From assembly GCA_944321125.1 (NCBI GenBank), contig CALUKD010000029.1:1-45755 (forward strand): DNA of 45,755 bases, written 5' to 3'. The position numbers were made by a program, and so were the translations under genes. Of this stretch, positions 1 to 45,755 are shown piece by piece. Within the stretch, counting starts at the first letter, position 1; each line of letters begins with the position of its first letter. The stretch comes from Candidatus Butyricimonas faecavium. Lineage in GTDB: Bacteria; Bacteroidota; Bacteroidia; Bacteroidales; Marinifilaceae. Below the pieces are notes generated by a model that worked only from the letters and a program-made list of their open reading frames with translations, made no database searches and was not told the origin of the DNA.

Positions 1-20
1 TAACTTCGCAATTGTCATCG

Positions 21-54
21 GACAGTTTTTTGGTAAGATAGTAAACAAACTGTC
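21..54. terminator. Hairpin downstream of the EF-G paralogue
   Basis: GACAGTTT at 21-28 pairs perfectly with AAACTGTC at 47-54. It lies just past the stop codon of the minus-strand EF-G gene, so it is a plausible transcription terminator for that gene. It has no strong T-run, so this is a modest call. Nothing else is recognisable in the first 88 bases. Confidence 0.4.
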
Positions 55-88
55 AGAACAAGTCTTGACTATTACACCTTACTATAAT

Positions 89-2248
89 TTATTCTTCCTC
101 CTCTTTCTCTTCTTGGTATGCTTTCAGTAGTTCATCTTGTACTTCAGTCGGTACTTTTTCATACCCGGAAAAGTTCATGGTGAAAGTCGCACGTCCTCCC
201 GTGATAGAACTTAATGCCGTGGAGTAACGTTGCATTTCTTTCAACGGTACTTTAGCCATTAATTTCTGGAATCCGGTATCAGCTTCCATGCCCATGATGA
301 TAGCTCTACGGGTTTGTAGGTCCCCCATGACATCTCCCATATATTCATCCGGAACGAGGACTTCTACATCGTAGATCGGTTCCAAAATCTTCGGAGATGC
401 TTGTTTGAATGCCGTGCTGAAGGCATGACGTCCAGCAAGTTTGAACGAGATTTCATTTGAATCCACGGGGTGCATTTTCCCGTCATATACGCATACGCGT
501 ATATCCCGTGCGTATGATCCGGTAAGCGGTCCTTCTTCCATCTTTTCCATTACTCCTTTCAGAATGGCTGGCATGAAACGCGCGTCGATTACACCTCCCA
601 CGATACAGTTGTAGAATACCAGTTTACCGCCCCACGGAAGGTCAAGAACTTCTTTGTCTTTCACTGTTATCTTACTGTCTACACCGTTAATTTTGTACAT
701 TGTCGGATCGGGCATTCCTTCCGAGTAGGGTTCAATCACGAGATGAACCTCACCGAATTGTCCGGCACCACCCGATTGTTTCTTGTGGCGATAATCCGCG
801 TAAGCATATTTCGTGATAGTTTCACGGTATGGGATACGTGGCGGGTAAAATTCTATTTCCAGTTTATCGTTATGTTCGATACGCCATTTCATGGTATTCA
901 AGTGGAACTCACCTTGTCCGGAAATGATCATTTGTTTTAATTCCTTGGAATATTCCACGAGGAATGTCGGGTCTTCTTGGTGAATCCGTTGTAGAACCTC
1001 CGCCAGTTTTTCTTCGTCGCTTGTATTCACTGCTCTGACGGCTGTTCTGAAACGAGGATTGGGGTATTGGATCTTGCCGAATTTATAATGAACGTCTTTT
1101 TCGTTCAAAGTATCACCGTTATTCGTATTTTTCAATTTCACGGTAGCCCCGATATCTCCGGCCATCATTTCGGTTACTTTCGTCCGGTTCTTTCCGGCCA
1201 CGGCATATAGTGTTGAAATACGTTCTTTTGCGTCATTGGTGGCATTATACAAGTCGTCTCCTTCATGGATGGTTCCGGATGCAACTTTAAAGTAGATCAC
1301 TTCACCCAAATGAGGTTCAACCGTCGTGTTGAACATATATAAAGAGGTCGGGCCTTTTTCGTCATACGGAACTTCTTCCCCGTCTTCCGTGATGGAAGGT
1401 GGCATGGAACCGGCACTGGGAGCCACGTTGATCACGAATTCCATGAAACGGCGCACGCACATATCTTTTTCTGCCGATACGCAGAAAACGGGGAACATAT
1501 CCCGTGCAATAAGTCCTTTACGGATTCCGGCACGCATTTCATCTTCCGTGAGACTGCCTTTGTCAAAGAATAATTCCATCAATCCCTCGTCGTTTTCTGC
1601 AGCTGCCTCGATCAGGGCGTTATGTAATTCGTTTGCTTTTTCTTCTTCCTCCTTGGGAATGGGGAGTACTTCTGGTTTACCACCTTCCGGTTTCCACTGG
1701 TACATCTCCATTTTCAAGACGTCAATTACGCGGTTAAAACCGATTCCCGGATTCACCGGATATTGAACTAATACGACTTTCGAGCCGAAAGCAGCCTTGG
1801 CTTGTTCCACCGTATGATCAAAGTTTGCTTTCTCGTGGTCAACTTGATTTATAACGAAAATGAGCGGTTTATTTAGTCTTTTGGCATGACGACTGATGAT
1901 TTCTGTTCCGACTTCAATACCTCTGACGGCATTAATGACCATTACTCCGGTATCAACAACGTTCAGCGCAGAGATAACTCCTCCGACGAAATCATCTGCT
2001 CCCGGCGTGTCAATGAAATTGAGTTTGTGCTCCTTCCATTCTGTGTATAATACAGCCGGAAATACTGATGATCCGTATTCCTGTTCTACCGGACGGTAGT
2101 CGGATGAAGTGTTTTTTGCACTAATGCTACCTCTGCGCGGGATGACCCCGCCCTCATACATCATAGCTTCCGCTAACGTGGTTTTACCGGAACCGGCACT
2201 ACCTACTAGCGCGATGTTTTTAATTTCATTAGGTTTATAGGTTTTCAT
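89..2248 (-). CDS. EF-G paralogue (EF-G2 type) with altered GTPase motifs
   Basis: A 719-residue translation factor with full EF-G architecture: G domain, domain II, and domains III-V ending near the acidic C-terminus. EF-G promotes ribosomal translocation. The G motifs depart from canonical EF-G. The P-loop is GSAGSGKT (residues 16-23) rather than AHIDAGKT, switch II reads DTPGADDF (80-87) where canonical EF-G has DTPGHVDF, and the NKxD motif is NQVD (134-137). The missing His after DTPG is the residue that positions the hydrolytic water. This pattern matches the second EF-G of Bacteroides, reported to act without GTPase activity and to matter during starvation in the gut. The gene stands alone and is divergent from the peptidase gene. 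Family assignment is very sure; the EF-G2 role is by analogy. Confidence 0.93.
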   Translation of the reverse strand: MKTYKPNEIKNIALVGSAGSGKTTLAEAMMYEGGVIPRRGSISAKNTSSDYRPVEQEYGSSVFPAVLYTEWKEHKLNFIDTPGADDFVGGVISALNVVDTGVMVINAVRGIEVGTEIISRHAKRLNKPLIFVINQVDHEKANFDHTVEQAKAAFGSKVVLVQYPVNPGIGFNRVIDVLKMEMYQWKPEGGKPEVLPIPKEEEEKANELHNALIEAAAENDEGLMELFFDKGSLTEDEMRAGIRKGLIARDMFPVFCVSAEKDMCVRRFMEFVINVAPSAGSMPPSITEDGEEVPYDEKGPTSLYMFNTTVEPHLGEVIYFKVASGTIHEGDDLYNATNDAKERISTLYAVAGKNRTKVTEMMAGDIGATVKLKNTNNGDTLNEKDVHYKFGKIQYPNPRFRTAVRAVNTSDEEKLAEVLQRIHQEDPTFLVEYSKELKQMIISGQGEFHLNTMKWRIEHNDKLEIEFYPPRIPYRETITKYAYADYRHKKQSGGAGQFGEVHLVIEPYSEGMPDPTMYKINGVDSKITVKDKEVLDLPWGGKLVFYNCIVGGVIDARFMPAILKGVMEKMEEGPLTGSYARDIRVCVYDGKMHPVDSNEISFKLAGRHAFSTAFKQASPKILEPIYDVEVLVPDEYMGDVMGDLQTRRAIIMGMEADTGFQKLMAKVPLKEMQRYSTALSSITGGRATFTMNFSGYEKVPTEVQDELLKAYQEEKEEEE

Positions 2249-2412
2249 ATAATACGGTTTAGATTAATATTGTAACGTATTAACTCTTCGAATGATTCGA
2301 GGGTTACAAATTAGTGAAGATTTTCTAAAAAAGCAATAGAGAATGCTATTCTTGGTGAAAATAAATGTAGAAAGCTCATATTAGTATTTTTTATATATTA
2401 TCTTCTAGGGCG

Positions 2413-3153
2413 ATGGCGTATTTTTTGTATATCTTTGGAAAAACTTTAATTGATTATTTAAATATGACAGGATTACCTTTAATTTGGATTATATTTATTG
2501 GGTTTACATTGTTGAGTTGGTTAGTAAGTAACCAGTTGCAATCTCGTTTTAAAAAATATTCAAAAATACCTACGGCCAACGGGATGACTGGGCGTGACGT
2601 GGTAGAGAAAATGTTACGGGACAATGGGGTTCAGGGAGTAAAGATTGGTAGTGTGGAAGGACAATTGACGGATCACTATAACCCAACGAACAAGACTATT
2701 AATTTAAGTCATGAAGTATATTACGGAGCCAATGTGGCAGCTGCCGCTGTCGCTGCTCATGAATGCGGCCATGCTTTACAGCATGCACAGGCGTATAGTA
2801 TGTTGCAATTACGTTCTGCTTTGGTTCCGGTGGTGAGTTTTGCCTCTCATTGGGTGCAATGGATTTTGTTGGCGGGGATTGTTTTGGTCAATACTTTTCC
2901 TAATTTGTTATTGATTGGAATAATTCTTTTTGCAATGACTACATTGTTTAGTATTATTACTTTACCCGTGGAGATTGACGCTAGTCATCGGGCTTTGGCT
3001 TGGTTGCGTAATTCCGGTATCACGACTTACGAATCACAAGAGAATGCTAAAGATGCGCTGAAATGGGCTGCTTATACCTATGTAATTGCCGCACTTTCTT
3101 CTTTGGCTACCCTATTATATTATATCATGATTTATTTGGGAAGAAGAGAATAA
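2413..3153 (+). CDS. YugP-like neutral zinc metallopeptidase, membrane bound
   Basis: A 246-residue protein of the YugP/Zn_peptidase_2 family. The zinc-binding HECGH motif is at about residues 116-120, inside an Ala-rich helix. Hydrophobic segments lie near residues 20-40 and through the C-terminal half (about 130-185 and 215-240), so it is an integral membrane metallopeptidase with unknown substrate. Family members usually have about 225-230 residues, so the internal ATG at 2464 (MTGLPLIW) is an alternative start that would remove a 17-residue extension. The segment RFKKYSK after the first membrane span is typical of the family. It is monocistronic and divergent from the EF-G gene. Confidence 0.88.
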   Translation: MAYFLYIFGKTLIDYLNMTGLPLIWIIFIGFTLLSWLVSNQLQSRFKKYSKIPTANGMTGRDVVEKMLRDNGVQGVKIGSVEGQLTDHYNPTNKTINLSHEVYYGANVAAAAVAAHECGHALQHAQAYSMLQLRSALVPVVSFASHWVQWILLAGIVLVNTFPNLLLIGIILFAMTTLFSIITLPVEIDASHRALAWLRNSGITTYESQENAKDALKWAAYTYVIAALSSLATLLYYIMIYLGRRE

Positions 3154-3241
3154 CAAAGTGTTCCAAAAGCCGAGTTTCGAGCTCCCACTATAGAAGGAAG
3201 GGGGTATCTTTATCCATCCTTTATCCTTGAGCTAAGGCACT

Positions 3242-3323
3242 AACACAATTCCTACATATCATGAACATAGCATAGACACTGATGTATGTATATGCTATGT
3301 TCATGATATGTAGTTGTTGTGTT
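3242..3323. repeat. Long perfect inverted repeat (23-bp arms, extended by 7 bp)
   Basis: Bases 3252-3274 are the exact reverse complement of 3291-3313, with a 16-base loop. Beyond three unpaired positions on each side, AACACAA (3242-3248) pairs with TTGTGTT (3317-3323). The structure sits between the convergent peptidase and metK genes. It could be a bidirectional terminator, but it is much longer than needed and has no T-run. It is followed by a short direct repeat of TAGAGTAAGGAT. Confidence 0.75.
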
Positions 3324-3383
3324 TATGGTCTAGAGTAAGGATAGACCAAGATTAGAGTAAGGATCGGTTAATCGTTTAGATAA

Positions 3384-3424
3384 GGTGTGTCAAAATTCCA
3401 TATTCAAGCGAATCTTGACACACC
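3384..3424 (-). terminator. Hairpin downstream of metK
   Basis: GGTGTGTCAA (3384-3393) pairs perfectly with TTGACACACC (3415-3424), immediately beyond the metK stop codon on the minus strand. It is a probable terminator or 3' end stabiliser. No uninterrupted T-run follows on either strand. Confidence 0.45.
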
Positions 3425-3445
3425 GTCATTTTATTAATTTCCCGT

Positions 3446-4732
3446 TTATTTGAATGCCTCTTTTATTTTCTCGATGTAATCCAGCTTCTCCCACGTGAAA
3501 AGTTCTACTTCCTTCTCGATGGTTGGCCAGTAATTTGAGGTGAATACCTTTTTTACAATTCTGGGAGTACGTCCCATATGGCCATAGCTTGCCGTTTCCT
3601 GATAAATGGGGTTACGGAGTTTCAAGCGTTCCTCGATGGCTTTGGGGCGTAGATCAAAAATAGTGGTAATTTTTTCGGCAATGGCTGCATCATTCAAGTT
3701 CACCTTGGCTGTTCCGTAAGTGTTCACGAAAACTCCGACAGGTTGTGCTATACCGATAGCATATGAAATCTGTATTAGTATTTCATCGGCAATTCCGGCA
3801 GCAACCATGTTTTTAGCAATGTGGCGAGCAGCGTAAGCGGCAGAACGGTCTACTTTCGATGGGTCTTTACCGGAGAATGCACCACCCCCGTGGGCTCCTT
3901 TACCCCCGTAGGTGTCAACGATGATTTTTCTTCCGGTTAGTCCCGTATCTCCGTGAGGACCACCGATCACAAATTTTCCGGTAGGGTTTACGTGGAGAAT
4001 CAGATTTTTGTCGAAAAGGGCTTGTACCCGTTCCGGTAGTTGGCGTTTTACTCTCGGTAACAAGATGTTGATGATGTCCCAGCGTATTTGATCTACCATT
4101 TGAGCGTCAGCTTCCAATTGAGCCTCAGGAGTGGAGCTTGTGGCCTTGACAAACTCGTCATGTTGAGTGGAGATCACGATGGTGTGAATCCGGGCGGGTT
4201 TATTGTCCTCTCCGTATTCGATGGTTACCTGTGATTTGGAATCTGGACGCAGGTAGGTCATTTCTTGACCTTCTTTGCGGATTTGTGCCAGCTCGTATAA
4301 TAATAAATGTGATAGTTCAAGAGATAGCGGCATGTAATTATCCGTTTCGTTGCAAGCGTAACCGAACATCATACCCTGATCTCCGGCCCCCTGTTCCATG
4401 GGATCTTTCCGAACAACACCACGATTGATATCGGGGGATTGTTCATGAATGGCGCTCAGTACCCCACAACTATTTCCGTCGAACATATATTCGCTTTTCG
4501 TGTAACCGATGCGGTTGATCACTTCCCGGGCGATATGTTGCACGTCTACGTACGTTTTGGTTTTGATTTCTCCGGCAATAACGGTTTGTCCGGTGGTCAC
4601 CAAAGTTTCACAAGCGACTTTGGCATCCGGGTCAAAGGCGATGATTTTGTCTAGTACGGCATCGGAAATCTGGTCTGCCACTTTGTCCGGGTGACCTTCT
4701 GATACGGATTCAGATGTAAATAAATATCCCAT
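3446..4732 (-). CDS. metK: S-adenosylmethionine synthetase
   Basis: Makes S-adenosylmethionine from methionine and ATP in the cytosol. At 428 residues it has the expected length for the Bacteroidetes enzyme. Visible signatures are GHPDK near residue 14, the ATP-binding [12 protein letters not shown] stretch near residue 116, and the Gly-rich loop [16 protein letters not shown] in the second half. The start ATG gives the standard N-terminus [17 protein letters not shown]. It is a single gene divergent from the cation-efflux gene. The upstream 240 bases contain only AT-rich direct repeats, and I saw no SAM riboswitch. Confidence 0.98.
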
Positions 4733-4996
4733 AATTCATTTTAGATTTAAGGATTTTAGATTTAAAGATTTCGGATATTTATCCTGGGAAATCGTAAATC
4801 ATAAATCGTAAATTAAACTATAGGAAAGTACATGGATGGTTGAATTCAGAATTAATATGCATTTTAGCGCTTTTTTTCCGTGGTTGCAATCAGCCAAATC
4901 TTTCCACTTTTTCGAGGGGCAAAGATAGATTTTTATTGGATAGGAATGAAACATTCTTTCGTAAAATGAGTATTTTTGTTATTAAAGAATGTAATT

Positions 4997-5903
4997 ATGA
5001 GACACGAGCATTCACATATCGGGCATCAACATACTCATGGAGAGAGTACAAAAAATCTGGGTATCGCTTTTTTCTTGAATTTAGGTTTTGCCATCATAGA
5101 GATTATCGGGGGGATATGGACGAATTCGGTAGCCATTATTTCAGATGCCGTCCATGATTTCGGGGATGCTTTTTCTATCGGAGTATCTTATTTTCTGGAA
5201 CGTTATTCAAAAAAGAAGAGGACCGTGACATTTACTTACGGGTATAAACGATTTTCGACGTTAGGAGCGTTAATCAATTCGATTGTGTTGCTAGTGGGGG
5301 CGATCTTTGTGTTTATGGAGACGGTTCCTCGTTTATTTCACCCTGCGGAGGTGAATTACTCCGGGATGATGTGGTTGGCAGTGGCGGGACTTGCCGTGAA
5401 CGGGTTTGCTGCTTTGCGGTTGATGAAGGGAAATTCGATCAGCCAGCGGGCTGTAATGTTGCATTTGTTGGAAGATGTGTTGGGGTGGGTGGCCGTGTTG
5501 ATCGGTAGTGTGATTATTCGTTATACAGGGTGGTATTTTATCGACCCATTGCTTTCGGTTGGGATCGGAGTGTTTATCCTGACGAATGTGTGCCGGAATT
5601 TATATGCCATATTCAGAATCCTTTTGCAAGGCGCACCGGAACACATGCCGGAGGATAAGATAAGGGCCATTTTGCTGGAGGTGCCAAACGTGAAAGACGT
5701 ACATGACCTGCATGTGTGGACGTTAGATGGGGGAAAAGAATATCGCTTCGGCTCACTTGATTGTGGCAGATGATATTCCACGGGCGGATGCCATCCGGGT
5801 GAAACATGATGCCGTGGATCGTTTGAAGGAGACGGGCATAGATCACCTGACCGTGGAAATCGAGTTCGAGGGGGAGGGATGTTATAGTTGCCCTGTGGAT
5901 TGA
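4997..5903 (+). pseudogene. Cation diffusion facilitator (CzcD/ZitB-like), frameshifted near the 3' end
   Basis: Encodes a six-helix cation/proton antiporter of the CDF family that exports Zn2+ or similar metals. The N-terminus is His-rich (MRHEHSHIGHQHTHGE), and the TM2 metal site appears as SDAVHDFGDA. I chose ATG 4997; an in-frame TTG at 4976 lacks family support. The reading frame runs into unrelated sequence after DLHVWTLDG and stops at 5773. Removing one G from the G5 run at 5729-5733 restores a normal CDF C-terminus (EKNIASAHLIVADDIPR and onward) ending at 5903. So either the gene carries a real +1 frameshift or the homopolymer was misread. With the repair, the 3' end overlaps the convergent Nudix gene by 22 bases. 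A Bacteroidetes-like -7 box, TATTTTTG, lies at 4971-4978. Confidence 0.85.
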
Positions 5904-6829
5904 CGGGCGGACTCTATTCGCTCCGAGAACTTAGATACTTCTGTAAAAAAGTTTTCATCGAGATGAGCAAATTCTTTTGCGAATTTCAGTCCTTTTTCAA
6001 GTGCCTGTGACCCCTGAAAATGGCGATTGGTTTCTTCGTAAATGGTAGCCAAGTTCCAGCAAGCGGCCAAAATGGATGGAGGCGTTTCATATTCATCGTC
6101 GTAGGTATCTTCGTAGGCGGAGATGGAGCGACGAAACATTTCTTCGGCATTTTCCAAGTTTCCCCGGTTGTAATGAAGTTGCCCTAACCGGAATAGATAG
6201 CTAGCCAAGGGTGTTACGAGATAATCATTGTGGCGTACCTGCCTGACGGATTGTTCGTAGTTTTCCAGTCCTTCCAATAACATTAGGTCGAGGGTCTCGG
6301 GAGCTGTCATGATTTCTTGGAGGTAAGGGTCGTCAATGGAGAGCCATTTGTAATCTAGGCTTTCGTCCAAATCTATATGTATCTGTTTGTTCCCGGTGTA
6401 GGCGAACACGAAACGAAAATCGTGGTGATAGTGTCGGTCTTCATTTTTCTTTTCGTTCCGGGGAATCGGATGAGAGTTGATCTCAACGCAGTAAGGTTTG
6501 TTCTTGATGAGGTTTATAGGAATCAGTTGTTCGGCTGTTAGGCCGGTTTCTTCTTCCACTTCCCGTGATGCCGCCCCGAAAAGGGAATCATCATCGAGAT
6601 CCACGTGACCGCCGGGAATATGCCATTTGTCGAGGGTTTTGTGGTGTAGTAACAGGACTTCACGGGTGGGAATGTGAATAATGGTTCCGCTTGCCGTGAT
6701 GTGTCCAGTGAAATTCTTACGGTCATATAAGTCTTCTTCGTCGAAGTTATTGAATAGTTCGAAGAACTTTTTACTTGCCCCGTTTTTCAGGTATTTCAAG
6801 TGTTTTTGTATTTCCAATTTCGTTACCAT
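5882..6829 (-). CDS. Nudix hydrolase with helical TPR-like C-terminal extension
   Basis: 315 residues, about twice the length of a minimal Nudix enzyme. The Nudix domain covers roughly residues 38-185, and its box ends in the canonical REVEEETGL. The front half of the box carries an extra residue (GGHVDLDDDS) and an Asp in place of the first Glu, a small deviation from G-x5-E-x7-REUXEEXGU. Family members hydrolyse nucleoside diphosphate derivatives; the substrate here is unknown. Residues about 200-300 are helical, with a repeat that looks like tetratricopeptide units (YLFRLGQLHYNRGNLENAEE and WNLATIYEETNRHFQGSQALE). The gene is convergent with the cation-efflux gene and divergent from the ROK regulator. 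Confidence 0.85.
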   Translation of the reverse strand: MVTKLEIQKHLKYLKNGASKKFFELFNNFDEEDLYDRKNFTGHITASGTIIHIPTREVLLLHHKTLDKWHIPGGHVDLDDDSLFGAASREVEEETGLTAEQLIPINLIKNKPYCVEINSHPIPRNEKKNEDRHYHHDFRFVFAYTGNKQIHIDLDESLDYKWLSIDDPYLQEIMTAPETLDLMLLEGLENYEQSVRQVRHNDYLVTPLASYLFRLGQLHYNRGNLENAEEMFRRSISAYEDTYDDEYETPPSILAACWNLATIYEETNRHFQGSQALEKGLKFAKEFAHLDENFFTEVSKFSERIESARQSTGQL

Positions 6830-7031
6830 AGTTGCTAAAATTCCCTTTTAATGGGTGATTTGTAAAAATACACTTTTTTTGTTTTCAAGTATTCGTTTTT
6901 GGAGAGGATTTTGTAATATAGGAATTATAATGAAAATATTTTTCATTTTTAGGATAACTTACGTAAATATTTTAGAAAGTATTTGTATATTTGTGGAACA
7001 ATAAACACGATTTTTTGAAAAACGGAGGGCT

Positions 7032-8216
7032 ATGAATGACTCGAACACTATAAATAAAGGTTCTCTACCGGGATTGAAGGAGAAACGGTACTTGCAGAAG
7101 AAGGCAATTATCGGGTTTCTTTATAAGATGGGAGAGTTGTCCAAGCCGGAGATTTGTCGTCTGACAAATGTGACCACGCCGACGGTTAGCCGCATGATTG
7201 AAGAGTTAATGGGTGAAGGATGGGTGATTGACCGGGGATGCGGGAATTCAATCGGGGGTAAACGTCCTCATGTGTTTTCATTGAATCCGGATGCCGCTTA
7301 TATATTAGGTGTGGATATTGGTCGGAAGTATTTGCGGGTAGCTATTTTTAATTTGAAGAATGAGCCGATTGAGGGTATTTGGGAATATCCTTCGATATTG
7401 GAAGAACAGGAGGATGAAGCGACTCTCCGTTACGTACGAGAGAAGATTGACGAGACGATTGGGCGATTGAACGTTGATCGGGCAAAGATCAAGGTGGCAG
7501 GTTTCGCTCTTCCGGGTTTGATTGACCGGGAGGGAACTTCGTATACTTATTTGACGTATGAACAACCGGGGATCAAGGGTATTTTGGAGGAAATGCTGCA
7601 AATCCCGGTATTTATTGATAACGATTCTAACGTGATGGCCATGGCTGAACACACGTTCGGGGTAGCCAAGGATGTGAATAATGTTTTGTGTGTTAGCGTG
7701 AACGAATGTATCGGTTTGGGGATGATCCTGAACTCGAAATTGTATCGTGGGGGTATTGGCATGGCGGGAGAGTTCGGGCATATTCGTATCTCAGGACTGG
7801 AGGCATCGTGTCATTGCGGGAAGATCGGTTGTTTGGAAACCGTGTCTTCGGGACGGGCCATCGAGAATGTGGCGGGCAAACCGTTACAGGAGATTATCGA
7901 GGCTGCCCGGAAGGATGATATTTCGGCTATCGATCTTTTGCATCGTGCGGGAGAAAAGTTGGGAGAGGGGATCGCCACGATGATACATTTGTTTAACCCG
8001 GATATGGTGGTGATCGGAGGGGAAATCGTACAAGCGGGAGACTTGATGCTGGTTCCGGTTCAACAAGCGATAAACAAGTACGCATTGGCTCGAATGCGAG
8101 GACATTGTGAGTTGAAGATGAGTAATTTGGGCGTTTATTCTGCGATATTAGGTACGTTGATGATGGTCATGGAACACTTGTATGATGACACGGAATGCGA
8201 GTACTCGCTTTATTAA
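7032..8216 (+). CDS. ROK-family transcriptional regulator (NagC/XylR type)
   Basis: 394 residues. An N-terminal winged helix-turn-helix (about 35-65, SKPEICRLTNVTTPTVSRMIEEL) is followed by a ROK sugar-kinase fold starting near VDIGRKYLRVAIF. The ROK zinc motif CHCGKIGCLE is intact near residue 265, and FIDNDSNVMAMAE lies in the sugar-binding region. Such proteins repress amino-sugar or other sugar genes and release DNA on binding a sugar phosphate. Only 23 bases separate it from the NagB-like gene, so it probably controls, and is co-transcribed with, that gene. A -7-like TATATTTG is at 6986-6993, but I could not find a matching -33 element. Confidence 0.9.
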   Translation: MNDSNTINKGSLPGLKEKRYLQKKAIIGFLYKMGELSKPEICRLTNVTTPTVSRMIEELMGEGWVIDRGCGNSIGGKRPHVFSLNPDAAYILGVDIGRKYLRVAIFNLKNEPIEGIWEYPSILEEQEDEATLRYVREKIDETIGRLNVDRAKIKVAGFALPGLIDREGTSYTYLTYEQPGIKGILEEMLQIPVFIDNDSNVMAMAEHTFGVAKDVNNVLCVSVNECIGLGMILNSKLYRGGIGMAGEFGHIRISGLEASCHCGKIGCLETVSSGRAIENVAGKPLQEIIEAARKDDISAIDLLHRAGEKLGEGIATMIHLFNPDMVVIGGEIVQAGDLMLVPVQQAINKYALARMRGHCELKMSNLGVYSAILGTLMMVMEHLYDDTECEYSLY

Positions 8217-8239
8217 TAGAGGAAAATTAGAGATAAAAT

Positions 8240-10165
8240 ATGATGATTACTAAAAACTACATCGCTAAGGGCGAGGGAGCCAACAGGTTCGAAAAGATTC
8301 CTGTTCAGATTTATGAAACAGCGGACGAGGCTGTGAAGGCCGTTGCCCGTGAGATTGTGGATTTGGTACAAACGAAAGCGGCTAGCAGTGAAAAGTGCGT
8401 TTTAGGTTTGGCGACCGGGGTTTCCCCGATCAAGTTGTATCAAGAGCTGGTGAGGATGCACCGGGAAGAAGGCGTTTCTTTCCGTAACGTGGTTACATTC
8501 AATTTGGACGAGTATCTGCCGATGCCGAAAGAGTCGGAGCAGAGCTACCATTATTTCATGCACCACCATTTGTTTGATCATATAGATATTGACCCGAAGA
8601 ATATTCATATTCCGGACGGAACGCTGGAAGGGGATGAAATAGATAAATTCTGTCGGGATTACGAGAAGGCAATCGAGGCTGCCGGGGGGATAGACCTCCA
8701 GATATTGGGTATCGGACGTACGGGACATATCGGTTTTAACGAGCCGGGGTCTTTTATCACGTCACAGACCCGGAAAGTGTTCTTGAATGACTTGACGATA
8801 AAGGATGCGATAAAGGATTTCGGAAGTCGGAATCTGGTACCCACGAAAGCGATCACGATGGGAGTCGGGACGATTATGCAGGCCCGGAGAGTGATTCTGA
8901 TGGCGTGGGGAGAGAAAAAGGCTCCGATTATTAAGGCAACAGTGGAAGGACGGGTGTCTGATTCGGTACCGGCAACATTCTTGCAAATGCATTCTAACGT
9001 GCAGTTTGTTATTGATGAGAGTGCGGCCAGCGAATTGACCCGGGCGGATTACCCGTGGTTGGTGAGTAAGGTGGATTGGGATGATAAGCTGATTCGTAAG
9101 GCGGTGATCCGGTTGTGCCAAAAGTTGAAAAAGCCCATTTTGAAAATTGAAGATAAAGATTATCAAGATAACGGTTTGAGCGATCTGATCGAGAAGTTCG
9201 GTTCTGCGAATAAGGTGAATATTGCCGTGTTTAATGATATGCAGCACACCATTTCCGGGTGGCCGGGAGGAAAACCTAACGCAGATGATTCAACCCGTCC
9301 GGAGAGAGCGAATCCTTACCCGAAACGAGTGTTGATTTTCAGCCCGCATCCGGATGATGACGTGATCTCGATGGGAGGTACGGAGGCCCGTTTGGTGGAA
9401 CAGGGACATGAGGTTCATGCGGTTTACCAAACGTCCGGGAATATCGCCGTGTTTGATGATTACCTGTACGAGATGATGGATATAGCCGATTTGTTCGCCC
9501 AAAATATGGGAGTGTCCGGCGAGGGGTACAAGCAGGTAAAGGAAACGATCCGGAATCTGAAACCGGAGGGAAGTGAACCTAAAGAGGTGCTGAAATACAA
9601 AACAGCCTTGCGGGCAGCAGAAGCTTTGGCCGCTTGTCGGTTTATGGGTATCCCCTCGGAGAGAGTTCATTTTTTGAATTTGCCTTTCTATGAAACGGGT
9701 TCCGTGAAAAAGAATCTGTTGGGAAAAGAAGATATTGATATTATCGTGAATCTATTGCGTGAGGTGAAACCTCACCAGATTTATGCTGCCGGAGATTTGG
9801 CCGATCCGCACGGAACGCATAGCGTTTGTCTGGATGCGATCATGCAGGCTTTTGACGTCGTGTGTGAGGATGATTGGTTCAAGGATTGTTACGTGTGGTT
9901 GTACCGCGGGGCTTGGTTGGAATGGGAGGTTGAGAAAGTAGATATGGCCGTGCCGGTAAGTCCGTCCGAGTTATCGATCAAGCGGCAAGCGATTTACAGA
10001 CATGGTTCACAAAATAACGGACCGGCTTACCCGGGAGATGATCCTCGCGAGTTTTGGCAGCGGGCTGAAGACCGTAACCGTAATACGGCCGACTTGTACA
10101 ACAAGTTGGGAATGGCGGAGTATGAAGCCATGGAGGTCTTCGTGCGCTACATGCATGGGAAATAA
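8240..10165 (+). CDS. NagB-like glucosamine-6-phosphate deaminase domain fused to a PIG-L deacetylase domain
   Basis: 641 residues. Residues about 1-275 form a NagB/glucosamine-6-phosphate isomerase fold (LGLATGVSPIKLYQ; NLDEYLPMP containing the general-base Asp; GRTGHIGFNEPGSF). In active NagB this last motif reads VDGHIAFNEP. The Asp corresponding to E. coli Asp141 is Thr here, while the His and Glu remain, so deaminase activity is uncertain. Residues about 385-641 form a PIG-L/LmbE deacetylase domain with the zinc motif PHPDDD and a later DPHGTH. The same fusion occurs across Bacteroides, where it is called a putative NagB-like protein. It follows the ROK regulator, which suggests a job with amino sugars or GlcNAc derivatives. 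Confidence 0.92.
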   Translation: MMITKNYIAKGEGANRFEKIPVQIYETADEAVKAVAREIVDLVQTKAASSEKCVLGLATGVSPIKLYQELVRMHREEGVSFRNVVTFNLDEYLPMPKESEQSYHYFMHHHLFDHIDIDPKNIHIPDGTLEGDEIDKFCRDYEKAIEAAGGIDLQILGIGRTGHIGFNEPGSFITSQTRKVFLNDLTIKDAIKDFGSRNLVPTKAITMGVGTIMQARRVILMAWGEKKAPIIKATVEGRVSDSVPATFLQMHSNVQFVIDESAASELTRADYPWLVSKVDWDDKLIRKAVIRLCQKLKKPILKIEDKDYQDNGLSDLIEKFGSANKVNIAVFNDMQHTISGWPGGKPNADDSTRPERANPYPKRVLIFSPHPDDDVISMGGTEARLVEQGHEVHAVYQTSGNIAVFDDYLYEMMDIADLFAQNMGVSGEGYKQVKETIRNLKPEGSEPKEVLKYKTALRAAEALAACRFMGIPSERVHFLNLPFYETGSVKKNLLGKEDIDIIVNLLREVKPHQIYAAGDLADPHGTHSVCLDAIMQAFDVVCEDDWFKDCYVWLYRGAWLEWEVEKVDMAVPVSPSELSIKRQAIYRHGSQNNGPAYPGDDPREFWQRAEDRNRNTADLYNKLGMAEYEAMEVFVRYMHGK

Positions 10166-10195
10166 ATGTTGTGTTTTATATTTTTTTTGCAGGAG

Positions 10196-10226
10196 CGGGG
10201 TCTGTTTTTAGACCCCGTTTCTTTTC
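10196..10226 (+). terminator. Rho-independent terminator after the NagB-like gene
   Basis: CGGGGTCT (10196-10203) and AGACCCCG (10210-10217) form a perfect 8-bp GC-rich stem with a short T-rich loop, followed by TTTCTTTT. It ends the ROK/NagB-like operon. Confidence 0.85.
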
Positions 10227-10254
10227 GCCCACGGAGAGTTGCAGGTTACAAGTT

Positions 10255-11595
10255 TTAACAGAACGAGCCAAAGATATAACCTGATATGGTTGCCATGATA
10301 ATAACGAGGGCAACATACACGATAGTCTTTTGGGCTCCCATGACACCACTAATAACCAACATATTCGGTAGGGATAAGGATGGCCCGGCCAGTAATAATG
10401 CCAGTGCAGGACCTTTACCCATGCCGGAGGTAAGTAATCCTTGGATAATCGGCACCTCGGTCAGGGTGGCAAAATACATGAATGCACCCGTGAAACTGGC
10501 GAAGAAGTTCGAAAGCAGTGAATTCCCGCCTACAGCCCACTCGATCCAATGATTGGGAATGATCCCGGCGATAGTTATGTCATCATGTGTTGAACCTAAT
10601 AAAAATCCAGCGAAAACAACTCCAATTGCCAATAGCGGTAGGATTTGTTTTGCAAATCCCCAGGAGGAAAAGGCCCATTCCCGGTTTTCATCATCCCGTT
10701 TGTCAAAAAGTAGTATCACGGATAATGACGTGATTCCTATAATCATCGGGAGCAAAGGGACCAGCTTGGCATCAGTGATAAACGTGTTGGCAAGAAAGGC
10801 GGAAAGTGTCGTCGCAATCGCACCAAGCAATACCCATGTGACCGGTAACTTCAGAACCCAGATGAGTGACCAGCAGAAGAACAGGGCGAGGATTCCCGTT
10901 ATATACCATTTATAGGTAAATATATAAAGCCATAATCCTTTGTCGGATACGGCAGGGGTCCCCCAATTGGCGAAGACAAGGATGAGTACCATCGTGAAAA
11001 AGTGAAATGAAGTTTGCCACATCGGGCGTTTCTCTGGTGGTGGGGTGATGTTCATCTGTTCCTCTTTTTTGGCTTTTTCTTCCTTACGGAAAATGAATGA
11101 CATGAGAAGACCGATGACAATGGAAAATGTGATGGCTCCAACTATGCGGGCAATTCCCATTTCCACGCCCAAGATGCGAGCCGTTAGGATAATTGATAAA
11201 ATACTGATCGCCGGGCCGGAATAGAGGAAAGCAATGGCAGGGCCTAGCCCTGCTCCGCGCTTGTATATGCTTGTAAATAACGGTAGTATCGTGCAGGAAC
11301 AAACGGCTAAGATTCCACCGGAGATGGCGGCTATCGTGTAGGATAACCATTTCTTGGCGTTTGCCCCGAAGTATTTGAGTACCGCTCCCTGGCTGACGAA
11401 TACAGCAATGACTCCTGCGATGAAGAATGCGGGGAGCAGGCATAGCACCACGTGTTCTTGCGCATACCATTGGGCAAGGTCGAGTGTGGCATCAATGGCG
11501 GTCATGAACCGCTCGTTGCCGAGTGGCATGAAAAAGATCACTGCGAAAATAGCAGTCATCCAAAACAGGATGGTTAATTCTTTTTTGTTATTCAT
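10255..11595 (-). CDS. ArsP/YraQ-type permease (DUF318 family), probable organoarsenical efflux
   Basis: Integral membrane permease with about ten hydrophobic segments and the family hallmark CSCTILPLF after the third span, followed by RGAGLGPAIAFLYSGPA. ArsP members export trivalent organoarsenicals; other family members have unknown substrates. I start at ATG 11595 (MNNKKELTILFW, 446 residues). The longer frame to 11676 would overlap the upstream thioredoxin gene and adds a charged, non-family leader. It lies 13 bases downstream of the small thioredoxin gene, so the two form one unit preceded by an ArsR-type palindrome. The ArsF/ArsG/ArsR neighbours support the arsenical reading. Confidence 0.85.
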   Translation of the reverse strand: MNNKKELTILFWMTAIFAVIFFMPLGNERFMTAIDATLDLAQWYAQEHVVLCLLPAFFIAGVIAVFVSQGAVLKYFGANAKKWLSYTIAAISGGILAVCSCTILPLFTSIYKRGAGLGPAIAFLYSGPAISILSIILTARILGVEMGIARIVGAITFSIVIGLLMSFIFRKEEKAKKEEQMNITPPPEKRPMWQTSFHFFTMVLILVFANWGTPAVSDKGLWLYIFTYKWYITGILALFFCWSLIWVLKLPVTWVLLGAIATTLSAFLANTFITDAKLVPLLPMIIGITSLSVILLFDKRDDENREWAFSSWGFAKQILPLLAIGVVFAGFLLGSTHDDITIAGIIPNHWIEWAVGGNSLLSNFFASFTGAFMYFATLTEVPIIQGLLTSGMGKGPALALLLAGPSLSLPNMLVISGVMGAQKTIVYVALVIIMATISGYIFGSFC

Positions 11596-11608
11596 GACTA
11601 GAAGGTTA

Positions 11609-11842
11609 TTAAATACCGAGCATCTTTTTGATTTCACTCTCCGTGGGAACATGACCTTTGAGTTTGACTTCTCCATCGACGACGATAGCGGGGGTTGTCA
11701 TGATGCCATAATTCAGTAGCTCAACGATGTCTTCCACTTTTGAAAGTGTTGCATCGAGCTGATTCTCTTTCACGATCTTTTCGATCATTTCATAGGTTGT
11801 CTTGCATTTGGCGCAACCGGATCCCAAAACTTTTATTTCCAT
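11609..11842 (-). CDS. Small thioredoxin-like protein (ArsE-like position)
   Basis: 77 residues with a glutaredoxin/thioredoxin fold of the small MTH895/TM0996 type. The redox motif GCAKC lies near the N-terminus and the cis-Pro motif is MTTPAIVVDG. These small proteins are typically encoded beside DUF318 permeases and arsenic genes, and probably hand electrons or thiol-bound metalloid to partners. In Bacteroides organoarsenical operons a small redox protein accompanies ArsF and ArsG. I do not claim strict ArsE orthology. It has its own upstream operator-like palindrome at 11859-11874. Confidence 0.85.
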   Translation of the reverse strand: MEIKVLGSGCAKCKTTYEMIEKIVKENQLDATLSKVEDIVELLNYGIMTTPAIVVDGEVKLKGHVPTESEIKKMLGI

Positions 11843-11858
11843 GATTTAATTTATTTAA

Positions 11859-11874
11859 TTCGTTATATTACGAA
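11859..11874. promoter_or_regulatory. ArsR-type operator upstream of the thioredoxin/permease pair
   Basis: TTCGT-N6-ACGAA, the same dyad with the same spacing as upstream of arsR and arsF. It sits in the 52-base gap between arsG and the thioredoxin gene, so the thioredoxin-permease pair probably has its own ArsR-controlled promoter. Another half-site, TTCGT, follows at about 11880. Confidence 0.65.
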
Positions 11875-11894
11875 CATTGTTCGTGTGAAAAAAC

Positions 11895-12602
11895 TTAGAG
11901 ATTTATAACCAGACAATAGTATAACCCGATGGCGGTGAATAACCCGCCTACAATCCAATTCAACCATTTTTGTATGTTTTTAATCTTACCGTAAAAATTG
12001 CCGATATGCTGTACACTGAAAGCCAGAATCCAGGCTGTGGCCAGTACGGGTAACGCCGTTGCTATGGCAAAGAGGACGGGAAGTAAGTAACCGCCAACCG
12101 ATGTTGCGGACATAGGGATCAACATACCAAAGTAGAAAATGCCGCTCGTTGGGCAGAATGCCATGGCGAATAATATTCCGAGTAACAAAGCTCCCCATCC
12201 GCCCCGACGGGCTAATCCCTCTCCATTACCTTTGAAACCGAATGACGGCAGGTTGAATTTGTGGCCGAACAGCATGAATAACCCGATGAATAATAGTGCG
12301 GGTCCGAGTAGCATTTCTCCGTATTTGCCGATAAATTTCTGGATACCAAATAGGCTTGAACCTTTTTCCAAAATTGAGATGAGGATAATGCCTAGGAGCG
12401 TGTAGGCCATGATGCGGCCTAACGTGTAGAGCAAACCGTTTCGAAATATCCTGTGGCGGTTCTCGATGTCTTTTCCAATAAAACCAATGGCGGCAATATT
12501 GGTTGCCAGAGGACAAGGGGAAATGGCCGTCAGTAGTCCTAGCAGGAAGGCGGTCAAAGCTGGAGTAGTACTACTATCCAATAAAGATTGTAACCATTCC
12601 AT
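11895..12602 (-). CDS. arsG: ArsG-family transporter (DsbD-like membrane protein)
   Basis: 235 residues with about six membrane spans in two homologous halves, each carrying the DsbD/CcdA-type Cys-Pro: TAISPCPLATN in the first and MAFCPTSGIFYFG in the second. Bacteroides proteins of this type are called ArsG. They are linked to resistance against nitroaromatic and aromatic aminobenzyl arsenicals, acting as an efflux permease or electron conduit together with ArsE and ArsF. It lies 6 bases downstream of arsF and is surely co-transcribed with it. An alternative is a general thiol-disulfide electron transporter; the neighbours favour ArsG. Confidence 0.85.
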   Translation of the reverse strand: MEWLQSLLDSSTTPALTAFLLGLLTAISPCPLATNIAAIGFIGKDIENRHRIFRNGLLYTLGRIMAYTLLGIILISILEKGSSLFGIQKFIGKYGEMLLGPALLFIGLFMLFGHKFNLPSFGFKGNGEGLARRGGWGALLLGILFAMAFCPTSGIFYFGMLIPMSATSVGGYLLPVLFAIATALPVLATAWILAFSVQHIGNFYGKIKNIQKWLNWIVGGLFTAIGLYYCLVINL

Positions 12603-12608
12603 GGATGT

Positions 12609-13040
12609 TTATTTTAGTAGTTGCCGAATCTTTTGTGTCACGTTTGCCTTGAATGTATCTGGGGCGGAAAGGGCCTTCGCGAAAGCGTATTTGGTTAGGT
12701 TTTCCGTGGAGTCCTTGCCATTTTTCCATTTTGTGATGAAGAGTGAAGACCACGTGACCTCGTATTTGTTGGTGATCTCTTCGTTTTCAGTTTGAGAGAT
12801 GTCGATGGATTTGAATACCAGGCTGCCGTCTTTCAGTTCGTTGGCAAATAGGGTTTCCATCGTTTCTTTGGTATTTTTTTCGATTGCCGCACAGGTTATA
12901 CAACGTTGCTTGCCATGAAAATAGAGTACTTCGACACGATCTTTTTGTGGTTGTTGTTCTTGGGCTTTGCTGCCTTTTGTGTTTTTGTTGCCGCATGCGA
13001 AAAGGCCGAGACACATTGTTAACAATAGAATCACTTTCAT
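12609..13040 (-). CDS. arsF: ArsF-like lipoprotein (nitrophenyl reductase subunit family)
   Basis: 143 residues. The N-terminus MKVILLLTMCLGLFACGNKN is a lipoprotein signal with Cys at about residue 16. The mature part contains a thioredoxin-like pattern, EVLYFHGKQRCITCAAIE, with a CxxC redox pair, and WSSLFIT in the cis-Pro region. The Bacteroides family is annotated as ArsF, a proposed subunit for reduction of nitrophenyl arsenicals. It is the first gene of the arsF-arsG unit and has an operator-like dyad 52-63 bases upstream of its start codon. Being a surface or periplasmic redox lipoprotein, it could exchange electrons with membrane ArsG. Confidence 0.82.
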   Translation of the reverse strand: MKVILLLTMCLGLFACGNKNTKGSKAQEQQPQKDRVEVLYFHGKQRCITCAAIEKNTKETMETLFANELKDGSLVFKSIDISQTENEEITNKYEVTWSSLFITKWKNGKDSTENLTKYAFAKALSAPDTFKANVTQKIRQLLK

Positions 13041-13091
13041 AACGTTTTAATTTAATTGATTGTTATTGATATTAATTTATTATGTTTGTAT

Positions 13092-13107
13092 TTCGTCAAA
13101 TTACGAA
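13092..13107. promoter_or_regulatory. ArsR-type operator upstream of arsF
   Basis: TTCGT-N6-ACGAA between arsR and arsF, matching the dyad upstream of arsR. It is likely the ArsR binding site controlling the arsF-arsG unit. Confidence 0.6.
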
Positions 13108-13133
13108 CAATATAACTAATAAAATAGTTGTTA

Positions 13134-13457
13134 CTAACAACAACTATTTTTTTTCGTGTTGTCATGATCAAATAAGCGTACGAATAAATTCTTGGCGATG
13201 GCCCAATTCTCTCGATTAATGCAGTAACGAACCTTGGGAGGCTCGATGGAGCCTTGAATTAGTCCTGAATCCTTTAACTCTTTCAAATGTTGGGAAACGG
13301 TGGCCTTCGATATGGGTAAGACCTCATGAATGTCACCGAAGAAACAGCAATTCTGTTTGGCCAAAAAGTTAAGTATGGCAATTCGTGCCGGGTGTCCCAT
13401 TGCTTTTGCGAAACGGGCGAGCTGTTCTTGATCTGTGGTGTATTCTTTCGTTTCCAT
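13134..13457 (-). CDS. arsR: ArsR/SmtB-family repressor
   Basis: 107-residue winged-helix metalloregulator. The recognition region is ISKATVSQHLKELKDSGLI (about 48-66), preceded by the Cys pair NCCFFGDIH (about 36-44) and followed by a C-terminal NSCC. Adjacent cysteines at these places could form an As(III)- or organoarsenical-binding site, but they are not the classic CxCxxC of the plasmid R773 ArsR. It is the first gene of the cluster and is preceded by its own near-perfect palindrome, so it is likely autoregulated. Confidence 0.9.
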   Translation of the reverse strand: METKEYTTDQEQLARFAKAMGHPARIAILNFLAKQNCCFFGDIHEVLPISKATVSQHLKELKDSGLIQGSIEPPKVRYCINRENWAIAKNLFVRLFDHDNTKKNSCC

Positions 13458-13471
13458 GTTTGGTTTTATTT

Positions 13472-13495
13472 ATTGTTCGTAAAATTACGAATAAT
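13472..13495. promoter_or_regulatory. ArsR autoregulatory operator
   Basis: ATTGTTCGTAA (13472-13482), two bases, then TTACGAATAAT (13485-13495): a dyad with one mismatch in 11 bp, located 15 bases upstream of the arsR start. It has the same TTCGT-N6-ACGAA core as the two other sites in the cluster. Confidence 0.7.
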
Positions 13496-13554
13496 ATTGG
13501 TTCAAACAAAACAGATGGATAATATTTTTTTATTATAATAAAAAAAATTGATTA

Positions 13555-15192
13555 TCAGATTTTACGCTCGATCTCCCGGAGATTTTCCATTTTCTTTTTC
13601 TGCAAGAAACCTTGGATGTCTTCTAAGTGTTCCTTTACTTTCTTGTTACCGAATTCGTAAACCTTGTGGACGAGTCCGGTGAGAAAATCACGGTCGTGGG
13701 ACACGACGATCAAGGTACCGTCGAACTCTTTCAAGGCATTTTTCAAAATGTCCTTGGTACGGAGGTCAAGGTGGTTCGTAGGCTCGTCGAGAATCAACAG
13801 GTTCACGGGAGAGAGCAACAACTTGATCATGGCCAATCGGGTACGCTCTCCACCGGACAGAACTTTCACCTTTTTGTCGATGTCGTCACCGCTGAACATG
13901 AAAGCTCCCAGCATATCCTTGATTTTGTGTTTCAATTCCATGGGGGTTACGTCGTCGATGGTCTGGAAAACGGTAAGACTTTCGTCCATGAGAGAGGCTT
14001 GGTTTTGGGCGAAATATCCAATTTTCACGTTATAGCCTAATGTCAGTTTTCCGGTATAGGGAATTTCACCCATGATACATTTTACCAGCGTGGACTTGCC
14101 TTCCCCGTTACGACCGACAAAAGCGACTTTCTCTCCTTTTTCGATCGTGAAGTGGGCATCTTGGAACACGATGTGGCCGTCATAGTCTTTCGTAAGCTCT
14201 TCCGCGATCACCGGGTATTTACCGGAGTTTGGAGCGGGTGGGAATTTCAATCTCAGAGCGGAAGTGTCTTCCTCGTCAACTTCTAGTATTTCCAGTTTTT
14301 CCAACATCTTCACGCGGGATTGTACCTGTAAGGTTTTGGAATAGGTTCCCTTGAAACGCTCGATAAATTCTTTCGTCTCGGCGATCATTTTTTGCTGTTC
14401 GTCGTAGGCCTTTTGTTGTTGTATGCGTCGTTCTTGGCGTAGTACAAGGTATTGGGAGTAATTTACCTTGTAATCGTAAATGCGGCCCATGGTGACCTCG
14501 ATAGTTCGGGTGGTGATGTTGTCAACAAATGTCCGGTCGTGGGATATTACGACAACAGCTTTCCCGTTATTCACGAGGAAGTCCTCCAGCCATTGAATCG
14601 AATCAATGTCAAGGTGGTTGGTAGGCTCGTCAAGTAGTAACACGTCCGGGTTTTTAAGCAACATCTTTGCCAACTCAATGCGCATACGCCAACCTCCACT
14701 GAAATCGGCTGTCGGACGATTGAAATCTTCCCGTTGGAATCCGAGTCCCAACAATACTTTTTCAACATCCGCCTCGTAATGTGTGGAGTCTATGCTGTAA
14801 AATTTCTCGCTGAGGGCGGATACGTCTTCAATGAGTTTGTAGTACTCTGGAGAATCGTAGTCCGTTCTTTCGGTAAGTTGTTGATTCAGCCGTTCAATTT
14901 CTTTCTCCATCTCGAAAAGGTGGGCAAAAGCCTGTGCCGTCTCATCGAAAACGGTTCTTTCGTTATGGGTCATTAAATGCTGCGGTAGATAAGCGATAAC
15001 AGTTTCTTTCGGGTAGGAAATATTTCCCCGGGAGGCTTGGCGTTCTCCCGCTAGAATTTTTAATAACGTGGATTTACCTGCCCCGTTCTTTCCCATGAGG
15101 GCAATCCGGTCTTTGTCGTTGATAACAAAAGAAATATCTTTAAAAAGTGCTCTGTCTCCAAATTCTACTGTTAATCCGTCTACTGAAATCAT
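13555..15192 (-). CDS. ABC-F family ATPase (ribosome-associated)
   Basis: 545 residues with two ATP-binding cassettes and no membrane spans. Walker A motifs are GKNGAGKST (about 34) and GRNGEGKST (about 365). Signatures are SGGWRMRIELAKML and SGGERTRLAMIKLLL, each followed by LDEPTNHLD. The inter-domain linker (about 235-300) is charged and helical, as in ABC-F proteins that act at the ribosomal E site in translation control or antibiotic protection. Which of the several ABC-F subfamilies it belongs to cannot be told by eye. The short leader (15193-15235) contains repeated GAAAATTGAAA units. Confidence 0.93.
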   Translation of the reverse strand: MISVDGLTVEFGDRALFKDISFVINDKDRIALMGKNGAGKSTLLKILAGERQASRGNISYPKETVIAYLPQHLMTHNERTVFDETAQAFAHLFEMEKEIERLNQQLTERTDYDSPEYYKLIEDVSALSEKFYSIDSTHYEADVEKVLLGLGFQREDFNRPTADFSGGWRMRIELAKMLLKNPDVLLLDEPTNHLDIDSIQWLEDFLVNNGKAVVVISHDRTFVDNITTRTIEVTMGRIYDYKVNYSQYLVLRQERRIQQQKAYDEQQKMIAETKEFIERFKGTYSKTLQVQSRVKMLEKLEILEVDEEDTSALRLKFPPAPNSGKYPVIAEELTKDYDGHIVFQDAHFTIEKGEKVAFVGRNGEGKSTLVKCIMGEIPYTGKLTLGYNVKIGYFAQNQASLMDESLTVFQTIDDVTPMELKHKIKDMLGAFMFSGDDIDKKVKVLSGGERTRLAMIKLLLSPVNLLILDEPTNHLDLRTKDILKNALKEFDGTLIVVSHDRDFLTGLVHKVYEFGNKKVKEHLEDIQGFLQKKKMENLREIERKI

Positions 15193-15661
15193 ATTTAATT
15201 GAAAATTGAAAGTTGAAAATTGAAAATGGATTTACATTTTCAAATAGCGGTGCGAAGATAAAATAATTTGTTTAGATTTTTTTTCAAGGGGAAATTTAAA
15301 ATGGTGGAAAATAACGAGCGGGGAAATTATCTATGGAATAATTTCCGGTGTAATACCTTGGAGCAAAGGAAGAAATTCCGTGTTAATCTCGGTGCATTTT
15401 CGGAACATCTTCGGTGCAATTTCGCTCAGCGGGCGAAGTTGGAGCGGGAGTGAGAGGACGGTGGGGGAAAGGAAAGTACTTTTTCTGTAGGTATTACAGC
15501 GGGAGTGTAGGGGATGTGTTCTGAAACTGGTGTGGGGGTAAATGTCGTTTGTGTAGTAATTTATGTTGTTTGTGAGAATATGACGTCGTTTATGAAATGA
15601 ATTCGTTGAGAAGAGATGGGAAAGGTACTTTTGTCATGGTAATTAAAAAAATAAAGATTGT
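15193..15661. other. Intergenic region without a recognisable gene
   Basis: Divergent spacer between the ABC-F and DUF6266-like genes. It holds a run of A/T-rich GAAAATTGAAA repeats next to the ABC-F start, then a GC-richer part with imperfect repeats of CGGTGCATTTTCGGA type at about 15390-15425. One 61-codon open frame (15268-15453) lacks any family feature. I see no RNA gene. Confidence 0.5.
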
Positions 15662-16288
15662 ATGGCAAAGACTGAACAAGAGATTAGAGGTAAAGTTGGT
15701 AATATGGTTTTCTACAAGGTTGGTAATGAAATCCGGGTGAGAAGTACAGCGAATGATTTTCAAGATGCCGATTCGGAAGGACAACATCCCGGAAGATCCC
15801 GGTTAAGAGTGGCAACTCTTTTTTATCAACGGTTAACGAAGACGATTTCTAGGAGAATATGGAAATTGGCGGCGACAGGGACAAGTCAGAATGGTTTTAA
15901 TCTTTTTATGAAGAAAAACATGATGGTATTTACCCCGTGTGGAAATGTGGGGGATTTTTCTCGCTTGTGTTTGACAGCAGGAGTTTTGCAACAAGTGAAT
16001 CACTTGGAAGTAACGGCAGATGATGCGGGACGGGTTACTTTGACGTGGGAGGTGGGGATCAATTCGCCTTCAGCCGGGGATGAGGATCGCTTACGGGTGA
16101 TCGTGTTGTTGAGTGACCGTTGTTTTTCTCCTTTTGTCGTGGAAGGAGTAGATGCCCGGAGAAAGGATGGGAGTATGACATTTCAGCTGGAACGGGCAGG
16201 GGGACAGATAGCGCATTTGTATTGTTTTTTCTCGGGGGAAGGAGGAATGACCTACTCTTCGAGTCAGTACGTGAGAGTGGGCGGGTGA
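15662..16288 (+). CDS. DUF6266-like protein
   Basis: 208 residues, function unknown. The N-terminus MAKTEQEIRGKVGNMVFYKVGNEIRVRS resembles the Bacteroidetes DUF6266 family, which begins with a GKVGN-x-V-x-YK pattern and RSRLR-x-A further on. The C-terminal half is beta-rich with an Ig-like look (VTLTWEVGINSP). There are no signal peptide and no membrane segments. It is a single gene ahead of gnd, 130 bases away. Family placement rests on the N-terminal pattern only. Confidence 0.7.
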   Translation: MAKTEQEIRGKVGNMVFYKVGNEIRVRSTANDFQDADSEGQHPGRSRLRVATLFYQRLTKTISRRIWKLAATGTSQNGFNLFMKKNMMVFTPCGNVGDFSRLCLTAGVLQQVNHLEVTADDAGRVTLTWEVGINSPSAGDEDRLRVIVLLSDRCFSPFVVEGVDARRKDGSMTFQLERAGGQIAHLYCFFSGEGGMTYSSSQYVRVGG

Positions 16289-16418
16289 GATTGTTCGTTT
16301 GTCGATCAATTTTGGCTCTCTTTTTGCAGGATATTTTGCGAGTGTAATTTTTGTTATAATATTTAAGAACAAATTAAAAGGAATCGTCGTACAATAGAGT
16401 TACGAATAAATTATTGTT

Positions 16419-17897
16419 ATGATGGAAATATCAGATATAGGATTGATCGGATTGGCGGTAATGGGTGAGAATTTGGCTTTGAACTTGGAAAGTAAGGGGT
16501 ACACGGTCTCTGTTTACAACCGGGTTCACCCGGACCGGGAAAGCGTGGTAACCCGTTTCGTGGAAGGGCGAGGGAAGGGAAAGTGTTTTCACGGGACCTA
16601 TACAATTGAAGAGTTCGTGGAGTCCATACGCTTGCCGCGGAAGATCATGTTAATGGTGAAGGCCGGAGACCCGGTTGACGAGTTGATCGGGCAGTTACTC
16701 CCGTGGCTTTCTCCGGGGGACGTTATTATTGACGGGGGAAATTCGGATTACCATGATACGGAACGTCGGGTGAAAATGCTGGAAGAGAAGGGCCTCTATT
16801 TTATTGGAGCCGGGATTTCCGGGGGAGAGGAGGGGGCGTTGAACGGGCCTTCCATTATGCCGGGTGGTTCGGAGACGGCTTGGCCGTTAGTGAAAGATAT
16901 ACTACAGTCGATTGCGGCAAAACTGGAAGACGGTTCTCCTTGTTGCGAATGGATCGGTCCCGGTGGGGCTGGGCATTACGTGAAGATGGTACATAATGGG
17001 ATCGAGTACGGGGATATGGAACTGATTGCAGAGGCGTATTCTATGTTGAAGAAAAGAACCGGGTTGGATAATGACGGCTTGGGAGATATTTTTGAGTTGT
17101 GGAACCGGGGAGAACTGAATAGCTTTTTGATCGAGATTACTTCACATATTTTGCATTACAAGGAAGAGAATGGAGACTATTTGTTGGATCATATTCTGGA
17201 TGTGGCCGGGCAGAAGGGAACGGGAAAATGGAGTGTGATGGCGGCCTTGGATGAGGGGGACCCGTTGACGCTGGTGTCGGAGGCGGTGTTTGCCCGTTTC
17301 ATGTCGTCCTTGGTGAACGAAAGAGAGAGAGCGTCCGTACAGTACCCCTCGGGTAAAGTGGGAGATATGGAGGCTTGCATTACCTTGAACACATCTGGAA
17401 TCGAGGCGGTGAGAGATGCCTTGTATGCGGCGAAACTGATCTCTTACGCGCAGGGGTTTTCCTTGATGCGCAGGGCCTCCGAGCGAAATGGCTGGAATTT
17501 GGATTACGGGACAATCGCTAAAATATGGAGAAAGGGATGTATCATTCGCTCTGTATTCTTGGAGAGGATTACTCAAGCATTCACGAAGAGTCCGGGATTG
17601 CAGAACTTGTTATTCGATGCTTTTTTCCACGAGAGAATGGAGAATGCTTTGCCGGCTTTGCGGGGTGTGGTCGTGGATTGCGTGTTTAACGGTATTGCGG
17701 CTCCTTGTTTCTTCTCGGCACTGAGTTATTTTGACGGGTTACGTAATTTTAATTCCGCAGCGAATTTGATACAGGCGCAACGGGATTATTTCGGGGCGCA
17801 TACTTATGAACGTACGGATGCCGAAAGGGGTAAGTTTTTCCATACCGACTGGACGGGAAAAGGTGGAAAGACGGTTTCAGGAACTTATAATGTGTAA
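16419..17897 (+). CDS. gnd: 6-phosphogluconate dehydrogenase, decarboxylating
   Basis: 492 residues, normal length. It oxidises and decarboxylates 6-phosphogluconate to ribulose 5-phosphate in the oxidative pentose phosphate pathway. The Rossmann motif GLAVMGENLALNLESKGY is at the N-terminus, and substrate-site sequences include ISGGEEGA and GAGHYVKMVHNGIEYGDM. ATG 16419 and ATG 16422 are both possible starts (MM). It is the first gene of an operon, with the zwf start two bases past the stop codon. Confidence 0.97.
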   Translation: MMEISDIGLIGLAVMGENLALNLESKGYTVSVYNRVHPDRESVVTRFVEGRGKGKCFHGTYTIEEFVESIRLPRKIMLMVKAGDPVDELIGQLLPWLSPGDVIIDGGNSDYHDTERRVKMLEEKGLYFIGAGISGGEEGALNGPSIMPGGSETAWPLVKDILQSIAAKLEDGSPCCEWIGPGGAGHYVKMVHNGIEYGDMELIAEAYSMLKKRTGLDNDGLGDIFELWNRGELNSFLIEITSHILHYKEENGDYLLDHILDVAGQKGTGKWSVMAALDEGDPLTLVSEAVFARFMSSLVNERERASVQYPSGKVGDMEACITLNTSGIEAVRDALYAAKLISYAQGFSLMRRASERNGWNLDYGTIAKIWRKGCIIRSVFLERITQAFTKSPGLQNLLFDAFFHERMENALPALRGVVVDCVFNGIAAPCFFSALSYFDGLRNFNSAANLIQAQRDYFGAHTYERTDAERGKFFHTDWTGKGGKTVSGTYNV

Positions 17898-17899
17898 TT

Positions 17900-19402
17900 A
17901 TGAATAGACCGGAGGATCAGGTATTAGTCATATTCGGGGCATCGGGTGATTTGACCAAACGAATGTTGATGCCCTCTTTATACGAGTTACATGTACGGCA
18001 GATGTTGCCGGAGCGTTTTGTTATTTTAGGAACCTCAAGGAAATCCATGAGTGATGAGGAGTTCCGTTTGTCGATCCGTTTGATGTTGGAGGAGTTGAAA
18101 GGGGAAAAAGGACTGAACGGGGAAGAGGTGGATCGTTTCTTGCAGAAAGTGTTCTACCAACCTTTTGATCCCGTGGAAGGTGCTGACGAGTTGGGAGAAC
18201 GGGTGATGTTTTTGATGGAGGAAAACGCTATTCCGATGCAGGTGGTGTATTATCTGGCAACTCCGCCGAATTCCCAGCAGGCAATCACGAAATACATTGG
18301 AAGAAGTTGTCTGTTTGGCGTAAAGGAACGGGGTGGATGGCACCGGATCGTGGTGGAAAAACCTTTCGGAACAAGTTTGGAGACGGCGAAGGAGTTGGAT
18401 AAATCCTTGTTGCAAGTGTTCTGTGAACAGGAGATTTATCGTATCGATCACTTCTTGGGGAAGGAGACTGTACAGAATATATTGGTCTTACGTTTTGCGA
18501 ACGAAATATTCGAATCCCTGTGGAATCGGAACTACGTGGATTACGTGGAAATATATGCCTTGGAATCGCTCGGGATCGAGAATCGGGGGAAGTATTACGA
18601 GACAGCGGGGGCTTTACGGGATATGGTGCAGAACCATTTGATGCAGTTGTTGGCTTTCGTGGCTATGGAATCCCCGGCGACGATGGAGCCAGAAGTGATT
18701 CGGGACGAGACTGTGAAGGTGTTACGTTCGCTTCGGCAGTGGAAAGGGGAGGATATTCCCCGTAATGTTGTTCGAGCTCAATACGTGGCAGGAGAATCGA
18801 AGGGGCAACCCGTGGTTGGGTATTTACAAGAAAAGGATGTTGCCCCGAATTCCGACATGGAGACTTACGTGGCGTTGAAAGTGTTTATTGATAATTGGCG
18901 CTGGAGTCATGTGCCGTTTTATATATATACAGGTAAGCGATTGAAAGACAAACGTTCCGGGGTGGTAATTCATTTCAAGTCCACGCCGCATAAGTTATTT
19001 CAGGGGCAATGCGAGGGTTCGTCTTGTAACCAGTTGATTATTCGTATGACACCGGATGAAGGGGTGATGTTGAAGTTCGGGTTGAAAATGCCGGGTGGCG
19101 GTTTTACGGTGAAACAAGTGGGGATGGATTTCCTGTATGCCTCGCTTTGTAACAATTATCTGCCGGGAGCCTACGAGCGTTTGTTGCTGGATGCCATGCA
19201 GGGAGATTCGATGCTTTACACGCGGGATGATGCCTTGGAGGCCAGTTGGAAGTTTATCGATCCGATCGTGAACTATTGGCGGGAACATCCGGGAGAGCAT
19301 TTACGAACGTATGCTGCGGGAAGTGAGGGGCCGGATTTGAGTGATGTGTGGGATGTGGCTCCACCTGTTTCGAAAGAAGATAAAAATGTTTGTTGGTTAT
19401 GA
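17900..19402 (+). CDS. zwf: Glucose-6-phosphate 1-dehydrogenase
   Basis: 500 residues, normal length. It makes 6-phosphogluconolactone and NAD(P)H from glucose 6-phosphate. The coenzyme motif GASGDLTKRMLMPSLYEL lies near the N-terminus, and the active-site signature RIDHFLGKETVQN, which contains the catalytic-region His, is intact. It is tightly linked to gnd upstream, and its stop overlaps the start of the patatin gene (ATGA). The usual third gene of this operon, 6-phosphogluconolactonase, is not in the window. Confidence 0.97.
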   Translation: MNRPEDQVLVIFGASGDLTKRMLMPSLYELHVRQMLPERFVILGTSRKSMSDEEFRLSIRLMLEELKGEKGLNGEEVDRFLQKVFYQPFDPVEGADELGERVMFLMEENAIPMQVVYYLATPPNSQQAITKYIGRSCLFGVKERGGWHRIVVEKPFGTSLETAKELDKSLLQVFCEQEIYRIDHFLGKETVQNILVLRFANEIFESLWNRNYVDYVEIYALESLGIENRGKYYETAGALRDMVQNHLMQLLAFVAMESPATMEPEVIRDETVKVLRSLRQWKGEDIPRNVVRAQYVAGESKGQPVVGYLQEKDVAPNSDMETYVALKVFIDNWRWSHVPFYIYTGKRLKDKRSGVVIHFKSTPHKLFQGQCEGSSCNQLIIRMTPDEGVMLKFGLKMPGGGFTVKQVGMDFLYASLCNNYLPGAYERLLLDAMQGDSMLYTRDDALEASWKFIDPIVNYWREHPGEHLRTYAAGSEGPDLSDVWDVAPPVSKEDKNVCWL

Positions 19403-20235
19403 TATTAGATTCACACACGGGATTAGTGCTTGAAGGTGGCGGGATGAGAGGCGTCTTTACTGCCGGAGCGTTGGATTTTTTGATGGATAAAAAGGTTTAT
19501 TTCCCTTACACGATCGGTGTTTCTGCTGGGGCGTGTAACGGACTTTCCTATGCTTCTCGTCAGCGGGGACGGGCCAAGAGGTGTAATATTGATTTGTTGG
19601 ATAAGTATCATTATATCGGGTTTCGCTATTTTTTCACGAAGCGGAGTATCATGGATTTTGACCTTATTTTTGACGATTTCCCGACCCGGATTATCCCGTA
19701 CGATTATGATACTTACTTTACTTCTCCGGAGCGTTTCGTGATGGTGACGAGTAATTGCAGGACGGGCGAGGCGAATTATTTCGAGGAAAAGCATGATCCG
19801 GTACGTTTGCTGAATATTTGTCGGGCCTCTTGCAGTCTGCCTTTTGTTTGTCCGATCTCTTACGTGGACGGGGAACCCATGTTGGACGGGGGAATCTGTG
19901 ATGCCATCCCGATCCGGAAGGCAATAGCTGACGGGTTCGATCGTAACGTGGTGATCCTGACTCGTAATAAAGGTTACCGGAAAGATGAAAAAGAGAAATC
20001 ATTGCCTTGGTTTATGTATCGTAAGTATCCGGCGTTACGGGAGAGCTTGAGGATAAAGAATAAACGTTATAACGAGACGCTGGATTTTTTGGAACAGTTG
20101 GAACGGGAGAAAAAAGTAATCTTGATTCGTCCGGAGAAGCCGTTGGAGGTGGATCGGATTGAGCAAGACGTGACGAAATTAACGGACTTGTATAATCAGG
20201 GATACGAATGTGCCCGTAAAGTATTTAGTATTTAA
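19399..20235 (+). CDS. Patatin-like phospholipase
   Basis: Cytosolic serine lipid acyl hydrolase of the bacterial patatin (YjjU-like) type, 278 residues from ATG 19399. Visible elements are the oxyanion loop GGGMRGVFTAG, the nucleophile elbow GVSAGA with catalytic Ser, and the catalytic Asp in LDGGICD. I prefer ATG 19399, which overlaps the zwf stop as ATGA, over the TTG at 19390; this overlap suggests translational coupling to zwf. The substrate is unknown. The link to the pentose phosphate genes is unexplained. Confidence 0.92.
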   Translation: MILDSHTGLVLEGGGMRGVFTAGALDFLMDKKVYFPYTIGVSAGACNGLSYASRQRGRAKRCNIDLLDKYHYIGFRYFFTKRSIMDFDLIFDDFPTRIIPYDYDTYFTSPERFVMVTSNCRTGEANYFEEKHDPVRLLNICRASCSLPFVCPISYVDGEPMLDGGICDAIPIRKAIADGFDRNVVILTRNKGYRKDEKEKSLPWFMYRKYPALRESLRIKNKRYNETLDFLEQLEREKKVILIRPEKPLEVDRIEQDVTKLTDLYNQGYECARKVFSI

Positions 20236-20245
20236 TATTGCGGTT

Positions 20246-20653
20246 ATGGAAGAGCTTACATTGACAACACCTTCTATTTTATTCTCGGCTATATCGTTGA
20301 TCATGCTGGCTTATACGAATCGTTTTCTGGCGTATGCCCAAGTGATTCGGAATTTGAAGGGAGAACATGAGAATCGGCCGAGTGCGATGACCAAATTGCA
20401 ACTGGATAATTTACGGAAGCGGCTCTACATGGCTCGATCGATGCAAATTTACGGGGTGATCAGTTTATTACTTTGCGTGGTTTGTACCTTTTTTATCTAT
20501 ATCGGTCTACAAACTTTGGCCGTTTACACGTTCGGTGTGGCTTTGTTGCTGTTGGTGATTTCATTGGGAATTTCCGTGAAAGAGATATTGATTTCGGTGA
20601 AGGCGTTGGAATTTAGGTTAGATAACGTGACCCCGGAGGAAGAGAAGAAATAA
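20246..20653 (+). CDS. DUF2721-family membrane protein
   Basis: 135 residues from ATG 20246. The N-terminal hydrophobic segment (TTPSILFSAISLIMLAYTNRFL) is followed by a charged stretch and two further membrane spans near residues 70-115. The layout and the pattern around LAYTNRFLAYAQVIR fit DUF2721. Function unknown. It starts ten bases after the patatin stop, so it is the last gene of the gnd operon. An earlier GTG at 20210 would overlap the patatin gene and lacks family support. Confidence 0.8.
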   Translation: MEELTLTTPSILFSAISLIMLAYTNRFLAYAQVIRNLKGEHENRPSAMTKLQLDNLRKRLYMARSMQIYGVISLLLCVVCTFFIYIGLQTLAVYTFGVALLLLVISLGISVKEILISVKALEFRLDNVTPEEEKK

Positions 20654-20959
20654 AAGTAGCAATCTATTATTGTATGCATGACGGATTTGTGATGATATTG
20701 CATTATTGTGGTAAATTGATTGAAAAATAAATTCAAAATATTGCAAGATTGGAATAAATGTTTTAACTTTGTCAAGAAGACAAATTAGAACTTTAGAAAA
20801 CAGTCGGCTCCCGGCAGAGATCATCACACCAAAACAGAAATACTGCCTTCTTTTCGATACCATATCATTCCCGACTGTTTTCTTCTTCTTATAAATTTTG
20901 ATTTAGGTCAATGAGAATTGTTGTGTAAATCTGTATTTTCGCGTTGAAATTAGGATGAT
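20654..20959 (+). other. Intergenic region containing a promoter-like site and a structured element
   Basis: 306 bases without a gene. It contains a match to the Bacteroidetes promoter (-7 TAACTTTG at 20764-20771, with ATTG about 20 bases upstream at 20740-20743) followed by a long-range stem, described as a candidate small RNA in its own entry. Confidence 0.6.
20778..20890 (+). ncRNA. Candidate small structured RNA
   Basis: A perfect 12-bp closing stem, GAAAACAGTCGG (20796-20807) with CCGACTGTTTTC (20871-20882), encloses an inner GGCAG/CTGCC stem (20813-20817 with 20843-20847) and is followed by TTCTTCTT. A Bacteroidetes-type promoter lies just upstream. The closed part is 87 bases. No tmRNA, SRP or RNase P signature is visible. 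A 6S-like or other regulatory RNA, or a 5' leader of the HAD gene, are all possible. Confidence 0.4.
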
Positions 20960-21733
20960 ATGATAAAAGCTGTATTTTTTGATATTGACGGGACGTTGGT
21001 TAGTTTTAAGACACATCGGGTTCCGGATTCTACGAAGAGAGCGATTGCAATTTTGCGTGCCAAAGGTATTCGGGTATTCATTGCAAGTGGGAGGCAATTG
21101 TTGGCTATTAATAATTTAGAAGACCTGCAATTTGACGGTTATGTTACTTTAAACGGGGGCTATTGTATTGTGGGGGAGAAAGTGATTTATAAGCATAGTA
21201 TGCCATCGGAAGATATGGTTTCTTTAGTGCGATACATGGAAGAACAAGAGAGTTTTCCCTGTATTTTTGTGCATGAAAATGCATTTTATATTAATTACAC
21301 GAACGAACGGACGAACGAGGTTTTTCGTTTACTGAACTTCCCGCAACCACCTAGTCTGCCTTTACGGGAGGCTGTCGAAGGAGAGGTTTTCCAGTTGGTG
21401 GCATTTTTCACGAAAGAACAGGAGAATGCGATTATGGCTGCCATGCCTCATTGTGAGGCAACCCGGTGGAATCCATTGTTCTCGGATATTATTCCGAAAG
21501 GAAGTAGTAAGCAAGTGGGGGTAGATAGAATGTTGGATTATTTTGGAATATCATTGGAGGAATCGATGGCTTTCGGGGATGGGGGAAATGATGTCCTCAT
21601 GTTGAAACATGTCGGGATCGGGGTGGCTATGGGAAATGCGGAAGATGAAGTAAAGCTGGCAGCGGATTATGTTACCGATTCCGTGGATGAGGATGGAATT
21701 GAAAAGGCTTTACGGCATTTCGGGGTGATTTAG
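20960..21733 (+). CDS. Cof-type HAD-IIB phosphatase
   Basis: 257 residues. The HAD motif I FFDIDGTLV has the two catalytic Asp residues, motif II is in IASGR, and motif IV is GDGGNDVLML. A C2-type cap lies between about residues 85 and 185. It probably dephosphorylates sugar phosphates, FMN or a similar metabolite; the substrate cannot be read from sequence. It is monocistronic, with a clear terminator after the stop. Confidence 0.92.
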   Translation: MIKAVFFDIDGTLVSFKTHRVPDSTKRAIAILRAKGIRVFIASGRQLLAINNLEDLQFDGYVTLNGGYCIVGEKVIYKHSMPSEDMVSLVRYMEEQESFPCIFVHENAFYINYTNERTNEVFRLLNFPQPPSLPLREAVEGEVFQLVAFFTKEQENAIMAAMPHCEATRWNPLFSDIIPKGSSKQVGVDRMLDYFGISLEESMAFGDGGNDVLMLKHVGIGVAMGNAEDEVKLAADYVTDSVDEDGIEKALRHFGVI

Positions 21734-21763
21734 CTGTTGGGGAATTTATTGTTGAGATATTTG

Positions 21764-21793
21764 AAAGTCCGAACTTATAAAAGTTCGGACTTT
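21764..21793. terminator. Strong terminator hairpin between the HAD gene and dxs
   Basis: A 13-bp perfect stem (21764-21776 with 21781-21793) and a 4-base loop ATAA. The stem ends in AAA/TTT runs on both strands, so it can serve both the HAD gene and the convergent dxs gene. Confidence 0.8.
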
Positions 21794-21854
21794 TGCTCTA
21801 AAAAAGGGGGTGTCCACTTTTTTAGTTGCTGGTTGCTACATATTAACCTAAAAC

Positions 21855-23627
21855 TTAGTCTTGTTTTTTATCTATGATTTCCCGAATCTCATTCGTGATC
21901 TGCGTGTCTGTCAAATGATTTTCTTTTAACAGTTCTTCCAGAACAAAACGATCGGCAAATTCTTTCTTCAGACCGTAGTTCTTGACCTTCATCTCGGAAT
22001 CCCCGTAATAGCGGGCAATCTTTTCCCCGAAACCACCATCCAGTACACCGTCTTCCAGCGTGAGCACCAGCTGGTGATTGGCCTTTAAATTTTCCAGCAT
22101 CTGTTTATCAAGTCCCGTGATATAACGGGGATTGATCAGTGTGGCCCGGATGCCGGTTGCCTCTTGCAACTTTTGACACACGGATTCTCCCAAAGGGTAG
22201 AAATTTCCAAGTGCGATGATGGCCACCCGTTCTCCTTGACAGGTAATTTTATAACGGTTTAATTCGCTATAATCCGTGTCAAAGGTCTCTCCGCTTTCGA
22301 TAACAACCGGTCCCGGAACACGAACGGCTACGGGATGTGTCGTTTGTTTGATACCCCATTCCAACATGGCGAAGTATTCCTCTTTGCAAGTCGGGGCCAA
22401 GTACACTATATTCGGAATATTGCTGATAAGTGGAATATCAAAGAATCCGAGATGAGTTTCATCATTCATTCCGGCAGAACCTCCAAGAAATACCGAAATG
22501 ACTGCCGGGTTCCGGTTGATACACAAATCTTGTGACAATTGGTCATAGCACCGCTGGATAAACGTGCTGTAAACACCGTACACGGGTCTCCCGCCATTAG
22601 CAGCGATACCGGATGCGAGAGCCACGGCATGTTCCTCGGCGATCCCCACGTCAACGAATTGTTTTCCGGCTTGTTGTCTGCGTTCGGGATTAAAACCGAT
22701 TACCGCGGGTGTTCCCGAGGAAATCGCCACCACGGTAGGGTCTTTTTGCATTTGCTCCAGCAGGAATTTTCCTGTCAAATTGCAATAATCTTCCGTGTTC
22801 CCCTCGTCAGATAACGGTTGTCCGGTCTCTAAGTTGAACGGCATACCCCAGTGGAATCTTTCCTTGTAGGTTTCTGCGAGAGTGTATCCCTTTCCTTTTA
22901 GCGTGTGGATATGTACAACCACGGGACGGGGAATGTCTTTTACTTGTGTGAAGGCGTGTATCAAAGCGGTAATGTCGTTACCGTCTTTTACGTAGATGTA
23001 ATCAAGCCCGAGAGACTTGAAGAAATTGCAAGGTGTTTGCCCGTCAGAGTCTCTCAAGGCTTTCAAGTTCTGGTACAAACCACCATGATTTTCGGCAATA
23101 GACATTTCATTGTCATTGACCACCACGATCAAATTGGTACCTGTTTCTCCCGCATTACTTAATCCTTCGTAGGCCTCTCCACCACTTAGAGAACCGTCAC
23201 CGATTACGGCGATAATATTTTCACGGCCTCTCTTCAGGTCTCTGGCTTTGGCTAACCCGCAGGCAAGGCTTACGGAGGTTGACGTGTGACCGATCGTGAA
23301 AAAATCGTGTTTACTTTCCTGCGGATTGGTATAACCGGTTACCTCATCGTACTCTTCCGCATGAAGAAAGGCATCCTTACGTCCGGTTAACATCTTATGG
23401 GCATAACTTTGATGCGATACGTCATACACGATTTTGTCCACTGGCGAGTTGAACACGTAGTGTAGGGCTATCGTGGCCTCAACCATTCCTAGATTAGGAC
23501 CGATATGTCCACCATGAGCGCTTAGTTTGGTTAGTAAAGCGTGACGAATTTCATTCGCTAGTATATTTAAATTTTCAATGGAAAGACGTTTCACGTCTTC
23601 CGGGGAGTTAATGTTTTCTAGATACAT
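21855..23627 (-). CDS. dxs: 1-deoxy-D-xylulose-5-phosphate synthase (short form)
   Basis: 590 residues; typical DXS is about 620-640. A TPP-dependent enzyme that condenses pyruvate and glyceraldehyde 3-phosphate for the non-mevalonate isoprenoid, thiamine and pyridoxal pathways. TPP-binding GDGSLSGGEAYEGLSNAG, NDNEMSI, SHQSYAHKMLTGR and the transketolase segment EEHAVALASGIA are present. GHTSTSVSLACG replaces the usual GHSSTSIS. The shorter length and altered motifs suggest a second paralogue rather than the main housekeeping enzyme, but no second copy is in the window to compare. The flavodoxin-like gene lies 12 bases upstream in the same direction. Confidence 0.85.
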   Translation of the reverse strand: MYLENINSPEDVKRLSIENLNILANEIRHALLTKLSAHGGHIGPNLGMVEATIALHYVFNSPVDKIVYDVSHQSYAHKMLTGRKDAFLHAEEYDEVTGYTNPQESKHDFFTIGHTSTSVSLACGLAKARDLKRGRENIIAVIGDGSLSGGEAYEGLSNAGETGTNLIVVVNDNEMSIAENHGGLYQNLKALRDSDGQTPCNFFKSLGLDYIYVKDGNDITALIHAFTQVKDIPRPVVVHIHTLKGKGYTLAETYKERFHWGMPFNLETGQPLSDEGNTEDYCNLTGKFLLEQMQKDPTVVAISSGTPAVIGFNPERRQQAGKQFVDVGIAEEHAVALASGIAANGGRPVYGVYSTFIQRCYDQLSQDLCINRNPAVISVFLGGSAGMNDETHLGFFDIPLISNIPNIVYLAPTCKEEYFAMLEWGIKQTTHPVAVRVPGPVVIESGETFDTDYSELNRYKITCQGERVAIIALGNFYPLGESVCQKLQEATGIRATLINPRYITGLDKQMLENLKANHQLVLTLEDGVLDGGFGEKIARYYGDSEMKVKNYGLKKEFADRFVLEELLKENHLTDTQITNEIREIIDKKQD

Positions 23628-23639
23628 AGTTTTATAAAT

Positions 23640-24179
23640 TTATACTCGTTTCCCTGTTTCGTATGCCTCCTGCATGGCTGGGTTCCCTTTGATTTCTCCG
23701 ACATGCCATACGCCTAGCCCGAAGATAACCCCTTTGATGGTAGGATTCTCCAGGCAATCAAGAAATCCTTGGAACGTGTCCACGGTGCGCATCATTTTTT
23801 CTTTATCATCTTCTGCCGCCGTGACAATGAAATAGAATTCTTTGTCGTTCATTTCCGTGTAGAGACCACAGCACCGGTCAATCAAGGTTTTCATCTGGGC
23901 ACTCATCGTGTAGAAATAGACAGGTGTTGCCATGACGATAACATCTGCTGCCACCATCTTATCAATAATCTCTGTGGCATCATCTTTTTGCGGACAGGGT
24001 TTATGATGCAGGCTACACGTGCTGCACCCCGTGCAGTAATTAATCTTTTTATCTCGTAAGAAAATCTTTTCAGCTTCATTTCCCGTTTCTTTAGCTCCCC
24101 GCAGAAATTCGTCACACAAGGTGTCAGAGTTTCCGCCTTTTCGGGGACTGGAAGAAAGGATTAAAATTCTTTTTGCCAT
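23640..24179 (-). CDS. Flavodoxin-family NAD(P)H-dependent FMN reductase, iron-sulfur flavoprotein-like
   Basis: 179 residues. The N-terminal FMN phosphate loop is ILSSSPRKGGNSDTL. A Cys cluster CTGCSTCSLHHKPC (about 48-61) resembles the cluster site of iron-sulfur flavoproteins, and MATPVYFYTMSAQMKTLIDR forms the second flavin loop. It probably transfers electrons or reduces quinones or nitro compounds; the partner is unknown. Its stop is 12 bases from the dxs start, so they are likely co-transcribed, possibly to supply reducing power. Confidence 0.88.
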   Translation of the reverse strand: MAKRILILSSSPRKGGNSDTLCDEFLRGAKETGNEAEKIFLRDKKINYCTGCSTCSLHHKPCPQKDDATEIIDKMVAADVIVMATPVYFYTMSAQMKTLIDRCCGLYTEMNDKEFYFIVTAAEDDKEKMMRTVDTFQGFLDCLENPTIKGVIFGLGVWHVGEIKGNPAMQEAYETGKRV

Positions 24180-24345
24180 AATATGATTTTTTATAATGAT
24201 TATTCTAGTATGTTGTGTTCATAATTTTATGTTGCAAAATTACATCGCCTCTGTCGTTTCATTTGTATATAAATTACAGAGATACATACCAAAATTACAG
24301 ATTTTGGTATTTGCGGTAGAAAAAGAGAGGAGGAATAGAAAGATT

Positions 24346-24726
24346 TTATTCCTCAAAATTTGCTAATGCCTCCCGTTCTTTCTTTGTCAGGCTTTTGACT
24401 ACAATGTCGTAGGATTTTTTGACCAGCTCTTTGATTTCCTTGTCTGGTACGTCTTGGTTAAAATAAACGCTGATCCAGTGTTTTTTATTCATGTGCCATC
24501 CGGGTTTTATGCCCGTGTACGTGGCTCGTAATTCTTCCATTTCATCTGGATTGCATTTGATACAGCAAAAATCAAATACTTCGATATTTACAAAGCAGAA
24601 CCATTTGCTTGCCACGTAAAAACATAGAACGTCCTGACTGTATTTATCGGGAACATTCGGGAAGGGCATCTTCTCATGTACTCCTTTCAAGGACAAGCAA
24701 TATTCTCTGAATTCTTCAATATTCAT
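24346..24726 (-). CDS. MmcQ/YjbR-family protein
   Basis: 126 residues, full length for the family. Features are the starting helix MNIEEFREYCLSLKGVHEKMPFP, the phenylalanine/tryptophan-rich strand ASKWFCFVN, and the segment KKHWISVYF. The fold is CyaY-like, and DNA binding is proposed for members, but the physiological role is unknown. Single gene. The 225-base gap before the sigma factor is AT-rich with no visible feature. Confidence 0.9.
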   Translation of the reverse strand: MNIEEFREYCLSLKGVHEKMPFPNVPDKYSQDVLCFYVASKWFCFVNIEVFDFCCIKCNPDEMEELRATYTGIKPGWHMNKKHWISVYFNQDVPDKEIKELVKKSYDIVVKSLTKKEREALANFEE

Positions 24727-24951
24727 GTTTACAAGATTATTCTACAAATTTCAAACTATAATTCCCGCGATAATAGATGTATGTTGTTTTGAATCGGATA
24801 AAACAAATTTCATACCATGGTGATATATGGATCATAAGAATTCTTCTAAGAATGGGAGTATAGAAGAATATGAAAAACAAAATTGTATTCTTTTTTGATG
24901 GTTGTAAAATTTTATATCTATATTTAAAACGTTGAAAAGTACCAAAGAATA

Positions 24952-25515
24952 ATGTTTCAAGCAAAAGAAAATATAATCCAGGATTTTATTGACGGGAAAG
25001 AGTCGGCTTTTAAAGAAATTTACGAAAAGTATGTTTCTACTTTGCGTTATTTTGGAAATAAATTTTTATCCGATGAACGGCTAATCGAGGATATTCTTCA
25101 AGATACCTTTGTGTCTCTTTGGGAAAATAGGAAGAAGTTTAACAATGAACTTGCGATAAAAAGCTTTTTATATACAGGTGTTAAAAATCGTTGTTTGAAT
25201 AATCTTCGTCATGAAAAAATTAAGCAGAAATATGTAGAAGGATTCGTGGAAGAACCCTCGGAAAGTTTTCTTGAAAATGTAATTAAAGCTGAGCTTTTCG
25301 AAATGTTACATCGTATTTTCGATGAATTACCTCCTGCTTGTAAAGAAGTATACCAGCTCAGTTTGGAGGGGAAAAAACACGAAGAGATAGCTAAACAACT
25401 TCATATATCTATTAATACGGTGAAAAAATACAAGAATAATGCTAATCACTACATGCGTAACCGGATTAAGGATTTTAATCTTTTTCTTTTGTTGTTGAAA
25501 AACAGTAGTTTATAG
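24952..25515 (+). CDS. ECF RNA polymerase sigma factor (FecI-like)
   Basis: 187 residues. Region 2 contains DILQDTFVSLWENRKKF (about 42-58). Region 4 is near the C-terminus: LPPACKEVYQLSLEGKKHEEIAKQLHISINTVKKY with its helix-turn-helix. It belongs to the large Bacteroidetes ECF group paired with FecR anti-sigma factors and TonB-dependent receptors. It would transcribe the downstream susC-like operon when the receptor is loaded. It is followed by FecR with an 84-base gap. Confidence 0.94.
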   Translation: MFQAKENIIQDFIDGKESAFKEIYEKYVSTLRYFGNKFLSDERLIEDILQDTFVSLWENRKKFNNELAIKSFLYTGVKNRCLNNLRHEKIKQKYVEGFVEEPSESFLENVIKAELFEMLHRIFDELPPACKEVYQLSLEGKKHEEIAKQLHISINTVKKYKNNANHYMRNRIKDFNLFLLLLKNSSL

Positions 25516-25599
25516 ATCGAAGTTTAAAAAATATTATTTTTTTAATATATTGCTATACACCAAACGCTAGTTCAAGTGTTTTAGATGTAAAAATAAAGC

Positions 25600-26760
25600 A
25601 TGAACTTTCATTTAGAACATCACATTGCAGAACTTTTATACAGAAGTATACGAGGAAAGTTATCTGATTTTGAGAGAGAAGAACTGAATCAATGGCGATC
25701 CGATTCTCCAATGCATGAAGCTTTTTTTATGCGTCTACAAGATGATGGATATATAGGCGAAGAGTTGGGAATCTTTATTAAAGGTGAAGAGAAAAATTCC
25801 GTTTTATGGGAACGTATTCGTGAAAACAGCATTCTTCGAAAGAGAAAAAGATTTATTAGATTTTCCCGTTGGGGTGCGGCAGCTGTTTTATTATTGGTGA
25901 TTTGTGTTTCTTTATTTATAAAGAAGGGGGAACAGGCAGTTGTTCCGGTTGCAATTCAAACGATATTACCGGGAAGTCATAAGGCAACACTGCTTATGGA
26001 AAATGGGGAGGAAATAGAACTTTCAGATTCTGTTCGGATGTCTATTGAACAGGGAATTATTGCTTCAAATAATCAATTGGAGTATGGTGATTTGGTAAAG
26101 GAATTGGCATCGGGGTATTATCATGTTTTAAAGATTCCAAGAGGGGGAGAATATCGTTTGAAACTTTCAGACGGAACTATAGTGTATTTGAATTCAGATA
26201 GTGAACTTCGTTATCCGGTAAACTTCAGTGCAACTTCTCGTGAAGTAGAGTTAAGAGGAGAGGCTTTTTTTGAAGTAGTAACAGATCCGCAAAGACCGTT
26301 TGTTGTGAATGCAGAACAAGTGCGGGTAAGGGTGCTAGGTACTTCTTTTAATGTAAATACTTACGATAAAGATTATATAGAAACAGTTCTTGTGAAGGGG
26401 CGTGTCGGGTTGCAGATGGAGGGGAATACTCAAGAGTGGCAAATTAAGCCCAATGAATTGGCTCGTTATGATCGAAAAAATAAAACGATGGAAGTGAAAG
26501 AAGTGGATATTTTGCCTTACGTGACTTGGAAAGAGGGACATTTCTTGTTCAAAAATCAAAGTTTGGAGAAAATAATGGATATCATGGCTCGCTGGTATGA
26601 TGTAAGTGTTGAATTTCAAGATGAATCAATAAGAAATCTTCATTTTACTGGAGATATCAAACGGCATGCGAATTTTTCTATTATATTGAAAGCTTTAACT
26701 TCTTCTGTAAATGTAAATTATAAATTGAATGGTCGAGAATTGATATTATATATGAAATAA
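25600..26760 (+). CDS. FecR-family anti-sigma factor
   Basis: 386 residues. A cytoplasmic N-terminal part (1-85) would bind the sigma factor. A single TM helix (WGAAAVLLLVICVSLFI, about 90-107) follows. The periplasmic FecR domain (about 175-275) contains LKLSDGTIVYLNSDSELRYP and ELRGEAFFEV. The C-terminal DUF4974-type domain begins near FLFKNQSLEKIM. It senses the TonB receptor through the periplasm and controls sigma activity. It is followed by a strong hairpin that separates it from the receptor gene. Confidence 0.94.
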   Translation: MNFHLEHHIAELLYRSIRGKLSDFEREELNQWRSDSPMHEAFFMRLQDDGYIGEELGIFIKGEEKNSVLWERIRENSILRKRKRFIRFSRWGAAAVLLLVICVSLFIKKGEQAVVPVAIQTILPGSHKATLLMENGEEIELSDSVRMSIEQGIIASNNQLEYGDLVKELASGYYHVLKIPRGGEYRLKLSDGTIVYLNSDSELRYPVNFSATSREVELRGEAFFEVVTDPQRPFVVNAEQVRVRVLGTSFNVNTYDKDYIETVLVKGRVGLQMEGNTQEWQIKPNELARYDRKNKTMEVKEVDILPYVTWKEGHFLFKNQSLEKIMDIMARWYDVSVEFQDESIRNLHFTGDIKRHANFSIILKALTSSVNVNYKLNGRELILYMK

Positions 26761-26765
26761 ATAAA

Positions 26766-26793
26766 CGGAAGGTGCGGGAACACCTTCCGCTTT
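26766..26793 (+). terminator. Terminator between fecR and the receptor gene
   Basis: CGGAAGGTG (26766-26774) pairs perfectly with CACCTTCCG (26781-26789), with a 6-base loop and CTTTT after it. It insulates the regulatory pair from the receptor operon, whose promoter should lie in 26790-26860. Confidence 0.8.
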
Positions 26794-26860
26794 TACACTC
26801 TTCATGTGCAACGGGAATTGCCAATAAAAGAGAATTTATAAATTAAAGTAATTCAAAGTT

Positions 26861-29800
26861 ATGAAAAAAAAGTGGTATTTACTTCTTTTTCCGAACTATC
26901 GGAATAGAAAAATTTTGAGGGTTATGAGATGGAATATCGTATTGATCCTTGTCTGTGTGTTACAAGTGGCTGCCATTGGGGTATCGGCACAAGAAAAGGT
27001 TTCCTTGAACCTGAAGGATGTATCTGCAGAACAAGTGTTTCGGGAGATCAAACGTCAAACGAAATATGATTTCGTGTATAATGAAGAGCAATGTCGGGAT
27101 CTGGGAAAAATGAGCGTGAACGTGAAGGATGAACCTGTAGGTAAGGTGTTGGATAAGTTGCTTTTGGATAGAGGATTTTCATGGGACTTGCTTGAAGGAG
27201 GAATCATTTTGATAAAAGTGCAAAGTAAATCTTCGGATAAAAGGCAAGAATTTAAAATAACGGGGAAAGTGACAGATCAAAGCGGGGAAGTTTTACCGGG
27301 AGTTGCTATCTTGATTAAGGGGACGACGATAGGAGTGGCCACGGATGCCAATGGGGAGTTTTCGTTAGTACTTCCCAAGGATTCGGTGGTTTTAGTATTT
27401 TCTTTTATCGGAATGGAAACTCAATATGTGGCAATTCCAAAGTTTAAAGTTGGTGAATATCATCAAGAGTTAAAAATCACGATGCAAGAAGAAAAAGTGG
27501 CATTAGAAGATGTTGTGGTCACTGGTATCTTTACTCGTAAAAAGGAAAGTTTTACGGGATCGGCTTCTACTTATACTGCAGCAGAGTTGAAAACGATGGG
27601 GTCCCAGAATATTTTACAGAGTTTGAAGACGCTTGATCCGGCATTCGCGATTTTGGAAGATAATCAATTCGGTTCGGATCCAAATCGCTTGCCGAACATG
27701 GAGATTCGAGGGAAATCAAGCGTGTTAGGATTGCGTGACGAGTTGGATGCTGACCCTAATCAACCCTTGTTTATTTTAGATGGATTCGAATCGTCATTAG
27801 CTGTAATTAATGATTTGGATATTAATCGTATAGAATCTATTACGATATTAAAGGATGCGGCTTCAACTGCTATTTACGGATCGAAAGCTGCTAACGGGGT
27901 TGTTGTGGTAGAAACGGTGAAACCTAAATCGGGAGAACTTCAGGTGAGTTATAACGGGAATCTCAATCTTTCTATGCCGGATTTGACCAGTTATAATTTG
28001 ATGAATGCAAGGGAAAAATTGGAATTTGAGAAATTGGCGGGAGGGTATTCTCCGGCTAATTGGAGCGCGGAAAAAGAAATTGAATTGAATGAATTGTATA
28101 ACAAGAAATTGGAAGCTATAGAGAGTGGGGTAAACACTTACTGGTTGGCCGAACCGTTACGCACGGGAGTAAATCAAAAACATTCTTTGTACGTGCAAGG
28201 TGGTGAAGGCCGTTTTCTTTTTGGTTTGGGTGTCGGGTATAACGGTATTTCCGGGGTGATGAAAGAGTCTTTGCGTGAAATCATCAGCGGTAATATTGAT
28301 TTGATCTATCGGATGGAAAAGTTTCAATTCTCTAACAAGTTTTCGATTAACGTGACGGATATAGAGAATCCTGTTGTACCTTTTCAATCTTACGCGGAAG
28401 CGAATCCTTATTTCAAGAAACGGAATAAGGATGGAATTGTCGAGAAATGGTTGGAGAAAAATGATTATTTTGAAGCGTCCAACCCGCTGTGGAATGACAA
28501 TTTGAATAGTCGCAATGAGGGAAAGAACGTTTCATTGAGCAATTATTTCGTGGCAGAATATTTTCCCACGACAGAATGGCGTGTACGTGCCCGGTTGGGA
28601 ATAACATACGGGAACAATGATACAGAGGTATTTTATTCCCCGGAGGACACGCGTTTTGAAGATACGGAAGCCTTGAAGAAGGGGGAATATACTTCAACGA
28701 ATACCCGGTTGAATCAAGCGGAAGGGGAACTTAGCGTGACCTGGGCTAAAGTGTTGGGAGTCCATCGGATCAATTTGGTCGCCGGGGGAAATTTCAATGC
28801 AAGCAAGTCTTTGGTTCAGGGGTATTCGGCACAAGGTTTCCCTGATGGGGATTTTACCTATCCTTCTTTCTCGAACGGATACCCGGAACACGGAATTCCC
28901 ACGTTTTACGAGAGTGTTTCTCGCTCTTTGAACGGTTATTTTAACGTTGGGTATTCATTTGACGATCGTTATCTGATGGATTTTAGTTTGCGTAGCAGCG
29001 GGTCTTCCGTGTTCGGATCTTCTAAAAAATACAACACGACCTGGTCTGTCGGTTTGGGATGGAATCTGCACAAGGAGAAATTTATCATGAATAACTTTAA
29101 TTGGATTAATTTGTTGAAATTGAGGGCTTCTATCGGTAATCCCGGAAATCAAAATTACGACTCGGCCCAAACATTGTTGACTTATGTATTCCAATATGGT
29201 TCGATGAATTATTTCGGGTTAGGTGCTATCTTGAATCAGGTGGGTAATCCTGATTTGAAGTGGCAAACCACGTTGGATAAAAATTTTGGTATTGACATTA
29301 CTTTGTTGAACAGGCGTTTAAATATCACGGTTGACTATTTTCATAAAGTGACGGACCCGCTTCTGATACGGATTGGGATGCCGTTGTCTTCTGGAACACC
29401 AACTTATATGACGAATGCCGGAGAACAAACCTCTCAAGGAGTGACGGCTACTGCTTCTTACTATATTATTCAGAATTTTGATAAACGTTTTTCGTGGATG
29501 GTACGTGCCAATCTGCGTACGCAGAAAACACGAATCGACAAGATTGGGGACAAATTGTCGTTGCTCAACGCGAGCGGAAAGGGAGCCAATACGGTTCGGT
29601 ATTATGACGGGGCGGACCCGGATGATATTTGGGCTGTAAAATCGGTGGGTATTGACCCGGCGAATGGTAAAGAGTTATTTTACGATGAAAATGGAAATTA
29701 CACGTATGATTTCTCATATGATGATGAGGTTATTTGCGGTAATACTCGTCCGAAAATAGAGGGGGTAGTGGGAACGTCTTTGAATTGGAAAGGATTGTCG

Positions 29801-30208
29801 CTCAGTTTGAATTTCCGTTATCAATTGGGAGCGGATGTGTTTAATGAAGCTTTGTTCAATAAAGTTGAGAATATCTCAACCGAGGGATTGAATAAAAATC
29901 AGGATAAACGAGCACTTTACGAACGTTGGCAAAAAGCGGGTGATATTGTGCGTTTTAAAAACATCGCTAATGCCGCATCCACTCCAATGTCTTCCCGGTT
30001 CGTGCAAGAGGAGAACGTGTTGACGTTGGAGTCTGTGTATCTTGGTTACGAGTTTTATGACGGTTGGATTCAGAAGCTCGGTTTAAGTAATCTAAAACTG
30101 CAGGTTTCTATGCGTGATGTATTTAGAGCATCTTCTATTAAGTCTGAGAGAGGTATTTCTTATCCTTTTGCTCGGAGTTTGGAAGCAGGATTATCGTTTA
30201 ATTTTTAA
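26861..30208 (+). CDS. SusC/RagA-type TonB-dependent outer membrane receptor with STN domain
   Basis: 1115 residues. The signal sequence is preceded by a basic leader and ends near VSAQ (about 44). It is followed by a secretin/TonB N-terminal (STN) signalling domain (about 45-120), a carboxypeptidase-regulatory-like domain (ITGKVTDQSGEVLPGVAILIKGT), a plug (ILKDAASTAIYGSKAANGVVVVET), and a 22-strand barrel ending in a terminal Phe (GLSFNF). The STN domain is the part that talks to FecR, so this receptor both transports and signals. The substrate is not readable; the companion genes suggest a peptide, glycan or cofactor. It is first in an operon with susD at a 12-base gap. Confidence 0.95.
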   Translation: MKKKWYLLLFPNYRNRKILRVMRWNIVLILVCVLQVAAIGVSAQEKVSLNLKDVSAEQVFREIKRQTKYDFVYNEEQCRDLGKMSVNVKDEPVGKVLDKLLLDRGFSWDLLEGGIILIKVQSKSSDKRQEFKITGKVTDQSGEVLPGVAILIKGTTIGVATDANGEFSLVLPKDSVVLVFSFIGMETQYVAIPKFKVGEYHQELKITMQEEKVALEDVVVTGIFTRKKESFTGSASTYTAAELKTMGSQNILQSLKTLDPAFAILEDNQFGSDPNRLPNMEIRGKSSVLGLRDELDADPNQPLFILDGFESSLAVINDLDINRIESITILKDAASTAIYGSKAANGVVVVETVKPKSGELQVSYNGNLNLSMPDLTSYNLMNAREKLEFEKLAGGYSPANWSAEKEIELNELYNKKLEAIESGVNTYWLAEPLRTGVNQKHSLYVQGGEGRFLFGLGVGYNGISGVMKESLREIISGNIDLIYRMEKFQFSNKFSINVTDIENPVVPFQSYAEANPYFKKRNKDGIVEKWLEKNDYFEASNPLWNDNLNSRNEGKNVSLSNYFVAEYFPTTEWRVRARLGITYGNNDTEVFYSPEDTRFEDTEALKKGEYTSTNTRLNQAEGELSVTWAKVLGVHRINLVAGGNFNASKSLVQGYSAQGFPDGDFTYPSFSNGYPEHGIPTFYESVSRSLNGYFNVGYSFDDRYLMDFSLRSSGSSVFGSSKKYNTTWSVGLGWNLHKEKFIMNNFNWINLLKLRASIGNPGNQNYDSAQTLLTYVFQYGSMNYFGLGAILNQVGNPDLKWQTTLDKNFGIDITLLNRRLNITVDYFHKVTDPLLIRIGMPLSSGTPTYMTNAGEQTSQGVTATASYYIIQNFDKRFSWMVRANLRTQKTRIDKIGDKLSLLNASGKGANTVRYYDGADPDDIWAVKSVGIDPANGKELFYDENGNYTYDFSYDDEVICGNTRPKIEGVVGTSLNWKGLSLSLNFRYQLGADVFNEALFNKVENISTEGLNKNQDKRALYERWQKAGDIVRFKNIANAASTPMSSRFVQEENVLTLESVYLGYEFYDGWIQKLGLSNLKLQVSMRDVFRASSIKSERGISYPFARSLEAGLSFNF

Positions 30209-30220
30209 AAAACAAGTGGT

Positions 30221-31711
30221 ATGAAATTACATGTTATCATATATTTAAGCCTGTTGTTGTTCGCGGGAAGCGGGTGTTCGGACTTTTTGGATGTGCAGCC
30301 CAAGGATAAACAGTCCGAGGAACAACTTTTTGCTACGCGTGGCGGTTTCTATACAGCCGTAAACGGGATATATAATAAATTAGCCGGTTCAACACTTTAC
30401 GGCAAGAATCTTACTTACGAGATGATTGATATCCTCGCTTTTCGTTACACGCCGCTATCCGTGAATAAATATTATACGGCTTTAGTGAAACCGGATTACA
30501 CGGATGAAACTGTTGAGGCTAATTTGTCGAGTATTTGGTCGTCAGCTTACGCCACGATCTTAAATTGTAACGTGTTGCTTAAAAACTTGGAGATTAGTAC
30601 CGGGGTATTAAACGAGCAGGAAAAGAAGGTGTTGACGGGAGAGGCTTTGGCCTTGCGCGCTTTCTTGCATTTGGATATGTTGCGCTTGTTTGGTCCCGTG
30701 TATGTGAAAAATCCGTCTGCGGAGGCAATCCCTTATAATGAATCGGATAAAGTTTCGGCGTTACCTATATTGGCGGCCGATACGGTAATGGGACGAGTGT
30801 TGCGGGATATTAATGCCGCAGAACAACTGCTTAAGGGGAATGATCCCGTGATCGAACAGGGGGCTATGGCTTCACTGGAAGAAGATCAGGAAGTGTACTT
30901 GCGCTATCGTCAATTGCGATTCAATTATTATGCTGTTTTGGCATTAAAAGCCCGGGCGTATTTGTATGCAGGGGATAAAGCAAATGCATTAACGGCAGCT
31001 CGCCAGTTGTTGGCAGATGAAAATGTGGCTAAACATTTTCCCGCGGTGGATCCGAATAAATTGTTAGCTAACCAAAGAACTCCCGATCGGGTTTTCTCTA
31101 CCGAGGTATTGATGGGGTTCTATGATAAAGCCCGGGCAGATATTTACACGTATTATTTTGATGACGAGACAGCCGGGAATAATTTCTTACAGCCTAAACC
31201 CAATTTCGTGTTGAGTAGTCTTTTTGGCAACGAGAGTCAGGATTATCGTTATCAAACACATTGGAAAACCGCTACTAGCGTGGGGGTACAGGGAGATATT
31301 TTTATAAAGTATAAAAAGATTGATAAACCTAAAGACGAGAAGAATCCCGATAAGCCGGACAAGGATTTGGAATATTTTCATGCCGTGTTGATGCCATTAA
31401 TCCGTTTGAGTGAGGTATACTACATCGCGGCCGAATGTGAACCGCTTCTAGCAGATGGATACGAGTGGTTGAGTCAAATACGGGCCAAACGCGGATTACC
31501 TGCTTTGCCCGTGAAAAATGAAAGAGATTTGCGAACGAAATTGAATAACGAATATGCACGTGAATTCTGGGGAGAAGGACAAACTTTCTTCTTGCACAAG
31601 AGGTTAAATACGGATTACTTGTGGATTGATGAAGCGGGATATAATTATAATGGAGCGAATTATTTTGAGTTTACCATTCCGTTACCGGCGGGAGAAATTG
31701 AAAATCGTTAA
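30221..31711 (+). CDS. SusD/RagB-type surface lipoprotein
   Basis: 496 residues. The lipoprotein signal MKLHVIIYLSLLLFAGSGCSDFLDVQPKDK has its lipid Cys near residue 19. TPR-like helical organisation and typical segments (GEALALRAFLHLDMLRLFGPVY and VYYIAAECEPLL) identify the SusD lid that closes the SusC pore and captures substrate. It ends with the usual C-terminal loop NYFEFTIPLPAGEIENR. It follows SusC directly and overlaps nothing. Confidence 0.95.
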   Translation: MKLHVIIYLSLLLFAGSGCSDFLDVQPKDKQSEEQLFATRGGFYTAVNGIYNKLAGSTLYGKNLTYEMIDILAFRYTPLSVNKYYTALVKPDYTDETVEANLSSIWSSAYATILNCNVLLKNLEISTGVLNEQEKKVLTGEALALRAFLHLDMLRLFGPVYVKNPSAEAIPYNESDKVSALPILAADTVMGRVLRDINAAEQLLKGNDPVIEQGAMASLEEDQEVYLRYRQLRFNYYAVLALKARAYLYAGDKANALTAARQLLADENVAKHFPAVDPNKLLANQRTPDRVFSTEVLMGFYDKARADIYTYYFDDETAGNNFLQPKPNFVLSSLFGNESQDYRYQTHWKTATSVGVQGDIFIKYKKIDKPKDEKNPDKPDKDLEYFHAVLMPLIRLSEVYYIAAECEPLLADGYEWLSQIRAKRGLPALPVKNERDLRTKLNNEYAREFWGEGQTFFLHKRLNTDYLWIDEAGYNYNGANYFEFTIPLPAGEIENR

Positions 31712-31722
31712 AAACAAGAATT

Positions 31723-32559
31723 ATGAAATTGAGAATAATATTATTTGCGCTAATATCATTTCCCTTTTTGTGGAGTTGCGATAAAAAAGAAATTCCAGTG
31801 TTCGCTAGCGATGATGCAGGAATTTATTTCCAGAGATTGACGAATGCTGTTTATGGTAGTACAACGGAATATTATGGTGATTCGACCGATTTTTCTTTTG
31901 CCGGAACGAATGCTTATTATACGAGTCACGTACTGTACGCTCCTGTTTTGACCATGGGGAAAGTGGTCGATTATGACCGGCCGTTTAAGGTTGTCGTTGA
32001 TATGGAAGAAACGACAGCTGTTGAAGGAAAAGATTTCGAGATCGAGTTAGACTCGCTGGTAATTAAGGCCGGAACAAGTAAAGCGGAGGTGCCGGTTCGT
32101 ATCATACGCACGGAGACTTTATTAGAGAAAACGTTGAAAATAGTGCTTCGTTTGCAAGAGAATGAACATTTTAAATGTTATCTGGAAACCTATAAAAACA
32201 CGAATCTTTACACGGCAAAAGGAGAGCAAATTAGTGGTGTTCGTTATGTTTTCACATTTAACGAGATGTATACGCAACCCAATTTCTGGAAAAATTACGC
32301 GGAAAAGGACTATTTTGGAGAATGGACGGCAAAGAAGTATCAGGTGGTAAATCAAGTGTGCGGGTTAACCCCGATAGATTGGCAATATGCTAACTATTAC
32401 GGGTATAAAATGCAATCTGCACGACTTCCCTTCTTCGCTCGAACCGTGCGAATTTATTTACAAGAGCAGGCTGATGCGGGAAATCCTGTAACGGATTCGG
32501 ATGGGAAGTATATGCAATTGGCCCCGAACTACGAGGTGGATTATTCTGATTATCAATAA
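31723..32559 (+). CDS. DUF4843-family lipoprotein
   Basis: 278 residues. The lipoprotein signal MKLRIILFALISFPFLWSCDKKE has a lipid Cys at about 19. It is followed by a beta-rich domain (KVVVDMEETTAVEGKDFEIELDSLVIKAGTSKAEVPVRIIRT) typical of DUF4843, whose members follow SusD in Bacteroidetes uptake loci. It is probably surface-exposed and helps bind the ligand; this is an inference from position. It starts 11 bases after susD. Confidence 0.85.
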   Translation: MKLRIILFALISFPFLWSCDKKEIPVFASDDAGIYFQRLTNAVYGSTTEYYGDSTDFSFAGTNAYYTSHVLYAPVLTMGKVVDYDRPFKVVVDMEETTAVEGKDFEIELDSLVIKAGTSKAEVPVRIIRTETLLEKTLKIVLRLQENEHFKCYLETYKNTNLYTAKGEQISGVRYVFTFNEMYTQPNFWKNYAEKDYFGEWTAKKYQVVNQVCGLTPIDWQYANYYGYKMQSARLPFFARTVRIYLQEQADAGNPVTDSDGKYMQLAPNYEVDYSDYQ

Positions 32560-32579
32560 TTGTTTAAAGAATTGTCAAT

Positions 32580-34193
32580 ATGAAAATAAAAAATGTAATA
32601 TTACTCTCGTTCATTCTCTTTTTGATGTCGTGCTATGACGACAAGGGGAATTATGATTATAGCGAGATGGCAGAAATTAAAATAGAGAACTTGCCCGAAA
32701 CGCTTGAAATTCTTGGAGGTATAGAGCATATTGTTGCCCAACCGAAGGTGATTTCTTCATTGGAAGGAGAGATTAAGGATGGAAATCCTAATTTCGAGTT
32801 TTCTTATAAGCTGGAGTTAAAGGGAGGAAGCCAATTATATAATGAAGCATGGGTAGATTTGAATCCGTCTAAATCGTTAAACTTGGATACGTTAATTTCA
32901 ATCCCATCGGGGAATTATGTCGTGTGGTTTGCGGTAAAAGATAAACGTTCCTCTATCGAGTATTCTACAACTTTTGACGTGAAAGTGACTTCTTCCACGT
33001 ACGAAGGTTGGTTGGTATTGTGTAACGAGGGTGAAGAAGAACGTGTGAGGATGGATATGATTTCCGTTATTTCGGCAGATCGGATTGAACCCGCTTATGA
33101 TTTGTTGTCTTTGTTAGGACTTCCCGATCTGAAAAAAGCAACGAAGATCGGATTCTATCCGGCACCTGTTGCCACGGGGGATGTTATTTATCTCATGTCG
33201 GAAGAAGGTACTTACAAACTTAACCAGAATACCTTCGAGACGAGTGATATGTATAACATTTACACGACAGACTTTATTGTAGCACCAAGCGATCCGGATG
33301 AAAGCATCGTTGAATATATGCCCTTGGCAAACATGGGCCCTCCTACTGCACGTGCTATTTTTGCCGTTTCAAATAAAGGGAATGTTTATGCATTAGTAAC
33401 GGCTGCGGGAGCGGCTTTTGAAATGCCAATCAATACTTCTGTTCGCGGGAAGTCCCCCGAATACCGTGTCGCCCCGTATGTTGGTATAAGTATGGTTCGT
33501 TACCCGGGAAACAGTACGGCCGCCTTGTTCTATGATATAGATAATAAACGTTTTGTGGGTTGGAGCTTCAAGAGCCCGACAAGTAATGACGTTAACCAGA
33601 TATTGACACCTGTTCCTAATCCGGAAGTCGGAGGATTGTTTGACTTTAAAACCGGAATGGATCTAGTTTACATGGAAGGAACTCGTTATTCGAATGGCTT
33701 GGTGTACGCCATATTGCAAAACGCTTCTGGGAAACGAGTTATATATGGAATTAATATGAGCGGAACGGGATTCGTGCAAGAGAGTAAATACGAAAATTTG
33801 AACGCCCCAGATTTCGATAAAGCTACAGTCTTTGCTTTCCATTCTCAGTTCCCTTATATGTTCTACGGTGTGGGAAACAAAGTGTATTTGCATAATTTGG
33901 GAACCAATATGACTTATGAAATGAAAAATATCAATTTGGGAGCCAACGAAGAAGTGACCATGTTGAAATTTAATTTGTATCATAATAATTATTGGTGGCC
34001 GGAACCCTCGGAAGAATTTATGGCCCGTCAATTCGAATTGATGGTGGGTACTTATGATAATAGTGTTAGTGGTGTGAACGGAGGAAAGTTGGGATTCTAT
34101 AAAGTGGATGGCGTGAATAATTCGATAACAAAACGAGTGGAATATTCCGGTTTCGCTCGGATAAAGGATGTCCGGTACAGGGAAAGACGTTAG
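32580..34193 (+). CDS. PKD-like family surface lipoprotein
   Basis: 537 residues. The signal MKIKNVILLSFILFLMSCYDDKG is a lipoprotein type with lipid Cys near 18. The N-terminal PKD-like beta sandwich (about 25-140, with the ending SSIEYSTTFDVKVTSSTYEGWLVL) and the rest, which suggests a beta-propeller-like repeat, match the PKD-like proteins found after DUF4843 in these operons. Ligand unknown. It is the last gene of the SusC operon, and no peptidase, hydrolase or dedicated enzyme follows, unlike many such loci. Confidence 0.82.
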   Translation: MKIKNVILLSFILFLMSCYDDKGNYDYSEMAEIKIENLPETLEILGGIEHIVAQPKVISSLEGEIKDGNPNFEFSYKLELKGGSQLYNEAWVDLNPSKSLNLDTLISIPSGNYVVWFAVKDKRSSIEYSTTFDVKVTSSTYEGWLVLCNEGEEERVRMDMISVISADRIEPAYDLLSLLGLPDLKKATKIGFYPAPVATGDVIYLMSEEGTYKLNQNTFETSDMYNIYTTDFIVAPSDPDESIVEYMPLANMGPPTARAIFAVSNKGNVYALVTAAGAAFEMPINTSVRGKSPEYRVAPYVGISMVRYPGNSTAALFYDIDNKRFVGWSFKSPTSNDVNQILTPVPNPEVGGLFDFKTGMDLVYMEGTRYSNGLVYAILQNASGKRVIYGINMSGTGFVQESKYENLNAPDFDKATVFAFHSQFPYMFYGVGNKVYLHNLGTNMTYEMKNINLGANEEVTMLKFNLYHNNYWWPEPSEEFMARQFELMVGTYDNSVSGVNGGKLGFYKVDGVNNSITKRVEYSGFARIKDVRYRERR

Positions 34194-34339
34194 GTAATTA
34201 CAGCAAACTCCCTCCCTCTTTCAGGCTCACTTGAACAAAGAGACGAGGAAGTTTGGTTATGGAAACAAGCATTTCTTTCATGTATTGTAAAATGGAATAT
34301 AATTACCAAATTTTTTTCTATCTTTAATAGAATCAAGTA

Positions 34340-34392
34340 TTGTCTTGTTGATAGGACAAAAATAGTTTGTATTTGTCCTATCAACAAGACAA
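34340..34392. repeat. Perfect 21-bp inverted repeat downstream of the Sus operon
   Basis: Bases 34340-34360 and 34372-34392 are exact reverse complements around an 11-base loop. The length and perfection exceed a normal terminator. There is no T-run. It may end the operon transcript or be a recombination or protein-binding site. Confidence 0.6.
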
Positions 34393-34485
34393 ATATAATG
34401 GAAGGATAAAGATATTTTGGAATCAGTTGTTACGGATAGTTAGATGTAAACAACTAAATATCAGAATTTTGTTATTTCTTCAACG

Positions 34486-34527
34486 GGAATGAAAGTTGTT
34501 TTACCAACTTTCATTCCTATTTGTTAA
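34486..34527 (+). terminator. Terminator-like hairpin
   Basis: GGAATGAAAGTTG (34486-34498) pairs perfectly with CAACTTTCATTCC (34505-34517) around TTTTAC and is followed by TATTTGTTAA. Probably a transcription stop for readthrough from the Sus operon. Confidence 0.6.
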
Positions 34528-34878
34528 TCAGTTACAATAATTATTACCTTACTGATCGTTTCTAGTGAGAACTAGAAGAAAAAGAATGGAAATACAATAG
34601 AGAAGTTACCTTTTTCTCGTGGATCATTCAGAGCTTAAACGGCGCTTAGACATTCCGTTATGGCTGATCAACGTTTGAGCTTCGAATGAGTTCTGGGTAA
34701 GGGGTATTATTTGGAACTTATCTGTCCTTTATTTGGAATATATTTGTGTATAAATCCTAGGTTAAATATTCTTTTATTTTACAATTTAATTTCGTTCGTT
34801 TATTTGCTCTCTTTAATGTGGGAGATTCTGTAATTACCAGCACTTGAATAACATATATAATAGGGAATGTCTTATTTG

Positions 34879-34900
34879 GGGTAAAACATAGTTAAAACAA
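34879..34900. repeat. 22-base direct repeat, copy 1
   Basis: Starts GGGTAAAACATAG and ends TTAAAACAA. An exact second copy lies at 36406-36427, on the other side of the IS and the tRNA fragment. It may mark an older recombination or attachment event. Confidence 0.6.
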
Positions 34901-34906
34901 AGATAG

Positions 34907-36202
34907 TGTTCTGGGATAGTGTCCCCAAAAGTGTGTAAATTCCAATTTATTTATTTTTGTAATAGAACAGTCAAAAATAACTTATTATGGAATTTACACC
35001 TGAGCAAATAACGGAAATAATCTCCGAAATAACAAATGGAGAACAAGGATTCCAAGGTCTTGTCAAACAAGGTCTTGAAAGTTTAATGCATAGCGAACGT
35101 GCAGTTCATAACGCGGCACATAACGACGTTAGCAACGGTTATCGTGATCGTCGAGTGTGCTATGACCGTAAAGTGTTTGAGCTTCGTGTCCCACGTAGTC
35201 GTAACAGCAATTTTTACCCGATGTTACTAGGTGTGTTGAAAGACCAAGAAGAAGAAGCCCAAAAACTGGTGAGCAGTCTTTATTGTAGTGGTTTGACCAC
35301 CGAACAGGTAGGGAAAATCTACGAACAGTTTTACGGGAAGCATTACAGTAAAAGTCAGGTAAGTCGCCTCTTGAACACGGCCCGTGAAGATGTAAACGCG
35401 TGGCTGGGGCGTAAACTTGAGAAACGTTACCCCATTCTTTATATCGATGCCACGTATGTCCTCACCCGTCGGGACGAGTCCGTGAGCAATGAAGCCTATT
35501 ACACGGTTTTGGGAGTGAAAGAAGACCGCACAAGGGAAGTTTTAACCGTGGTAAACTTTCCCACGGAAAGCGCGACCAATTGGAAGGATGTTTTTGAAGG
35601 TCTCAAAGAAAGAGGTGTAGCCGTGGTGGACCTGTTGGTATGTGACGGGTTATCCGGTATTGAAAACACGCTGGCCGATACTTTTCCCCAAGCGGATCTG
35701 CAGTTGTGTACCGTTCATCTGAAAAGGAATATCGTGAATAAAGTCAAGCCCGGGGATAAGAAACAGGTTATGGAGGAACTCAAACAAATCTGCTCTCCTG
35801 ACCAATGGGACATTACCCCGGAAAAGGCATTCGGTGTATTCAAGGAGTTCATACAAAGGTGGCAAAAGAGTTACCCGCCGCTAAAGAGATACCAGCATGA
35901 CAGGTACAGGTTTTATTTTACATACTTCAAATATGAAAGGGAAATCAGGGGAATGATTTATACCACGAACTGGATCGAAAGACTGAACAGGGATTATAAG
36001 AGGGTTATTAACATGAGAGGGGCCATGCCGAATCCACAGGCCGTCATTCTACTGATGGGGACCGTGGCTCAAAACGCGGATATTTATAAATACCCTATTT
36101 ATAATTTTTTAGAATCAAGATTATTTTATTAAAAATGAATAGATTTGCAAAGATGAAAAAAGAAAGGATTTACACACTTTTTGAAACACTATCTGTTCTG
36201 GT
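34907..36202 (+). mobile_element. IS256-family insertion sequence with 8-bp target duplication
   Basis: The element proper runs 34915-36194 (1,280 bp). Inverted ends at 34915-34943 and 36167-36194 share GATAGTGT at the tips and AGTGTGTAAAT inside, with a few mismatches between them. The flanks TGTTCTGG at 34907-34914 and 36195-36202 are identical 8-base target duplications, the size expected for IS256. It carries one intact transposase, so it looks recent and potentially mobile. Confidence 0.93.
34987..36132 (+). CDS. IS256-family (Mutator-type) transposase
   Basis: 381 residues. DDE residues are placed as in IS256: Asp in LYIDATYVLTRR (about 156), Asp in LLVCDGLSGIENTL (about 222), and Glu in TNWIERLNRDYKRV near the C-terminus. 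Between the last two comes the family motif CTVHLKRN. Full length with no disruption. It cuts and joins the IS ends. GC content and CpG use are like the chromosome on the left and unlike the AT-rich island to its right. Confidence 0.95.
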   Translation: MEFTPEQITEIISEITNGEQGFQGLVKQGLESLMHSERAVHNAAHNDVSNGYRDRRVCYDRKVFELRVPRSRNSNFYPMLLGVLKDQEEEAQKLVSSLYCSGLTTEQVGKIYEQFYGKHYSKSQVSRLLNTAREDVNAWLGRKLEKRYPILYIDATYVLTRRDESVSNEAYYTVLGVKEDRTREVLTVVNFPTESATNWKDVFEGLKERGVAVVDLLVCDGLSGIENTLADTFPQADLQLCTVHLKRNIVNKVKPGDKKQVMEELKQICSPDQWDITPEKAFGVFKEFIQRWQKSYPPLKRYQHDRYRFYFTYFKYEREIRGMIYTTNWIERLNRDYKRVINMRGAMPNPQAVILLMGTVAQNADIYKYPIYNFLESRLFY

Positions 36203-36247
36203 TTAAACATCTACCTCAAAACACCTCATTTTCTCTTGAAAACAAAA

Positions 36248-36279
36248 AAGCAGTTACATTTTTGATTTTGTAACTGCTT
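36248..36279 (-). terminator. Terminator of the former tRNA gene
   Basis: AAGCAGTTACA (36248-36258) pairs with TGTAACTGCTT (36269-36279). On the minus strand the stem is followed by a run of T. It lies directly past the 3' end of the tRNA fragment, so it is the original tRNA terminator that stayed with the chromosome. Confidence 0.8.
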
Positions 36280-36286
36280 CATTTTT

Positions 36287-36331
36287 AAGTGGTCCCACTT
36301 GGGCTTGAACCAAGGACCCCCTGATTATGAG
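36287..36331 (-). tRNA. tRNA 3' half (CAT anticodon loop), probable attR of an integrated element
   Basis: Read on the minus strand: the anticodon loop CTCATAA, the 3' anticodon strand TCAGG, variable region, a paired T arm CTTGG-TTCAAGC-CCAAG, and the acceptor strand TGGGACC. The matching 5' anticodon strand (CCTGA) is absent: the sequence changes right at the loop, and no D arm or acceptor 5' strand exists. So this is a fragment, not a working gene. Its 3' side faces the chromosome and its broken side faces the AT-rich island, as expected where an element crossed over inside a tRNA gene. A CAT anticodon fits tRNA-Met or tRNA-Ile2. Confidence 0.75.
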
Positions 36332-36405
36332 TGAGTGGATATGGTGAGATGTAAAATAATGATAATTAGTGTGTTATGAGGGTATTTTATCCTTTTTTCC
36401 TAAAA

Positions 36406-36427
36406 GGGTAAAACATAGTTAAAACAA
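36406..36427. repeat. 22-base direct repeat, copy 2
   Basis: Exact copy of 34879-34900, in the same orientation. It lies about 75 bases inside the island from the tRNA fragment. Confidence 0.6.
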
Positions 36428-36612
36428 TTTGTTTAGTCTATGTGGGTTGATAATTACTGATAATGAGTGTGTTACTGGTTTAGTTTTTGATGAAAAATGA
36501 TAGTGTTTCCTTCCATGTTTTCATTATTGTCTTTGGTCTTCTTTTGTTGTATTGATATACATAATATTGATTTTTTTATGTAAATAAATGCTTTTGTGGT
36601 TAATATTTTTTT

Positions 36613-36655
36613 TGTTGCACTTACTTGCTAATATATACAAAATCTATCTGCAACA
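36613..36655 (-). repeat. 43-bp asymmetric dyad element, left copy
   Basis: Begins TGTTGCACTTACTT and ends AATCTATCTGCAACA. Its reverse complement aligns along its whole length with the element at 45591-45634, 9 kb away (about 37 of 44 positions). One arm carries AACTAAG/AAGTAAG next to TGCAACA; the other carries TGTTGCAGATAGATT. Confidence 0.7.
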
Positions 36656-37283
36656 AAATTTAAATCAAGGATTCATGGACATGGTTTTAGCCAGAATGTA
36701 AATAATGCTTTTTTCTCTTCATTTGTTGATATTTTTAATGGTTGATATGTGTAATACTATTCAATGCAGAAAGTGGCTGTATAGGCTTAAAAAGGGCCTT
36801 ATTTTTCATCTTAATGATAGATATTCAGAATATAGAATTGCTTGTATGACCATAGGGAAAATATAAAATAATTGCTCAAAAATTTGGAATTAGTTAAAAA
36901 ATGTATTATATTTGTATTATTCAAGAATTTTGTTATAGTACAATGGGAAGAAACCATGTACTTCTACTTTTGAAGATGGATATTACTTACCACATGAGAA
37001 TTGATGAAACAGTCAGAAATCATATTAAAATCTATCTTAAACTTCAATGCCCTTCTTTCCTTTTTGGAAAGTAAATTCAGTGAAATGGAGCATTGTTGGA
37101 TCAGGTAGCTACTCCTGTGTCCAATAGCAAGGTGTTTCTTCATTTGCTTCTAAGCCCCCAGCCTTATACTATGCACCATCAAATAATTTGATGAGAGAGT
37201 GAAAATCAATTGATTTTAAGCAAATAGAGGGGGCATGATACATTTAAATTGAAAGTATATTTAATCTATCATTCAAGTTAAAA

Positions 37284-37416
37284 CTAAAGCAAGATAGAAT
37301 AGTTTTTTAATAGAATGTGTTGAATTTTAAAGATTAGAACTAAAGCAACACAGGAAATAAATTTGAAATGGAATATATCATTTTCCTACAAGCTAATGCT
37401 AGAGTAACACAGGATA
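37284..37416 (+). repeat. Three degenerate direct motifs spaced 56-59 bases
   Basis: CTAAAGCAAGATAG (37284), CTAAAGCAACACAGGA (37340) and CTAGAGTAACACAGGA (37399) recur in one orientation. They resemble the CTAAGTGCAACA arm of the 43-bp elements, so they may be related binding sites. Too few and too divergent to be a CRISPR array. Confidence 0.5.
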
Positions 37417-37663
37417 AATTGTGAATAATTAATAATATTTATATCTTAGCCTAATGAGCCATATGAATGAAAGGAAACACAAACCTAAGTTCATGTCTCC
37501 TTCCTATTCTGAGTGGGTAAAAAGATAAATATTTTTTGACTTCTTAATCTAAAGAAAAGCCACATGAATTGATTCAAAAAATACCAATTAATCCATTCTT
37601 TAGCATGAGATGTATGTTGTTTATTAATGGTAGGGGGATAACAGATTTAGTTAAAAGATAGAG

Positions 37664-37688
37664 TGGGAGTGATTATATTATACTCCCA
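37664..37688 (-). terminator. Hairpin downstream of the helicase gene
   Basis: TGGGAGT (37664-37670) pairs with ACTCCCA (37682-37688), extended outward by GAG/CTC with a one-base bulge. The same hairpin, diverged, occurs at 40814-40841 and 42326-42341 between other genes of this island. Confidence 0.65.
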
Positions 37689-37733
37689 TCTCATATATAT
37701 AACATTTTATCTCTTCTATTCTTCAATTAATTG

Positions 37734-39818
37734 TTATTGAGAATTGATCTTGTTAATAGTATTATTTAGAAAATCATGATAATAATCATTTCCACAGTTT
37801 ATTATTATAAGGTTTTGTTGACATCTTGTTAATCCTGTGTATATTAATTCTTCTGATCCTTTTCTTGAAGCTGGATCTATTAGCAAGAATAATGTTGAAG
37901 TTTGCCAACCTTTAAAACTATGGATTGTTGATATATTGATCCCTTTCCTGCCTGTATAAAAATGTCTTTTTTTTATTTGTTGAGCATTTTCAATCATTTT
38001 TTCAAAATGAAAAGAATTTCTATTTTGATATTTTAGGAATTTTTGCGACCAATCTTTGAAAGTCTTGTACCATTTTTGAAATTTATCTATAGATAATTGA
38101 TTAGCCTCTAATTCTTGATATAATTTTTCTTTAAAAGCATCATCTTGATATTTAATGTACAAATAATTAAAGGTCAAGATTAAAGATAATTCTTGACTTG
38201 ATGTCAATAAGGATGTATTTAATTGGTATTCAGTGAGTAATAGTAAATTTTTGAATTCTAGATTTGCAAATGTTGTATTGGTTGCTTTTTGAGATTTATA
38301 TTTATAGAAGGCTTCAAATTCCATTAATTGTTCTTTGTTACTACCCAACAAAGTAATGTTATTTTCAATCTGGGAAAGATATGTTTTGCTACTTGTCAAT
38401 ATCTCATAAATAGCAATTACAGGATCACCTGTTGGTAAATTGAAATACTCTACACTACCTTTAAACTCCTCAAAATCAAAAGACATTTGTTGGTCAAATT
38501 CGTCAATGAAATATTTATCATGGAAAAAATGTTTTTGAAACTCACAAGCTAGTCTTCTTATGTTTTCTCCTGATCTATAACAAAATTTTAAAAGAGAGGG
38601 GGCTCCAATTACATTTGTTCTCACATCTTTATTATCTAGTTCATTCCCATAAATATTTTGTTTCTCATCTCCAAAAAGAACATATTCTCCACCTTCTTTT
38701 AAAAAACATTGTTTAATAATATCCATCCAAGGTCTTTTGTAATCTTGAATTTCATCTATTAGTATTGTGGCATATTTTTGAATTTCATCTTTATGGTTTT
38801 CAAATAGAGATAAATTAGAATAATAATTGTTTTCTAGGTATTGATTTTTTAATTCTGTTGTTTTTAGCTCTGTAGGATAGTGAAAAGGTATCCTTAAATT
38901 ATTCAACTCAGCTTGAATGAATTCATGATAATTTAGCACATGGAAATTTTCTAATGGAACTTCCTCTTCAAATTCTTGAAGTTTACTTTTTATGTAATTA
39001 ATTAATGTGATATTGTAAGTCAAAATTAATACAGTTTCACCTGTCCTTCTATATGCATTAATAGCCCTGCAAGCAAGAACTGTTGTTTTACCAGATCCCA
39101 TTGCCCCTTTTATCCTCTGTTGCCTAGGAATACTGATAGATAGATTCAGCTGTTGTGCATTCAATTTAATGTTTTTCCTTTCTTTTCTTGAATATCTCTT
39201 TTGTAGCAAGTACTCCTTGACCTCCATGTATAATTTTTCATCAAAAAGAACTGATTCTTTATTGGCTAGTAAATAAGAATTTTGTAAAATCTCTCCAAAA
39301 TTCTGTATGCTTAAACTATCCTTACCCAAAAACTTTATTTTTTTCTCTATTTTGGATGCATCCTTTTTCAGATAGGTAGTGATAAAATTCTTCACTTCTT
39401 GACAGGTGTTAGCATGGAAATAAAGAGCACAAGCAAAAACTGTATGGTAATATCGATTTTGAACATATTTATATAATAAGCCTGGGATGTAATCGTAAAA
39501 AGTATCTTTATATAGACTTATTTGTTTTAATGGGGATAAAATATTTTCATTGTTTAAATCATCATGCCATAATAATGGATTAGTTGGATTTGCAGAATAT
39601 TCTTTCAATTCTTTATCAAAGATTTGAATAATTAGTGCTCCATAATTTTTTCTTAGTATTACACAAGTGAGCTTGTTCCCTTCTATGTTTGGCTTAAAAA
39701 ATATTTCAAAACTATCATCTAAATGCAATTCTAAAAAAACTAATAAAGTTTTTTCTCCTGCAGTTAAGGTTTCTTCTACTTCTTTTATTTTTTTATATGG
39801 AGGATAGAATATTGCCAT
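37734..39818 (-). CDS. UvrD-like superfamily 1 helicase with degenerate NERD-like domain
   Basis: 694 residues. The helicase core has Walker A GAMGSGKTT (about 238-246), Walker B ILIDEIQDY (about 352-360), FGDEKQNIY (motif III) and, near the C-terminus, STIHSFKGWQ (about 630) and YTGLTRCQQNLII (motif VI). The N-terminal region (about 20-112) follows the NERD nuclease layout: GEKTLLVFLE, FKPN, VILRKNYGALIIQIFDKEL, SPLKQISLYKD. The NERD catalytic pattern is PD then IEVK; here those places read LT and IQIF, so the nuclease is probably dead. NERD-helicases are known from phage-defence contexts. All Arg codons are AGA or AGG, and CpG is almost absent. It is the last gene of the minus-strand group. 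Confidence 0.85.
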   Translation of the reverse strand: MAIFYPPYKKIKEVEETLTAGEKTLLVFLELHLDDSFEIFFKPNIEGNKLTCVILRKNYGALIIQIFDKELKEYSANPTNPLLWHDDLNNENILSPLKQISLYKDTFYDYIPGLLYKYVQNRYYHTVFACALYFHANTCQEVKNFITTYLKKDASKIEKKIKFLGKDSLSIQNFGEILQNSYLLANKESVLFDEKLYMEVKEYLLQKRYSRKERKNIKLNAQQLNLSISIPRQQRIKGAMGSGKTTVLACRAINAYRRTGETVLILTYNITLINYIKSKLQEFEEEVPLENFHVLNYHEFIQAELNNLRIPFHYPTELKTTELKNQYLENNYYSNLSLFENHKDEIQKYATILIDEIQDYKRPWMDIIKQCFLKEGGEYVLFGDEKQNIYGNELDNKDVRTNVIGAPSLLKFCYRSGENIRRLACEFQKHFFHDKYFIDEFDQQMSFDFEEFKGSVEYFNLPTGDPVIAIYEILTSSKTYLSQIENNITLLGSNKEQLMEFEAFYKYKSQKATNTTFANLEFKNLLLLTEYQLNTSLLTSSQELSLILTFNYLYIKYQDDAFKEKLYQELEANQLSIDKFQKWYKTFKDWSQKFLKYQNRNSFHFEKMIENAQQIKKRHFYTGRKGINISTIHSFKGWQTSTLFLLIDPASRKGSEELIYTGLTRCQQNLIIINCGNDYYHDFLNNTINKINSQ

Positions 39819-39996
39819 GTATTATTTTTTTGAGAGAAATATAGGCAAATATATAATAAATTAATACAAATTTGAACAAAGAATTAACATGAATGAAATA
39901 TAAATGTTTTATATATTTTATGTGAAGAATATTCATAGTTACATTTGAATGTGGCCTGTATTTTTCGATTTTGAATATGGAGAAGGTATATTTATT

Positions 39997-40052
39997 TACA
40001 CTCATCCTTAAAATCTCTCTATAAAAATTTTAGTAAGGGTAGAATGAGTGTA
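39997..40052 (-). terminator. Hairpin overlapping the end of the second lipoprotein gene
   Basis: TACACTCAT (39997-40005) pairs with ATGAGTGTA (40044-40052), and the inner CCTTAAAAT pairs loosely with ATTTTAGTAAGG. The stem includes the stop codon of the gene at 40030, and the helicase start is about 180 bases further. Confidence 0.5.
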
Positions 40053-40773
40053 TATTGTTATAATTACAATAAAGTCTAAACAAAAATGTAATCCTGTTTT
40101 TATATGCAATATTCAAATGATAATCATTCCAAATATTGTTTTCATCATATTGATAAAATTTACTAGTCAAACTCAAATCAGCTTGTAAAGTTTTGTTCCA
40201 GCTTTCTTGGCTTTTCACAAGTTCTTCTTGTTCTTCCTTCTTCATTCTTTTTAAAAGTTTCATGTAATATTTGTAAATGATATATTCTTGTGCTGAGTTT
40301 TGATACACTTGAAAACTATATAATATTGGCTTGTATGTTCCTGTTGGATCACAATCTTTTATTATTCTTAGGATTTCATTCATTTTAAATGTATCTTGTG
40401 CGAACTCTATCTCTTCTGGGGATGTAGAATTGCTAATTGGGATTTTGTAATAAAATTGATTGCTGATGTACTTTTGCAAATAATTATTTATTTGAGTGTA
40501 AAAAGTGACATTCTTTTGGATTCTTTCATGTCTATCATATAGAAATAATATGCTGTTTTGAAGTCCCTCTCTAAGGGTATCAAGTTCTTTTCTTGTATAT
40601 TCTTTGGGCTTACTTGGCTTTTCAAATAAACTTGTTATAGGGATTTCTTCCCATTTTCCTATTATTGAGTTAAAGGCAATGGTATCAGTAACAACCTTAG
40701 AAGACATTGTTGTTGATTTAGGCTTGCATTCCCACAAAAGAATAACTAAGAAGAATAGAGTTATAATTTTCAT
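40030..40773 (-). CDS. Hypothetical lipoprotein with LprI-like C-terminal pattern
   Basis: 247 residues. MKIITLFFLVILLWECKPKS is a lipoprotein signal with Cys near 16. The C-terminal half (EEQEELVKSQESWNKTLQADLS) recalls the lysozyme-inhibitor LprI/DUF1311 pattern in which a Trp follows a charged helix, but the conserved Cys residues of that family are not evident. Function unknown. Its upstream leader shares 18 identical bases with that of the LRR lipoprotein. It is AT-rich and CpG-poor like its neighbours. Confidence 0.6.
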   Translation of the reverse strand: MKIITLFFLVILLWECKPKSTTMSSKVVTDTIAFNSIIGKWEEIPITSLFEKPSKPKEYTRKELDTLREGLQNSILFLYDRHERIQKNVTFYTQINNYLQKYISNQFYYKIPISNSTSPEEIEFAQDTFKMNEILRIIKDCDPTGTYKPILYSFQVYQNSAQEYIIYKYYMKLLKRMKKEEQEELVKSQESWNKTLQADLSLTSKFYQYDENNIWNDYHLNIAYKNRITFLFRLYCNYNNIHSFYPY

Positions 40774-40788
40774 TTTTAATGTAATTTC

Positions 40789-40841
40789 TATCTGAATTTG
40801 TAATATAAATGGAGGTGGAGTGATTACATGATACTCTCACC
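40789..40841 (-). repeat. Shared leader and hairpin repeat, copy 1
   Basis: TATCTGAATTTGTAATAT (40789-40806) recurs exactly at 42301-42318. Next to it is the stem GGTGGAGT/ACTCTCACC (40814-40821 with 40833-40841), related to the hairpins at 42326-42341 and 37664-37688. The leader is just upstream of the lipoprotein start on the minus strand, and the hairpin ends the preceding gene. Confidence 0.65.
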
Positions 40842-40846
40842 CCATA

Positions 40847-42298
40847 TTATTTCTTCACTTTACATACTACATCATCCTCAATAAACCACATATCCATGGG
40901 TTCAAAATTCTTTGATACCCATATAGTCTTAAGAGAGGAGCAATAAGCTTTAAAATAATAAAGTTTATCAAGATGACTAATATCTATGGTTGTAATTTGT
41001 GATCCATAAATGTCGATTCTCTCCAATTTAGTGCAGCTAGAGAGGTCTAATTTTTTTAGAGAAGATACCTGAAAAATGAAAGTTTCTAAATTTTTATTTA
41101 GATTGATAGTTCTTAAATTATTACAGCAACATTCTAAATAAATTAATTCTGAATTATGACTTAGATCTAAATCTGAAAATTTGTTAATACTACAATAAAG
41201 TTCCTTTAATTTCTCACATTTATCAACTTTTAATTCTAAAAGATTATTGTTACTGCAAATTAAGTTTTCCAATTTTTCATATCCATCAACATCTAATTTG
41301 GAAATTTTATTATCAGAACAATCTAGAGTACATAATAATGGATTATTTAATTCTAATTTTGTAATTTGGTTTTCAGAACAATCTAAGTCTTTTAATTTTT
41401 TACAACTACTAACATCCAAATTTGAGATATTATTATTAGAACATTTTAAATATTCAAGATGTAGATGATTTAATTCCAATTCTGAAAGTTTGTTATAAGA
41501 ACAATCTAGATACCTTAATTTCTTACAGTTGCTAATATTGAGTTGGGTTATAGAATTTCTACTAACATCTATGGAATCAAGTTTCACACATCTACTCAGA
41601 TCAAGAATATGTAAAGAATCATTGCCAGATACTTTTAAATACTCCAAATTAGCAGCACATGAAGAGAGGTCTAATTCTTCTAACTGGCAGTTGTAAATGT
41701 TGATTTTTTTCAAATTAAAACAGTTGTTGATGTGAAGTTGATCCAATGCCAAGTAATATATTTTCAATTCAGATAACTTTGGAAATGAAGGTAAATCTAG
41801 TGTTTTTTTTATAGTTTCAAATGGAGGTCCTTCTAATTCTAAAAAGGATAATTGTGGACAATGGTCAATATGAAAATTATCAAAATATTTAGGAGTGGCT
41901 GATAATTTCTCCAATTCAGAACAATTTTCAACAGTTAGCTGGTTAATATAACCATGCAATCCTAATTCTTTCAAACTAGGATAATTGTTTACTTCCAATC
42001 TAATCCCTCCTGCCATGCAATCTAAATGCAAGGATTGAAGTTTCCTTAAATGTTTAAGATTTGCAGGGACTTTACCCATCATTGTATCACTTAATTGAAT
42101 CTTGACAACTTTCCCCTTTTCATCAGTGGTAATACCATACCATTCATTGAGAGGTTTATCACTTAGCCAATTCTCTTTATGTTCCCATTTATCTCCATCT
42201 AAAGCCTTGTAAAAAGATTCTAATATTGATCTTTCACTCCTGCAACATCCCCAAAGCAATAGTTGGGTTATTAAAATTATGATTGAATATTTTACCAT
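40847..42298 (-). CDS. Leucine-rich-repeat lipoprotein
   Basis: 483 residues from ATG 42298, chosen because it exposes a lipoprotein signal (MVKYSIIILITQLLLWGCCRS, lipid Cys 18). The frame extends to 42364, but the longer N-terminus is polar. Residues about 25-100 resemble the N-terminal cap of LRR proteins (LESFYKALDGDKWEHKENWLSD). About 17 leucine-rich repeats of roughly 20 residues follow (LDCSYNKLSELELNHLHLEYL type, with recurrent LDCSxNxI). It is probably surface-exposed and binds a protein or host ligand. Tandem repeats may diversify. It shares its promoter-leader with the next lipoprotein gene. Confidence 0.85.
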   Translation of the reverse strand: MVKYSIIILITQLLLWGCCRSERSILESFYKALDGDKWEHKENWLSDKPLNEWYGITTDEKGKVVKIQLSDTMMGKVPANLKHLRKLQSLHLDCMAGGIRLEVNNYPSLKELGLHGYINQLTVENCSELEKLSATPKYFDNFHIDHCPQLSFLELEGPPFETIKKTLDLPSFPKLSELKIYYLALDQLHINNCFNLKKINIYNCQLEELDLSSCAANLEYLKVSGNDSLHILDLSRCVKLDSIDVSRNSITQLNISNCKKLRYLDCSYNKLSELELNHLHLEYLKCSNNNISNLDVSSCKKLKDLDCSENQITKLELNNPLLCTLDCSDNKISKLDVDGYEKLENLICSNNNLLELKVDKCEKLKELYCSINKFSDLDLSHNSELIYLECCCNNLRTINLNKNLETFIFQVSSLKKLDLSSCTKLERIDIYGSQITTIDISHLDKLYYFKAYCSSLKTIWVSKNFEPMDMWFIEDDVVCKVKK

Positions 42299-42300
42299 TT

Positions 42301-42341
42301 TATCTGAATTTGTAATATGAATTAAGGAGTGGTTATACTCC
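42301..42341 (-). repeat. Shared leader and hairpin repeat, copy 2
   Basis: The leader TATCTGAATTTGTAATAT (42301-42318) is followed by the stem GGAGT/ACTCC (42326-42330 with 42337-42341). It sits between the membrane protein gene and the LRR lipoprotein gene. Confidence 0.6.
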
Positions 42342-42387
42342 CATCTCATGTGAATTGTGTTCAATTACTATCTCATGTTGATATGAA

Positions 42388-43134
42388 TTATTGATTAAGG
42401 GAAGTTAGAGCTACAATTATTAGAACAATAATAAGGAATATTATGTAATAAAATATAACTCTCCTGTTTTGCTCTTTTTGTTCTTCAATGGATGTTATAG
42501 TATAGAGTGTTTGAGGTGTTTCTGAATTTTTATTATGGGCAGTAATTAATCCCATCACCATTTCAACACTTCTATATCCCTCTTCATATAATTTTTCCTC
42601 TACTAGATAAAGATATTGTTCTTTCCCATTGACCTTTAAAATAAAAATACTCTCACTTTCATAGCTTGGCTGGTATAAAGTACTTTTATTATCAAATTCA
42701 ATCATCAATGAATTATCCCCAACTTCTTCCCATTTACCTTTTATTACATCTCCAGAATTAGCAATTAATAATGTTTGGTCTTTTTGAAAAATATATATTT
42801 GCCTTTCCTCTTCTGATTCTTTTAGAAGAACCCAATTCTTTTTGATCAAGTGTTGCTTGGATACTTTTAGATTTATGGATTGAATTTTATCTACCACTTT
42901 TTCACCAACAGAAGAGATAACAGGTTTCTGTTCAATCTTCTTTTCTGATTTATCCTTTTTCTTGTTCAAACATAATAAAATTATGAATGCAGGTAATGTG
43001 AGAAAGAGTGTAAAAATTATCCATCCCACTATATTCCTGTTTAATTCTTTTGCTCTATATCCTGCCCAAATAGTTATCCCTATTTTAATGATGGGCAGTA
43101 ATAACATTAAAAATGCAGTTTCTTGTTGATTCAT
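42388..43134 (-). CDS. Hypothetical three-TM membrane protein
   Basis: 248 residues from ATG 43134 (MNQQETAFLMLLLP); the upstream TTG at 43152 is less likely. Two N-terminal membrane spans (about 6-27 and 35-57) and one C-terminal span (about 222-243) enclose a soluble middle (60-215) with a short beta-rich part (QTLLIANSGDVIKGKWEEVGDNSLMIEF). No family recognised. It starts 27 bases after the stop of the upstream nuclease-like gene, so they are probably co-transcribed. Role unknown. Confidence 0.7.
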   Translation of the reverse strand: MNQQETAFLMLLLPIIKIGITIWAGYRAKELNRNIVGWIIFTLFLTLPAFIILLCLNKKKDKSEKKIEQKPVISSVGEKVVDKIQSINLKVSKQHLIKKNWVLLKESEEERQIYIFQKDQTLLIANSGDVIKGKWEEVGDNSLMIEFDNKSTLYQPSYESESIFILKVNGKEQYLYLVEEKLYEEGYRSVEMVMGLITAHNKNSETPQTLYTITSIEEQKEQNRRVIFYYIIFLIIVLIIVALTSLNQ

Positions 43135-43161
43135 GATACTTCTTATTATCAAAAATTTTAA

Positions 43162-44910
43162 TCATTTGTATTTTGCTTTAAATTCTTCTTCATTCATCAT
43201 TTCAGTGGTCTCAACTAAGAGATCATCATAGTTAGGATCATTCTCATTCATACAGAAATATAAGTTTCTGTAAATGGGTAATCCTTGATGTAAATGAACT
43301 TTTGCAGGTGTTCCTTTTTCTTCATTTGCAGGTGTCATTTTAGGTTGCTGAACTTTATCTCCAACTTTCCAAAATGGTTTGCCAACTTGTTCTCTTATTG
43401 AGATCCTACATTTAGGCCAAATGGCATTTAGATTAGTTCCTATCTTTAGATCATACAGTTCCATGATTTCTTTTTCAAGAACTAATCTAACAATTCTATT
43501 TTGTGGAAACAGAGCTGCACCTCTTGATATAATTTCTTTGCTTACTATCTTGATTCTAATAAAATTAGAATCAGAAACCTTTTCAAAATCTACCCCTTCT
43601 TCTTCATTAAGGGGAACTACAAAAACTTGTCCTTTGTTTTGTATTTTTGATTTTACTTGAATGCTAGTACATGCCTCATCTGTGTCATTTTTAATTTCTG
43701 CTGAAGAAGTTTGAGAAATATTTGTATCGTTATTATTTGAGTATTTATTATCAAATTTTTTTCTGGAATCTTGAATGGCCATTAATCTAGCCTCCTCTTT
43801 TGTCCACTGTTTTATTTTTATTGAATCAGCTAGTTTTTGGTATTGATCTAAATTTTCTTCATTAGGATTCTTGATAAAGTCTACTAATGCCTTGATGATT
43901 TTGATGCACCCTGTTAAATTGTATTTGATTTGATCTTCTGCCAATCTTAGAACAAACCAGTTACAGTTAGTGATGGTTTCATTTCTTATGTCATCTATTC
44001 CTATGTAGTGTATTTCTTTTTTAGTTTTAAATTCATATGGTTCATCTATTTCAATATCAATACAAATGTGTTCATCTATCTCTAATGTTATATCTGGATA
44101 ATAGCCTTCTATTTCAACATCCACTTTTACATACTGTGGAAATTCATACATTAATGCTTCAAATAACTTGTTCTCATAGAATCCTCTTTGTGGAGCATCT
44201 GTAATTTTTACATATGGAACTCCAAAGGAAAACAGAGAATGTAAGTATTGAGGATAGATAATTTTAAAATTTTCATTTATTTCTTGATTAAGCACTGATA
44301 TTTTTTTATTATATAGAATAACTTCCTCCTTGTATTCCTCTTCTTCTTGTTCTTTTTGTTTATTGTACTTTTTTAATTCTTCTTTTGTGAGTTGTTTGGG
44401 GTAAAATAAATTACTTTCCCTTTTTTTGCTATTTATTTGAACCAAATATAAACATTTGTGAAATAAAAATATAGAACATGGGAGAGTTATAATGCTCAAT
44501 AGAGGTGGCATGTAATTACCAATGATAAATAAGGCAAAAAGAAAACCAAGGACAATAAAAAGAACTTCTAAGCAACCAATCGCTTCTTCTTTGATTCTGA
44601 TTTTCTTTGTTTTTAATTCTAAGGAATATTGATTTGCTAATAATCTTTTGGTATTATCAAGGAATTGTTTAGAGGGATATATTAGTGGATATTTAGAATT
44701 GCAATATTCTACAATGTCTGTATAATATGGTTCTTTATGTATTGCTTCTTTTGCTTGTTTGGGGAGAAACAGTATAGGATATTCAATAATATTTTTTTCT
44801 TCATGGAATAAACTATATGCTGTTTTTATCCAAGAATAATTGTCAGGAGCAATTTCAATTTTTTGAAATTCTTCATGGTGATTAGATGATAGATTATAAT
44901 TTTCTTGCAT
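43162..44910 (-). CDS. Membrane-anchored protein with PD-(D/E)XK-like nuclease region
   Basis: 582 residues. A polar N-terminus (1-110) is followed by two adjacent membrane spans (about 111-131 and 134-157) and a coiled coil (about 174-214). A region at about 243-330 looks like a restriction-endonuclease-type fold: ENKLFEAL, YYPDITLEIDE, CIDIEIDEPY, and IDDIRNETITNCNWFVLRLAEDQI. The last part matches the Arg...GW.VLRF pattern of DUF559/Vsr-like nucleases. The C-terminal 180 residues are unassigned. It is the first gene of the minus-strand group and 27 bases from the three-TM gene. Calling it a nuclease is an inference from motif order. Confidence 0.65.
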   Translation of the reverse strand: MQENYNLSSNHHEEFQKIEIAPDNYSWIKTAYSLFHEEKNIIEYPILFLPKQAKEAIHKEPYYTDIVEYCNSKYPLIYPSKQFLDNTKRLLANQYSLELKTKKIRIKEEAIGCLEVLFIVLGFLFALFIIGNYMPPLLSIITLPCSIFLFHKCLYLVQINSKKRESNLFYPKQLTKEELKKYNKQKEQEEEEYKEEVILYNKKISVLNQEINENFKIIYPQYLHSLFSFGVPYVKITDAPQRGFYENKLFEALMYEFPQYVKVDVEIEGYYPDITLEIDEHICIDIEIDEPYEFKTKKEIHYIGIDDIRNETITNCNWFVLRLAEDQIKYNLTGCIKIIKALVDFIKNPNEENLDQYQKLADSIKIKQWTKEEARLMAIQDSRKKFDNKYSNNNDTNISQTSSAEIKNDTDEACTSIQVKSKIQNKGQVFVVPLNEEEGVDFEKVSDSNFIRIKIVSKEIISRGAALFPQNRIVRLVLEKEIMELYDLKIGTNLNAIWPKCRISIREQVGKPFWKVGDKVQQPKMTPANEEKGTPAKVHLHQGLPIYRNLYFCMNENDPNYDDLLVETTEMMNEEEFKAKYK

Positions 44911-45400
44911 CTTTATCTAACTGTTCCCTCCAGTCTCCAAAAGGTCATTACACAAAAAGAAGGCATGGAAACTGTAATTTATTTCACTTGGTGGTTCTGG
45001 TAATAACCATTGATATAAATAAAAACAGCCCATGCCTAACCCATATATTATTTTGAGAATAATATGCATGAGAAGGCAAGCACTTGTTTTATCCTTATAT
45101 CAATTCAAAAATTTACCAGATTCCCAAATGAAGGATAAATTAATGCCTCTTTCTAGTATGTCTGCCAGAATGATCTCTCACTCCAACAACACAAAAATAG
45201 ATATATTCAGCATCATAAACAAGTGCCTTTAGGGCTGCTATAAAACAAAAATATCACATATTTAATATCCTTGGTGTGTTTGGCTAATAATTTCTTTTTT
45301 TGTACCCCTTTATCTTTAAGAAAAAGATGGTGGGTACAGGTCTAATTTTATCATATAATATAGAATTGGAGCAGTACCTTTTTCTAATCAGAAGAAACAT

Positions 45401-45443
45401 TGTTACACTTAGTTTATATATTATATAAAAACTATGTGCAACA
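45401..45443 (-). repeat. 43-bp dyad element A
   Basis: Starts TGTTACACTTAGTT and ends ACTATGTGCAACA. Same orientation as the left copy at 36613-36655 and opposite to B and C. Confidence 0.65.
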
Positions 45444-45512
45444 CATTTTCTACAATAGAGCTCTTACTTTATATTTAATTATAGGAAACTAAGAGATCAA
45501 GTCATGAAGATG

Positions 45513-45555
45513 TGTTGCATTTAGATTATGATATTATATACAAGTAAGTGTAACA
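45513..45555 (+). repeat. 43-bp dyad element B
   Basis: Starts TGTTGCATTTAGATT and ends AAGTAAGTGTAACA. Inverted relative to element A and the left copy. Confidence 0.65.
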
Positions 45556-45590
45556 GGTATGCTTTCTTCCATAAAATTTCTAAGAAATCA

Positions 45591-45634
45591 TGTTGCAGAT
45601 AGATTATATGATATATTAACAACTAAGTGCAACA
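45591..45634 (+). repeat. 44-bp dyad element C
   Basis: Starts TGTTGCAGATAGATT and ends AACTAAGTGCAACA. The best match to the inverted left copy. Its inner and right parts are repeated 76 bases later. Confidence 0.7.
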
Positions 45635-45755
45635 ACAATTCATCTTCTTCTATTAGATCCTTTACCTTGATACAATACATTATATGATATATTAACAACT
45701 AAGTGCAACAACAATTCATCTTCTTCTATTAGATCCTTTACCTTGATACAATACA
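45604..45755 (+). repeat. 76-bp tandem duplication reaching the window end
   Basis: Bases 45604-45679 repeat at 45680-45755, identical as far as I compared. Each unit holds the CTAAGTGCAACAACAATTC arm of the dyad element. The second unit ends exactly at the window end, which may be the contig end. Confidence 0.75.

Follow-up and report, generated by a model that had tools for sequence, protein, structure and literature searches.

A nearly CpG-free island in Candidatus Butyricimonas faecavium, probably part of a tRNA-integrating mobile element

The right end of contig CALUKD010000029.1 of Candidatus Butyricimonas faecavium is almost devoid of CpG. The window analysed is the whole of this contig (C29; 45,755 nucleotides), which ends in a 76-bp tandem repeat. 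Positions 36203-45755 contain 9 CpG against 192 expected from base composition (observed/expected ratio, o/e, 0.05; Poisson log10 P approximately -68). In the best explanation, to which we give a probability of about 0.55, the island makes up most of a mobile element of ~12 kb that integrates at a tRNA gene, and its CpG has been removed by selection, because the DNA passes from cell to cell and meets a CpG-directed nuclease.

CpG content and anatomy of the element

The island has a G+C content of 0.28, and its GpC is normal (o/e 0.97). A+T-rich chromosomal DNA at 24001-27000 of the window (G+C 0.33-0.36) has CpG o/e of 1.0-1.3, indicating that low G+C alone is insufficient for the deficit, in line with an earlier note on this DNA that had set base composition alone aside as the cause. 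Both TpG (1.21) and CpA (1.19) are raised. A recount returns exactly the nine CpG located in that note, whose other observations on the deficit also stand: CpG is used freely to the left of the island (o/e 1.20 over 1-36202); genes and spacers are depleted alike, with 4 CpG in 37734-39818 and none in 2,372 non-coding bases; and arginine is encoded by AGA/AGG, with 576 such codons versus 6 CGN in eight CpG-poor stretches pooled from the window genome and other genomes. The depletion extends to all 16 NCGN contexts, both in the pooled islands and in three pooled phages. The last CpG to the left lies at 36077, within the transposase gene of the abutting IS. The extent given in the note, 36203-45755, agrees with the deficit but does not cover the whole island, as the element apparently continues in contig C44. 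The features are as follows.

34867-34901, plus strand: short repeat near the att site, matching C44 2373-2408, where the integrase gene starts, with 97% identity; possible integrase arm-binding site
34914-36194, plus strand: IS in the att region, CpG-containing, with a Mutator-type transposase ORF at 34987-36132 (PF00872, E 2e-80)
36203-45755, no strand: nearly CpG-free DNA, probable left and middle part of the integrated element, ended by the contig end
36221-36332, minus strand: attL core with a copy of the tRNA-Met 3' end, 94.6% identical to C44 2431-2542 in the same orientation
36609-36661, no strand: inverted-repeat arm near the left end, pairing with 45585-45638 (28-nt and 21-nt arms, 89-90% complementary)
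37734-39818, minus strand: UvrD-like superfamily-1 helicase, 694 aa (PF13245, PF00580)
40030-40773, minus strand: open frame for a 247-aa protein whose N terminus, judged by eye, is lipoprotein-like
40847-42364, minus strand: leucine-rich-repeat protein, 505 aa (PF12799, 4e-25; phrog_7816, 1e-51)
42388-43152, minus strand: 254-aa protein with a weak match to phrog_9201 (5e-5, residues 24-67) and no Pfam match at 1e-3
43162-44910, minus strand: 582-aa protein with no Pfam, PHROG or PADLOC match
44927-45755, no strand: segment apparently common to both CpG-free elements of the genome, judging from contig overlaps
45585-45638, no strand: right inverted-repeat arm, pairing with 36609-36661
45599-45755, no strand: two copies of the 76-bp tandem repeat at the contig break

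The att core forms a direct repeat between C29 and C44 (94.6% over 112 bp) at the 3' end of tRNA-Met, and the complete tRNA-Met gene is located at C44 2499-2573 on the minus strand. C44 1-77 is identical to window 45604-45680. Judging from the sequence, the element appears to continue from C29 into C44, which would contribute the integrase, a RadC gene and attR at the intact tRNA-Met. The integrase is a tyrosine integrase of 401 aa (C44 1169-2374; phrog_1, 1.5e-26), and its gene contains no CpG. A second CpG-free element of the same genome is located at tRNA-Gln on contigs C6 and C41, with att repeats of 92.6% over 242 bp; the reverse complement of C6 1-77 is identical to window 44927-45003. 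The att-region IS has a 79% copy on contig C2, and Rfam gives no match in 34000-45755 at E 1. The earlier note had allowed that the island might be a misjoined contaminant. This is unlikely, because the att core is present on both C29 and C44, the assembly contains the second CpG-free element, and att repeats flank the two Dysgonomonas islands within single contigs.

The helicase matches the PADLOC model C3a187 'NERD+UvrD' (1.8e-51, best stretch residues 12-433). As for a partner gene of a Gabija/GajB or NERD-UvrD system, PADLOC gives no match for the four other element proteins scanned (three of the window and RadC). A search of 55 other family genomes for helicase relatives finds none at E 1e-10, and neither does a scan of the genome-contig collection that detects close relatives only; therefore, we use the integrase as the search marker instead. 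The 247-aa protein has no match in Pfam, PHROG or PADLOC. The leucine-rich-repeat protein contains, by eye, a lipoprotein-like signal inside its N-terminal part and has a paralogue of 63% identity at C6 1230-2894. Residues ~270-350 of the 582-aa protein may resemble a PD-(D/E)XK-like region, as far as the eye can judge. Of 392 other genomes in the order, 3 have a sequence with 30-35% similarity to part of this protein, at CpG-normal loci (o/e 0.73-0.82); its structure model was discarded (pLDDT 37).

A PHROG scan of 10 proteins (five of the window, two of C44, three of C6) identifies integrase, RadC-type repair and leucine-rich-repeat families and otherwise weak matches. It names no helper-interference or packaging family, several proteins being matchless, and a 'tail' match on the RadC protein (E 0.006) is taken as spurious. 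In the scanned island proteins neither Pfam nor PHROG recognises a terminase, a portal or a capsid, and Pfam finds no relaxase or transfer gene in six window proteins, the IS transposase included.

Related islands and crAss-like phages

Transfer of the island, as proposed in the earlier note, is supported by the integrase, the tRNA att repeats and the relatives in other families. The homologues with the same depletion that the note had suggested seeking do exist: other Bacteroidales, including Dysgonomonas, have CpG-poor islands whose integrases are related but whose cargo differs, at five places in the integrase tree. Most islands with related integrases are CpG-normal. The comparison covers 49 integrase rows (4 duplicates), with o/e ≤0.28 in 8 of them and ≥0.51 in the rest. 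In the tree of 41 rows, the 7 CpG-poor ones (integrase o/e ≤0.28) require 5 changes, each of which is made necessary by well-supported branches, and the sister of the window element's integrase, L011, is CpG-normal (o/e 1.10). The CpG-free zones of D. mossii and Dysgonomonas sp. 520 stop near the att repeats. At the DNA level, the island's first 8 kb have one 47-bp match in one plasmid record and no phage match.

Among the other CpG-poor islands, some have Sak4-like and DUF3871 genes of phage type. The Sak4-like protein was considered as a marker of CpG-free DNA and rejected, as 67 viral loci have whole-locus o/e of 0.45-1.44; DUF3871 elements have reduced CpG but as a class are not CpG-free (gene o/e 0.27-0.84; 11 loci in 10 of 393 genomes).

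The deficit is also found in some crAss-like phages, with whole-record CpG o/e of 0.022 in DAC15, 0.026 in PhiCrAssBcn23, 0.038 in cr126_1, 0.080 in cr116_1 and 0.085 in bajarodcaudo virus 1. Of 13 phage records, 5 encode a relative of a 90-aa protein from the CpG-poor islands; identity is 45-49% in four of them and 36% in the fifth. In addition, a CpG-poor crAss-like contig (L060) encodes an integrase 48% identical to that of the window element. None of the genes of the window stretch matches the crAss-like stretches compared. A literature search, mostly without subscription papers, finds nothing on CpG-free islands or on the CpG content of crAss-like phages, although such work may have been published.

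GATC too is scarce in the five whole phage records with the lowest CpG (observed/expected 44/329 in DAC15, 2/296 in PhiCrAssBcn23, 0/288 in cr126_1, 2/256 in cr116_1 and 62/289 in bajarodcaudo virus 1), as it is in 7 of 8 CpG-poor island rows; the two Dysgonomonas islands have 0/21 and 0/28. CpG and GATC o/e correlate across nine phages (Spearman 0.82, p 0.007) and weakly across 13 island and host rows (0.54, p 0.057). The elements of the window genome do not avoid GATC (44/52 in C29, C44 and C6 together; 11/13.6 in C41) and do not clearly avoid GGCC (7/10 and 2/3.1), for which the island counts are too low to be given weight. A shortage of GATC is also seen outside CpG-poor DNA: the ratio is 61/145 (0.42) in five CpG-normal islands pooled and 24/72 (0.33) in Dysgonomonas sp. 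520 host DNA. In the phages and most CpG-poor islands this shortage is a sign of restriction avoidance, shared in part by the CpG-normal islands.

Selection, mutation and other proposed origins of the deficit

In the explanation that we prefer, the element would pass from one cell to another, most likely by injection of its DNA in or together with phage particles, and on the way would meet a candidate nuclease that attacks CpG. Copies free of CpG would enter and integrate, while the resident chromosome would be unexposed and so retain its CpG; the lack of CpG would be an adaptation maintained by selection. The earlier note had left a choice between selection against a CpG-recognising system and CpG methylation with deamination. 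The former fits better because the five phages are short of GATC as well, like 7 of 8 CpG-poor island rows, although the window island keeps GATC, CpG-normal islands partly avoid it, and the comparison of phage gene contents yields no nuclease. Selection rather than mutation appears to be supported for the islands, with a mixed picture for the phages.

Mutation would require 5-methylcytosine at CpG in the element or its usual host, deamination to TpG and CpA, and later movement to a CpG-normal host, a course of events that we consider unlikely. The raised TpG and CpA of the window island are in its favour, as is the lack of CpG but not GATC in the window's elements. Deamination can be set against avoidance in codon-context tests. 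Compared with CpG-normal islands, the CpG-poor islands have an R ratio of 0.74 (0.54-0.95) and a Q ratio of 0.84 (0.67-1.06), where deamination predicts 1.42 and 1.31; compared with hosts, the ratios are 0.68 and 1.31 (1.06-1.61), where it predicts 1.42 and 1.88. The islands are therefore below the deamination prediction in both tests with both controls, but do not exactly fit pure avoidance either, one ratio being below 1 (0.74) and one, versus hosts, above 1 (1.31). In the phages, one test agrees with deamination (1.28 (1.13-1.45), predicted 1.18) and the other does not, with control phages that are themselves partly CpG-poor; a first phage test seemed to exclude deamination, and the exclusion did not hold with more phage sequence. 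In sum, the tests speak against deamination of methylcytosine for the islands and are mixed for the phages.

The search for a CpG-specific methyltransferase, also suggested in the earlier note, has a divided outcome. The C5-methyltransferase family PF00145 has one match in each of the two host genomes searched (G000 and G423), the match not giving specificity, and none in four phage records, of which three are CpG-poor and one is perhaps a fragment. Methylation and deamination are not favoured, because host CpG o/e is 1.2, these phages have no PF00145 match and the islands have no C-to-T shift before G. Moreover, deamination at CpG leaves the joint loss of GATC in CpG-poor phages and 7 of 8 island rows unexplained.

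Less probable still is a phage-encoded CpG-specific nuclease that destroys the host chromosome, in which case the phage and any surviving satellite must be without CpG. It would explain a deficit common to phages and chromosomal islands and absent in hosts, and is consistent with the 90-aa protein that they have in common. However, among nine phages no nuclease-type family separates the CpG-poor from the CpG-richer ones, the best-separating gene block (ThiF/JAB-like) is missing from CpG-poor cr116_1, and the GATC poverty looks more like host restriction.

Compositional drift or an assembly artefact, to which the A+T-richness of the island and its stop at a contig break might point, is most improbable given the normal GpC, the CpG-normal A+T-rich chromosome, the two elements with matching att repeats in one assembly and the similar islands within single contigs of named strains. 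Vertebrate innate immunity as the selecting force was set aside by reasoning only, as chromosomal islands would not be exposed to it.

Relation to known systems and meaning

With its tRNA-adjacent integrase, direct att repeats and variable cargo, the element resembles the tRNA-associated Bacteroidales islands with tyrosine recombinases, from which at large it differs in being almost without CpG. It also resembles PICI-like phage satellites in size (~8.5-12 kb), in combining an integrase with variable cargo and in having no virion structural genes among the proteins scanned; unlike them, the window element has no recognised helper, packaging or capsid-remodelling gene. With Crassvirales of the Steigviridae (crAss001, DAC15) the islands share the CpG deficit (o/e 0.02-0.09 in the most depleted records) and, on the CpG-poor crAss-like contig, a related integrase, whereas the island proteins scanned include no terminase, portal or capsid, and DAC15-like phages are GATC-poor while the window island is not. 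As in restriction-site avoidance by phages and plasmids, a short palindrome, CG, is strongly under-represented. Restriction-site avoidance as summarised in PMC12707154 (citing Rusinov et al. 2018) concerns palindromes of 4-6 bp, whereas here a dinucleotide is depleted in every context. The window element has the CG loss of restriction-avoiding mobile DNA but not the GATC loss.

An absence of CpG on such a scale in mobile DNA of bacteria resembles the trace that a strong, specific attack on CpG would leave. Tentatively, and at odds somewhat below even, Bacteroidota may have an undescribed, widespread CpG-directed nuclease system, encoded by host or phage, that drives several phage and island lineages CpG-free and so maintains a CpG-free gene pool among CpG-normal chromosomes. 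If the absence of CpG is indeed such a trace, an undescribed nuclease system would be present in bacteria of the kind infected by crAss-like phages, a simple sequence signal would serve to spot islands possibly travelling with these phages, and CpG-free vectors would be a practical design rule for Bacteroidales.

CpG deficit and anatomy of the tRNA-Met element

Our recount bears out the nine CpG that the earlier note reported in window 36203-45755, at the same positions. In this island 192 CpG are expected, corresponding to an observed/expected ratio (o/e) of 0.05, while the o/e of GpC is 0.97 and that of CpG left of the island is 1.20. Per kilobase, CpG o/e is at most 0.16 throughout from 37,001 on and at least 0.9 throughout 1-36,000; the A+T-rich chromosome at 24-27 kb is without CpG depletion.

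The genome consists of 48 contigs, of which the window is C29. Residues 1-77 of contig C44 are identical to window 45604-45680, inside the 76-bp tandem repeat at the window end, and C44 1-2581 contains zero CpG. We read C29 and C44 as probably a single element of about 12 kb.

Features of the tRNA-Met element
Window, about 34914-36194: insertion sequence with a PF00872 transposase, within the att region and adjoining the island start
Window 36221-36332: att core, in the same orientation as C44 2431-2542 and 94.6% identical to it
C44 2499-2573: complete tRNA-Met, overlapped by the C44 copy of the att core
In CpG-free C44 1-2581: tyrosine integrase, 401 aa
In CpG-free C44 1-2581: RadC-type gene, 180 aa
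Window part, cargo: UvrD-like helicase (PADLOC NERD+UvrD profile)
Window part, cargo: LRR protein (phrog_7816)

Three further cargo proteins of the window part have no clear family. Beyond the tRNA-Met of C44 lies chromosome at normal CpG, with an rlmH-like gene identified by eye. Parts of non-coding window 34517-34755, left of the insertion sequence, recur in seven other contigs (67-82% identity).

A second element resides in the same genome. C6 1-3793 and C41 1-3980 contain two and one CpG, respectively, and each has a sharp border with CpG-normal chromosome. The two contigs have a border repeat in common (242 bp, 92.6%), and tRNA-Gln sits at the C41 copy. The C41 integrase differs from that of the window element; C41 also encodes a DEAD-like helicase of 752 aa, which shares 33-38% identity with its counterparts in four CpG-poor islands. 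C6 carries a paralogue of the LRR protein (63% identical), the two genes having 75% DNA identity and one CpG each. In addition, judging from overlaps of 77 bases between contigs, both elements appear to contain the segment that runs from window 44927 to C44 1061 and includes RadC. Summed over the four pieces of both elements (19,593 bases), 12 CpG are observed and 417 expected. Among 12 sampled contig starts (1-8 kb; C36-C43 and C45-C48), only that of C41 is CpG-free.

Related islands and phages

Among 393 genomes of the order, integrase matches at E 1e-80 occur in 15 genomes (18 loci), and the integrase gene lacks CpG at two loci, the window's own and that of another genome, G423. An alignment of these two integrases retrieves 28 loci from genome_contigs, five of which contain a stretch of 2 kb or longer whose CpG o/e does not exceed 0.2: Dysgonomonas sp. 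520, D. mossii DSM 22836, Prevotella sp. Md513, an uncultured Bacteroidales bacterium and Candidatus Merdivivens. Depletion is only partial in the Prevotella (kilobases at 0.1-0.5) and Merdivivens (0.14-0.8) loci. In D. mossii, which has zero CpG in 5001-13000, the CpG-free zone starts at tRNA-Met and stops close to 13541-13695, where the tRNA end is repeated; the zone in sp. 520 likewise starts at tRNA-Met and stops close to an exact 44-bp repeat (13349-13392). The cargo of both islands is unlike the window's. The viral_contigs search gives one locus, L060, a crAss-like contig with CpG o/e of 0.08 over the 21 kb examined. In L060 69-3088, the terminase large-subunit gene appears broken into several reading frames, and a frame for a GIY-YIG homing endonuclease lies close to it.

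The integrase tree holds 41 sequences, the remainder of 46 with more than 300 aligned residues after removal of four duplicates and one distant row. Its seven CpG-poor rows require five changes, all forced by well-supported branches, with some clustering (25 of 500 shuffles are as low). Hence, the deficit has been gained, or lost, several times.

Among the loci compared, a Sak4-like gene and DUF3871 are confined to CpG-poor ones (L036, L049, L058 and MT839478, a CpG-poor human faecal phage contig), and the DEAD-like gene is found in CpG-poor and other loci alike. In wider searches, DUF3871 loci are reduced in CpG but as a rule not CpG-free; L115 and part of L114 are strongly depleted. Five of 13 phage records contain relatives of the 90-aa protein of this shared gene module; identity is 45-49% in four of these and 36% in the record of L060.

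CpG o/e and observed/expected counts of GATC and GGCC in the five most CpG-poor whole phage records
DAC15: CpG 0.022; GATC 44/329; GGCC 19/67
PhiCrAssBcn23: CpG 0.026; GATC 2/296; GGCC 0/64
cr126_1: CpG 0.038; GATC 0/288; GGCC 19/52
cr116_1: CpG 0.080; GATC 2/256; GGCC 4/46
bajarodcaudo virus 1 (no Crassvirales assignment in its record): CpG 0.085; GATC 62/289; GGCC 77/116

Other whole records have CpG o/e of 0.227 (cr111_1), 0.241 (cr128_1), 0.46 (phi14:2) and 0.507 (cr108_1). On 9-15 kb stretches, the values are 0.022 (crAss001), 0.026 (frurule), 0.157 (cr85_1) and 0.51-0.93 (five Suoliviridae). Therefore, the strong deficit belongs to part of the Steigviridae, not to all Crassvirales. Flavobacterium phage Fpv1 (11.4 kb), by its record outside Crassvirales, has CpG o/e of 0.079; its GATC and CTAG counts are 0/25 and 2/27. 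Six of nine crAss-like phages compared carry a ThiF/JAB-like gene block (L202 5410-10567 in PhiCrAssBcn23); cr108_1 (L192 2533-9589) and phi14:2 carry an amidoligase/GATase/ATP-grasp block as the alternative, and cr116_1 has neither in this comparison. In the portions available of the literature, including PMC13037316, PMC8042965 and PMC12707154, we found no account of CpG depletion in islands or crAss-like phages; avoidance of restriction sites is in itself a known phenomenon (PMC12707154).

GATC loss, and selection or mutation

CpG and GATC o/e rise and fall together in phages, with Spearman coefficients of 0.82 (p 0.007) for nine phages and 0.85 for thirteen phage rows; among thirteen rows of islands and hosts, the relation is only weak (0.54, p 0.057). 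Island GATC o/e is 0 in D. mossii and sp. 520, 0.08 in L052, 0.12 in L049, 0.18 in L115, 0.36 in L117 and 0.40 in L114. The window's elements are the exception (0.85 for window, C44 and C6). Hosts range from 0.33 to 0.83, and five CpG-normal islands pooled give 0.42, so the GATC loss is partly common to CpG-normal islands. In this pool (9901-20000 of L034, L041, L046, L050 and L051), GGCC is 0.35 and CTAG 0.32. Phage phi14:2 has GGCC 0/14, yet GATC only mildly reduced; PhiCrAssBcn23 has CTAG 1/303 alongside its scarce GATC and GGCC.

CpG is depleted in 16 of 16 NCGN contexts. If deamination of methylated cytosine had removed CpG, codon context should reveal it. In the islands, all four ratios fall under the deamination prediction; against pure avoidance, one ratio falls under and one over. 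In the phages, one test agrees with deamination and one disagrees, and a smaller earlier test gave a different answer from the larger one. A search of four phage records for PF00145 gave zero matches. We consider selection a likelier cause of the deficit than mutation, with genuine doubt in the case of the phages and of the connection with GATC.
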